Shown here piece by piece: positions 1-38,875 of a stretch of DNA of 38,875 nucleotides. Where the stretch lies: positions 1 to 38,875 of the IMG/VR virus record IMGVR_UViG_3300046455_000393; one strand, given 5' to 3'. Position numbers and translations under genes: made by a program. The first letter of the stretch is position 1; every line of letters starts with the position of its first letter. The notes under the pieces were generated by a model that was given only the letters and a program-made list of their open reading frames with translations, did not search any database and had not been told where the DNA came from. The DNA is from a virus.

Positions 1-127
1 GACAGCATCCTCGTACTTCTTCTGCGCTTCGCTCGCGTCGGACAGTGCGCCGATCTGCGGGATGATCGCCGCACCGAACGCGGCCACGGCGACAGCCGCC
101 GCACCCGCACCCGCGGCGAGCGGTGCC
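1..127. repeat. Terminal direct repeat (left copy), circular join
   Basis: Bases 1-127 are identical to 38749-38875. A terminal overlap of exactly 127 bases is what an assembler using k=127 leaves on a circular or circularly permuted molecule, so I read it as an assembly join and not as biological terminal redundancy. The tape-measure frame continues across it without a break, which supports circularity. Unique genome length would be 38,748 bp. Confidence 0.93.
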
Positions 128-267
128 AGCGCGGCCGCTGCAGGGATCGCCGCGCTGGCGAGCAGGAGCTTCTTGTGCAGGTCGCCCGCCGAGTCTCCTG
201 CCTTGTCCAGGACGCGGCTCAGCCGGTCTCGGCCCTCCAGCGTGAACGTGAGATGCGTCCCGGCCAT
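1..267 (-). CDS. Tape measure protein, N-terminal part (continues at 38748)
   Basis: First 89 codons of the tail tape measure protein. The ATG at 267-265 sits in an ATGA overlap with the stop of the frameshifted tail chaperone, the usual siphovirus order. The protein begins MAGTHLTFTLEGRDRLSRVL, then has a strongly hydrophobic Ala/Gly stretch. Reading on from base 1 into 38748 stays in frame to the stop at 35467, giving 1,182 residues in total. The gene looks cut here only because the circular genome was opened inside it. Confidence 0.93.
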   Translation of the reverse strand, partial: MAGTHLTFTLEGRDRLSRVLDKAGDSAGDLHKKLLLASAAIPAAAALAPLAAGAGAAAVAVAAFGAAIIPQIGALSDASEAQKKYEDAV

Positions 268-880
268 CACTCACCTCCGGCTGCTTGGGCCTGCGCGGCC
301 ACGTGTCGGTCGACCCAGGCCACGGCCTGGAGGAAGCGGGCCCGTGGCAGCGCTTCGAGCTCGGCGGGGCCGATGTGCAGGAGATGGGAGATCAGGGGCC
401 AGTAGTCGTCGAGGAGGTCTCCGATGCGGCGTCCGGCGAGGCCTCCAGCGCCGGAGCGGGCGTGGCGATGCCCTGGCCTTTTGGGGCCAGCTCCTCGAAC
501 GCCTTGTCGACGTCGGCCTCGTCGTGCGCCAGGGTCCGCATGAAGCCGGTCATCCGCTCGACGATCTCGTCCGTGGACTCCGGGTTCTTCACCAGCGCCT
601 CGGCCATGTCGAGGATCTCCGGGTACTCCAGCCGGGCCTTGGTCCGCCTCTTCCAGCCGGGGAGGTCGAACTCGGTGAACCGCAGCGTGGGCTGCTGCCG
701 CTTGCGGAACGCCCACAGGACGGCGCGCATCGCGGTCGGCTGCTGCTGGCGCAGGGCGCTGTCGACGTCGTCCCAGTCCAGACCGGTGGCGGACTCGATG
801 ACGGACGACTCGATCGCGGACAGGTCGTCGGTGGAGACCTCGTCGACGGTGCCGTCGTCGTGGCGGTAGGAAACGATCAC
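267..880 (-). CDS. Tail assembly chaperone, long form made by -1 frameshift (gpGT type)
   Basis: Read 880 to 479, then slip back one base and read 479 to 267. The zero frame gives 134 residues up to the slippery heptamer C CCA AAA (485-479 on the minus strand); the -1 frame adds 70 residues containing GDLLDDYWPLISHLL and ends in an ATGA overlap with the tape measure start. Total 204 aa. Tail chaperone pairs G/GT made by programmed -1 slippage just upstream of the tape measure are a conserved siphovirus feature. They bind the tape measure and major tail protein during tail assembly and are not in the virion. The heptamer fits X XXY YYZ exactly (CCCAAAA). Confidence 0.85.
392..880 (-). CDS. Tail assembly chaperone, short form (gpG type)
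   Basis: 162-aa product when no frameshift occurs. The GTG start at 880 follows AGGAG at good spacing. The protein is acidic and helical, with a Leu/Trp-rich middle (AMRAVLWAFRKR) and a low-complexity Pro/Ala/Ser/Thr tail after the slippery site, as expected when that tail is only the unslipped reading. It lies between a tail-completion protein and the tape measure, which sets its role in tail tube assembly. An ATG-initiated alternative was not found in frame near this start. Confidence 0.85.
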   Translation of the reverse strand: MIVSYRHDDGTVDEVSTDDLSAIESSVIESATGLDWDDVDSALRQQQPTAMRAVLWAFRKRQQPTLRFTEFDLPGWKRRTKARLEYPEILDMAEALVKNPESTDEIVERMTGFMRTLAHDEADVDKAFEELAPKGQGIATPAPALEASPDAASETSSTTTGP

Positions 881-894
881 GTGCTGCTCCTGGT

Positions 895-1401
895 CTATTC
901 GAGGCGGCGGCGCACGTCGTCGAGGACGCGCGCGGCTTCGCGCTCCATGCGGGGGCGGCCCTTGCGCACGGTGGCGTCCCACCACAGGGGGGTGGCGTTC
1001 TGCTGCACCCACCGGCGTCGGTTGCCGTACACGGGGTGGCGGATGCGGCCGGTGTTGATGGCGGCCGGCATCTTGCGCAGGTCGGCCGGCAGGCGGCCTT
1101 TGTCGAGCCAGACCTTGGCGCCCGGATTGCCGGAGGTCCGCACGGAGATGCGGATGGCCTCGGCGATCGTGGCGCGTAGCGGCCGGGTCGTAGGGGACGG
1201 GCCGCCCGGCCGGCCGCGGCGCCCCTGCGAGCTGATGTCCAGGCCGCGGATCGCAGACTGAAGTTCGTCACGCAGGGGCTCGGCGGCGTGCCGTAGGCGG
1301 CGCTGCATCGAGGCTCGGATGTTCTCGTGGCCGGCAGCCCGAAGGCGGCGCTGCAGTTCGATCAGGCTGCCGGTGGTGGTGATGCGGATGTCGGAGACCA
1401 C
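895..1401 (-). CDS. Tail completion/neck protein, HK97 gp10-like
   Basis: 168 aa, GTG start at 1401 preceded by GAGGTGA. The N terminus (RITTTGSLIELQRRLRAAG) has the pattern 'G...L...L' of HK97 gp10-family minor tail/head-tail joining proteins, followed by a basic helical body. It sits between the major tail protein and the chaperone gene. Family gp10 proteins more often come before the major tail protein, so position is slightly unusual and the assignment rests on the N-terminal pattern and context. It could also be a distinct minor tail protein. Confidence 0.55.
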   Translation of the reverse strand: MVSDIRITTTGSLIELQRRLRAAGHENIRASMQRRLRHAAEPLRDELQSAIRGLDISSQGRRGRPGGPSPTTRPLRATIAEAIRISVRTSGNPGAKVWLDKGRLPADLRKMPAAINTGRIRHPVYGNRRRWVQQNATPLWWDATVRKGRPRMEREAARVLDDVRRRLE

Positions 1402-1410
1402 GAGGTCACC

Positions 1411-2397
1411 TCACAGGGTGATGTCCGTGGACATGTATTCGATCTTCACCGGGTTGGTGCCGTCGTACAGGGCGGTGAAGTTGAAGGTCGGCCTGATGAC
1501 GTCGAAGCCGTCGACGACCGGGGGGCCCTCGTCGAACTTGACCGCGGGCAGGGTGATGCGGAACGTCTCGGCGTAGGTCGACGCGATGATCGGGCCGACG
1601 AACTCCCACACGAGCGAGGTCGCGCCGTCGCTGGTGTGCAGGTCGTCGAGGATCGTGTCGATGTAGTCCGTCTCCAGCGAACCAGTGATCTTCACCTGGT
1701 CGTTGGAGATGGGCTCCTTCTTCAGCCCGGCCTGGCCCGCGTAGAACCGCTCCGTCGCCTGCGGCCGCTCGATCTTCACGCTGACCTTGCGGACGCCGTC
1801 GCGCGCCGTCTCCGAGGAATACGTGCCGGTCTTGACGGCCATCTGCGAGAAGTGGAACGGGCTCATGTTCGGGTACGCGGCCGTCGCCAGCGTCTGCGCC
1901 TCGTCGCACGTCTTGCCGTCGAACTCGAACGACCCGGTGAGCATGCCGCCCACCTCGCATGCGAACTCTGCCGACGTGACCTTGCAGCCCAGGAACGTCT
2001 TGTCCGTCACCGTGCCCGTGGTGAGCGGCACGCCCTTCTGGATCGTGAGCGACTTGCCGGCCGTGTCCGCGAGGGTGTGGGTCTGCAGGTACGCGGCGGT
2101 CGCCACCTGCTGCACCGGCGTGACCGTCGTCCCCATGAGCGCCTGCAGCAGGACACCCATGGACTTGTTGACGATCTCCAGGTCGATGGAGCCCTGCACC
2201 TCCTGGCGCGTCAGCACGCGCCGGGACGACAGCGCGAGCAGACGCCCGGCCGCGATCCCCGCGGACTGCGCCGTCGTCTTCTTGAGAGCCAGGCTCTCCT
2301 TGGTGAACTCGATGAACTTGGCCGGCGCGACGAACGTCCCGTAGGTGGTCTCCGCACTGATACCGAGCTGGGCACCAAGGCCCGAACCGATCGCCAT
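1411..2397 (-). CDS. Major tail protein (tail tube)
   Basis: 328 aa. Subunit of the tail tube, expected as stacked hexamers around the tape measure. Evidence is position (after tail terminator, before chaperones), length, and beta-rich composition with repeated short strands, including MLTGSFEFDGKTCD and VKITGSLETDYIDT. It begins MAIGSGLGAQLGISAETTYG, the 'aqlG...E..yGt' start seen in many actinophage tube proteins. Its ATG overlaps the preceding stop by one base (TGATG), indicating coupled translation with the 71-aa gene. Confidence 0.85.
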   Translation of the reverse strand: MAIGSGLGAQLGISAETTYGTFVAPAKFIEFTKESLALKKTTAQSAGIAAGRLLALSSRRVLTRQEVQGSIDLEIVNKSMGVLLQALMGTTVTPVQQVATAAYLQTHTLADTAGKSLTIQKGVPLTTGTVTDKTFLGCKVTSAEFACEVGGMLTGSFEFDGKTCDEAQTLATAAYPNMSPFHFSQMAVKTGTYSSETARDGVRKVSVKIERPQATERFYAGQAGLKKEPISNDQVKITGSLETDYIDTILDDLHTSDGATSLVWEFVGPIIASTYAETFRITLPAVKFDEGPPVVDGFDVIRPTFNFTALYDGTNPVKIEYMSTDITL

Positions 2398-2612
2398 CAG
2401 AGATCAGCTCCCTTCGCGGCACGCGCCGCCTTCTTCGCCTCGGCCGCGGCACGCAGGCCGGGCTCCTCGACGGACTCCCAGTTGGTGGTCTGGCAGACGT
2501 AGCCGTCGAACCGCTCGTCCGGCACCTCGACCACGGTGTCCGGCTCGACGAGCCGGTCGCCGAGCTCAGGCACGGTGACCGGGTCCGAGCCCACGTAGCG
2601 CACTCGCGCCAT
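2397..2612 (-). CDS. Small protein between tail terminator and tail tube genes
   Basis: 71 aa, ATG at 2612 with GAGGAGT upstream. It contains a short beta-rich region (VTVPELGDRLVEPDTVVEVP), then an Ala/Lys-rich helical end. Small acidic or basic proteins of this kind are common in the head-tail gene cluster of actinophages but have no fixed function known to me. Its one-base overlap with the tube gene suggests equal-level expression. No function assigned. Confidence 0.65.
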   Translation of the reverse strand: MARVRYVGSDPVTVPELGDRLVEPDTVVEVPDERFDGYVCQTTNWESVEEPGLRAAAEAKKAARAAKGADL

Positions 2613-2636
2613 GGCTGTACTCCTCGGGTGGTTGGA

Positions 2637-3101
2637 TCAGATACGGGCTCGGCAGGACACCGCGAACTCGACGCTCACGGAGGCGCCGTCGCTTGTGGAC
2701 TGCTGGACGTTGCCGGTCGTGAGATGCGCCCACAGGACCGCGCCGTTCAGGGTGGGGGCCTCGGGCGCCGCGTCGCTGGCCCGCAGCGCCTGCTCGACCT
2801 CGCCGACCAGGTCGAAGGCGTCGGCACGGCGGAACGACATGTCCTTGTCTCCGCCCCGCGATTCCGCGAAGCAGGAGATCACGAACGCCTCGTCGCGGGT
2901 CCGGGCCCCAGCTGCGTTGAACGATTGCTCCAGCTCGACGGCCTGATCGCCGCCCGGCGACCAGCCGATGTGGATCCTGCGCCGTTGGGTCAGGTTCACT
3001 GCCGTTGGTCCGTCGACGATGGCGACCTCGGCCAGAGCGGGCCGGGCCCGCAGGATCGCGAGCAGCGCGTCGACCGCGGCAGGTACGCGGGAGGTCTGCA
3101 C
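2637..3101 (-). CDS. Tail terminator-like protein
   Basis: 154 aa. The GTG start at 3101 shares a base with the upstream stop, with GGGGGTGG just before it. It opens with a helix VPAAVDALLAILRARPAL and has later beta segments (IHIGWSPG, VSVEFAVSC), the fold order expected of gpU/lambda tail-terminator and DUF3168-type proteins that cap the tail tube. Placement between the head-tail connector and the tube supports this. A classical head-closure (SPP1 gp16-like) gene is not recognisable between it and the connector, so it may cover or replace part of that job. Confidence 0.6.
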   Translation of the reverse strand: MQTSRVPAAVDALLAILRARPALAEVAIVDGPTAVNLTQRRRIHIGWSPGGDQAVELEQSFNAAGARTRDEAFVISCFAESRGGDKDMSFRRADAFDLVGEVEQALRASDAAPEAPTLNGAVLWAHLTTGNVQQSTSDGASVSVEFAVSCRARI

Positions 3102-3655
3102 TACGCCACCCCCGGCGGAACCTTGTAGGCCTCCAGCAGTTGCAGGACCCGGTTGGGGATCGCGTAGCCCCAGCCCGGCACGGCCTCGGTGACGCTGAAG
3201 TCCTCACCGCCGCCGATGGAGGACATGCCGCGCGACGCCCCGTACTGGGTGCGCCACAGATGCTGCAGCAGGATGCGGGCGGCGAGGTTGATGGTGGCCG
3301 GCACCTCGCCCCGCCCGGCCGTATAAGTGACTCGCCACAGCGTCCCGGCGAACGAGCCGCCCCGGTACCGGACGATGCCGGTGGCCCCGTCCAGGACGAG
3401 GGCGCTGAGGTCGAGGTCGTCTCCGGTCTCGACCGCGGGGGCGACCGACACCAGGGCGACGGCCGGGATGTGCGACAGGCACATCGAGGCGCTGCGGCCC
3501 TCGATCGTCTCGGCGAACTCGCGGGTCTCGACCGGACCCACGTGCCGCTCGATCGCGGCGGTGAGCGCCTCGACGTACACCTGCAGCTCGACGTCCTCCG
3601 CCGTACCGTCGATGTCGAGCTGCGCCTTCGCCTCTTCGAGCGTGAGCAGCGCCAT
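3101..3655 (-). CDS. Head-tail connector, HK97 gp6-like
   Basis: 184 aa. The N terminus MALLTLEEAKAQLDID is the hallmark 'lLtleeak..L.id' of gp6-type adaptor proteins that form a ring below the portal. A second helix (ALTAAIERHVG) and a C-terminal helical part (INLAARILLQHLWRTQYGA) complete the usual all-helix fold, with a beta insertion between. It follows capsid and a small gene and comes before the tail terminator, as expected. Confidence 0.82.
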   Translation of the reverse strand: MALLTLEEAKAQLDIDGTAEDVELQVYVEALTAAIERHVGPVETREFAETIEGRSASMCLSHIPAVALVSVAPAVETGDDLDLSALVLDGATGIVRYRGGSFAGTLWRVTYTAGRGEVPATINLAARILLQHLWRTQYGASRGMSSIGGGEDFSVTEAVPGWGYAIPNRVLQLLEAYKVPPGVA

Positions 3656-3667
3656 GGGGACCTCCGC

Positions 3668-3889
3668 CTACTTCTGCGCGGCAGGCTTCGCCGCGGGCTT
3701 GCGGCCTGTGGCCTTCTCCGGCGAACCGGGGACGGTCGCGTGTTCCTCGGCGCCGTCGTCCTCGACCGCGAGACCGCCCGCGATCATGTGCCGGGCCTCC
3801 TCGTCGGGCAGGTCGACCACGCCGCCCCGCGCGGGCCAGGACTCGCCGTCGCGGGTCCCGGAGATGGCGACCTTCATGCGAACACGCAT
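3668..3889 (-). CDS. Small structural-cluster protein of unknown role
   Basis: 73 aa between capsid and connector. It starts with a beta-rich segment (KVAISGTRDGESWPARGG), then an acidic part and an Ala/Lys/Pro tail (TGRKPAAKPAAQK) that is probably unstructured. Similar short proteins occupy this position in many actinophages. A second Met six codons in is an equally good start. Function unknown. Confidence 0.65.
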   Translation of the reverse strand: MRVRMKVAISGTRDGESWPARGGVVDLPDEEARHMIAGGLAVEDDGAEEHATVPGSPEKATGRKPAAKPAAQK

Positions 3890-3912
3890 TGCTGTTTCCT
3901 CTCAAGGCCGAG

Positions 3913-3938
3913 GGGGCGGCCACGACCGTGGCCGCCCC
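3913..3938 (-). terminator. GC hairpin after the major capsid gene
   Basis: Perfect 12-bp inverted repeat (GGGGCGGCCACG / CGTGGCCGCCCC) separated by two bases, directly after the capsid stop at 3952. No U-run follows, which is normal for actinomycete terminators. It could be a partial terminator or an RNA-stabilising hairpin that sets capsid message above downstream genes. Confidence 0.6.
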
Positions 3939-3951
3939 GGGTGCGGATGGA

Positions 3952-5166
3952 TCAGGACGCCGCGCCGGTGAACAGCTTCACGGCGCCGGTCTGGTCGACG
4001 AGCAGGCCGTCCGCGCGGATGATCGCCCGGAAGGTCACCAGGTCGGAGTTGAAGGCGTAGTCGTCGGACCGCTCGAACCGCACCCCGCCCGCCATGCGGA
4101 CGAAGTACTGCGAGATGTCGCCGAACGCCACGGACTTCGCGTTGAGCGCGATGGCCGCCACGTTCGGGTCCGTGTGCACCGGCTTGCCCAGCAGCATGTC
4201 CGGAGCGCCGACCTGGATGGACGGCTGCCACAGGTACTGGCCCTGGGAGTCCTTCAGCTTGCGAGCCGCACCGAGCGTTGCATCGCGCATCAGCCAGCCG
4301 CACGACGTGCTGTTCCGGTACGGAGCGATGACCGAGTAGTAGAGGTCGATCAGGTTGTCCGCGGTGAACGCGCCCACCACGCCGGTGCCGCCGGTCACGC
4401 CGGCCGACGCGGAGGTGATGATGCCGGTCGGCTTCGACGATCCGTCACCAGTGATCGCGTGGACGCCGAACGCGTTGCCCAACGCCCTGCCCGCCTGCAT
4501 GGCGAGGTAGCCCTCGAGGTCCACGCCCGTGTCGGTGAGCAGCTCGGTGGCCGCCTGGATCAGCACGGCGTACTTGTAGGCGCCCAGGGTCCGCTTGCCG
4601 AACGCCGGGTCCGACTCGCTGATCGCCGCGGCTTCGGCGGTGAGCGCGGCGCTGGAGTGCGCCGTGGTCACCGGGATCTCGATCGTCTCGCCGGACGCCG
4701 TGTTCAGCACGGTGGGCCCGGCCATCAGAATCCCGGACACCTCGATGAGGTGCGCCATCAGCTGGCCGTAGAAGGTGGTGGGGACCGTGTTGCCGCCCGC
4801 GGTCGTCGTGCCCTTGACCAGGTCACGGAAGGCGACCCCGGCCGGCTTCGCGACGTCGATGCTGCGGATCTCGCCGCGGGCCCACCGGCGCAGTTCGGAG
4901 TCCTCGACGGGCTGTCGCTCCTGCTCCTGCGGCTTGGCGAGCAGCCCAGCGAACGCGGCCTCGGCGTCCTTGGTCCGCTGCTCCGCCTCGGTCAGGTCCT
5001 TCACGCGAAGGTCGATCTTGTCGAGGTCCGCGTTGAAGGCCTGGTACTTGCCCTCTTCCTCGGCGGTCAGATCCCGCTTCTCGTTCTCGGCCGTGTCGAG
5101 CAGTTCCTTCGCCTGCTCCCACACGTTGGCGCGCCGCTCCTGCAGCGCCTTGATGAACGCAGTCAT
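3952..5166 (-). CDS. Major capsid protein, HK97 fold
   Basis: 404 aa, ATG at 5166 behind a near-perfect AGGAGG. Residues 1-80 form a charged coiled coil (ALQERRANVWEQAKELLD, LTAEEEGKYQAFNADLDKID), the delta domain that acts as scaffold and is removed by the prohead protease. The rest is the HK97 capsid body, with VNTVPTTFYGQL-like N-arm sequence and a conserved LTDTGVDLEGYLA spine helix region. It follows protease and portal as expected. Confidence 0.93.
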   Translation of the reverse strand: MTAFIKALQERRANVWEQAKELLDTAENEKRDLTAEEEGKYQAFNADLDKIDLRVKDLTEAEQRTKDAEAAFAGLLAKPQEQERQPVEDSELRRWARGEIRSIDVAKPAGVAFRDLVKGTTTAGGNTVPTTFYGQLMAHLIEVSGILMAGPTVLNTASGETIEIPVTTAHSSAALTAEAAAISESDPAFGKRTLGAYKYAVLIQAATELLTDTGVDLEGYLAMQAGRALGNAFGVHAITGDGSSKPTGIITSASAGVTGGTGVVGAFTADNLIDLYYSVIAPYRNSTSCGWLMRDATLGAARKLKDSQGQYLWQPSIQVGAPDMLLGKPVHTDPNVAAIALNAKSVAFGDISQYFVRMAGGVRFERSDDYAFNSDLVTFRAIIRADGLLVDQTGAVKLFTGAAS

Positions 5167-5254
5167 CTCGCCCTCCTGGGCATGACGAAGGCGCCCGCGG
5201 CAAGTGGGCCGGGACGCCTGATGGGTGGTGTGTCGAGGTGGGGTTCGCCCTGCC

Positions 5255-5929
5255 TCAGAAGGTGCGGCGCAAGTTCAGCTCGGCGCGCCGCTGCCGTACC
5301 GCCATGACCGGGTGGGTGTCGCCCTGCCCGGTCGGCGGGATGATCGTGGGGGCGGGGCCCGCGAGGAACCGCTTGAGCTCGCCGGCCTCCGCCGCGGCCC
5401 GGACCTCGGCCAGTTCGGCGCCCGCCTTCTCCGCCAGGGAGCGCAGGCCCGTGGACGTGTCCAGGTACGCAGGGTCGTTGACCGGGGCGACGTCGACCAG
5501 CTGGCCGGACAGCAGCGTCCGCACCGGGAAGCCGTCGTCTGTCATCGCCCAGTCGTCCTCGAACGTGTAGAACGCGAAGCTGGACTCGGCGACGTCGCCG
5601 CGCTGCACCAGCTCGTACACGTCGCCGCGCGCGGCCGGGACGTCCACGCTGTAGTCGAGGCCCGTGCCGTCCGTCTGCAGTCGCAGCGTGCCTGAGCGGG
5701 ACGTGCCCAGCAGCATGTTGTTGTCGTGGTTGTAGCGGGCCATCACGCGTGGCCAGCCGTCGCCCTCGCTCTTCGCGAAAAAGCCGGGGTCGATGCGCTC
5801 GACGAATCCGCCGAGGTTGCGGGACAGCGTGTTGAACTTCGCCGCGTACCCGCCGATGGTCCTGCTGTCGCCGGCCGCCCGGACCTCGACGAGGCCGCGC
5901 GTGAACCGACGCTCACTGTCGCCGTTCAT
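5255..5929 (-). CDS. Prohead protease, HK97/S78 family
   Basis: 224 aa, ATG at 5929 in a TGATG overlap with the portal stop. It contains the family pattern GYAAKFNTLSRNLGGFVERI, then a candidate catalytic His in ARYNHDNNMLLG and Ser in DVAESSFAFY. It cleaves the capsid delta domain and itself during maturation. The C-terminal 60 residues are helical and Ala/Glu-rich. Position between portal and capsid is canonical. Confidence 0.9.
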   Translation of the reverse strand: MNGDSERRFTRGLVEVRAAGDSRTIGGYAAKFNTLSRNLGGFVERIDPGFFAKSEGDGWPRVMARYNHDNNMLLGTSRSGTLRLQTDGTGLDYSVDVPAARGDVYELVQRGDVAESSFAFYTFEDDWAMTDDGFPVRTLLSGQLVDVAPVNDPAYLDTSTGLRSLAEKAGAELAEVRAAAEAGELKRFLAGPAPTIIPPTGQGDTHPVMAVRQRRAELNLRRTF

Positions 5930-7074
5930 CAGTTCTCGCTTTCGTCGGGCGCCACCTTGCCCAGTGGCGTGTAGTCCTGGCCCAGACCGTTGGGCAGGGG
6001 CGGCTCGTCCTCCACGCGCCGCAGCTCGTCGATGTTGTGCAGTCCGATCGCCCGGGAGATCCGGTGCGACTGGTAGCGGGTCAGGGTGTCGGTGCGCAGC
6101 ATCGCGTCCACGTTGAACCGCGCCTCTTCGGTGGGAGGCCGCAGCCAGGAGAACGCGTCCTCCAGCCGGGCCAGCCACGGACGCAGCGTCCACGTCAGCA
6201 GGTCGATGCTGTTCTGCTCGACCGTGGCGTAGGTGAGGCTGCCGCCCGTCTCCCCGCCGACCTTCTCCGGCGGCACCCCGTAGATCGCGGCGATCTGGTT
6301 CGCCGTTGCCTTGATGGTCTCCAGGAACTGGCTCTCGTTCGCGGGCACGGAGATGGCCCGGTACTTCACGCCGTTGCCCAGCGCCACCACGTCGCGGCCC
6401 TCGGCGGCCTCCTTGAACCGGGCCTTCAGGACGGTGGCCGCGTCACGGTCGACGGCCATGTCCGTCTCCAGGACGGCGCTCGGGGTAGACCCGTTGGCGA
6501 ACCAGTCCCGACCGAACTGCCCGGCCAGCAGGCCAGCCTCCGTCGTTGTCGCGAAGTACGCGATCGGCGACAGTCCCAGGATCTGACCGGGCACCGTGTA
6601 CGCCGGGATGTGGAACAGCTCGCCGTCCTCGAGACGCCGGCCCTTGTAGTACCAGACCGGGACCGCGGCAAGGTTGTCCTGGATGCCCACGTCGTCCGGG
6701 TGCAGCCACTCGATCTGGCTCGGCCAGCCGTCCGGGCCCCAGGCGACGACCAGCCCGTAAGCGTTGCCGCGCAGCGTCAGCGACGTCATGCACCGGTGCA
6801 GCCAGTCGTAGCGCGTGCCGGTCGCGGCCGGCCGCCGGAACAGCGGGGGCGTCGGGGCGCGCAGCCGGTCGTCTCCCTGCGTCCGGTAGGACTTCAGCGG
6901 CAGGGACGCCACGGAGTCCGCGAGCAGCCGCGTGGCCGCATACACGGGCCCCAGGCGGAGCGCCCGTTCCTGGCTGCCGCCGCGCAGGACGGCCGGATCG
7001 CCGCCCGCTCCCCACACGTCCTGGTACGAGATCGCCCGCTTCAACGCCGTGCGGCGGAAGGGCCACCACCTCAT
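5929..7074 (-). CDS. Portal protein, HK97 family
   Basis: 381 aa. Dodecameric ring at the unique capsid vertex through which DNA enters and leaves. Recognised by VYAATRLLADSVASLPLKSY near the N terminus, LTLRGNAYGLVVAWGPDG, and the stem/clip region GVPPEKVGGETGGSLTYATV. Length matches HK97-type portals. Starts 13 bases after the large terminase stop. Confidence 0.93.
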   Translation of the reverse strand: MRWWPFRRTALKRAISYQDVWGAGGDPAVLRGGSQERALRLGPVYAATRLLADSVASLPLKSYRTQGDDRLRAPTPPLFRRPAATGTRYDWLHRCMTSLTLRGNAYGLVVAWGPDGWPSQIEWLHPDDVGIQDNLAAVPVWYYKGRRLEDGELFHIPAYTVPGQILGLSPIAYFATTTEAGLLAGQFGRDWFANGSTPSAVLETDMAVDRDAATVLKARFKEAAEGRDVVALGNGVKYRAISVPANESQFLETIKATANQIAAIYGVPPEKVGGETGGSLTYATVEQNSIDLLTWTLRPWLARLEDAFSWLRPPTEEARFNVDAMLRTDTLTRYQSHRISRAIGLHNIDELRRVEDEPPLPNGLGQDYTPLGKVAPDESEN

Positions 7075-7087
7075 GTCGTCACCCTTC

Positions 7088-8617
7088 TCACCACACGCTC
7101 AGCAGGATGTCGCCCGGCGGCTCGACCTCGGCGCCCAGTCCCCACTTCGCGAGGGTCGAGGCGACGAGCGGGCTGATGTCGACGTTCACGCCGCGGCGGG
7201 CCCACGCCCACGCATCCCCGAGCGGCCGCTTCTGCGCGCCCGCCAGCGCCGTTGCGAGGGGCGCCTGGTCGAGGTGGCTGAGGGTCTGCTCGGTGACCGC
7301 GTCGTAGAACTGGCCGCAGGCCGACGCGATCTCGCGCGCCTTCGGCTGGACCACCTCGACACCGAGGCGCTGCTGCAGCTGCTCGATGATGGAGCCGGCC
7401 GGGCCGCCGCCGTCGACCACCCAGCACTTCGGCTTCCACCGCTTGTGCAGTTCCTCGGCCCGGTCCAGCAGCCATCCCGTGCCCGGCCGGTGCTCGACCA
7501 CCTCGACGTGCGTGCCGCCCCGCCACGCGCCCGCCACGGCGATCGCCGCGTGCGAGCGCTCGGGGGTCATGTCGATGGCGAACGCGACCTGCCCCTCGGG
7601 CCCGGAGTCCGCGTCCGCCAGCGCCCGCCACACGTCCTCGCCGATGACCTGCCACGTGTCCGCCGTGTCCGACGGGTACACGCCCACACCGAGCCGCTCG
7701 CGGGAGAACAGGGTGTCGCCCAGCGTCAGCCGCTCGTTCGCCGACTTCTCCAGCGTCAGCCGGTAGCCGATCGCCGGGTTCGACTTCAGGATCGACTTGG
7801 CGTCCGCCACGTCGTCGTGTTCCGTGCAGCCCTGCCCGCACTCGTCGCGGTGCTCGTTGATCGACCACTCGAAGTAGGCGAGCGTCGGATCCGGCACACC
7901 GGTCTCGGCGGCCGCCAGGGCCCGGCGCCGCAACCGGCCCAGCTGCACCGACTGGTGACCGATGCCCGCGCTCCCCAAGTACCACGTCTGCGGGTTGGCG
8001 ACCGCGGCCAGCGTCGGCGCGAGTGCCGCCATGGCGTCGTCGCCCAGGATCATGTCCTCGTCGAGGACCACGCAGTCCGCGGTGAAGCCACGACCGCTGC
8101 CGCCGGAGCGGGCGATGAACCGCAACTCCTGCCCGGAGTGCAGCTCAATGGCCTCGTCGCCCACTGTCTTCCGGTAGATCTTCACGCGTTTGTGCAGGTC
8201 AGGGCATGCACGGATCAGGTTCTCGACCCGCTTGTACGCGTTCTTCGCCGTCTTGAACTCGTGGGCGCTGTGCAGGATCAGCCGCTCACCGCCGATGAAC
8301 AGGCCCCACAACTCGCGGGCCTCGATGATTCCGCCCTTGCCGTTCTGCCTCGGGACGTTGACGCACACCTCGGGCGCCGCCCAGTTGCCGTCGGCGCGCT
8401 CGCCCATGCCCTGGTCGAGGACGTGCTGCTGCCACGGATCGAGCTTCAGCCCGGCGCGGGCCGCCAGGTCGACGGCCTCCTGCCCCGCGCTCGACAGCGC
8501 CTTGCCCGGCACGGTGAACACCCGGGGGCGCTGGCGGCCGTACACGGGGCCGTCAGCCACCGACGGCCCGCTCTGCTGCAGCGGCTCGGCGCTTCTTTCG
8601 CTGCTCAGCAATGTCAT
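7088..8617 (-). CDS. terL: Terminase large subunit
   Basis: 509 aa from the ATG at 8617, which has GGGGGA seven bases upstream and overlaps the small terminase by 65 bp. The packaging ATPase has a Walker A-like VPRQNGKGG near residues 89-96 and Walker B CVVLDED near 182-188; the C-terminal RNase H-like nuclease carries acidic residues in FAIDMTPE and CWVVDGGG. It cuts concatemers and drives DNA into the prohead with the portal. A longer frame upstream lies inside the small terminase gene and is not favoured. Confidence 0.92.
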   Translation of the reverse strand: MTLLSSERSAEPLQQSGPSVADGPVYGRQRPRVFTVPGKALSSAGQEAVDLAARAGLKLDPWQQHVLDQGMGERADGNWAAPEVCVNVPRQNGKGGIIEARELWGLFIGGERLILHSAHEFKTAKNAYKRVENLIRACPDLHKRVKIYRKTVGDEAIELHSGQELRFIARSGGSGRGFTADCVVLDEDMILGDDAMAALAPTLAAVANPQTWYLGSAGIGHQSVQLGRLRRRALAAAETGVPDPTLAYFEWSINEHRDECGQGCTEHDDVADAKSILKSNPAIGYRLTLEKSANERLTLGDTLFSRERLGVGVYPSDTADTWQVIGEDVWRALADADSGPEGQVAFAIDMTPERSHAAIAVAGAWRGGTHVEVVEHRPGTGWLLDRAEELHKRWKPKCWVVDGGGPAGSIIEQLQQRLGVEVVQPKAREIASACGQFYDAVTEQTLSHLDQAPLATALAGAQKRPLGDAWAWARRGVNVDISPLVASTLAKWGLGAEVEPPGDILLSVW

Positions 8618-8828
8618 CGACGGTGTCCCCCTTCTCCCCGACAGGGGCCAGCCGCCGCAGGTCGGCCATGATCGAACGGAGCTCGCGGGCAGCAACGGCC
8701 TTGGCGGTCGGGGCGTCCGTGCCAGCCATGGCCATCGCGAGGTCCAGGGCGACGGCCGCCATGCCGGGTGACGTCTCGTCGGCGTGGAGGTCTTCGAGCT
8801 CGTGAGTGATCTTGTCGACAATGCTCAC
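8553..8828 (-). CDS. terS: Terminase small subunit (putative)
   Basis: 91 aa from a GTG at 8828 with GGGGGT five to six bases upstream; a GTG two codons earlier has no room for a ribosome site. It is helical, beginning SIVDKITHELEDLHADE, with a basic end (AEQRKKRRAAAAERA). Short, charged helical proteins directly before TerL in actinophages are small terminases that recognise the packaging site. Called on position and composition; I see no clear HTH. Confidence 0.6.
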   Translation of the reverse strand: MSIVDKITHELEDLHADETSPGMAAVALDLAMAMAGTDAPTAKAVAARELRSIMADLRRLAPVGEKGDTVDDIAEQRKKRRAAAAERAVGG

Positions 8829-8858
8829 GGCCACCCCCGAGTTGGCGTGGACACGGCC

Positions 8859-8964
8859 GCCACTAATTCACTCGAACCGAGTTCGCGGAAATAGCGGGGT
8901 CACAGAGGGTGACGTCACGGAGAGTGACGCCACTAAAACACTCGAACCGAGTTCGCGTGAATAG
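8859..8964. repeat. Paired 36-bp direct repeats flanking tandem inverted repeats; candidate cos/packaging region
   Basis: Copies at 8859-8894 and 8929-8964 share GCCACTAA, then CACTCGAACCGAGTTCGCG, then AATAG, with four differences, spaced 70 bp. Each core is internally symmetric (CGAAC-CGA-GTTCG). Between them, 8899-8928 holds two abutting 15-bp units of the form GTCAC-N5-GTGAC. The noncoding stretch 8835-9062 directly upstream of the terminase genes is where cos sites lie in many siphophages. The repeats could be terminase-binding sites, or operators of the late promoter. Confidence 0.6.
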
Positions 8965-9062
8965 GCTTTCAAAATCGCCGCGCAAAAAATCGGGCGAGAA
9001 GGGCGTTTGGGTCGCCCGGGAAGGCCACCAAAAAGGGGCCGGGCTCGCCTCGTTGATCATCG

Positions 9063-9500
9063 TCACCATGATCGCGACGCCTGCGGCATGGCCTCGCGGG
9101 GCCGGCCGCGCCGGGCGTTGTACCAGCGGGTGACGACCCGTTCCATCTCGGGCTGTCGCATCGCCTTGACCCTCTGCATGACGATGTCCCGCCCGGGGTC
9201 GACCGTGACGATCCGCGCCTCCAGCCTCTTGTACTTCGCGAGGGCCTTGGCGCTGGGCTGGGTGTGGATCAGGTACACGTCGACCTTGTCGAGGTGCTGG
9301 CACGCCTCGTCGATGGCCGCGTACCGGGCGCGGTGCACCACCCGGGTCAGCACGTCGGTGTGCGCGTGGTGGTCAGCACCGGGTCCGGCCATGGCCAGCG
9401 CCATCAGGTCCAGGTCGATGACGATGTCACGCGCTGTCGCGTGCGCCCTGATCCAGCTGGACTTACCCGCGGCGGGTGGCCCGGTGACGACGATCAGCAC
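9063..9500 (-). CDS. P-loop kinase / AAA-type nucleotide-binding protein
   Basis: 145 aa, GTG start at 9500 behind AGGTGA. The N terminus MLIVVTGPPAAGKSSW is a Walker A P-loop, and DIVIDLDLMALA resembles the second acidic motif of zeta/polynucleotide-kinase-like enzymes. It lacks any second domain. Actinophages often carry such a kinase next to HNH and terminase genes, where it may act on DNA or nucleotides during packaging or repair. The substrate is unknown; a zeta-toxin-like role is possible but no antitoxin partner is seen. Confidence 0.7.
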   Translation of the reverse strand: MLIVVTGPPAAGKSSWIRAHATARDIVIDLDLMALAMAGPGADHHAHTDVLTRVVHRARYAAIDEACQHLDKVDVYLIHTQPSAKALAKYKRLEARIVTVDPGRDIVMQRVKAMRQPEMERVVTRWYNARRGRPREAMPQASRSW

Positions 9501-9650
9501 GGCGTGTCACCTACCCTGTGACTGTCGGCCCTGCGTGATGACAGGTGTCTTAGTGCGCACACCGGCTTGGCCGGAGGAACCGTGGGTGTGAGCCCCATGG
9601 GGGAAGCGCGGGGCTGACGTACAGCACGGCTCGTCACCCTCCCGCGTCTG

Positions 9651-9851
9651 TCACCACAGCTCGTTCTTGAGGCGCTGTTCCTCAGCGGTCAGGTCCTCGC
9701 CGAAGAGGTACGCATCCTCGACCGTGACGGCTTCCTCCACCGGCTCCAGCTGGCGGTGTACGCGTACCCGTTGCCCGTCGTCGTGGCCGCGCTGCAGGCC
9801 GCAGGCTCCATGCCCCCAGTAGACGCGACAGTCCTCGGTCACGTCCGCCAT
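9651..9851 (-). CDS. Small Cys/His protein
   Basis: 66 aa with the pattern C-RVYWGHGAC-GLQRGHDDG near the N terminus (two Cys, two His), which may bind one zinc, followed by an acidic helical tail. Similar short proteins are common among actinophage accessory genes. It lies five bases below the HNH gene and is probably cotranscribed with it. The 150-bp gap 9501-9650 that follows has no recognisable gene. Confidence 0.6.
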   Translation of the reverse strand: MADVTEDCRVYWGHGACGLQRGHDDGQRVRVHRQLEPVEEAVTVEDAYLFGEDLTAEEQRLKNELW

Positions 9852-9855
9852 GCTG

Positions 9856-10131
9856 TCACCACCTCCGTGAGGCCTTCACCTGGCGTACTGGGTCGGGCCG
9901 GTTGCCCCGGCTGCTGTTGCACCGCCGGTGCGCGCTGCGGGCGTTGGCGGGGTCGAGCAGGTCACCGCCGCGCGAGAGCGGTACGAGGTGGTCGAGGGTG
10001 AAGGCCAGCGGATGCGTGCGGCCGTCGACGGTGGCCGGGATGTTGTGGCCGCAGATCCAGCACGGGAGGCCGAGGGCCTTCACGGCGGCGACGAGGCGGC
10101 GGTAGGGGCGCCCGTTGCGTATGCCGGCCAC
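9856..10131 (-). CDS. HNH endonuclease
   Basis: 91 aa, GTG start at 10131. It shows the complete HNH motif: C-WICGHNI zinc knuckle, then LDHLVPLSRGG, then ANARSAHRRCNSSRGN. In many siphophages an HNH enzyme beside the terminase is required together with it for cos cleavage and packaging. The gene lies about 1 kb upstream of the terminases and the candidate cos repeats, in the same orientation. Confidence 0.9.
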   Translation of the reverse strand: MAGIRNGRPYRRLVAAVKALGLPCWICGHNIPATVDGRTHPLAFTLDHLVPLSRGGDLLDPANARSAHRRCNSSRGNRPDPVRQVKASRRW

Positions 10132-10146
10132 GGGCGCCTCCTGGGT

Positions 10147-10398
10147 CTACGCCTCGCCGAGGACGTCCTTGCGTGCGGCCTCGGCCTTGCGGTTGAGGGC
10201 GTTGCTCATCCGCATGAGGGCGAAGGTGAGGGCGCCGAAGACGGCGACGAGCAGCACCTGTGTGATCACGCTGACGATGTGGACGTTCTGGGTGGCGAGG
10301 GCGATGGCCAGCATGATGAAGTTGCCGGTCGCCCAGGCGAACCAGAGCCTGAGCTTCTCGACGCGGACTGCTGTCTGTACCTCGCGGTAGGTGGCCAT
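10147..10398 (-). CDS. Small membrane protein
   Basis: 83 aa with two hydrophobic segments (FAWATGNFIMLAIALA and VSVITQVLLVAVFGALTFAL) and basic ends; ATG at 10398. Probable inner-membrane protein with both ends cytoplasmic. No family recognised. It heads the block that runs into the HNH gene. Confidence 0.65.
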   Translation of the reverse strand: MATYREVQTAVRVEKLRLWFAWATGNFIMLAIALATQNVHIVSVITQVLLVAVFGALTFALMRMSNALNRKAEAARKDVLGEA

Positions 10399-10492
10399 GG
10401 TCCCCCCAAGGGCTGCGGATGCTGAGTGGGCATCATGCGCGCTCAGGGGGCGCTGTGGTGGCCGTGTGGCCGTCCTGTGACCCGTAGGTGGC

Positions 10493-10756
10493 CTACACCC
10501 TCGGGGGCCATGCCCATGTGCCGGGCTCGTCGCCCTCGTGGCGGGAGGTGGCCCAGTAGCTGTCGGGTCCGTCGAGCAGGACCTGGAGGTTCAGCGCCTC
10601 GTCGCCGTACACAGCGACGACGACGGCCGGGTATGTGCGGCCTGCTCCGGCCAGGTTGGCCGCAGTGCTGTCGTGGCTGCGCTGCTGCTGGATGCGGCGG
10701 GCGTCGCCCTCGGTGAGCTTGTAGAGGACGGTCCGGCCGATGGTGGGCAGTGGCAT
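10493..10756 (-). CDS. Conserved-type phage protein of unknown function
   Basis: 87 aa, ATG at 10756 with a strong GGAGGT. It starts MPLPTIGRTVLYKLTEGDA, and ends TSRHEGDEPGTWAWPPRV; the layout suggests a small beta-rich fold (a surface or binding protein that handles 'YKLTEGDA..I' units widely present in Streptomyces phages and prophages). Function unknown. It begins just after a strong terminator, so it probably has its own promoter or depends on antitermination. Confidence 0.65.
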   Translation of the reverse strand: MPLPTIGRTVLYKLTEGDARRIQQQRSHDSTAANLAGAGRTYPAVVVAVYGDEALNLQVLLDGPDSYWATSRHEGDEPGTWAWPPRV

Positions 10757-10783
10757 GGCTACCTCCGGCGGCGGACGCCTGGA

Positions 10784-10829
10784 CACGACGAAGCCCCAGC
10801 CGGGGGACTGTGGCTGGGGCTTCGTCGTG
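10784..10829. terminator. Strong bidirectional-looking terminator hairpin
   Basis: Perfect 18-bp stem (CACGACGAAGCCCCAGCC with its complement at 10812-10829) and a 10-base loop. The GAAGCCCC/GGGGCTTC core is a common Streptomyces terminator form. It lies between the 66-aa HTH gene and the gene starting at 10756, closing the early minus-strand unit. Confidence 0.85.
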
Positions 10830-10895
10830 CGGTCTGTGGTGCCCGTGTGCGGGCATGGCTGTACACGCAGATCGTGACATCGCGCTGACCTGGGG

Positions 10896-11096
10896 TCAAG
10901 CGGCCTTGGCTGTGGCGCGCTTGGCGACGAGGGCGGCGACGTCGGCGGCGGCGTACCAGGCCTGTCGCTGGGTGCCGCCGGAGCGGGAGAGCTGGCCTCG
11001 CTGGACGAGCTTGCGGACGGCCGGGAGGCCGACCCCGAGGACGCGGGCGGTCTGGTGGGCGGTGAGGTGGCCGGGCCGGACGATGAGCGACTCCAT
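10896..11096 (-). CDS. Small HTH DNA-binding protein (MerR/excisionase-like)
   Basis: 66 aa. LTAHQTARVLGVGLPAVRKL followed by VQRGQLSRSGG and QAWYAAADVAALV is the layout of helix-turn-helix 'helix_turn_helix_17/excisionase' proteins with a winged tip. In Streptomyces integrative elements such genes act as recombination directionality factors or as local regulators. It lies downstream of the FtsK-type gene, far from the integrase, so a regulatory role (for example on the nearby repeats) is as likely as excision. Confidence 0.7.
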   Translation of the reverse strand: MESLIVRPGHLTAHQTARVLGVGLPAVRKLVQRGQLSRSGGTQRQAWYAAADVAALVAKRATAKAA

Positions 11097-11183
11097 GCCT
11101 CCATGATGCGCCTGCGGTGTCGCTCGCGGGCGCTGTCGCGTAGGCCGGTTCCGGGGTGATACGGGCCGCTCCCGGCGGCGGCC

Positions 11184-11269
11184 GAAACTCGAAACTTCCC
11201 AGCCCAGGGCCGATATCGGGGGCGAAACCGGTTTCGGACCAAGGTGAAACCACGGCCTTGATCCGAAAC
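11184..11269. repeat. GAAAC repeat cluster next to the translocase gene; candidate clt-like site
   Basis: Forward GAAAC at 11184, 11191, 11224, 11246 and 11265, and a reversed copy inside the perfect palindrome CGAAACCGGTTTCG (11223-11236). TraB proteins of Streptomyces conjugative plasmids recognise short direct repeats at a clt locus close to traB. The position directly after the translocase gene fits, but the repeats also form the hairpin listed separately, so a terminator-only role is possible. Confidence 0.4.
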
Positions 11270-11274
11270 CGGTT
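11226..11274 (-). terminator. Hairpin after the FtsK/TraB gene
   Basis: A 19-bp stem with one mismatch (AACCGGTTTCGGACCAAGG against 11256-11274) and an 11-base loop, starting nine bases past the translocase stop at 11283. It is likely a rho-independent-type terminator of the early operon without U-run. The same bases contain the GAAAC repeats. Confidence 0.65.
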
Positions 11275-11282
11275 CGAGGGCC

Positions 11283-13379
11283 CTACTCGGCGTCCTCGGC
11301 GGCGGGCAGATCGGCGTACCGGAGGCCCTTGGCTCCGCCGCAGCACTCACGGATCGTGAGCTGCCGGGTAGACACCTTGTACGGCTTCAGGGCGGCGGAG
11401 AGCGCCGTGGACGCCCCGGCGGCGTCCAGCTCGGTCCAGGGGCGGTACAGGTCGGCCCGGTACGCGGCCAAGGCCTCGACGAGCCGGTGCGAGTGGACCG
11501 TCTCGACGCCGTCCGGCCAGATGGCGTGCAGGTGGTCGAGGACCGTCTCGACGTCCTGCTCGGCGACCTGGGCGCCAACGGCCTGCCCGGTGAGAGTGCC
11601 GGCGGCCGTGCGGAGCGCGAGGGCGCGCTTGGCAATGTCCTCGGCCTCGGTCTGCTTGATGAACGCGGCGCGCACGGTGATGCCCTCGCGGCCGCGGGCG
11701 AGGATGCCGGTGCCCTGCTCGTCGACGGAGATGTCGGTGGCCCGGAGGCCCCGGTCGTAGGCGCCGGTGCCGAGCACGTTGTTGTTGGCCCGCCAGTCCA
11801 TGACGGCCAGGCACAGGCGGGTGCCGACGCTGCTGGACACGGAGGACGGCAGGGACGGGGCGTCGGGGTTCTGGGTGAGCAGGATGAGGATGAGGCCGTA
11901 GGCGCGGCCCTTCTTGATCAGGCGGGTGGCCAGGGCGGCGGCTTCCTCCTTGTAGTCGGCGTGGGTGAACAGCTCCTGCACCTCGTCGATGACGATGACG
12001 CGGGGGCCGAGCTGCTGCTCGGGGTACTTCTCGGCGAGCGCCCGGGTGACCTTGCGGCCCTCGGGAACCTCGGAGGCGGGCAGGGAGCGGATGAAGGCGG
12101 CGCGGCGCTGGTACTCGGCGATACCGGAGCGCATGCCGCCGAGGGCGGCTTCGAGGTCGGGCTCGTCGTCGCCGGAGACGTAGCGGTGGCAGACGGGCTT
12201 GACGGAGTCGAGGTCGCCGGATCCCTTGAGTTCGTAGATCCACAGCTCGGCGGTGGGGTCGAGGGCGGCGCCGAGGACGAGGGCGAGCGCGCAGGACGTC
12301 TTGCCGGAGCCGGGGATGCCTCCGACCAGCAGGTTCGAGTACATGAGGGTGATCTCGACGAGGTTGCCGCGCGGGTCGAAGCCGTAGGGCAGGGGCTCGT
12401 ACACGTCGGCCTGGCCCTCGCGCATGAGGGGCCACAGCTTCCGGCCGGCCTTGGCGGGGTCGCGCTGGGCGACCCACAGGACCAGGCGGCCGGGGTGGGC
12501 GGTGCGGTCGGCCTCCGGCCACACGGTGCTGATGGGGCGGCGCATGGCGGCGGCGAGCGCGGCCCGCTTCTCCAGGACGGCGGTGGCCTCGATGCCGGGG
12601 GGCAGGTCGACCTCGGCGCGCCAGCCGGGCCCGTCGCGCATCACCTCGGCGGCGAACTCCACGCCCTTGCGGCCCTTCTTGCCCTCGATGCCGATGGCCG
12701 CGAGCGCGTCGAACACCTCGGTGCTGTCCAGCCGCCGCAGGACGTTGGTGGCGACGTACCGGGTGATGAGCGCCTTGTCGCCCTTCTTGCCGTTCAGGCC
12801 GGCCAGGGCGGCGGCACCGACGCAGGCGGCGAGCGTCCAGCCAGGGACGAGGAACGCACTGACCAGCGTGGTGATGCCGGTGGCCGTGGCGACGGCGATG
12901 GAGGCGACGCGGCGGGGCCGGACGCGACGGGAGTGCTCCCGGGACAGGGCGAGCCACGCCTCGATGTCCGCGCTGGCGGCGGCCTTGGCCTCGACGGGCC
13001 GGGCCTCGGTGTCGGCGACCCAGCGGCCCCAGCGGACGACGAACCGGCCGGTGCCGCGAGGGGCGCGCAGGAGCAACCGCCCGAAGTAGACCGGGACGCG
13101 GAGGACGTGGAAGCCAGCGACGTGTCCGTAGTAGGACGCGGTCCAGCGGACGGCTTCCTTGAAGGCGTCCCAGCGGCGCAGGGCCGGGGGGACGATGGGC
13201 GGGGCCTCGGCGAGGTAGGCCTGGCGTTCAGCGATCCATGTGCCGTCGGCGGCGGGCTCGGGGCGGTCGACGGGACGCGGCTCGGCGTTCTGGATGATGT
13301 CGAGGACGGTCTGCCGGGCGGCAGCGTCCTGGGCGTCCTCGGGGGCGTCCTGTAGCGGCTTGATCAGGCTGTCGGTCAT
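11283..13379 (-). CDS. TraB/FtsK-SpoIIIE-type DNA translocase
   Basis: 698 aa, ATG at 13379 behind GGAGAG. The N-terminal third carries a basic region and a membrane-anchoring pair near residues 155-195 (VASIAVATATGITTLVSAFL and WTLAACVGAAALAGL). The FtsK ATPase domain follows: Walker A VGGIPGSGKTSCAL and Walker B VIVIDEVQEL, then ILLTQNPDAPSLP. The last 40 residues (LKPYKVSTRQLTIRECCGG) look like a winged-helix gamma-type DNA-reading tip. This architecture is that of the sole motor of Streptomyces double-strand-DNA conjugation (TraB/TraSA), not of a packaging terminase, which is present separately. It is the last gene of the early unit and follows Spd-like membrane genes. Confidence 0.87.
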   Translation of the reverse strand: MTDSLIKPLQDAPEDAQDAAARQTVLDIIQNAEPRPVDRPEPAADGTWIAERQAYLAEAPPIVPPALRRWDAFKEAVRWTASYYGHVAGFHVLRVPVYFGRLLLRAPRGTGRFVVRWGRWVADTEARPVEAKAAASADIEAWLALSREHSRRVRPRRVASIAVATATGITTLVSAFLVPGWTLAACVGAAALAGLNGKKGDKALITRYVATNVLRRLDSTEVFDALAAIGIEGKKGRKGVEFAAEVMRDGPGWRAEVDLPPGIEATAVLEKRAALAAAMRRPISTVWPEADRTAHPGRLVLWVAQRDPAKAGRKLWPLMREGQADVYEPLPYGFDPRGNLVEITLMYSNLLVGGIPGSGKTSCALALVLGAALDPTAELWIYELKGSGDLDSVKPVCHRYVSGDDEPDLEAALGGMRSGIAEYQRRAAFIRSLPASEVPEGRKVTRALAEKYPEQQLGPRVIVIDEVQELFTHADYKEEAAALATRLIKKGRAYGLILILLTQNPDAPSLPSSVSSSVGTRLCLAVMDWRANNNVLGTGAYDRGLRATDISVDEQGTGILARGREGITVRAAFIKQTEAEDIAKRALALRTAAGTLTGQAVGAQVAEQDVETVLDHLHAIWPDGVETVHSHRLVEALAAYRADLYRPWTELDAAGASTALSAALKPYKVSTRQLTIRECCGGAKGLRYADLPAAEDAE

Positions 13380-13415
13380 GCTGGTCTCTCCGGTTGCTCG
13401 ATGGGCGGTCCGGGG

Positions 13416-13458
13416 CCCGGGGACGGCGGCTGCTTGGCGGTAGGACGCCGTCCCCGGG
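13416..13458 (-). terminator. Intercistronic hairpin before the translocase gene
   Basis: Perfect 13-bp stem (CCCGGGGACGGCG / CGCCGTCCCCGGG) with a 17-base loop, between the 57-aa gene and the TraB-like gene. It probably lowers read-through into the translocase or protects the upstream message. Confidence 0.6.
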
Positions 13459-13464
13459 GCGGTG

Positions 13465-13638
13465 CTACTTGCCGCGGTTGTTCTCGCGCTCCTGCGCCTT
13501 CTCCCGGATCCGGTCGACGCGCTTCTCCAGCTGCTTCACGGACTTGCCGCGGTTCTTGCGCCGGTCGATGCGGACGCCGAGCAGGAGCACCTTCGCCAGC
13601 TCGCGGGCGTTGTGCGGGTCGTGCTTGGAGACGGGCAT
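13465..13638 (-). CDS. Small basic protein
   Basis: 57 aa, strongly basic and helical (RIDRRKNRGKSVKQLEKRVD, then REKAQERENNRGK). ATG at 13638 with GGAGG upstream. It forms one predicted charged helix, possibly a nucleic-acid binder. No family recognised. It belongs to the group of small genes between the Spd-like protein and the translocase. Confidence 0.6.
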   Translation of the reverse strand: MPVSKHDPHNARELAKVLLLGVRIDRRKNRGKSVKQLEKRVDRIREKAQERENNRGK

Positions 13639-13640
13639 GG

Positions 13641-13838
13641 TCAGGCCTCCAGGGCTGCGGCGATGTCGGCGTGGGCGCTCGCGATGTCGGCCCACAGGGA
13701 GCCGGCGGCGGCGAGGGGGACGGCGAGGGCGCGGGCGTCGCCGCGGGCCGCGCGCTCGGCGTCCCGGGCGAGGGTGGCGGCGCGGGACACGGCGGCTTCC
13801 GCCATGGTCAGGCGCTGCTCTCGGTTGAGTTCGGGCAT
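13641..13838 (-). CDS. Small helical protein in the transfer-like block
   Basis: 65 aa, Ala-rich, two predicted helices (NREQRLTMAEAAVSRAATLA and GSLWADIASAHADIAAALEA). ATG at 13838 with AGGAAG. Small Ala-rich helical proteins accompany tra/spd genes on Streptomyces elements, but I cannot name a family. Confidence 0.6.
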   Translation of the reverse strand: MPELNREQRLTMAEAAVSRAATLARDAERAARGDARALAVPLAAAGSLWADIASAHADIAAALEA

Positions 13839-13841
13839 CGG

Positions 13842-14141
13842 TTACTTCCTCTTCTGGAGGTCGCCCCAGATGGAGCGGAGGACGAGGGCGAGGATCGCGA
13901 CGGACACGGCGCCGATGGCCACGGCGATGGCGAACAGGGAGGCGACCAGGCCCCCGGCGATGCCGAGGCCGCCGATGGTCAGCCACTTCCGGGCGTCGAA
14001 CTCCTGCCGGGCCTGCTGCGGGGCGGGCGCCTGCTCCGCGGTGGCCTTCTGCACGGCGAGGATCGCGGTGATCGTCCGCATCAGCTCGGTGTTGTCGGCG
14101 GCCTCGACCGCGTCCCGGGCCGCCTTCTCGATGTCGCTCAC
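13842..14141 (-). CDS. Small membrane protein, possible Spd-type
   Basis: 99 aa, GTG start at 14141 in a GTGA overlap with the preceding gene. A soluble N-terminal helix precedes a glycine-rich hydrophobic region of about 35 residues (WLTIGGLGIAGGLVASLFAI and beyond) that can cross the membrane twice. The tight overlap with the larger Spd-like protein suggests the two act together. In Streptomyces elements, sets of small membrane Spd proteins spread transferred DNA between hyphal compartments. Confidence 0.6.
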   Translation of the reverse strand: MSDIEKAARDAVEAADNTELMRTITAILAVQKATAEQAPAPQQARQEFDARKWLTIGGLGIAGGLVASLFAIAVAIGAVSVAILALVLRSIWGDLQKRK

Positions 14142-15088
14142 GGGTTGCCCCCGCCCGGCCCGGCCAGTGCCTTCTCCCGGTCGTACAGGGCGTCGATGGT
14201 GTCCCATGCCCCAGTCAGACCTTGGGCGTTCATCTCAGCCCGCATCGCCGCCCGGAACTGCCGCTTCGAGGGCGGTGGATCCGTCGCGTACAGCTCGGCG
14301 GCGAGCATCGCTACCGCCTTGCTGTTCGCTGTCCGCGGCCCCTCCAGCGGGGGCGTGCCGGAGCCGTGACTGCCCTGCGTGACTGCCAGGCCCGAACCCC
14401 CCGCGCCACCTGCGGCTTCGTCGTCCGGCACGCCTCCCGCCAAGAGGGCCCGCAACTCGGTGTCGGAGACCAGGGCGGGGAGGTCGGCGTGCCAGTCCGG
14501 CACGGGGTGCTCGTCGACGATCGCCGCGTACTCCTCCAGCGCGTCGTGAGTGGTGGTGATGGCTTCGGCCTCGGCTGCGTGGGACGCCTTCACGATGTCT
14601 GCGGCAGCGAGGGTCTCGGCTGCCCGTGCCGCGGCGACGGCACGGGAGACGGCGATGCGGTCACGGGTGCCGGCACGGGTGCGGTCGATGGCGGCCTGTG
14701 CCCGCGGGCTGATCCGGGTGCGCTCCCGGTCGATCGCCATGACGAGGGTCATCTTCGCGAGGACGGGGATGATCGCGCCGACCGCCGCGGCGAGAGCGTC
14801 TCCGGCGAGGGCGCCATGGATGGCGAGCACCGCGACTGTAAGGGGAAGGAACACCCACCCGATCGCCACGGGGAGTCGGGCGCTGGATCCCTGCCGGCGG
14901 TGCGCGGTCTCCTGCGCGAGGGCGTACAGCCAGACGGCGTCGTAGAGGACGGCGACGGAGTAGGCGAAGGCGGGGTGGGCGGTGGCGGTGAGGATGTCGC
15001 CGATCGCGGCGACGGCCCACACGACGGCGACAGTGGTGAGGGCGGCGGGCAGGGCCCAGGGCGCTGCCTTCTTCAGGTGGTTCTTCAT
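14138..15088 (-). CDS. Multi-pass membrane protein, SpdB-like (transfer/spread)
   Basis: 316 aa, ATG at 15088 in an ATGA overlap with the 56-aa gene. Residues 8-125 hold four hydrophobic segments (WALPAALTTVAVVWAVAAIG, HPAFAYSVAVLYDAVWLYAL, LPVAIGWVFLPLTVAVLAIH, AAAVGAIIPVLAKMTLVMAI), followed by a long Ala/Glu-rich helical region and a C-terminal part with SKRQFRAAMRAEMNAQG that may be an HTH. This is the topology of SpdB-type proteins encoded beside TraB in Streptomyces conjugative plasmids and AICEs. Named by topology and neighbourhood rather than by a signature motif. Confidence 0.6.
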   Translation of the reverse strand: MKNHLKKAAPWALPAALTTVAVVWAVAAIGDILTATAHPAFAYSVAVLYDAVWLYALAQETAHRRQGSSARLPVAIGWVFLPLTVAVLAIHGALAGDALAAAVGAIIPVLAKMTLVMAIDRERTRISPRAQAAIDRTRAGTRDRIAVSRAVAAARAAETLAAADIVKASHAAEAEAITTTHDALEEYAAIVDEHPVPDWHADLPALVSDTELRALLAGGVPDDEAAGGAGGSGLAVTQGSHGSGTPPLEGPRTANSKAVAMLAAELYATDPPPSKRQFRAAMRAEMNAQGLTGAWDTIDALYDREKALAGPGGGNP

Positions 15089-15255
15089 CGCGCGGCCACC
15101 GCCTCGGCGGCCGAGGCGATCAGGTGGGCGTCGTCGCGGTGGTTCTGGGCGCGGCGGGCGGCGCTGCTGGCGTAGTCCTCGTCGCACAGGCGGTGCAGCT
15201 CAGCGATGGACGGGGTGGTGCCGCGCTGGGGCGCGGGCATGGAAAGATCGGTCAT
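15085..15255 (-). CDS. Small protein upstream of the SpdB-like gene
   Basis: 56 aa, ATG at 15255 with AGGAGT upstream and a 4-bp overlap (ATGA) with the next gene. Sequence includes TPSIAELHRLCDEDYASSAA and ends in an Ala-rich helix. Unknown function; coupling to the membrane protein suggests shared function. Confidence 0.6.
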   Translation of the reverse strand: MTDLSMPAPQRGTTPSIAELHRLCDEDYASSAARRAQNHRDDAHLIASAAEAVAAR

Positions 15256-15354
15256 GCCGACTCCTGGTTAGGTCAGGTAGTTCGGTGGAGGGTCGGACGG
15301 CGCGCGCGCCTCCTGGTGTTCCAGCACCGGGAGAGCTGCTGTCCGGCCCTCGTC

Positions 15355-15564
15355 TTATTCGGTTGGGTACTTCTTGATCGCCCTTGCTACGGCGGTCCAG
15401 CTGAGGCCGATCTCTTTGGCCACGGCGTAGACGCTGCCGAGTTCTGCGGAGCCGTCGTTCAGGGCGGCCGCTCGTCGTCTGAGGGCTGCCTCCGTCTGGT
15501 CGGCGAGCTGTTCCAGCAGCGCGTCTTCCATGCGAAGGCGGTCCCTCCAGGGGATCGCTTCCAT
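15355..15564 (-). CDS. Small HTH regulator
   Basis: 69 aa. A charged N-terminal helix (LEQLADQTEAALRRRAAALN) precedes a helix-turn-helix (SVYAVAKEIGLSWTAVARAI). The ATG at 15564 has no spaced Shine-Dalgarno; an ATG at 15531 has GGAGG about 12 bases upstream, so the true start is uncertain. It lies directly after a long inverted repeat with a -10-like TATAAC, which suggests it governs its own promoter and the Spd/TraB block behind it. Confidence 0.65.
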   Translation of the reverse strand: MEAIPWRDRLRMEDALLEQLADQTEAALRRRAAALNDGSAELGSVYAVAKEIGLSWTAVARAIKKYPTE

Positions 15565-15574
15565 CTCCGTGATG

Positions 15575-15614
15575 GTATCGCATGGGGGGTTATATGCAAC
15601 ACCCTGTGCGATAC
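15575..15614 (-). promoter_or_regulatory. Inverted-repeat operator with -10-like element
   Basis: Perfect 8-bp arms GTATCGCA (15575-15582) and TGCGATAC (15607-15614), centres 32 bp apart (about three helical turns). Between them on the minus strand lies TTGCATATAACC, whose TATAAC can serve as a -10 box for the HTH gene starting at 15564. The AT-rich spot stands out in very GC-rich DNA. Likely operator of the adjacent HTH protein. Confidence 0.6.
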
Positions 15615-15626
15615 GGGCGGGGCGTG

Positions 15627-16262
15627 TCACGCCGACACCTTCGGCTGGTACGCCAGCAGCAAGAGCAGGTCCTGTTCGCTGCGGTAGGCGGTGCGGCACT
15701 GGCGGCAGCGGATGCTGCTCTGGCCGGCGGTGTGCGTGAGCTCGGCCCCGCACACGGTGCCCGTGTCGTCGGTGACGGCGATGCACTGGCCGACGGGCTT
15801 CGGCCGGGGCGGCGGGTCGCCGACGATGCCGAGGATGGACGACTCCAGGGCCCGGACCTCGCGGGCGAGGTCACCGGCCTGCTCGTAGTGGCCGGTGATC
15901 CAGTCGAGTTCCATGGCGAGCCACCGGCAGGCGGCCATGACCCGGCGGTCCATGCCGCCCTCGGCGGGCGGGGCGCCGTGGCCGGGCCAACGCTCCCGCT
16001 GTACGTCCGCCCTCCAGCTCTCCAGCACGAGCGCGATGTGCCCGCCGTCGACGAGGTCGATGACGGTCTCGTTGAGGGGCGAGCGGGGGCCGGCCGGGGC
16101 GGCGGCCACGTGCTCGGCCAGCCCGGTCTTGCGCGGCACCAGGTGCTCGGCGAGTTCGGCGACCAGACCGGGCAGACGGGCGAGGCGTCCGGCGAGGGAG
16201 CGGGCGTCCCAGTCGCAGAGGTATGCCTCGCCGGGCGTGCTGCACAGGGTGCACTTGATCAC
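15627..16262 (-). CDS. Zinc-ribbon protein of Streptomyces phage/element type
   Basis: 211 aa, GTG start in a GTGA overlap. An N-terminal CTLCSTPGEAYLC cysteine set and a C-terminal ribbon with cysteines at GQCIAVTDDTGTVCGAEL and RCRQC frame a helical middle containing MACRWLAMELDWITGH-like sequence. Two zinc-binding sites at the ends of a helical protein suggest a DNA- or protein-binding adaptor. Comparable proteins are widespread in Streptomyces prophages. Function unknown. Confidence 0.7.
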   Translation of the reverse strand: MIKCTLCSTPGEAYLCDWDARSLAGRLARLPGLVAELAEHLVPRKTGLAEHVAAAPAGPRSPLNETVIDLVDGGHIALVLESWRADVQRERWPGHGAPPAEGGMDRRVMAACRWLAMELDWITGHYEQAGDLAREVRALESSILGIVGDPPPRPKPVGQCIAVTDDTGTVCGAELTHTAGQSSIRCRQCRTAYRSEQDLLLLLAYQPKVSA

Positions 16263-16516
16263 GTGGTCTCCGGTCCGGTCGGGTTCGGGATGAGGCCGCG
16301 GCGGACGGCGGCTCGTACTGCGGCGGCGCGGCGCTCCCCGCGGGGCAGGTAGGTGACGTCGAGGCGCTGGTAGGCGCGGGTGAGGTGGGAGGCGACCTGC
16401 TCGCGGGTGATGCCGAGCCGCTCGGCGACGATCCGGAGCGGGGCCCCGTCGGCCGCCGCGGTGAGCGTGTCGGCCTGGCGGGGGGTGAGGGGCATGCGGG
16501 GCGGGCCGGGGCTCAC
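16259..16516 (-). CDS. LuxR/GerE-type HTH protein
   Basis: 85 aa, GTG at 16516 overlapping the upstream stop (GTGA). LTPRQADTLTAAADGAPLRI, VAERLGITREQVASHLTRAY and QRLDV match the GerE helix-turn-helix with its leading 'LTpRq'. There is no receiver or sensor domain, so it is a bare DNA-binding unit, probably regulating within this operon. Confidence 0.78.
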   Translation of the reverse strand: MSPGPPRMPLTPRQADTLTAAADGAPLRIVAERLGITREQVASHLTRAYQRLDVTYLPRGERRAAAVRAAVRRGLIPNPTGPETT

Positions 16517-16848
16517 GCGTTCCTCCGGGTGCAGGTGGCCGGGTCGTGGTCGGCGCCGGCCGACGCCCACCAGGTCTCGCAGCAGGCGGCGGCCAGGGCG
16601 GCGGCGACGGTGAGCTCGGCGCCCGGGGTCCTGCGGGGAAGCGGCGGGCGGCCGGTGCGGCCAGCGGCGTGGCGTTCGTCGTCGGCGAGGCACTCGCGGA
16701 TGAGGGCGATGCCGACGAGCGCGGCGGCGGCGGTCAGGCCTGCCGCGTGCCAGAGGTCGCCCGACCGGACGCTGTCGATGCTGCAGCGGAACAGGAACAC
16801 GATGGCGAGCAGGTACAGGTACCAGAGGGCGTGGGCGAGGCGGCTCAT
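16513..16848 (-). CDS. Small membrane protein with Cys-rich end
   Basis: 111 aa, ATG in an ATGA overlap. The N terminus HALWYLYLLAIVFLFRC is hydrophobic and a second segment (AAGLTAAAALVGIALI) may cross the membrane. The C-terminal half is soluble with ACCETWW and a final Cys. Function unknown. Confidence 0.6.
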   Translation of the reverse strand: MSRLAHALWYLYLLAIVFLFRCSIDSVRSGDLWHAAGLTAAAALVGIALIRECLADDERHAAGRTGRPPLPRRTPGAELTVAAALAAACCETWWASAGADHDPATCTRRNA

Positions 16849-17039
16849 AGGAAGCTCCCGGTGATCGGCACGTCGTGGATTCTGTGCTTCTGGCGGAGGG
16901 GAAGGCCCTGGCCCCACAGGTCGATGTCGGAGGGGCGTCGGCGGCGCCTCGGGCGGGGCGTCAGGACGCAGCGGCAGGTGCGGTCGGCGGTCGAGGCGGG
17001 GATGAAGTGGCCGCGGGTGCAGCGCTGGCGGGCGCTCAC
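16845..17039 (-). CDS. Small zinc-finger-like protein
   Basis: 64 aa, GTG in a GTGA overlap with the gene before. RCTRGHFIPASTADRTCRC gives a C-H-C-C set that could hold zinc. The rest is basic (RPRRRRRPSD). Probably nucleic-acid binding; kept as a gene because of the overlap chain on both sides. Confidence 0.55.
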   Translation of the reverse strand: MSARQRCTRGHFIPASTADRTCRCVLTPRPRRRRRPSDIDLWGQGLPLRQKHRIHDVPITGSFL

Positions 17040-17227
17040 GTGGCGGCTCCGTGGGGGCAGTGGCCGATGCGGACTTGGTGGGTGAGGCGGATGACGGCGG
17101 CGGCGCCGGTGGCCCGCTCGTGGTGGCCGCAGGCGCACACCCAGTCGGCGACGGGCGTGCCGCGGTCGATGCCTCGGACGTCGAGGCCGGGCCGAATGCC
17201 CTCGACGAGGGCGGGCTGCCCGGTCAT
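17036..17227 (-). CDS. Small Cys/His protein
   Basis: 63 aa, ATG in an ATGA overlap. CACGHHERATG and the final HCPHG provide zinc ligands. One more unit of the serially overlapping zinc-protein chain between the origin and the Spd/TraB block. Function unknown. Confidence 0.55.
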   Translation of the reverse strand: MTGQPALVEGIRPGLDVRGIDRGTPVADWVCACGHHERATGAAAVIRLTHQVRIGHCPHGAAT

Positions 17228-18015
17228 GCCGCAGCCCGAGACTCGCGGCGGGCTTCGGCACGGGCGTGACGGCACGGGTCGCAGACGGGGACGCCGAGCC
17301 GACTGTGGGCGGACGGTCCGGCGGGGGTGCCGCAGACTCCGGTCCAGTCCGGCACGGCGGTCGGGTCGTCGATCGTGTCGTCGTCCCAGCCGCCGGGCGG
17401 TGCCCACCCTCGGGCAACGGCATAGGCACGGGCCCGGGAGATGCCGACCGGGGTGGCTCCGGCGGCGGCCGGGTCGGTGTTCCACAGGGCGTCGTACATG
17501 GCGAGGACCTGGAGGTGGCGGCCGACCAGGACGTTGGGTCGGCTGAGCATGCGCCCGAAGTTGGCGAGGGTCATGCCGACGTGGTTGGCGAGGTGCTGCT
17601 GAGGCCAGCCGCGGGCGACGAGGGCGTGGCAGCGGCGGCGGGTACCGACCGGGCCCATGAGGGTGGCCGGCGCGAGCGTCTCCAGCGAGACGTCGACGGC
17701 CAGGACGGCGACGGCCAGGTCGGGGCGGACCTTGGTCTGGGGCGGGGTGCCGCGTTCGGGGCGGCCGCCGAGCACGGCCTGGAGGCGCTTGCGGTCGATG
17801 CCGGACAGGTCGGCGATGGTGCGTAGGCCCATGCCGCAGGAGCGCAGGTGCGCGAGGTGTTCGCGGACGGGGGTGGCGTCGGTCCAGGGCTGCCAGGTGC
17901 CGGCGGTGATGGCCTTGGTCCGGTTCTCGTCGTAGCGGCTGCGGGCGGCGGCGCAGGGGTAGCAGCGGCAGCCGTCGAGGCGGTAGCGGGCGTAGCCGTG
18001 CGGGCGGTTGCTCAT
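17224..18015 (-). CDS. DNA-binding protein with two HTH segments and terminal zinc motifs
   Basis: 263 aa. The N terminus HGYARYRLDGCRCYPCAAA carries a zinc-type Cys cluster, then two HTH-like segments (MGLRTIADLSGIDRKRLQAV and LANHVGMTLANFGRMLSRPN), then CGTPAGPSAH and VCDPCRHARA near the C terminus. The same overall plan is frequent in actinophage early regions. Likely a transcription or replication regulator; target unknown. Confidence 0.7.
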   Translation of the reverse strand: MSNRPHGYARYRLDGCRCYPCAAARSRYDENRTKAITAGTWQPWTDATPVREHLAHLRSCGMGLRTIADLSGIDRKRLQAVLGGRPERGTPPQTKVRPDLAVAVLAVDVSLETLAPATLMGPVGTRRRCHALVARGWPQQHLANHVGMTLANFGRMLSRPNVLVGRHLQVLAMYDALWNTDPAAAGATPVGISRARAYAVARGWAPPGGWDDDTIDDPTAVPDWTGVCGTPAGPSAHSRLGVPVCDPCRHARAEARRESRAAA

Positions 18016-18380
18016 GCGACACCGCCCTCGGCGGTCGGGGCGGGCAGGCCCTGCTGCTCGCGGAGCAGCGCGGCGAACTGGGTGCCGGACATGGTGACGA
18101 ACCAGTCGCCGGGGTCGGCCTTGCCGCGGCGCTTGTGCCAGACCACCCCGAGGCCGGCGCGGTCGTTGTCGCGCTCCAGCTCGGCCTCGGCGACCCAGGC
18201 GGGGAGTTCCTGCCGGGCGCAGTTCTTCACCTCGATGACGACACCGGGCACGCCAGCGATGTCGCCGCGGTCCTGGCTGCCGCCGAGGGTGCGGCGCTCG
18301 GCCTGGGTGAACCCGGCGCCCTGGAGGAAGCGGACGACCGCGGTCTCAGCGGCGGTGCCCTTGGCTTTGGATCGGCTCAT
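18012..18380 (-). CDS. Holliday-junction resolvase-like PD-(D/E)XK nuclease
   Basis: 122 aa, ATG in an ATGA overlap. AAETAVVRFLQGAGF, then DRGDIAGVPG, then VVIEVKNCARQELPAW match the E...D...ExK active site of archaeal Hjc/VRR-type resolvases. It would cut branched intermediates before packaging or during recombination. Adjacent to the origin and primase-helicase, which fits a replication/recombination role. Confidence 0.8.
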   Translation of the reverse strand: MSRSKAKGTAAETAVVRFLQGAGFTQAERRTLGGSQDRGDIAGVPGVVIEVKNCARQELPAWVAEAELERDNDRAGLGVVWHKRRGKADPGDWFVTMSGTQFAALLREQQGLPAPTAEGGVA

Positions 18381-18721
18381 CCGAGGGTCTCCTGTACGTA
18401 GCTGGGCTGGCAGTGGTGGTCGGCGATGACGGTGTGGGTGCAGCGGCCGGCGGCGATGTGCCAGCGGTCGCGCCAGCGGATGTGGGCGGGGATGTGGTCG
18501 CCGTCGGTGAGGCACCAGGTGAGGCGGCCGTCGAGACGGGCGAGGATCTCGGCGGTGGGGTCGAGGGGTGCGGGGTCGGCGCGGACGTCGACGGCGCAGA
18601 CGCGGTCGGGGGTGCGGGCGGTGAGGGTGTCGGCGCCGCAGCGGGGGCAGGGCCGGGTTCGCACGGTCTGGGCGGAGGCGTCGGCGTGGTCGGCGACGGT
18701 CGGCCGGGGACGGTGGGTCAC
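18377..18721 (-). CDS. Zinc-ribbon protein beside the origin
   Basis: 114 aa. Cysteines in TRPCPRCGADTLTA form a ribbon knuckle, with CAVDVRA, TWCLTDGDH and a final HTVIADHHC offering further ligands. GTG start at 18721 without a clear Shine-Dalgarno, so a later start is possible. It begins at the edge of the iteron region, so its promoter may overlap the origin. Possible origin- or replication-associated binder. Confidence 0.6.
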   Translation of the reverse strand: MTHRPRPTVADHADASAQTVRTRPCPRCGADTLTARTPDRVCAVDVRADPAPLDPTAEILARLDGRLTWCLTDGDHIPAHIRWRDRWHIAAGRCTHTVIADHHCQPSYVQETLG

Positions 18722-18733
18722 CGGTGGACCGTG

Positions 18734-19008
18734 TGACGCATTGAGGGGCCGATGACGCTTGTGACGCGTACTTCGGCATGACGGCCCGTGCGGGCGTGCG
18801 CATGCGCGATAGGAGGGAACGGGAAACTAAGCGTCACAAGCGTCATACGTGTCACCACCTGCGGTGATGGGCGGTTGGAAGCGTCATCCGATGTGTCATC
18901 GGTGGGTGCCGATGCGTCATCCGTTGCCGTCGGGCAGGGTCCGACGGGGTGGTTGAGGGGGTGACGGGTGTGACGCATCGGCTGTCGGACGGCCTCGCGG
19001 GGTGACGC
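18734..19008. other. Iteron array, candidate replication origin
   Basis: Noncoding gap with nine exact TGACGC/GCGTCA hexamers (starts 18734, 18753, 18762, 18831, 18840, 18881, 18914, 18971, 19003) plus near copies at 18779, 18849, 18893 and 18962. Neighbouring copies are 9 bp apart. A perfect 16-bp inverted repeat (ATGACGCTTGTGACGC at 18752-18767, complement at 18831-18846) spans 18.75-18.85 kb. Directly downstream of the Prim-Pol/SF3 helicase gene. P4-type alpha primase-helicases recognise 8-bp iterons at their origin, so this is the expected place and form of ori. Confidence 0.78.
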
Positions 19009-19010
19009 GT

Positions 19011-21536
19011 TCATCGGCCGTAGTCCTCTCCGTCGTAGCCGGGGCTGGAGGGGGAGGTGAGGCGGATCCCGTCGAAGTACCGCATGCGGCTGGTGCGTCC
19101 GGACTGGACGTTGTACGGCGCCCGCTGGAGGGTCGCGGCGAACTTCTTCGCCGACACCGGTTCCTCGCCCTCCTGTTGGCACCAGGCTTCGTAGGCGCCG
19201 CGCAGGGCGCCGCTCGCGGTCTGCATGGCGAGGGCGCCGGGTGCGCCAAGGACGCACATGTCGGCGACGAACCGGGCGACGGTGTCCTGCTCGCCCTGGT
19301 ACTCGTCGGTCGCGGCCTGCACGGCGGCCGGGGTGGTGAGTCCGTGCTGGGCGTAGTCGGCTGCGCCGCGGATCAGCCAGGCGAGGATGGCCGGGCCTTC
19401 GCGGTCGACGAGGTGGTCTTCGAGGCCGGTGTCGCGCAGGTGCTCGGGCACGGTGTGCAGGAAGGGGACGAGGCGCAGGCGCCGCCAGAAGGCGGGGCCG
19501 CCGGTGCGGACTGCAGGGCGGTGGTTGCCGAGGAGCCACAGGGTGTGGGTGGGGGCGAAGGAGAAGAAGTCCTGGCGCATGAACCGGCCGGTGATGATGT
19601 CGCGGCCGGTGAGCATCTTGATCCTGGCTTCGGCGAAGCGCTGTCCGTCGTCGAGTTCGGAGGCGACGACGAGGCGGGCGCCGGCCAGGCGGGCGATCTC
19701 GGTGGGGTGGTTGCTGGCCGAGGAGGCGAGCAGCATTTCGGAGGGGGCGGAGATGGCGTAGCCGGTCTCGCCGATGCCGACGAGTTTCATGACGGTGTCG
19801 GCGAGGGTGCTCTTGCCGTTGGCGCCGTCGCCGAAGGCGAAGGGGAGGACCTGTTCGAGGACGGTGCCGATGAGGGACAGGCCGAGCATGCGCTGCACGT
19901 AGGTGATGAGGTCGGGGTCGCTGCCGAAGGTGTCGGCGAGGAACTGGTGGAAGCGGACGGCGGGTTGCTCGGGGTCGGGGGCGACGGCGGTGGTGCGGGT
20001 GTGGAGGGCGGCACGGTCGGGCGGGCCGATCCGTCCGGTGCGCAGGTCGACGACTCCGGCTGGGGTGTTGAGCTGCCAGGGGCTGGCGTCGAGGGTGTCG
20101 ATGGGGGCGACGATGCGGGGGTCGGTGCGGGCGACCTTGACCATGGACTCCAGGCCGCGGGCTGAGAGGGAGCGGGCTTTGTGCTGGGCGTCGCCGTCGG
20201 CTTCGGGGAGGGAGCGGGCGACGTCGCGGGCGAGTTCGGCGACGTGGCCGCGGTCGTCCCAGGTCCAGCGGTGGTCGTCCCAGGTGAGCCATCCGCGCTG
20301 GGGGCAGTAGCGGATGTCGTCGGTGTGGCGGTCGACGAGGCGCAGGGCGTTGCCGTCGTCGGTGCGGCTGTAGGTGGCGGGCCCGGCTTCGGGGCTGGGC
20401 TCGGTGACCTTGAGTGCGGCGGTGCCGTCGGTTGCCGGGGCCGGGCCGGACTGCGGGGGGACGACGGCCAGGTGCCGGGTGGGTTCGGGGCGGCTGCCGT
20501 AGCCCTGGGCGCGCAGCGCGCGGGCGGCCGCGCTGTGGTCGCCGCCGTGTTCGAGGACGGCGTAGGCACCGAACTTGGTGTACGGCCGCTCGGGGTCGAA
20601 CTCGGTGGAGGTGGAGAAGACGTAGAGGCGGTCGCGGTCGGCGGCGTGTCCGGTGGTCGCGGAGATCATGCCCTGGTCTTTGCCGGGCCTGCGCCAGTAC
20701 GAGGTCTGTCCGCCGGAGCGGACGAGGGTCCAGCCGTGCGGCTTGAGGATGTCGGCCCACGGGGTGCGCCGCTCGTAGTCGTCGCCGGGCCGGACGGCGC
20801 CGGGGTCCTCGAGGACCGGAGCACTGCCGAGGAGGAAAGCGTTCGCGGCGTCCGTCGCCGGGGCCGGGGTGACCCGCTCGGCGGGGGCGGGCATCTGGTC
20901 GAGCATGCGGGCGACGGCGAACAGGGCGTCGCGCTCGTCGGCGGTGATGGTCGGCACGGTGGCGGGGCCGCCCGCGGCGAGCTGCCATGGCAGGCCGGTC
21001 GGGTGGACGGGGCCGTGCGAGGGGGCGGTGACGACGAAGCCGCCTTCGCCGCGGGTCTCGATGAGCGGCTTGACCTTGTCGCTGGGCTTGGCCGCGATCT
21101 CCTCGGCCGTAGCTCGGCGGCGGGCGAGCTTGGTGTTCGGGAGGACGGGCCCGTCGGTGACGCGGTAGACGAGGTGCCCACCGCCGGACGGGGTCGTTTC
21201 GAGGTAGCCGTCGCGGAGGCGCTGCCACAGTTCGCCGAGTCCGGAGTCGTCGCAGATCTCGGTGAACTCGGCGGCGACGCCTTCGGTGACGGCGCGGCCT
21301 TCGAACTCCAGCATCTCCAGGTCGCCGGACACGGCGCCGAGGATGATGCCGATGCCGGGGTGGCCGCCGGAGAACCAGGCGTGCAGCTGCTCGGCGGTGG
21401 CGCGTTCGGTTTGGGCCCGCTTCCACTGGCCGAGCGGGGCCTTGGTGCCGTCGGCGGCCGCGCGGACGACGCTCGCGCCGGCGGCGTGCCAGGCGAGCGC
21501 TGCGGTGAGCGTGTCCTGCGGCGGCGTGGTGCTCAA
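19011..21536 (-). CDS. Prim-Pol primase / SF3 helicase fusion (P4 alpha-like)
   Basis: 841 aa, TTG start at 21536 with AAGGAG five to six bases upstream. N-terminal bifunctional primase-polymerase domain: GASVVRAAADGTKAPLGQWK, then VSGDLEMLEFEGR (where the usual D-x-D reads E-F-E), TPSGGGHLVYRV and GGFVVTAPSHGP. C-terminal D5_N/SF3 helicase: Walker A GDGANGKST at about 570-578, LVVASELDDG as the B motif and HTLWLLGNHRP as the sensor. It both unwinds and primes at the origin, which lies next to it. Same architecture as in Streptomyces AICEs and satellite P4. Confidence 0.92.
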   Translation of the reverse strand: MSTTPPQDTLTAALAWHAAGASVVRAAADGTKAPLGQWKRAQTERATAEQLHAWFSGGHPGIGIILGAVSGDLEMLEFEGRAVTEGVAAEFTEICDDSGLGELWQRLRDGYLETTPSGGGHLVYRVTDGPVLPNTKLARRRATAEEIAAKPSDKVKPLIETRGEGGFVVTAPSHGPVHPTGLPWQLAAGGPATVPTITADERDALFAVARMLDQMPAPAERVTPAPATDAANAFLLGSAPVLEDPGAVRPGDDYERRTPWADILKPHGWTLVRSGGQTSYWRRPGKDQGMISATTGHAADRDRLYVFSTSTEFDPERPYTKFGAYAVLEHGGDHSAAARALRAQGYGSRPEPTRHLAVVPPQSGPAPATDGTAALKVTEPSPEAGPATYSRTDDGNALRLVDRHTDDIRYCPQRGWLTWDDHRWTWDDRGHVAELARDVARSLPEADGDAQHKARSLSARGLESMVKVARTDPRIVAPIDTLDASPWQLNTPAGVVDLRTGRIGPPDRAALHTRTTAVAPDPEQPAVRFHQFLADTFGSDPDLITYVQRMLGLSLIGTVLEQVLPFAFGDGANGKSTLADTVMKLVGIGETGYAISAPSEMLLASSASNHPTEIARLAGARLVVASELDDGQRFAEARIKMLTGRDIITGRFMRQDFFSFAPTHTLWLLGNHRPAVRTGGPAFWRRLRLVPFLHTVPEHLRDTGLEDHLVDREGPAILAWLIRGAADYAQHGLTTPAAVQAATDEYQGEQDTVARFVADMCVLGAPGALAMQTASGALRGAYEAWCQQEGEEPVSAKKFAATLQRAPYNVQSGRTSRMRYFDGIRLTSPSSPGYDGEDYGR

Positions 21537-21566
21537 CGGTGCTCCTTGCGTGGGTGGTTACGGGGT

Positions 21567-21607
21567 GCCCGCCGCCGCGCTGAGGGGGAAGTGGCGCGGC
21601 GGCGGGC
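21567..21607 (-). terminator. Intercistronic hairpin before the primase-helicase gene
   Basis: Perfect 14-bp stem (GCCCGCCGCCGCGC / GCGCGGCGGCGGGC) with a 13-base loop, 31 bases upstream of the TTG start. It is likely an attenuating terminator limiting primase-helicase expression. Confidence 0.68.
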
Positions 21608-21660
21608 GGGGAGGGCGGCCCGCGGCGTGGGGCGCGGGCAGGCCGCCGGGTCCGAGACGG

Positions 21661-22005
21661 TCAGCTGAGGTCGGGGATGCAGAGCCAGCCGGGCGGGGGC
21701 AGGTCGGGGAGTTCGCTGTAGCCCAGGGCCTGGACGGCGTTGGCGAGTTGGTGGTCCCAGTTGGCGCGCTGCGCGGTGGTGGCTTCCGTGGCGCGTCCGT
21801 AGGCGCCGAGGCGGATCTCGTTGCTGGTGGTGACGAGGAAGAGCAAGTCGTGGTCGTAGTCCCCGGCAGCGAGGTGGCCGACGTCAGGGCAGCGGTCCTT
21901 GTGCTTCGCCAGTTCAACGTCGATGCGGTCGCCTTCGACCCACGCGGATTCCGCGGTGGGGATATGGATGCCGTAGGCGAAGTAGGTGGAGTGGTACATG
22001 CCCAT
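21661..22005 (-). CDS. Early phage protein of unknown function
   Basis: 114 aa, ATG at 22005 behind AGGAGC. MGMYHSTYFAYGIHIP and a Trp/Leu-rich end (LPPPGWLCIPDLS) with many acidic residues. Placed between the ssDNA-binding protein and the primase, flanked by a hairpin on each side. Its kind appears in Streptomyces phage replication blocks, but I can assign no role. Confidence 0.65.
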   Translation of the reverse strand: MGMYHSTYFAYGIHIPTAESAWVEGDRIDVELAKHKDRCPDVGHLAAGDYDHDLLFLVTTSNEIRLGAYGRATEATTAQRANWDHQLANAVQALGYSELPDLPPPGWLCIPDLS

Positions 22006-22026
22006 GAGTGCTCCTGCTGGTTGGTC

Positions 22027-22065
22027 CGTCCCGCCGCCGTGCGGGGAGGCTGCGGCGGCGGGACG
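22027..22065 (-). terminator. Intercistronic hairpin after the ssDNA-binding gene
   Basis: Perfect 13-bp stem (CGTCCCGCCGCCG / CGGCGGCGGGACG), 13-base loop. Almost the same build as the hairpin at 21567-21607, suggesting a repeated device for stepped expression of early genes. Confidence 0.68.
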
Positions 22066-22082
22066 GCGACCGGGGTGGCGGA

Positions 22083-22685
22083 CTAGAACGGGGGCTCTCC
22101 GGCGGGCGCCTGCTGCGGGATCTGCTGCAGCAGCGGGGCGGTGGCCGGGTTCTGCGCGGCGGCCGCGTACTGCTGCGGGGTGAGGCCAGCGGGCGGCGGG
22201 CCGCCGATCTCGCCGGTGACGGGGTTCACGCCGGGCGGCGCAGCCGGGGCCGGGTCGACGCCGAGTGCGTTGGTCGCGGCGGTCACGTACTTCGCGTCGT
22301 ACTGCTTCGGCGGCGACATGCCCGGTCCACTCGCGGGCAGCTCGTGGGTGAAGCGGACCCACAGGGTGCCGCCCACCTCCAGGCCCCTGGCGCCGGCCTC
22401 GCGGACGGCGTCGGCGACGGCGTTCTTCATCTGGCCCTTGACGAAGATGCGGCGCTTGCCGTCGTCGCCCTCGATAGCGGGGTCACGCTGGTCGGTCTGG
22501 ACGGTGACGACGAGCTGCATCATCGGGTCGCCGTCTTTCCAGAACTTCTTCTCGCCCGACTTGATGTCGCGCTGCTGTTCCAGCTGCGGGGGCTCGGTGA
22601 TGCGTCCGCCGATGGTGGTGCCGGGGGTGGGGAACTTGGCGGTGGCGGCGCCACCGCCGCCCATGAGGAAGCTGTTCGCGTCCAC
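22083..22685 (-). CDS. Probable ssDNA-binding protein
   Basis: 200 aa. GTG start at 22685, AGGAGT placed over the preceding stop, so translation is coupled with the nuclease gene. A beta-rich N-terminal part (TIGGRITEPPQLEQQRDI, QLVVTVQTDQRD, RRIFVKGQMKNAVADAV, GTLWVRFTHEL) is followed by a Pro/Ala/Gln-rich tail ending in acidic residues (GEPPF), the layout of phage SSB-like proteins with an acidic interaction tip. Adjacent nuclease, resolvase and primase support a replication/recombination role. Confidence 0.7.
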   Translation of the reverse strand: MDANSFLMGGGGAATAKFPTPGTTIGGRITEPPQLEQQRDIKSGEKKFWKDGDPMMQLVVTVQTDQRDPAIEGDDGKRRIFVKGQMKNAVADAVREAGARGLEVGGTLWVRFTHELPASGPGMSPPKQYDAKYVTAATNALGVDPAPAAPPGVNPVTGEIGGPPPAGLTPQQYAAAAQNPATAPLLQQIPQQAPAGEPPF

Positions 22686-22693
22686 GGATACTC

Positions 22694-23509
22694 CTATGCG
22701 ATGAGGGATTCGAAGCCGTGCCGGGCGGACGGCTTCTGAATGCCGGGGCAGCCGACGGTGAGGTCGGCGGACCCGGGCTTGAACCACGGGCAGAAGCGGC
22801 ACTTGGCCTGCTCGCTCACGGGGACTTGGGACCACCAGGCGTGGTCGTAGTTGGAGGCCGCGGCCGCCGGGTCGTCGACGCGGTGGCGGATGCGGTCGAG
22901 GCGGTCGAGGGCGTCGAGGGCGACCTGCCGGTCATACGGCTCGGTCCAGACGTGGACGCGGAGTTCGTGGTAGCGGCCGACGAAGCAGATCGCCACGCGC
23001 CGGGGGTGCTCGCCGTCGTTCTCCTGGCCGAGCCCGTACAGGTGGGCCTGGGCGCGGTACTGGGGGCCGGGGCCCTTGCGCCGGTACTCGTCAAGGGTGG
23101 TGTGGCCGACGAGCTTCCAGTCCCACACGGTGCCCGTCGCCCGGTCGTACAGGTCCGAACTCCCGGCGACCACCGTGGCTTCGAGGTGCGAGGGCCGGAC
23201 GGTGACGCGTTCCTCGATGCGGTAGCGGAGCTTTCCGTCGAGCGGCGTCTGCCTCCGCTGGAAGGCCTCTTCCATCCATGTGTGGAAGCCGGTGCCGATG
23301 ATGCTGGCGGCCGGGTCCGACTCGGCGGCCGACGTTGGCCAGTCGAGGATCTTGTACGTGAGGCGGCGCTCGCACGGGTCGCCGACCTCGGACGGCCCGA
23401 TCCGCTTCTGCAGGGAGCGCGGCGCGTTGGTGGCGGTGTCGACGATGAGCGCGGCAATGCGCGCGGCGAGCATCTCGCCGATGTTGTCGGAGCCGCTCGT
23501 GCGGGCCAT
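22694..23509 (-). CDS. Cas4/RecB-like PD-(D/E)XK nuclease with Fe-S cysteines
   Basis: 271 aa, ATG at 23509 with GGAGG. Core: FHTWMEEAF, then GSSDLYDRATGTVWDWKLVG (active Asp119, Asp130, Lys132) and QAHLYGLGQ as the QhxxY-type motif. A Cys at residue 46 (GDPCERRL) and Cys in KCRFCPWF and VGCPG match the four-cysteine iron-sulfur cluster of Cas4/AddB-type enzymes. Likely a 5'-3' or bidirectional ssDNA/dsDNA exonuclease of phage recombination, paired with the ssDNA-binding protein. No CRISPR genes are present, so this is not an adaptation gene. Confidence 0.87.
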   Translation of the reverse strand: MARTSGSDNIGEMLAARIAALIVDTATNAPRSLQKRIGPSEVGDPCERRLTYKILDWPTSAAESDPAASIIGTGFHTWMEEAFQRRQTPLDGKLRYRIEERVTVRPSHLEATVVAGSSDLYDRATGTVWDWKLVGHTTLDEYRRKGPGPQYRAQAHLYGLGQENDGEHPRRVAICFVGRYHELRVHVWTEPYDRQVALDALDRLDRIRHRVDDPAAAASNYDHAWWSQVPVSEQAKCRFCPWFKPGSADLTVGCPGIQKPSARHGFESLIA

Positions 23510-23512
23510 GGG

Positions 23513-23971
23513 TCAGGCCTCCGGGGTGGTGGTGCTGGCGAGTTCGGCCTTGCGGAGCAGCTCCTCGGCGAACTCGCACGGGCAGTCCATCCAGACCTCG
23601 TCTGCGTCGCCGTGCTCCGGGCATGCGGCCATCAGCTCCTCGGCCGCCTCCTTCAGCGCTGCGGCTCTGGCCTTGGCGGCTGCCGCCTCCAGCTCGGCGA
23701 TCCGGTCGCGGTTCGCACGCAGCGCCCGGGCCGCCTCGTCCACGGACTCGTTCGTCGAGTGCCGCTCGGCCAGGAGGCGCTCGTGCTCGGCGGCGTGCTC
23801 CGGGGAGTTCAGGAGGCCGGCGGAGTCGAGGGCGATGGCGAGGCTGGTGGGGATCTGGCGCCCCTGTTCCATCGCGGCGAGCAGCACTCCGGCGGCGGCG
23901 TTGACGGCGCGGGTGTGCATGGCGGATTCGCTGCGTTGCGGGAGCTGCGGGCGAGTAGTCTCGGTGGTCAC
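23513..23971 (-). CDS. Early coiled-coil protein with Cys/His cluster
   Basis: 152 aa from a GTG at 23971 with AGAGGT upstream; a longer reading has no ribosome site. Contains RANRDRIAELEAAAAKARAA coiled coil, then CPEHGDADEVWMDCPC, a Cys/His cluster that may hold zinc. It precedes the nuclease by three bases, so it is in the same operon. Function unknown. Confidence 0.65.
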   Translation of the reverse strand: MTTETTRPQLPQRSESAMHTRAVNAAAGVLLAAMEQGRQIPTSLAIALDSAGLLNSPEHAAEHERLLAERHSTNESVDEAARALRANRDRIAELEAAAAKARAAALKEAAEELMAACPEHGDADEVWMDCPCEFAEELLRKAELASTTTPEA

Positions 23972-24060
23972 GGTGACCTCTGCTTTCTGGATGGTGGGGG
24001 CGCCGGTCGGGGGTCGCCGGGCCTGCAAGCGGGCGGCCCTTCGGCGCGTTCAGGGGTGGC

Positions 24061-24435
24061 TCAGGAACCGGCGAGCACCGGCGACTTCGAGCGCAGACGG
24101 CGCGGCCGGCCGGTCGACACCAGCGGCGTGTCCTTCGCGCGCTGACGTGCTTCGGACTCCTCGCGGGCGATCTCTGTGATCACGGCAAGGTCCGACTCGC
24201 TGAACATCAACTGACGGCTCATGTAGAAGCCGGGGAACTTGCGGCCCTCGGCGCCGCTCTCGGGCCTGTTGAAGCCGTCGCGCAGCCAGCTCTGCCCCGT
24301 GGTGTCGTCCGGGATCGTCGGGTCGGTGAGACCGAGCCTGATCGCGGCGGCGCGGACGTTGTAGAAGCGGTCGAGGACTGGTGCCGGTTCAGCCGTCCTC
24401 GGGGTGGGGGCGGGGAGCGTCCTCGTCGCGGCCAC
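24061..24435 (-). CDS. HTH protein, excisionase/MerR-like
   Basis: 124 aa from a GTG at 24435 preceded by AGGAAGGAAG; an ATG at 24489 would give 142 aa but overlaps the XRE gene by 101 bp. FYNVRAAAIRLGLTD and FYMSRQLMFSESDLAVI are typical of the DNA-binding helix and wing of phage excisionase-like proteins that carry GQSWLRDGFNRPE between. It lies as the second gene of the lytic arm, beside the lysogeny control region, so a recombination directionality factor is possible. Ends in a basic tail. Confidence 0.65.
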   Translation of the reverse strand: MAATRTLPAPTPRTAEPAPVLDRFYNVRAAAIRLGLTDPTIPDDTTGQSWLRDGFNRPESGAEGRKFPGFYMSRQLMFSESDLAVITEIAREESEARQRAKDTPLVSTGRPRRLRSKSPVLAGS

Positions 24436-24694
24436 TGGCTTCCTTCCTGTGATGCTCCTGCGCCGTGGGGGCGAGGAGTTGGCGGTCATCGGGCTGGATC
24501 TGGAGGGCGGTGCGTAGTGCCGTGTACGTGGGGGGCCGCATGTCCCCTTTGAGACCGGTCTCGATCTCGCTGAGGTAGCTGTGGGCGATGCCGGCCGCTC
24601 TCGCGCATTGGCGGAGGGTGATGCCAACTTCCATGCGGCGCTTACGGATTGCCGCCCCGTCCACCTGGAAGACGGTGGGTTGGGGTCTTTCCAT
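24389..24694 (-). CDS. XRE-family regulator, Cro-like (lytic arm)
   Basis: 101 aa, ATG at 24694. IRKRRMEVGITLRQCARAAG, then IAHSYLSEIETGLKGDMRPP is a clear Cro/CI-type HTH at residues 15-60, followed by a charged tail. First gene of the minus-strand early operon and divergent from the plus-strand XRE gene at 24870, so it is the likely lytic-side switch protein. Confidence 0.85.
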   Translation of the reverse strand: MERPQPTVFQVDGAAIRKRRMEVGITLRQCARAAGIAHSYLSEIETGLKGDMRPPTYTALRTALQIQPDDRQLLAPTAQEHHRKEASGRDEDAPRPHPEDG

Positions 24695-24711
24695 GCCCTG
24701 AAGGTAGCGGA

Positions 24712-24768
24712 GGAAACTATCGGAAACTAGCGGTACGCACGGGTAACTTGGAGATGTCGCGAGTTTCC
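24712..24768. promoter_or_regulatory. Operator half-sites in the divergent switch
   Basis: Two tandem GGAAACTA at 24712 and 24722 (10-bp period), then an inverted AGTTTCC at 24762-24768, in the 175-bp gap between divergent XRE genes. Further along, TTCCCGCC-type repeats occur near 24796-24813. This spacing on one helix face is usual for cooperative repressor binding. Likely operators for the two XRE regulators. Confidence 0.6.
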
Positions 24769-24869
24769 GCGAGTTACGACGAGAGTCTTCGCGCGTTCCC
24801 GCCTACTTCCCGCCACGTTCCGGTCACGTAGCGAAGCACTTATGGCGGTCGCTGGCGGTCGCTGGCATC

Positions 24870-25340
24870 ATGTGCGCCATGGCATCCACTGATGGCGACC
24901 CCACCCGCCACCTGCAGAAACTCGCGGCGCTCGTAACGCAGCGGCGAGTGGCGCTCGGCTTTGCCAGCAAGGAGGCCGCAGCCGACGCGTGCGGGATTTC
25001 GCATACGACGTATCGCAAGATCGAGGGCACCGAGACGGCCGGCCCCCAGCGCGTTCGCGACACCACCTACGCGAAGCTGGACATGGGCCTCGGCTTCCGG
25101 CCCGGCTCGACCAAGGCCGTCGCGGACGGCGCGTCCGACTCGATCACCCTGAACGACGGCACCCAGCTGATCGAGGGCGGCCAGATCCGGGACTTCGCCC
25201 GCCTGGAGGACGAGGTGGACCGGGCGTTCAACATGTCGGCGCAGTTGACCGCTCCGCATCTCACGCTGAGTGAGGCCAAGGCCTTGAAGGACGAGATGTT
25301 CAAGGAGCTGCGGGCGCGCGGAATCCTGAAGTCCGACTAG
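24870..25340 (+). CDS. XRE-type regulator, candidate immunity repressor
   Basis: 156 aa from ATG 24870 (a second ATG at 24879 is equally plausible; neither has a Shine-Dalgarno). HLQKLAALVTQRRVALGF, then EAAADACGISHTTYRKIEGT gives an HTH near residues 18-50; the C-terminal part is helical and acidic (ARLEDEVDRAFNMSAQ), suggesting oligomerisation. It is transcribed toward the integrase and away from the lytic arm, so it is the likely lysogeny repressor. Confidence 0.78.
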   Translation: MCAMASTDGDPTRHLQKLAALVTQRRVALGFASKEAAADACGISHTTYRKIEGTETAGPQRVRDTTYAKLDMGLGFRPGSTKAVADGASDSITLNDGTQLIEGGQIRDFARLEDEVDRAFNMSAQLTAPHLTLSEAKALKDEMFKELRARGILKSD

Positions 25341-25452
25341 TTACCTGCGGTAGCCGTACAACCTTTTGCCGTTACCTAATCGTGATTTTGGCAAGCTGAG
25401 GAAAGTTCAACAACACTCTGTTGCGCAGTCGTCACACGTGTAAGTCTGGCGG

Positions 25453-25466
25453 TCCACATGAGGGGT
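25453..25466. repeat. 14-bp direct repeat, first copy
   Basis: TCCACATGAGGGGT just upstream of the 64-aa gene; see copy at 27493-27506. If a regulator binds here it could control integrase transcription. Confidence 0.45.
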
Positions 25467-25488
25467 TCTCCAAGGTCAAGGGGGACCT

Positions 25489-25683
25489 ATGGCGACGATG
25501 GTGTTGTTCGACAGAGCCGGTTTCGAAGGCCACGTTCTGGAGGAGGACGGCGAAACCGTCTGCGTCCTGACCCCAACAGCAGTAACCGACCCTGCGGTTC
25601 AGGCGCGGGTGAGGGAACTGATGCACGGCCAGGGGATCGATTGCCGAAACTGCCGCGCATGCGTAGTCGGCACGGCAGAGTAA
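25489..25683 (+). CDS. Small protein before the integrase
   Basis: 64 aa, ATG at 25489 after AAGGGGG. Contains IDCRNCRACVVG near the C terminus, a three-cysteine cluster. Between repressor and integrase on the plus strand; may be a regulator of recombination. The 148-bp gap before it contains CAACA-CTC-TGTTG (25411-25423) and ACACGTGT, possible regulator sites. Function unknown. Confidence 0.6.
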   Translation: MATMVLFDRAGFEGHVLEEDGETVCVLTPTAVTDPAVQARVRELMHGQGIDCRNCRACVVGTAE

Positions 25684-25769
25684 TCGGTCCAGCCCGCGGA
25701 AGCCGGTGGCAGGGGTGCCTGCCGGCGCATCCGCAATCAACACTGCGCGACTCATCTGGGGGATGACCT

Positions 25770-27164
25770 ATGCCCTATCCCGAACTGCGCGGGAACAAGT
25801 GGCGGGTCCGGTGGAACACCGGCAAGAAGCACCCCGAGAACGGGCGCTGGCTGTACGACAGCCAGAGTGGCTTCGACAGCCGTGACGAGGCGGTCGCCTA
25901 CGGGCTCGACCGCGAGTCCGACATCCGCAACGACCGCTACGTCTCCCGCCGGGACGGCTCCGTCCTGATGCGGGAGTACTGCCGCACCTGGCAGCAGACC
26001 ATCCGCGTCGGCCACCTTCGGCGCCGGAACATCGAGTCGTACATCCGGCTGTACATCGAGCCCCGCTGGGGCGACGTGGCCGTCGCCGACATCCGGGCCT
26101 CCACCTATCGGGCCTGGGTCCTGTGGCTGGAGGACCAGCCCAACATCGGCGACCGGTACCGCGGGGAGATCCTCCTCGTCTTCAGCATGATGATGGACGA
26201 CGCCGTCGACGACGGCCTGCGCCAGGCATCGCCCGTGCAGAAGAAGAAGCGGCGCGGCCAGTACGTCAAGACGAAGCGCGAGCGGAAACGACCCATGGTC
26301 ATCGCCGACGTGCACCAGCTCGCATGCAACGCTCTCTCCTTCTGGGGGTTCGCCGGGTACGCCTACGTGTGGACGTCCGTCATGACGGGCATGCGTCCGG
26401 CCGAGCTGTACGGGCTGCGCCGCGAGTACTGCACCCCCAACTGGCCGGCCTCCGACCCGCGGCCCGACCCCGGCGAAGCGGAGCGGTACGCGGAGGACGT
26501 GAAGCGGTACGCCGGGGCCACTCCGATGCCTGCGATCCGGGTGGAGTGGCAGCACCAGCGGGCCGGCGGTACGGGTGAGCCTGGCTTGTACCCTCCGAAG
26601 TACGAGTCGCGCCGGACGCTCGTGGTGCCGCAGTTCGTGGCGGAGTTGCTGGAGATCCTCCTGGCCAGCCACGAGTCGGAGTGGGTGTTTCCGTCAATCA
26701 ATAACGGCCCGCTGATCAACGCGAACTTCACCTACCACTACTGGCGGAAGTTCGCCGACGGGCGTCCGCCGCGGGCGGAGTTCGAGCGGGTGCGGTTGGG
26801 TCAGCGGCAGACGGTGGACTCCCGGCGGCCGCTCCCCGAGCTGCCGACGGTTGAGGCCTGGAAGGGCAAGCGACAGTACCTGACGCGGCACGGGCACAAG
26901 GAGTGGCTGGACGAGGACGGGCATAGCCGGATCGCGGTGGAGACGCGGATGGGCCACGAGCTGGCGGGGGTCGAGGGCCTGTACTCGAACGTGACGCCGG
27001 TGATGGAGCGGGGCATCATGGAGACGCTCCAGCTGCGGTGGCTGCGGTTCGCGGCGGGACTCCCGGACGGATGGGAGCCACCCCCATCTCCCACTCCTCT
27101 CCCAGAACCGTTCTCGGACTGGGTGGAGTTGCAGGTCAAAGCCGGTCGAGCTTTGCCGTTGTAG
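25770..27164 (+). CDS. int: Tyrosine recombinase integrase
   Basis: 464 aa, ATG after GGGGGATGACCT. N-terminal arm/SAM-like domain (MREYCRTWQQTIRVGHLRRR, IEPRWGDVAVADI), then catalytic domain with Arg in MTGMRPAELYGLRRE, Lys in KYESRRTLVVPQF, and the second Arg in YLTRHGHKEWLDE; GHELAGVEGLYSNVTP supplies the tyrosine. In the usual HxxR motif the first residue here appears as Tyr (YLTR). It would integrate at a site in host uppP, whose 3' end lies just beyond the gene. Confidence 0.92.
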   Translation: MPYPELRGNKWRVRWNTGKKHPENGRWLYDSQSGFDSRDEAVAYGLDRESDIRNDRYVSRRDGSVLMREYCRTWQQTIRVGHLRRRNIESYIRLYIEPRWGDVAVADIRASTYRAWVLWLEDQPNIGDRYRGEILLVFSMMMDDAVDDGLRQASPVQKKKRRGQYVKTKRERKRPMVIADVHQLACNALSFWGFAGYAYVWTSVMTGMRPAELYGLRREYCTPNWPASDPRPDPGEAERYAEDVKRYAGATPMPAIRVEWQHQRAGGTGEPGLYPPKYESRRTLVVPQFVAELLEILLASHESEWVFPSINNGPLINANFTYHYWRKFADGRPPRAEFERVRLGQRQTVDSRRPLPELPTVEAWKGKRQYLTRHGHKEWLDEDGHSRIAVETRMGHELAGVEGLYSNVTPVMERGIMETLQLRWLRFAAGLPDGWEPPPSPTPLPEPFSDWVELQVKAGRALPL

Positions 27165-27300
27165 CTTTGTTCATGAAATTCATCTCCCACAAGAGCTTCA
27201 TGCCGTTCGTCTGGTACCGGATCGTCCTCGGCATAGTGCTGATTGGCCTGGTCAGCACGGATGTTCTGAGTCCTCACGCGGGCGAATCTGCGGGCTGATC
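27165..27300. other. Predicted attP region
   Basis: The crossover core should lie near the beginning of the uppP-like segment (about 27170-27220), where sequence identity to the host gene must start. Exact core limits cannot be set without the host sequence. The block continues to the gene's stop codon so that host uppP would keep a full reading frame after integration. Confidence 0.6.
27173..27298 (+). pseudogene. uppP: 3' end of host undecaprenyl-diphosphatase gene (uppP'), attP side
   Basis: 41 codons starting MKFISHKSFMPFVWYRIVLG and continuing as a hydrophobic helix ending PHAGESAG then TGA. The pattern KFI..HSF..FV.YRI..G..L is that of the last segment of UppP/BacA proteins (undecaprenyl-diphosphate phosphatase, cell-wall lipid carrier recycling). 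No upstream part of the gene is present and there is no ribosome site. A truncated gene end beside an integrase is what attP looks like when a phage integrates inside a gene and restores its 3' part. Inference from remembered family sequences; no search was possible. Confidence 0.78.
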
Positions 27301-27328
27301 GAGTCGACCGATCTCGACTTTTCGCTAT

Positions 27329-27407
27329 CGGTAGCTACCGGATACTTGCGGAAACTCTCGGTCGCTCGGGACTGCTTCCCTTGATCGACTCCCACTCGAC
27401 TCCCACT
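27329..27407. repeat. Palindrome and tandem repeats beside attP
   Basis: Perfect 12-bp palindrome CGGTAGCTACCG (27329-27340) and an 11-bp tandem pair CGACTCCCACT (27386-27407). Short direct repeats flanking the crossover point are typical arm-type integrase or excisionase sites. Role inferred from position. Confidence 0.5.
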
Positions 27408-27417
27408 CCCCCGCCCT

Positions 27418-27470
27418 GGGTATGACGAAGGCCCCCGCGGCAGCAGCCGGCGGGGGCCTTCGTCATGCCC
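27418..27470. terminator. Strong terminator hairpin after uppP'
   Basis: 21-bp stem with a single G-T wobble position (GGGTATGACGAAGGCCCCCGC against 27450-27470) and an 11-base loop. It closes the integrase unit and, in a lysogen, may terminate the reconstituted uppP transcript. From here to 27777 I see no gene; only short inverted repeats such as TGTTCA/TGAAC at 27586-27614 and a TATAAG box at 27625-27630. Confidence 0.85.
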
Positions 27471-27492
27471 AAGTCCGGACCAGGGTGAGGGC

Positions 27493-27506
27493 TCCACATG
27501 AGGGGT
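27493..27506. repeat. 14-bp direct repeat, second copy
   Basis: TCCACATGAGGGGT occurs here and at 25453-25466, so the two copies bracket the integrase. May be integrase/excisionase arm sites or operators. Nearby CTCATCTGG also occurs twice (25751-25759 and 27545-27553). Confidence 0.45.
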
Positions 27507-27777
27507 GAGCTCATACCCCCACCCTGGCCAGATGGCCTAACGATCTCATCTGGCACATGTCACGGTCACGTGCCTGTGGAGAAAATGTTCAGATCACATG
27601 AACGACAAGTGAACTGAATTGACGTATAAGGACCGCCCGCCCGCCGCAGGGGGGTGCTCACGGCGAACCGTGAACCTGCGACAGACGGACGGCCGTCCAG
27701 AATCCGGCGGGCAGTAGCGCGGTTTTGGCGACCACTTGGGTACTGACCTGTGATCATCATGCCCCGAGCGTCTACCC

Positions 27778-28017
27778 GTGCCCACCCGCCGTAACCCCCA
27801 ACCCGAATGGGTCCTCGCCCGCCGTACCCAGCTCGGCCACCGCATCGCCGCCCTGCGCGCCCGCGCCGGCCTATCGCAAGATCAGCTCGCCGAGCGCGCG
27901 GGCCTCGACCGGCGGAGCATCCAGCGGTACGAAGCCGCAGACCGCGACCCGCAGTACGGGGACCTGCTCCTCATCGCCGCGGCCCTCGACACCCCGCTCG
28001 CCGACCTCGTCCGCTAA
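27778..28017 (+). CDS. Small XRE-family regulator
   Basis: 79 aa, GTG start at 27778 with no Shine-Dalgarno (possibly leaderless). RTQLGHRIAALRARAGLSQD, QLAERAGLDRRSIQRYEAAD and DLLLIAAALDTPLADLV give a complete Cro/CI HTH and nothing else. Such solo XRE proteins are common in Streptomyces mobile elements. It may control the neighbouring zinc-microprotein operon or lysogenic expression; not obviously part of the main switch. Confidence 0.8.
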   Translation: MPTRRNPQPEWVLARRTQLGHRIAALRARAGLSQDQLAERAGLDRRSIQRYEAADRDPQYGDLLLIAAALDTPLADLVR

Positions 28018-28018
28018 C

Positions 28019-28058
28019 AGGCGGCCGCCCCCACCAGGGGCGACAGGAGCGACCGCCC
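28019..28058. terminator. Imperfect hairpin between convergent genes
   Basis: Outer arms GGCGG-C-CGC and GCG-A-CCGCC enclose CCCC-ACCA-GGGG in the gap between the plus-strand XRE gene and the minus-strand microprotein operon. Position between convergent ends suggests a shared terminator. Pairing is interrupted, so confidence is moderate. Confidence 0.4.
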
Positions 28059-28095
28059 TACCCGTGCCCGGCACCGCCGCGCCGGGACCGGGGGT

Positions 28096-28311
28096 TCAGG
28101 GTGCGTACCTGCTCACGCTCCCGCGGCGGGCTCGGTACTCCGCCGTCATAACCTGAGAGCGGGTCAAGCGCGGCGCCGTCTGATGATCGGGCATCTCGCA
28201 CAGTTCGGCGTGGACGGTGACGTCGGCGCCGGCCGCCGATCCGGAGTCGACCGGGTACGTCTGGCTTCTCTGGCCGGGCAGGATGGGCTGGTCGCAGCGT
28301 GCGCAGATCAT
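28096..28311 (-). CDS. Zinc-knuckle microprotein
   Basis: 71 aa, ATG at 28311 with AAGGA and an ATGA overlap with the gene before. MICARCDQPILPGQRSQTY carries a CxxC knuckle and VTVHAELCEMPDH offers Cys/His partners for a full zinc site. Third gene of an overlapping trio of Cys-rich microproteins. Function unknown. Confidence 0.65.
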   Translation of the reverse strand: MICARCDQPILPGQRSQTYPVDSGSAAGADVTVHAELCEMPDHQTAPRLTRSQVMTAEYRARRGSVSRYAP

Positions 28312-28490
28312 CGTCGTTCCTTGCTGGCGGTGGATGGAGTGGCGCGGCCTCCGTGGCAGCTGCACCCGCACTTGATCGTCATCAGTGGCGCCTCCCACGC
28401 GGGAGCCCCGCGGCGCCGTATGACAGCCGGACCGTCACACATCGCGTGTTCGCTGAGGCTGCACTCGGGGGTCGTCTCGACGGCGCTCAC
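28308..28490 (-). CDS. Cys-rich microprotein (CGCSCH type)
   Basis: 60 aa from a GTG at 28490 in a GTGA overlap. Contains CSLSEHAMCDGPAVIRRRGA and then MTIKCGCSCHGGRA, so five Cys and two His in two clusters. A shorter start at the internal ATG (28382) would give 24 aa. This arrangement recurs in Streptomyces phages; function unknown. Confidence 0.6.
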   Translation of the reverse strand: MSAVETTPECSLSEHAMCDGPAVIRRRGAPAWEAPLMTIKCGCSCHGGRATPSTASKERR

Positions 28491-28684
28491 GGCAGGTCGG
28501 CCAGCGGGATCAGGCCACGCTGCTCGCGGCACGGCGCGCACGCGTACAAGGGGTGGGGCGGCGCGGAGTTCTTCTCGATCGCGTCCACCAGGACCGCGGT
28601 CTCGGACGGCCCCTTGTGGTAGTCGCAGCGACCAGCCGGTACCGGCTCTGTGCCTGGCGCCTGGGTATCCGTAAGCTCTTCCAC
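28487..28684 (-). CDS. Cys-rich microprotein, first of the trio
   Basis: 65 aa, GTG at 28684 with GGAG five bases upstream. AGRCDYHKGPSETAVLVD and LYACAPCREQRGL give C..H and CxxC sets for one zinc. A longer upstream reading lacks a ribosome site. Begins the minus-strand operon that faces the mini-GntR gene. Confidence 0.65.
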   Translation of the reverse strand: MEELTDTQAPGTEPVPAGRCDYHKGPSETAVLVDAIEKNSAPPHPLYACAPCREQRGLIPLADLP

Positions 28685-28798
28685 GTCGACTCCAACCAGT
28701 CGGCCAACCCCCGGGACCGTTGACGCGGTCGCCGGGGTTTTCTCGTGACAGAACCGACCGTACCGCCAACCGCGTCCCCCTGCACCCCTCTGCGTCCC

Positions 28799-28816
28799 AA
28801 CGCGGTAGGACGCGTT
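28799..28816. promoter_or_regulatory. Candidate operator in the mini-GntR promoter
   Basis: AACGCG-N6-CGCGTT, a perfect 6-bp-arm inverted repeat nested in GCGTCC-N10-GGACGC, about 45 bp before the GntR start and in the divergent gap to the microprotein operon. Size and symmetry suit a winged-HTH dimer. Confidence 0.45.
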
Positions 28817-28857
28817 CCCAAGATGTAGGCCGCACACGGCCGCGCGACCGTGAGGGG

Positions 28858-29100
28858 ATGAGCGATCTCCCGCAGTACGAGTACGTGAAGCTCGCGGACC
28901 GCATCGAGGCAGAGATCAAGGCCGGGACCCTGCCCGTCGGCGCGGCACTGCCTGGCGAGCGGGCGATGACGGAGATCTACGGCGTGGCCATCGGGACGGT
29001 GCGGCGCGCGGTGCGGGAGCTGCGTGCACGCGGGTTGGTAGCGACGCTCGCGGCGAAGGGCACGTTCGTGTTGGAGCCTCCGGCGGAGGGCCGCCCGTAG
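28858..29100 (+). CDS. Mini-GntR regulator (DNA-binding domain only)
   Basis: 80 aa, ATG at 28858 after GAGGGG. YVKLADRIEAEIKAGTLPVG, LPGERAMTEIYGVAIGTVRR and LVATLAAKGTFVL are the full GntR winged HTH, with no effector-binding domain. Streptomyces conjugative elements often carry GntR regulators (KorSA-type) that silence transfer genes, but those are usually longer. Might control the divergent operon or the transfer-like module. Confidence 0.82.
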   Translation: MSDLPQYEYVKLADRIEAEIKAGTLPVGAALPGERAMTEIYGVAIGTVRRAVRELRARGLVATLAAKGTFVLEPPAEGRP

Positions 29101-29109
29101 AATCGGATC

Positions 29110-29289
29110 ATGCCTGCCGACCCCGCCAGCTCTGGTTCCGTGCGGTCTGCTGCCCAGCTCAACGAGGACATACGCCAGCTGTGGCAGCGCGCGGGCGGCA
29201 CCCTCAGCCCGGGGCAGCGCGCCGAGTATGAGCGGCTGGTCGTCGCATGGGCGGTCGCGGTCCGCGCCGAGGTCGTCGAAGCCGCGTAG
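29110..29289 (+). CDS. Small protein following the mini-GntR gene
   Basis: 59 aa, ATG at 29110, nine bases after the GntR stop. One predicted helix (SAAQLNEDIRQLWQRAGGTL) then another (YERLVVAWAVAVRAEVVEAA). Likely cotranscribed with the regulator. It converges on the end of the lysis genes with a two-base gap. Function unknown. Confidence 0.55.
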   Translation: MPADPASSGSVRSAAQLNEDIRQLWQRAGGTLSPGQRAEYERLVVAWAVAVRAEVVEAA

Positions 29290-29291
29290 GG

Positions 29292-29621
29292 CTACGCCCC
29301 GGTGCGGTTGTACTCCTCCACCAGCGGATGCGGCGGCTCCGGAGTAATCCCCGCCTGCCCCATCTGCCGAGCCCACCTGTCAGCCGTCCACGAGAACGCC
29401 CGCAGTAGCGACTCCAGCCGCGACTGCCGCTCCCTGAGGCTGCCGTTCTCCTTGTCGACCCGCTCCACCGTCGCCTGAAGGACAGCGAAATCCTGCTGCT
29501 TCGCCGCAGGCGCCGCCTGAATCGCCGCCGCTGTACGGCTACCGCGATACGTCAGCCACCCCGTCACCACCACGCCGATAAGAGTGAGAGCCCCGCCCGC
29601 TATACCCCAGGCACCGTTCAA
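29292..29621 (-). CDS. Membrane protein with coiled coil, end of lysis cassette
   Basis: 109 aa, TTG start at 29621 in a TTGA overlap. One N-terminal membrane segment (GIAGGALTLIGVVVTGWLTY), then a helical soluble region (QATVERVDKENGSLRERQSR). This single-span, coiled-coil layout fits an i-spanin-like or accessory holin protein, but Gram-positive hosts need no spanin, so a regulator of lysis timing is also possible. Confidence 0.65.
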   Translation of the reverse strand: MNGAWGIAGGALTLIGVVVTGWLTYRGSRTAAAIQAAPAAKQQDFAVLQATVERVDKENGSLRERQSRLESLLRAFSWTADRWARQMGQAGITPEPPHPLVEEYNRTGA

Positions 29622-30061
29622 TTGGGTCTCCCCTCAACCACCGCAGCCTCTGGTGGAACTCTAGACGCGCACCAGATCACCCCACAGTGCGACGTCATAT
29701 ACCAGCCGAAGATCCACAGGCCGCGCGCGTACCCGTCCAGCCCAGCCAACCCGTAGGCGAACGCCCACAGCGCCGGCGGGACCGACGCGGCCACGAACCC
29801 CCACCCGTCCCGCCCGAACCGCACCCACGCCGACGCGAAGGTGACCAGCCCCGCGAGGATCCACACCCACGCCCAGCAATGCAGCGGCGCCATCCTGGTG
29901 AGCAGCCGCAGTCCGTCGGTGGCGGGCGGCTCGACGACGAGGCCAACACCCCAGCAGATCTTTCCCACGCCCATGAAGACGAGGAACGACCCTCGTCGTC
30001 CGGGGTGCCCGGTGAAGACGCGGCGGCGCGAGGGGGGACGCCGCGCCGCCGCGCCGCCCAT
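29618..30061 (-). CDS. Multi-pass membrane protein in lysis cassette
   Basis: 147 aa from ATG 30061 (AAGGG upstream, one-base overlap with the holin stop), or 118 aa from ATG 29974. Three to four hydrophobic segments (MAPLHCWAWVWILAGLVTFA, WGFVAASVPPALWAFAYGLA, YARGLWIFGWYMTSH) sit after an Arg-rich N terminus. The first 29 codons also encode a hairpin (30020-30052), so the shorter start is a real option. Possibly a second holin or an accessory factor. Confidence 0.6.
   Translation of the reverse strand: MGGAAARRPPSRRRVFTGHPGRRGSFLVFMGVGKICWGVGLVVEPPATDGLRLLTRMAPLHCWAWVWILAGLVTFASAWVRFGRDGWGFVAASVPPALWAFAYGLAGLDGYARGLWIFGWYMTSHCGVIWCASRVPPEAAVVEGRPN
30020..30052 (-). terminator. Hairpin just after the holin gene
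   Basis: Perfect 11-bp GC stem (GCGGCGGCGCG / CGCGCCGCCGC) with an 11-base loop, nine bases past the holin stop. It may attenuate transcription or hide the start of the next gene; it overlaps the longer form of that gene. Confidence 0.5.
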
Positions 30062-30327
30062 CAGACGCCCTTGGCCAGCGACGCCGAGTTCTTCGACCCG
30101 AACGCCCGCGCCAGCATCCCCTTCAGCAGCGTGCCCCCGGCCGCTATGCCCGCCGCGGCCATCGTCTCCCAGAAGGAGGCGTGGAACATGTCCGCCGGGC
30201 CCGCCGCGATGGCCACGCCACCCGCGGCGACGACCGCCGTGGCGAGGGTGCGTTCGGCGAGGTCTCTCACGTAGGTCTTCGCGGTCTTCACCACGGTGTC
30301 TGCGTCGGGGAGGTTGAGGTCAGACAT
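30061..30327 (-). CDS. Holin (putative)
   Basis: 88 aa, ATG at 30327 with AAGGAG. ADTVVKTAKTYVRDLAERTL leads to a hydrophobic segment (ATAVVAAGGVAIAAG) and a second (AAAGIAAGGTLLKGMLARAF), and ends GSKNSASLAKGV. Two short membrane segments, small size and place next to the endolysin fit an r1t-type holin that opens the membrane for the lysin. Confidence 0.8.
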   Translation of the reverse strand: MSDLNLPDADTVVKTAKTYVRDLAERTLATAVVAAGGVAIAAGPADMFHASFWETMAAAGIAAGGTLLKGMLARAFGSKNSASLAKGV

Positions 30328-30329
30328 GA

Positions 30330-30626
30330 TCAGGACTCCTTCTGCGCGAGTGCGCGGGTGTGCGCGTCGAGGCGCGCGTACTTCTCCTCGGTGTCGTGGC
30401 CATCCCACGTACCGGTGCCGACGGTCACGTGCTCGAACAGATCGATGTCGGCGGGGTTGATGTGCCAGGAGACCTGGCCTGTCGGCAGGTCGATGAAGAT
30501 GACCGGCCAGTCCGGGGCGTCCGGGTCCGCGCGGTAGACGAGGACCGACGGATACCCGGCGGCGAGGTGCGCGATAAGGTGGTGCCGCTCGCGGTAGACG
30601 ATCTGGAGCGCGTCAACGGCGGTCAC
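30330..30626 (-). CDS. Hypothetical protein between endolysin and holin
   Basis: 98 aa, GTG in a GTGA overlap with the endolysin. ALQIVYRERHHLIAHLAAGY, then WPVIFIDLPTGQVSWHIN and HVTVGTGTWDGHDTEEKYAR: soluble, His/Asp/Trp-rich, common in Streptomyces phage lysis cassettes. Function unknown. Confidence 0.65.
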   Translation of the reverse strand: MTAVDALQIVYRERHHLIAHLAAGYPSVLVYRADPDAPDWPVIFIDLPTGQVSWHINPADIDLFEHVTVGTGTWDGHDTEEKYARLDAHTRALAQKES

Positions 30627-31468
30627 GAGGCGCTCGGCCCGGTGACGTCGACGTGCACCTTGACCACCGCTTCAGCGATGGCCGCCTTCACCGCTGCCAC
30701 CACGGCAGCCGTGTCAACGTTCTTGCCGACCAGCCCGGCGAGCTGCGTGATCGCCGCGGTCTGCGCGGCCTCCGCAGTGCGCACCGCGTCGATCCGCTTG
30801 AGGATCTCCGTCTGCACGCTCGACAGGGTCCACGTCGGGTTCGTGGTCGGTGCGCCAGGGACGGAGATGATCCCGTCCAGGGTGAGCACCTCCCGCGCGA
30901 CCTCAGCAGCAGTAGGCATGTCGTCCTCCTCGATGGGTGCGCCGGCCGCGCGGGCGACGATGCCCGGGAACACGACCGTCTTGAACTGGGCGACCCGCGC
31001 ATCCCCCGGGCACGAGTGCGCCGACGGGTTCCACGCGTCGAACAGCCGGTGATAGCCGAACCCCGGGTCGTCCGCGGTGCGGCAGATCCGCAACGGGATC
31101 CCGTGCTGCTCGTGCAGCCACACGCCGAGCCGGATCAGCGCCTCGACCTGCTGCGCCGTCCACGGGTCGGAGGCCTGCAAGTTGGACGCGGACTCCAGCG
31201 ACACCGCGCCGGTACCGTCCGCGCGCCGGTTCGCCGCGGCGTTCGCATCGGCGCGGGTCTCGGTCCCGATGAACTGGCCGAGGCTGCCGTCGTAGCCGAG
31301 CCCGAAGTGCGACTCCAAGTTGGTGGAGTCGCGCCAGTATTCGTAGGTTCGCTGCGGAGTCCACGGGGCGACGATGCTGTGCACGATGAACTGCGTCGGC
31401 CGGATCGCCGGCTGACTGTCGGACTCCGGCTGGAGTTCCATCCGTGTGGCGCCCGGATACCAGGCCAT
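30623..31468 (-). CDS. Endolysin, N-acetylmuramoyl-L-alanine amidase
   Basis: 281 aa, ATG at 31468. Residues 20-175 form an amidase_2/PGRP domain: zinc ligands His in TQFIVHSIVAP, His in GFGYHRLFDAWNP and Cys/His in SAHSCPGDAR. It cuts the bond between muramic acid and the peptide stem. The C-terminal 100 residues are helical (VQTEILKRIDAVRTAEAAQT) without recognisable wall-binding repeats and may oligomerise. Confidence 0.88.
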   Translation of the reverse strand: MAWYPGATRMELQPESDSQPAIRPTQFIVHSIVAPWTPQRTYEYWRDSTNLESHFGLGYDGSLGQFIGTETRADANAAANRRADGTGAVSLESASNLQASDPWTAQQVEALIRLGVWLHEQHGIPLRICRTADDPGFGYHRLFDAWNPSAHSCPGDARVAQFKTVVFPGIVARAAGAPIEEDDMPTAAEVAREVLTLDGIISVPGAPTTNPTWTLSSVQTEILKRIDAVRTAEAAQTAAITQLAGLVGKNVDTAAVVAAVKAAIAEAVVKVHVDVTGPSAS

Positions 31469-31470
31469 GA

Positions 31471-31971
31471 TCAGAGCTCCGTTCTGGGGGTGTAGCGGCG
31501 CACGGTGAGCTGTCCGTACAGCGGGTCGACCGTCAAGTACTGGCCGTCCGCGGCCGTCGAGTGGGCATCACCACGCAGGACGACCGTCATCCGATGCCCG
31601 TCCGGCCAGTCCTCGGGCACGGTGTACACGGTGTCGACGAGGAGCGGCATGTGATGCCGGTCCCGGGTGACGTTGTCCCCGCAGTAGGAACTGATTCGGG
31701 TCCATGTCCCGCTCGCCCCGAGGCCGTTGTCGACGTCGTACTGCCACAGGTGGTAGCCGACGCCGATCGTGTACGCCGGGTTCGCGGTGTCGTTGGTGAC
31801 GCGGGCCCGCCCGGACACGTCGAGGACATCGCCCGCGGAGACGGGGACGACAACCCGCAGCAGCGTCGCGTAGGCGAGCCCGGCCGCCGCCTGCACTTTG
31901 ACCTTCGTGGCCGGGACCTCGTCGGTTGCGTGCAGGCCGAGGAGGACCGGGGTCGGTACTGACGTGATCAC
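31471..31971 (-). CDS. Minor tail / baseplate protein
   Basis: 166 aa from GTG 31971, with AAGGAG five bases upstream (a TTG one codon earlier is less likely). Beta-rich, with VKVQAAAGLAYATLLRVVVP and RARVTNDTANPAYTIGVGYH, reminiscent of tip proteins that bind host surface sugars. Placed between the fibre-like protein and the endolysin. Precise role unknown. Confidence 0.6.
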   Translation of the reverse strand: MITSVPTPVLLGLHATDEVPATKVKVQAAAGLAYATLLRVVVPVSAGDVLDVSGRARVTNDTANPAYTIGVGYHLWQYDVDNGLGASGTWTRISSYCGDNVTRDRHHMPLLVDTVYTVPEDWPDGHRMTVVLRGDAHSTAADGQYLTVDPLYGQLTVRRYTPRTEL

Positions 31972-31980
31972 CAATGCTCC

Positions 31981-32478
31981 TTACGCGGCGGCTTCGTAGG
32001 TGATGGACCCGCGCAGGATGTGTCCGGCGGCCAGCGTCGCGGGGGTGGTCGGCGTCATGTTCGACCCGGTCGCCGGGGTGGCCGACGTGGGGAACGTCGC
32101 GTTCACCACGGACTGCCCGCTGCCCAGGGTCAGCTGCCCGATGTAGGTGGACCCGGCGGTGGCGCGGGCGCCGCCGATGGTGTCCACGCCGGCCGCGGCC
32201 GCGGCCGCCGGAAGGCTGAAGCTGTAGGTGCCCGACCCGTAGGTGGTGGTGCTGCCGGCGGTAAGGGTGAACCCGGCGATCGTCGTCCGGCCGATCTTCA
32301 TGTACCGGCCGACCAATGTTCCGTTGTTCAGGACCGGGTTGGTGGTGGCCGCGGTCCACGCCGGGGTGTACGCCGTCCACGCTCCGAAGATCGTGTTGAA
32401 CTGGTCCCTCACCTCTTGGTTCAGGAGCGCGGCGGTGACGACCTCGCCGACCACCCAGGTGCGCGGGGCGAACGTCAC
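31981..32478 (-). CDS. Tail fibre-like protein
   Basis: 165 aa, GTG start in a GTGA overlap. A conserved N-terminal segment (MTFAPRTWVVGEVVTAALLN) is followed by repeated Thr/Gly/Ala-rich beta sequence (VGRYMKIGRTTIAGF, TYGSGTYSFSLPAA). Shared with many actinophage minor tail proteins that may contact the receptor. Confidence 0.65.
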   Translation of the reverse strand: MTFAPRTWVVGEVVTAALLNQEVRDQFNTIFGAWTAYTPAWTAATTNPVLNNGTLVGRYMKIGRTTIAGFTLTAGSTTTYGSGTYSFSLPAAAAAAGVDTIGGARATAGSTYIGQLTLGSGQSVVNATFPTSATPATGSNMTPTTPATLAAGHILRGSITYEAAA

Positions 32479-32987
32479 TGCGTGGCCTCCTCGATCGCGG
32501 GCGAGAGGGAGGATCGCGGAGTGCCGGCCAGGAGCCCGGCGGCAGCCGCGGTCTCGGCGACCATGCCGTCCAGGACCGGATCCTCAGATGGCGGCGGCGG
32601 CCGGTCCCAGCTCGGGTCGTCGGGGTGCCACCAGTTCCGTTCGTGCGGCAGCTGGTCTGTGACGGACGCCTCCACCGTGGCGACGTCCTCGGGGAAGATG
32701 AGCCGGATCCAGCCGAGCCCGCACTCGGTGCAGGCGATCCGCGGGTCGGACGGCGTCACCACCTGTGCCGACCCGCAGGGGCAGTCGGCCACCCACCGGT
32801 TGTGGTTGATTCGGGCGTAGGCCTGCTGGCCGAGGATGTAACCGTCGGGCGGGACCAGGCGCCGCTGCTGGCGGTGCTCGGCCCACCGGAACACCCGCTG
32901 CGCCGGCGGAACCTGTGACCAGTCCTCGGGGTGGCGGGCGGGTGGCGGCAGATAGAAGGCTTCCGCCCGGATGACGGGGATGGCCAC
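32475..32987 (-). CDS. Zinc-ribbon protein embedded in the tail operon
   Basis: 170 aa, GTG at 32987 with GGAGG seven bases upstream. VADCPCGSAQVVTPSDPRIA and CTECGLGWIRL together make a four-cysteine ribbon; the rest is Pro/Arg-rich. It sits between the large tail protein and the fibre-like gene. Unusual content for a virion operon: may be a small baseplate or regulatory factor. Confidence 0.6.
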   Translation of the reverse strand: MAIPVIRAEAFYLPPPARHPEDWSQVPPAQRVFRWAEHRQQRRLVPPDGYILGQQAYARINHNRWVADCPCGSAQVVTPSDPRIACTECGLGWIRLIFPEDVATVEASVTDQLPHERNWWHPDDPSWDRPPPPSEDPVLDGMVAETAAAAGLLAGTPRSSLSPAIEEATQ

Positions 32988-32999
32988 GACGGCCTCCGT

Positions 33000-35462
33000 T
33001 CAGTAGGCGAGGCGGGTCGTGGACCCGAGGACGGAATAGGTCGAGTCGTCCAGGACCCAGACGCTGTCGGTGGCCGACGCCGAGGTGTGGAACTGGATGA
33101 CGTGCGACTTCTCTTTGAGCGTCTCGGTGTAGCCCTCGATGGTGGCGCGGACGCTCGACGCGGGGGCCTGCGAGGGCATGCTGGTGACGGTGAAGTACGA
33201 GCTGATGTCGGCGTCGAGGATGTCCAGGTAGTTGGACATCGTGTACGCCTCGATGATCGCCTCGCGCATCTCTGGCAAGGGGTTGGCGTAGCGGGACACC
33301 AGCCAGTACGCCGCGTCCAGCACCGAGTTGTCGGACGTCTTGATGACGTCGAGCTGCCGCGGGTACTCGCCGAACGCCAGGACGCTGGCAGGCGCAGTGA
33401 CCTTCTGCGTGGCACCGCCGGGTCTGCTCGCCTCGACCGAGTTGACCAACTTCTGGTCGTCGTCCGCGTAGTTGCTGCCCGGCTCCAGGTCGGCATAGTT
33501 GATCGTGAAGACCTCGGTGCTCGGGTCGGGGTTGTAGCGCAGGTCGCGGGACTGGTACGCCAGGCCGTAGTAGTCGCGCTCGGCGTAGAGCTTGCCCGAC
33601 TCGGTGGACTCGACCTCCCGCATGCGTGCCACGACGCCGGTGCCGCCTGGTCCTTGCGAGGCGATCGCGTCGTGCGTGGTGCCCAGGATCGTCACCGACG
33701 GGATGCCCGCATACAGGGCCAGCCTCGCCATCCGGACGTCGGCGTCCTCGCCGGAGAACCCGGTCGTGGCCGCCTGGTAGTGGGACGGGGAGATCGTCGC
33801 GCCGATGCTGCCGTTGACCGAGGTGACGGCCACGTGCGCGATCTGTCCGGTGAAGAGGCGGGCACCTCGGTATCCGCCGATGTGCATGGAGCGCAGGCCG
33901 ACCATGTCGACGATGCTGCTGGTGAAGCTGGAGGCGACGCCGTCCACGTACAGCTGCTTGGTGGGGTAGCCGTCGTGGACGATGTGGTGCCAGTTCCCGT
34001 CGGTGACGCTGGCGCCGCCCGAGGTGTAGACGGTGAGCGTGCCGCCCGAGTCGGTGTGCTCGATGGTCGGGACGCCGCTGGCGCTCAGGGCGTAGACGAT
34101 CTGGTGGTCGAGGCCCGGCTCGAACATCCCGAGGATCGCCCTGGACGGCGTGGTCGTCTTGATCCAGAACTCGACGGTCTGCCAGTACGTAGTGCTGTCG
34201 GCAGCGAACTGCGCGCCCAGGTCTCCCGTCAAGTACTTGCCTGCGGAGCCGGACGCGGGTGTGAACGTGACACTGGTGTCGCCCGTGTCCGCGAGCCCGT
34301 CCGTGCCGAACTCCAGCGTTCCGCCGGCACCGACCTGGGTGACGGCGAGCGAGCCGCAGCCGCCGCCGGAGATGTCGCCCGCCGCCAGGGATCCGGACGG
34401 CTCGGTGAGCGGGTAGTAGGCGGACACGAAGTCGGTGACGCCCGGCACGTTCTGGGTGAGGATCTCCTGGGCCAGCATGGACTTGAGAACGGGCAGCCGG
34501 TTGAGCCGCTTGAACAGATCGGTACACGAGATCGTGACGCTGGAGGCGAGGCCCTCCCACTCGATCGGGAATTCGTTGACCATGCCGTAGAAGCGCGGCC
34601 TGACCTCGGCGCCGACGAGGGCCCACTCGATGTAGCCGGACGTGCCGCCGGTGCGGGTGGTGGGGAAATCCACGGCATGGGTCTGGGAGGTGACCCAGGC
34701 GGGGGTGGCCAGGGTGCGGCGGGTCGTCCAATCCCAGCCGTCGCCAGACGTCTCCCAGTACACGGTCCCGCCGGACTCCCGTACCCGTAGCCACGCGTGG
34801 TCGATCGCGCTGTACGTCAGGTTCACCGCGGCCCCGTCGGCGAACGCGGTCTGCGACTGGGCACTGATCACGCCGGTGCCCGCGTCGTACCGCCAGCCGA
34901 TACGCGTCCCGGCCGTGGTCGAGGTGACCCACATCGAGGCGGCACAGTTCGACGAGCCGTTGAGCGCGGGCACCGCGACCAGCTTCGCCGTCAGCTTGCT
35001 GCCCACCAGGTTCCAGCTGCGGGCGCTGGTGAAATTCGTGTCCACGCCCGGCGCCATTGGGATGCGCAGGCGCCTCTCGCTGGTCTCGGTGGCGGGGCCG
35101 GTGTTCGTCGGCCACAGCGTCGAGTTGACGCGCTGGTCGTCGAAGGCGTCACCGAGCATGGCCATCGGGTACGGCGCCGACCCGGACTGCGTCGGCATCA
35201 CTGCGACGCTGACCCGGATCGGCGCGTTGCGCCGCACGTAGGGGTAGTACGGGCTGGAGCTGTTGCCGGGGGTGAAACGCCCGTCCTGGTTTTCCAGGGT
35301 CAGGGTCGCCGTGCCGGGCTGGGTTTCCGACAGTTCGTCTGCCGCACCCCGGGTGATGACGACACCTCTGATGTCGTCGGCGTAGGGGCTGATGTCCGTC
35401 CAGGTGATGGTGGACGGCAGCTGCACCAGGCCACCCCAGCCCACCTCTACGAGCAGAGCCAT
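33000..35462 (-). CDS. Large minor tail protein with LamG-like domain
   Basis: 820 aa from ATG 35462 (GGGGTGAG upstream overlaps the tape measure stop); a GTG at 35480 is possible. The N-terminal 110 residues are baseplate-hub-like (PSTITWTDISPYADDIRGVV, LTLENQDGRFTPG). Two beta-sandwich concanavalin/LamG-like stretches follow, the clearest with WQTVEFWIKTTTPSRAILGM and DGNWHHIVHDGYPTKQLYVD. C-terminal part includes FTINYADLEPGSNYADDD. Probably the combined hub/receptor-binding tip protein. Confidence 0.82.
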   Translation of the reverse strand: MALLVEVGWGGLVQLPSTITWTDISPYADDIRGVVITRGAADELSETQPGTATLTLENQDGRFTPGNSSSPYYPYVRRNAPIRVSVAVMPTQSGSAPYPMAMLGDAFDDQRVNSTLWPTNTGPATETSERRLRIPMAPGVDTNFTSARSWNLVGSKLTAKLVAVPALNGSSNCAASMWVTSTTAGTRIGWRYDAGTGVISAQSQTAFADGAAVNLTYSAIDHAWLRVRESGGTVYWETSGDGWDWTTRRTLATPAWVTSQTHAVDFPTTRTGGTSGYIEWALVGAEVRPRFYGMVNEFPIEWEGLASSVTISCTDLFKRLNRLPVLKSMLAQEILTQNVPGVTDFVSAYYPLTEPSGSLAAGDISGGGCGSLAVTQVGAGGTLEFGTDGLADTGDTSVTFTPASGSAGKYLTGDLGAQFAADSTTYWQTVEFWIKTTTPSRAILGMFEPGLDHQIVYALSASGVPTIEHTDSGGTLTVYTSGGASVTDGNWHHIVHDGYPTKQLYVDGVASSFTSSIVDMVGLRSMHIGGYRGARLFTGQIAHVAVTSVNGSIGATISPSHYQAATTGFSGEDADVRMARLALYAGIPSVTILGTTHDAIASQGPGGTGVVARMREVESTESGKLYAERDYYGLAYQSRDLRYNPDPSTEVFTINYADLEPGSNYADDDQKLVNSVEASRPGGATQKVTAPASVLAFGEYPRQLDVIKTSDNSVLDAAYWLVSRYANPLPEMREAIIEAYTMSNYLDILDADISSYFTVTSMPSQAPASSVRATIEGYTETLKEKSHVIQFHTSASATDSVWVLDDSTYSVLGSTTRLAY

Positions 35463-35466
35463 CCGC

Positions 35467-38400
35467 TCACCCCCCGACACTCAGTCGCACGGACGCGCCC
35501 TGCGCGCGACCGAAACGAACAAGGACTCGCTGGATTTCGCGGCCGACGGCGACCGGGTCCATGGCCTGTTCGATGTGGACGTTGACGACCATGCCGCCGC
35601 CTCCGGCGCCCGCCACGGCAGGGCGGCCGAGGACGGGCCGGGTTCCGGCGACCCGGCCGGCCACGACGCCGAGTGCCCGGTCGACGTGCGGGACCGCGTC
35701 GACCAGGCCGTGCGCCAGCCCCTGCGTGGTGTAGCGGCCGAGCTGCGCCATCACGGTGCTGGGGCTCTTGATTCCGAGCGCCTTCTTGATCGCCTTCTGC
35801 ATGCCCTTGGCGATCTTCAGCATGAGGTTCTCGATGTCCTTCTGCTGGCCCTCCAGCCCCTTGAGGAAGCCGCGCCCGGCGTTCTTCCCGCTGTCGTACA
35901 TCCGGTCGGCGCCGACCTGCCCGAGCGACTTCGTGCTCTTGTTGATCTGGGTTTCCAGCGAGTTGATCGAGGAGAAGGTCGCCTTGTCCGCGCCGACCAG
36001 AGCGCTCGCGTAGGCATAGCCCTGCTCCGGGCCCATGTTGAGGATCTGGTGCAAGAGGCTCTTGTTGAGCCCCTTCTTGGCCAGCATGTCGATGTACTTC
36101 GTGAACTGCTTGACCTGCGCGAGCTTCGAGGCCAGCCCGCCCTTGATGCCGCCCGCGGTGACGCTGTCGGCATCCATGCCGAGATTGGACAGGCCCGCTC
36201 CCTCGCGCGCGTTCTTCGTGACGTCGCTCGCGAAGGCCTTCGCCTCGGCAAGTTTCTTGACCAGGGCGTCGCGCTTCGTCGCCGCGGTCAGGAGCTTCGC
36301 CGTCTGCTTGTCGATCATCTTCAGGAGGCTGGACTCCTTCTTGCCGGAGAAGGCCGTCCTGACATCGGCCGCGAGATCCTTCGACACTGACTTGATCTTG
36401 TCGCGGGAGTCGGTCAGACCGTTGATGAACCCCTTGCCCACATCCTTGGCCAGGGCCTTCGTCTTCTTCGACGGAGAGGCGATCTCCAGCTCGGCCTTGA
36501 TACCGGTAACGACAGCCGCCGCCATGGCGCGCGCGGCCGCCCCGACCCCGGACGTGGAGCTGGCCATGCCGGACATGAGGCCCTGCGCCACGGCAGCACC
36601 GGCGCCAGGCATGCCTCGCCCGCCGCCGAGACGGTCGGCGTTGATGGCTTCCACCAGGCTGCGGTACTTGGCAGTCGAGCGAGCGTTGATCATGTACTCG
36701 CCGTTGGACGCCATGATCGGGATGCTGTCCGAAGTACCCGTTCCCGGGCCGCTGATCGGGCCACCGCCAGGGAAGCCGACCATCCCGCCATTCGCGTAGT
36801 TGCCGCCCTCGTGGAAGACCGTGCCGGAATTGCTGGTCTTGGTCTTCATGAGGATGTAGGTGACGGCGGTCTTCCCGTCGATCTCGTTCAGGCGCCGCTG
36901 GGCGCGCGAGACTTCGTAGAGCAGGTTGGAGATGTCGCCCTTGACGGCTGCCTTCTTCGAGGCCGGCACCGTCGAGAGCTTCTTCTTCGCCGCGGTGACC
37001 TTCGCCTCGAGGTCGTCGATGTTCCCCTTCAGCCGGGCAGTCTTGTCGGGGGTGCGGAGGATCTGGTCGGCGAGGGCCTTGGCCTCGCTCTTGGTCAGAC
37101 CCATCGCCCTGGCCGACTCGATGAGCTTCTCGCGGCCCCGGGCGTAGACCCGGTTGGCGGCCTCCCACGATCCGGTGGACTGCCGGGTCTGCGCCGCGGC
37201 CTCGTCCGTCTTCGCGGCCAGGTCGTTCAGCGCGGTCGCGGCCGCCTGCGCCTTCGGCGAGTTGAGATCCAGCTCGCCATTGATCATGTGCAGGGCGCCG
37301 TGGTTTTCCTTGGCAGCCTTGGCTGCGGCGTCGATGCTCGCCTCGAACCCGATCATCCCGCCGATGCCGGCGCGTTGCGCGTCGTTGAGCGCCTGGATCG
37401 ACTGCCGCAAACCGTCGGCGCTCAGCTTCTGCGCGGCGAGAGCTTCCTGCGCCTTCTGCGCCTGCTTCCCGAACAGGCCCTGTGCCTCGGCCGCCAGGTC
37501 CTGCTCGAACGCCGCATCAGCCAGCGCCGACTTGTAGCTGCTCATCTGGTTCGTGAACTCGGCGGCGGAGTGGCCGTTCTTGGCGTACTCAGCGCCGAGC
37601 CGCTTCAGCGCGACCGCCGCCAGGTCAGCCTTGCCGCCGCGGGCAAGGCTGGTCAGGCTCTTGTCGATCGCGTCGAGCCGTTCCTTGGCCTCGTTGTGGG
37701 GCGTGGAATCCGAGATCCCCAACGAGCCGATCTTCACCATCCACTGCTGAGCCTTGTCAGCTGTGCTCGGGTCGGTGATGTTGCGGACGCTGTCGTACAG
37801 CCCCGACAGATCGTCGCCGAAAACGCGCGCGGCTTCGCCGGTCGCCTTGCCTGTGCGGGCGAGATTGCCCAGCGAGGTGGTCAGCTTGTCGACGTCCGGA
37901 GGTGCCGCCTTTCCGACCTTCGACAGCTGGATCATCGCCACCGTGAACAGGCCGATACCGACGGCCGCGATGTTCAGCTTGGCCTGAGTCGACAGCGTCC
38001 CGGCCGCTCTGCGCAGCGACCCCATGGTGGTGGCCGACCCCAGCGCCGCCGTGCCCATACCGCGGATCGCCGCAGCTGCCGCGTCGAAGCCGCCCACCAG
38101 CAGCTGGAACCCGGAGCCTGCCAGCTTCACCGCCCGGATCGCGACAGCGGTCTGCATGAGCACGGTGATGAACCCGGGCGGGAGCGAAGCCACCAGTGAG
38201 GCCGCGGCGTTCGCGAGCTGCAGCACACCACCACCCACGCCGGACGCCGCCTGCAGCAGGTGCAGCGCCGCCGTGGCGACGTTCTTCAGCGTCTCCGCCA
38301 GGAGCGGGCCCTGGGCGCGCGCGTAGTCCATGAACTCGCTCAGCGCCCCGCCGACCTTGCCCGTGTCCAGGGTGCGCATCAGGTGCACGAGTCCGTCGTT

Positions 38401-38875
38401 CGCGGACCGCAGCGAACCCGTCGCGAAGTCGGCGAATTTCTTCGAGAGGCCGTCGACGGCCGGGCTCATCATGCCGCCGGCCAGGGTGGTCATGAAGCGG
38501 TCCAGCTCGGTGGAGGCCCCCTTCACCAGGGGGGTCAGCTTCGGCAGCATCGCCGAGGCGACCGCCAACCCCTTGGTGAAGACGGGCATCGTGTCCTTGG
38601 CCAGCCCGTCCGACCAGGCCCGGTACTCCTTCTTCAGCGTCGACAGCCCAGCAGCCGCCTCACGGGAGGCCGTCGGCATCTTCGCGATCTGCTGCTGGAA
38701 TTCCGTCTGCGCCGTGATCGCAGCCTCGGACGTCGCGCCTGACTTGGCGACAGCATCCTCGTACTTCTTCTGCGCTTCGCTCGCGTCGGACAGTGCGCCG
38801 ATCTGCGGGATGATCGCCGCACCGAACGCGGCCACGGCGACAGCCGCCGCACCCGCACCCGCGGCGAGCGGTGCC
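35467..38875 (-). CDS. Tape measure protein, main part (continues to 1-267)
   Basis: Together with 1-267 it encodes 1,182 aa, sets tail length and is ejected with the DNA. Long helical stretches (SDASEAQKKYEDAVAKSG, QAQEALAAQKLSADGL), a hydrophobic region (LNIAAVGIGLFTVAMIQL), and Gly-rich repeats followed by a C-terminal GIKSPSTVMAQLGRY motif typical of tape measure proteins. Bases 38749-38875 duplicate 1-127. Confidence 0.93.
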   Translation of the reverse strand, partial: APLAAGAGAAAVAVAAFGAAIIPQIGALSDASEAQKKYEDAVAKSGATSEAAITAQTEFQQQIAKMPTASREAAAGLSTLKKEYRAWSDGLAKDTMPVFTKGLAVASAMLPKLTPLVKGASTELDRFMTTLAGGMMSPAVDGLSKKFADFATGSLRSANDGLVHLMRTLDTGKVGGALSEFMDYARAQGPLLAETLKNVATAALHLLQAASGVGGGVLQLANAAASLVASLPPGFITVLMQTAVAIRAVKLAGSGFQLLVGGFDAAAAAIRGMGTAALGSATTMGSLRRAAGTLSTQAKLNIAAVGIGLFTVAMIQLSKVGKAAPPDVDKLTTSLGNLARTGKATGEAARVFGDDLSGLYDSVRNITDPSTADKAQQWMVKIGSLGISDSTPHNEAKERLDAIDKSLTSLARGGKADLAAVALKRLGAEYAKNGHSAAEFTNQMSSYKSALADAAFEQDLAAEAQGLFGKQAQKAQEALAAQKLSADGLRQSIQALNDAQRAGIGGMIGFEASIDAAAKAAKENHGALHMINGELDLNSPKAQAAATALNDLAAKTDEAAAQTRQSTGSWEAANRVYARGREKLIESARAMGLTKSEAKALADQILRTPDKTARLKGNIDDLEAKVTAAKKKLSTVPASKKAAVKGDISNLLYEVSRAQRRLNEIDGKTAVTYILMKTKTSNSGTVFHEGGNYANGGMVGFPGGGPISGPGTGTSDSIPIMASNGEYMINARSTAKYRSLVEAINADRLGGGRGMPGAGAAVAQGLMSGMASSTSGVGAAARAMAAAVVTGIKAELEIASPSKKTKALAKDVGKGFINGLTDSRDKIKSVSKDLAADVRTAFSGKKESSLLKMIDKQTAKLLTAATKRDALVKKLAEAKAFASDVTKNAREGAGLSNLGMDADSVTAGGIKGGLASKLAQVKQFTKYIDMLAKKGLNKSLLHQILNMGPEQGYAYASALVGADKATFSSINSLETQINKSTKSLGQVGADRMYDSGKNAGRGFLKGLEGQQKDIENLMLKIAKGMQKAIKKALGIKSPSTVMAQLGRYTTQGLAHGLVDAVPHVDRALGVVAGRVAGTRPVLGRPAVAGAGGGGMVVNVHIEQAMDPVAVGREIQRVLVRFGRAQGASVRLSVGG
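38749..38875. repeat. Terminal direct repeat (right copy)
   Basis: Exact second copy of bases 1-127; see the left copy. It lies inside the tape-measure gene, so that stretch of the gene appears twice in the window. Confidence 0.93.

Follow-up and report, generated by a model that had tools for sequence, protein, structure and literature searches.

What a conjugation-type DNA translocase is doing in the genome of a virus is the question raised by a block of overlapping genes at positions 11283-15255 of the window, as we call the whole 38,875-bp stretch analysed (IMGVR_UViG_3300046455_000393). The window carries an exact 127-bp terminal repeat, which indicates a circularly closed genome, and this 38.9-kb sequence is the complete circular genome of a siphophage. 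The head, tail and lysis genes that a preliminary description had reported were all matched in Pfam or PHROGs (features lie on the minus strand unless indicated otherwise): an HK97-type major capsid protein (3952-5166; PF05065, 1.9e-65), a head maturation protease (5255-6193; phrog_80, 2e-37), a portal (5929-7074; PF04860, 4.7e-63), a large terminase (7088-8821; phrog_9, 5.6e-78), an endolysin (30623-31468; phrog_1493, 4.6e-10) and a tape measure protein (35467-38835; tail and tape-measure phrogs, to 4.7e-27).

The motor gene traB (11283-13379) encodes a 698-aa TraB/FtsK-type dsDNA translocase, which matches Pfam FtsK_SpoIIIE (PF01580) at 1.3e-7, above the cut-off, and phrog_1358 FtsK/SpoIIIE at 5e-28. 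As had been described, it has a membrane pair, seen in hydropathy as two adjoining hydrophobic segments at residues 160-193, and a Walker A motif GGIPGSGKTS (residues 353-362; 12294-12323), in which G353, G359, K360 and T361 are invariant among 63 sequences. The AlphaFold model (mean pLDDT 81.7) aligns with solved FtsK motors (VIA, Z 30.6) and with the conjugation protein TcpA (Z 27). The previously noted winged-helix-like tip, whose absence would speak against conjugation, is present in the model as a DSSP pattern H-E-H-H-H-E-E at residues 613-687 (11319-11543), and represents a putative DNA-reading domain. In the whole-model structural comparison the matches fell on the motor and left the winged helix uncovered; residues 590-692 are weakly similar to the C-terminus of an AICE RepAM/DUF3631 protein. 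The window motor thus displays three features of a Streptomyces TraB, namely an FtsK/SpoIIIE motor with Walker motifs, grouping with the TraBs of conjugative elements and, in the model, a C-terminal winged helix. By rough NG86 estimates against eight relatives (dN/dS ~0.15-0.35), the gene is under purifying selection.

Upstream of traB, the block comprises a small basic ORF (MPVSKHDP...; 13465-13638) recognised from its reading frame, a 65-aa ORF (13641-13838) that has codon-position GC in its favour and no family match, a 121-aa protein with one transmembrane segment (13842-14207) and a 316-aa membrane protein with four hydrophobic segments, which starts at an ATG inside a longer ORF (14138-15088). 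The small overlapping companions mentioned in the preliminary description are therefore present. The 121-aa protein is conserved across the phage clade and was found by profile at 45 loci, including the AICE locus L066, while the 316-aa protein, for which only a poor model was obtained (pLDDT 66), has a homologue in the AICE locus L132 (2e-69). The latter had been called SpdB-like, which holds for its shape and position only, because neither Pfam nor profile comparison matched it to DUF2637 (PF10935). DUF2637 proteins do occupy this spd slot in the near relatives L009 (4.1e-15), L013, L068 and L071; a profile search of SpdB2 from pSVH1 against the DUF2637 set gave nothing, and a literature search combining DUF2637, phage and FtsK found no paper.

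Relatives of the motor were collected by a genome scan in which a broad alignment offered no sufficiently conserved stretch, so that a narrower alignment was used and the best 80 of 300 loci were kept. On a maximum-likelihood tree of 72 TraBs, the phage clade containing the window is nested within AICE TraBs, at least six changes between phage and AICE are required, and the plasmid TraBs of pSVH1, pSG5 and pFP11 fall outside. The FtsK of an 18.4-kb element encoding Prim-Pol, integrase and DUF2637 and lacking virion genes is 41.7% identical to the window TraB, its close plasmid-borne kin being AICE-type. Two capsid-less elements, L066 (Prim-Pol, RepAM/DUF3631 and integrase) and L068 (Toprim/DUF3987 primase and integrase), carry TraBs 71-73% identical to that of the window, and none of the Pfam portal and capsid families tested was found in either genome. 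Several virion gene sets occur with this one TraB clade, an HK97-type set (A), one with an SPP1-type portal (B) and one with its tail genes on the opposite strand (C), and they are interleaved on the TraB tree; at least two of the sets that carry this motor, and probably all three, are distinct. The phages with this TraB are widespread temperate viruses that infect Streptomyces and related bacteria. The phages of the clade are mostly ~35-42 kb in size and encode an integrase.

The replication and integration genes announced in the preliminary description were both found: a Prim-Pol/D5 replicase (19011-21536; Pfam Prim-Pol and D5_N) and a 464-aa integrase (25770-27164, plus strand; phrog_1, 7e-27, and no Pfam match at 0.01). 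AICEs are recognised by an integrase, a replication protein (RepSA, RepAM or Prim-Pol) and an FtsK-type Tra (PMC3218068). The window possesses this gene set, with a replication protein that by its nearest kin is a phage-type Prim-Pol/D5, since it is closest to the replicases of Arthrobacter phages (46.7% identity). The picture of an AICE core wrapped in a virus for this reason goes too far: the transfer module alone is AICE-like. AICEs also have no virion genes, whereas the window encodes capsid, portal, terminase, tape measure and endolysin; its gene content is that of a plasmid-phage of the pZL12 kind, in which virion genes and a conjugal tra gene share one element.

A further component lies outside the block as originally delimited. 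Beginning 12 bp past the traB stop codon, a non-coding, ~100-bp repeat block (11184-11270) is composed of GTTTC repeats and dyads. RGTTTC occurs in it five times and GAAACY once, and these copies include those of the dyad GAAACCGGTTTC at 11224-11235 and of the tandem AGTTTCGAGTTTCGG. The block holds six of the 19 RGTTTC/GAAACY copies of the whole window, the best of 200 Markov shuffles reaching three per 110 bp. The repeats are degenerate and were found only by aligning relatives; an exact 8-mer scan revealed no pSVH1-type clusters of exact 8-bp repeats in the window, and as a positive control the repeat scan recovered the established pSVH1 clt (GACCCGGA) immediately behind the traB of that plasmid. 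The GTTTC block follows the stop codon of 67 of 69 TraBs with at least 47% identity, from phages and AICEs alike and including all six scorable AICEs. It is absent after traB in the relatives L055 and L076 and in the Pseudonocardia phage-plasmid L050. At the same place, 51 of 54 more distant AICE TraBs (37-46% identity) have a CTAG-type block, and none has GTTTC. The switch between the two types occurs once on the TraB tree, so that the case for co-variation of block and TraB rests mainly on constancy within the clade. A search of 296 Streptomyces genomes for the core pattern gave 11 occurrences, against 0 for the reversed control, and nine of the 11 directly follow a TraB gene of the window's clade. 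From its position and conservation, the repeat block looks like a cis-acting transfer site (clt) at which TraB would be loaded.

Taken together, we consider it probable that the locus is a TraB-type conjugative transfer module, consisting of motor, membrane companions and cis-site, that AICEs and the temperate siphophages of mycelial actinobacteria have exchanged it horizontally, and that its TraB pumps phage dsDNA from clt. What the analysis establishes is the family and fold of the motor, the conserved and intact genes, the phylogenetic nesting and the linkage and conservation of the repeat block. For the binding of the block by TraB, the DNA transfer and its timing, we infer the following course. 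After excision, or while the circular phage DNA replicates, TraB would be held at the membrane or septum by its N-terminal pair, and the winged helices of its C-terminus would bind the repeats immediately 3' of its gene. On this clt the motor would assemble and drive phage dsDNA across cross-walls, either to adjacent compartments or to a hypha in contact, assisted by the spd-slot membrane proteins; in the new compartment the element might integrate, replicate or go lytic. Equipped with a mycelial DNA pump and a conserved putative loading site, these viruses may travel in two ways, packed in particles or as naked DNA passing from cell to cell. We advance more tentatively, and at somewhat less than an even chance, the full claim that one major lineage of these temperate siphophages is truly dual-mode. 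In this reading TraB would load at the clt 3' of its own gene and transport entire phage genomes between cells as dsDNA, with no need of virions, and AICEs and two or more virion lineages would have passed the TraB-clt cassette to and fro.

The same molecular parts would also serve a TraB that acts solely in intramycelial spread or segregation, carrying phage genomes across the septa of one mycelium or partitioning an episome, and never between strains. Virions already provide transfer between strains, a spd-slot membrane gene adjoins traB in most loci where one is recognisable, and every carrier seen among the best 80 of 300 loci belongs to a genus that we take to be hyphal. However, intermycelial transfer uses clt, and a clt-like site is present; moreover, the same single protein performs primary transfer in AICEs and Streptomyces plasmids (PMC3218068, PMC5365140), and we judge such a restriction unlikely, though worth serious consideration.

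To a similar degree we doubt that the block ends transcription, or acts as a regulatory site, at the boundary of early and late genes, with TraB a functional passenger loading independently of it. The stop codon is immediately followed by the first part of the block, an inverted repeat of 41 bp; its arms show partial co-variation and it forms a strong RNA fold (z -3.0), as a terminator might; no Rfam family was matched. The two remaining genomic copies of the core pattern are orphans, located in prophages without a cognate TraB within ~8 kb, and no TraB of the window's clade was found anywhere in these two genomes. A terminator would nevertheless leave unexplained the invariant GTTTC half-sites and the distal tandem pair, which lies 27 bp further along at a fixed spacing. 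The primary sequence is also conserved while the downstream genes vary, being Prim-Pol in L066 and an HTH gene in many phages, and distant AICEs retain the multi-dyad layout with another core. In the window, the gene adjoining the block downstream encodes a 66-aa HTH_17/excisionase-like protein (10896-11096; HTH_17, 2.5e-4, and 'excise', 0.0055, both below the cut-off).

Considerably less probable is a replication origin, to which the iteron-like repeats and the location of the block between tra and rep in many AICEs would be suited: the window replicase is 5 kb off, on the other side of traB, and the block stays constant with at least three replication-protein types (D5, Toprim/DUF3987 and RepAM), which argues against it. 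That the motor is instead a phage-specific FtsK unrelated to conjugation, engaged in host takeover, DNA entry or dimer resolution, is very improbable. FtsK-like genes do occur in some phages, and PHROGs places the family under moron/host takeover, but in 50,697 records a single isolated phage matched, and only distantly (24.5% identity), and outside its own phage clade the nearest kin of the window motor are AICE TraBs. As judged from these sequence relationships, the motor does not belong to an FtsK type confined to phages but is akin to the TraBs of capsid-less AICEs. A packaging (cos/pac) site, suggested by the location of the block between traB and terminase in most phages, is largely refuted and hardly credible, as the block is shared by elements in which no virion genes were recognised (L066, L068, L071 and L077-079) and by phages of types A and B, whose terminases are unlike each other.

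The module blurs, in concrete form, the boundary between virus and conjugative element. If our reading is correct, the capsid is an optional coat of an element that can also move by conjugation, and deletion of the virion genes need not immobilise such prophages, which surveys of conjugative elements that exclude prophages would overlook. The module may also explain how phages colonise a multi-compartment mycelium. With the repeat block, an AICE family gains a candidate transfer site which, if truly a clt, would be the first defined for this AICE/phage family; one survey noted that no clt motif has been described even for the archetypal AICE pSAM2 (PMC9513070).

Among known systems, the AICE modules with Prim-Pol/RepAM, represented by the 18.4-kb circular element of Streptomyces sp. 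NBC_00562 (NZ_CP107792) and L066 of S. verrucosisporus, share with the window a TraB homologue (42-71%), membrane companions upstream (DUF2637 in NBC_00562, a 121-aa one-TM homologue in L066) and a repeat block directly 3' of traB; unlike the window, they have no virion genes and carry AICE-type replication proteins beside tra, and the repeats of the NBC_00562 element are CTAG-type rather than GTTTC. The TraB/clt system of pSVH1 likewise combines an FtsK motor and a C-terminal DNA-reading domain with short repeats clustered right after traB, but its identity to the window TraB is 31% over the motor only, its repeat is GACCCGGA, and no hydrophobic pair was found in its TraB. In pWTY27, a 688-aa Tra with two TM segments has its clt where the tra gene ends on the 3' side; the mapped site takes in 16 bp of traA and the adjacent 159 bp, contains direct and inverted repeats and was footprinted with TraA (PMC3583192); by the published description, its repeats, TGACACC/CCCGCCC, set it apart from the GTTTC of the window. 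The Pseudonocardia phage-plasmids pPaSha2 (CP052773) and NZ_CP053567 are also circular elements with capsid, terminase, FtsK and DUF2637, but their FtsKs show 40% and 30% identity, respectively, and no GTTTC block follows their ftsK. A precedent in kind is pZL12/phiZL12 of Streptomyces, which unites virion and conjugal transfer genes on one element (PMC3583192, PMC4170104) and of which PhiNon1 of Nonomuraea was described as reminiscent (PMC5431353). As compared through the descriptions in other papers, pZL12 is reported to be an episomal theta-type plasmid that needs a tra gene and two adjacent genes, whereas the phages described here, mostly ~35-42 kb in size, have an integrase gene along with a clt-like block. 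Conjugative plasmid-phages are thus already known, and the present phages are a variant of them.

The window is an entire virus record of 38,875 bp, and a terminal repeat of exactly 127 bp closes it. Its leftward genes begin with replication (a Prim-Pol/D5 replicase, 19011-21536); the transfer block follows at 15.2-11.3 kb, and after it come terminase, portal, protease, capsid, tape measure and lysis. An integrase is encoded on the plus strand (25770-27164). The preliminary description of an AICE (actinomycete integrative conjugative element) core wrapped in a virus holds for the transfer module, which is of AICE type, but not for the replicase: this is of the phage kind, its nearest matches being Arthrobacter phages (46.7%). 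Likewise, the four-segment membrane protein beside traB (14138-15088, minus strand), previously described as SpdB-like, is not DUF2637; DUF2637 proteins occupy this slot in relatives with TraB 87-95% identical, and a homologue of the four-segment protein is present in the AICE L132. The window should read as a phage with an AICE-type transfer module. Between traB and the terminase lie genes for a P-loop AAA_33 kinase-like protein (9066-9500), an HNH endonuclease (9859-10131) and a two-TM protein (10150-10398), all on the minus strand, and a phrog_1590 protein (17224-18015, minus strand) has a C-terminal stretch like phage WhiB-like regulators (2e-5).

The traB gene (11283-13379, minus strand) encodes a 698-aa FtsK/SpoIIIE ATPase. 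The membrane pair described earlier is visible in the sequence as two adjacent hydrophobic segments, and the FtsK-type motor and winged-helix-like tip are borne out by the structural model. This resembles FtsK motors at Z 30.6 and TcpA, the conjugation protein of pCW3, at Z 27, and displays the winged-helix pattern H-E-H-H-H-E-E at its C-terminal end. The C-terminus (11319-11609, minus strand) is weakly similar to that of an AICE RepAM/DUF3631 protein (L066:13605-14768; c-E 8e-4), which hints at a DNA-reading domain perhaps common to AICE transfer and replication proteins. Purifying selection (dN/dS about 0.15-0.35) and full-length conservation in ~40 relatives indicate that the gene is in use.

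Streptomyces phage Gilgamesh (24.5%) was the sole match to TraB among 50,697 phage records; among plasmids the closest (41.7%) is a circular element of 18.4 kb that lacks a capsid and encodes Prim-Pol, integrase and DUF2637; judged by gene content, it is an excised AICE. TraB is carried at 64-100% by 41 IMG/VR contigs. Two Pseudonocardia 'plasmids', CP052773 (pPaSha2, L050) and NZ_CP053567 (L005), are phage genomes, each encoding a capsid and a terminase as well as FtsK and DUF2637; MOB-suite types both as 'non-mobilizable'. From 300 TraB relatives in GTDB genomes the best 80 were examined. Classed by neighbour genes, the loci comprised phages with an HK97-type module (A), with an SPP1-portal module (B) or with tail genes that lie on the other strand (C; called from the tape-measure gene in most cases, and for L045/L072 from capsid and portal genes ~20 kb off), as well as AICEs that lack a capsid and have a replication gene and integrase just downstream. 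Four loci (L013, L014, L057 and L064) belong to the window's TraB clade (75-88%), but an SPP1-type portal and phrog_19179 terminase replace the HK97-type module. In a maximum-likelihood tree of 72 TraBs (quick search, SH-aLRT support) the window falls in a Streptomyces phage clade, and the comparison with AICE TraB proposed in the preliminary description placed capsid-less AICEs among its sisters: L066 (71%) and L068/L038 (73%), with a Pfam portal or capsid of the tested families in neither genome. Deeper sisters from Actinomadura and Nocardiopsis are again a phage/AICE mixture. Since the tree calls for six or more switches between phage and AICE, and the virion types A, B and C are intermixed on it, transfer gene and virion genes have had separate histories.

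Past the traB stop, DNA alignment of relatives revealed a non-coding stretch of ~100 bp, much better conserved than its flanks, with the layout ccGGTTTCGGATCAAGG..GTGGTTTCACCTTG.TCCGAAACCGGTTTCG...GATATC...AGTTTCGAGTTTCGG. Six of the window's 19 RGTTTC/GAAACY copies lie here within 87 bp (11184-11270); in 200 Markov shuffles no 110-bp stretch held more than three. This GTTTC block was found in 67/69 relatives at ≥47% identity, including all six scorable AICEs, and in 0/54 at 37-46%, where 51/54 have a CTAG-type block instead; random 160-bp stretches drawn from these loci give a background of 1%. The CTAG-type block, a candidate clt (the cis-acting site on which TraB loads) of the Prim-Pol AICE clade, consists of dyads such as GCTAGCGCTAGC and GCTATCGATAGC in the ~100 bp that follow traB (L082-L133, L002, L004); TGATCAG and two half-sites often come next. 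By our reading of the sequences, both clades appear to have a dyad or half-site and, some 26-27 bp on, two half-sites ~7-8 bp apart. A search of 296 Streptomyces genomes for the core pattern gave 11 occurrences, against none for the reversed control: nine directly 3' of a TraB gene and two in prophages without a cognate TraB (L145:8135 and L146:8054, in genomes G295 and G274), one adjoining a GntR-like regulator and capsid gene, the other in a phage whose tape measure resembles the window's; these orphans may be relics, or their phages may be mobilised in trans. One phage with an 87%-identical TraB (L055) lacks the block and has another inverted repeat, TTAAGTGTTGCATCGCT...AGCGATGCAACACTTA, directly 3' of the FtsK stop.

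We read the repeat block as a candidate clt because the clt sites of pSVH1 and pWTY27 occupy the same place. The known GACCCGGA clt of pSVH1, also just 3' of traB, was recovered at exactly this position by the repeat scan applied in this analysis; that of pWTY27, mapped by deletion and footprint, spans 16 bp of traA and the adjacent 159 bp and likewise contains direct and inverted repeats (PMC3583192). A terminator is possible, as the proximal part forms an inverted repeat of 41 bp whose arms co-vary in part, but would leave both the invariant half-sites and the distal tandem pair unexplained. A replication origin is unlikely, since the same block accompanies at least three replication-protein types, and a packaging site is largely excluded, as the block also occurs in elements that carry no recognised virion genes.

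In Streptomyces plasmids and AICEs, TraB alone performs primary dsDNA transfer and Spd proteins aid spread across septa (PMC3218068, PMC5365140). Given the homology, the operon and the cis-site, the phage module would most likely move phage DNA over cell boundaries within the mycelium; that this occurs, between which cells and when, we infer. Conjugation and virions in one element were already known from the Streptomyces plasmid-phage pZL12 (PMC4170104, PMC3583192), to which Nonomuraea PhiNon1 has been likened (PMC5431353). Against the literature consulted, three things are new: a siphophage lineage that encodes an integrase and has a TraB of AICE type, the exchange of this TraB with AICEs over several types of virion, and a putative clt common to the clade.
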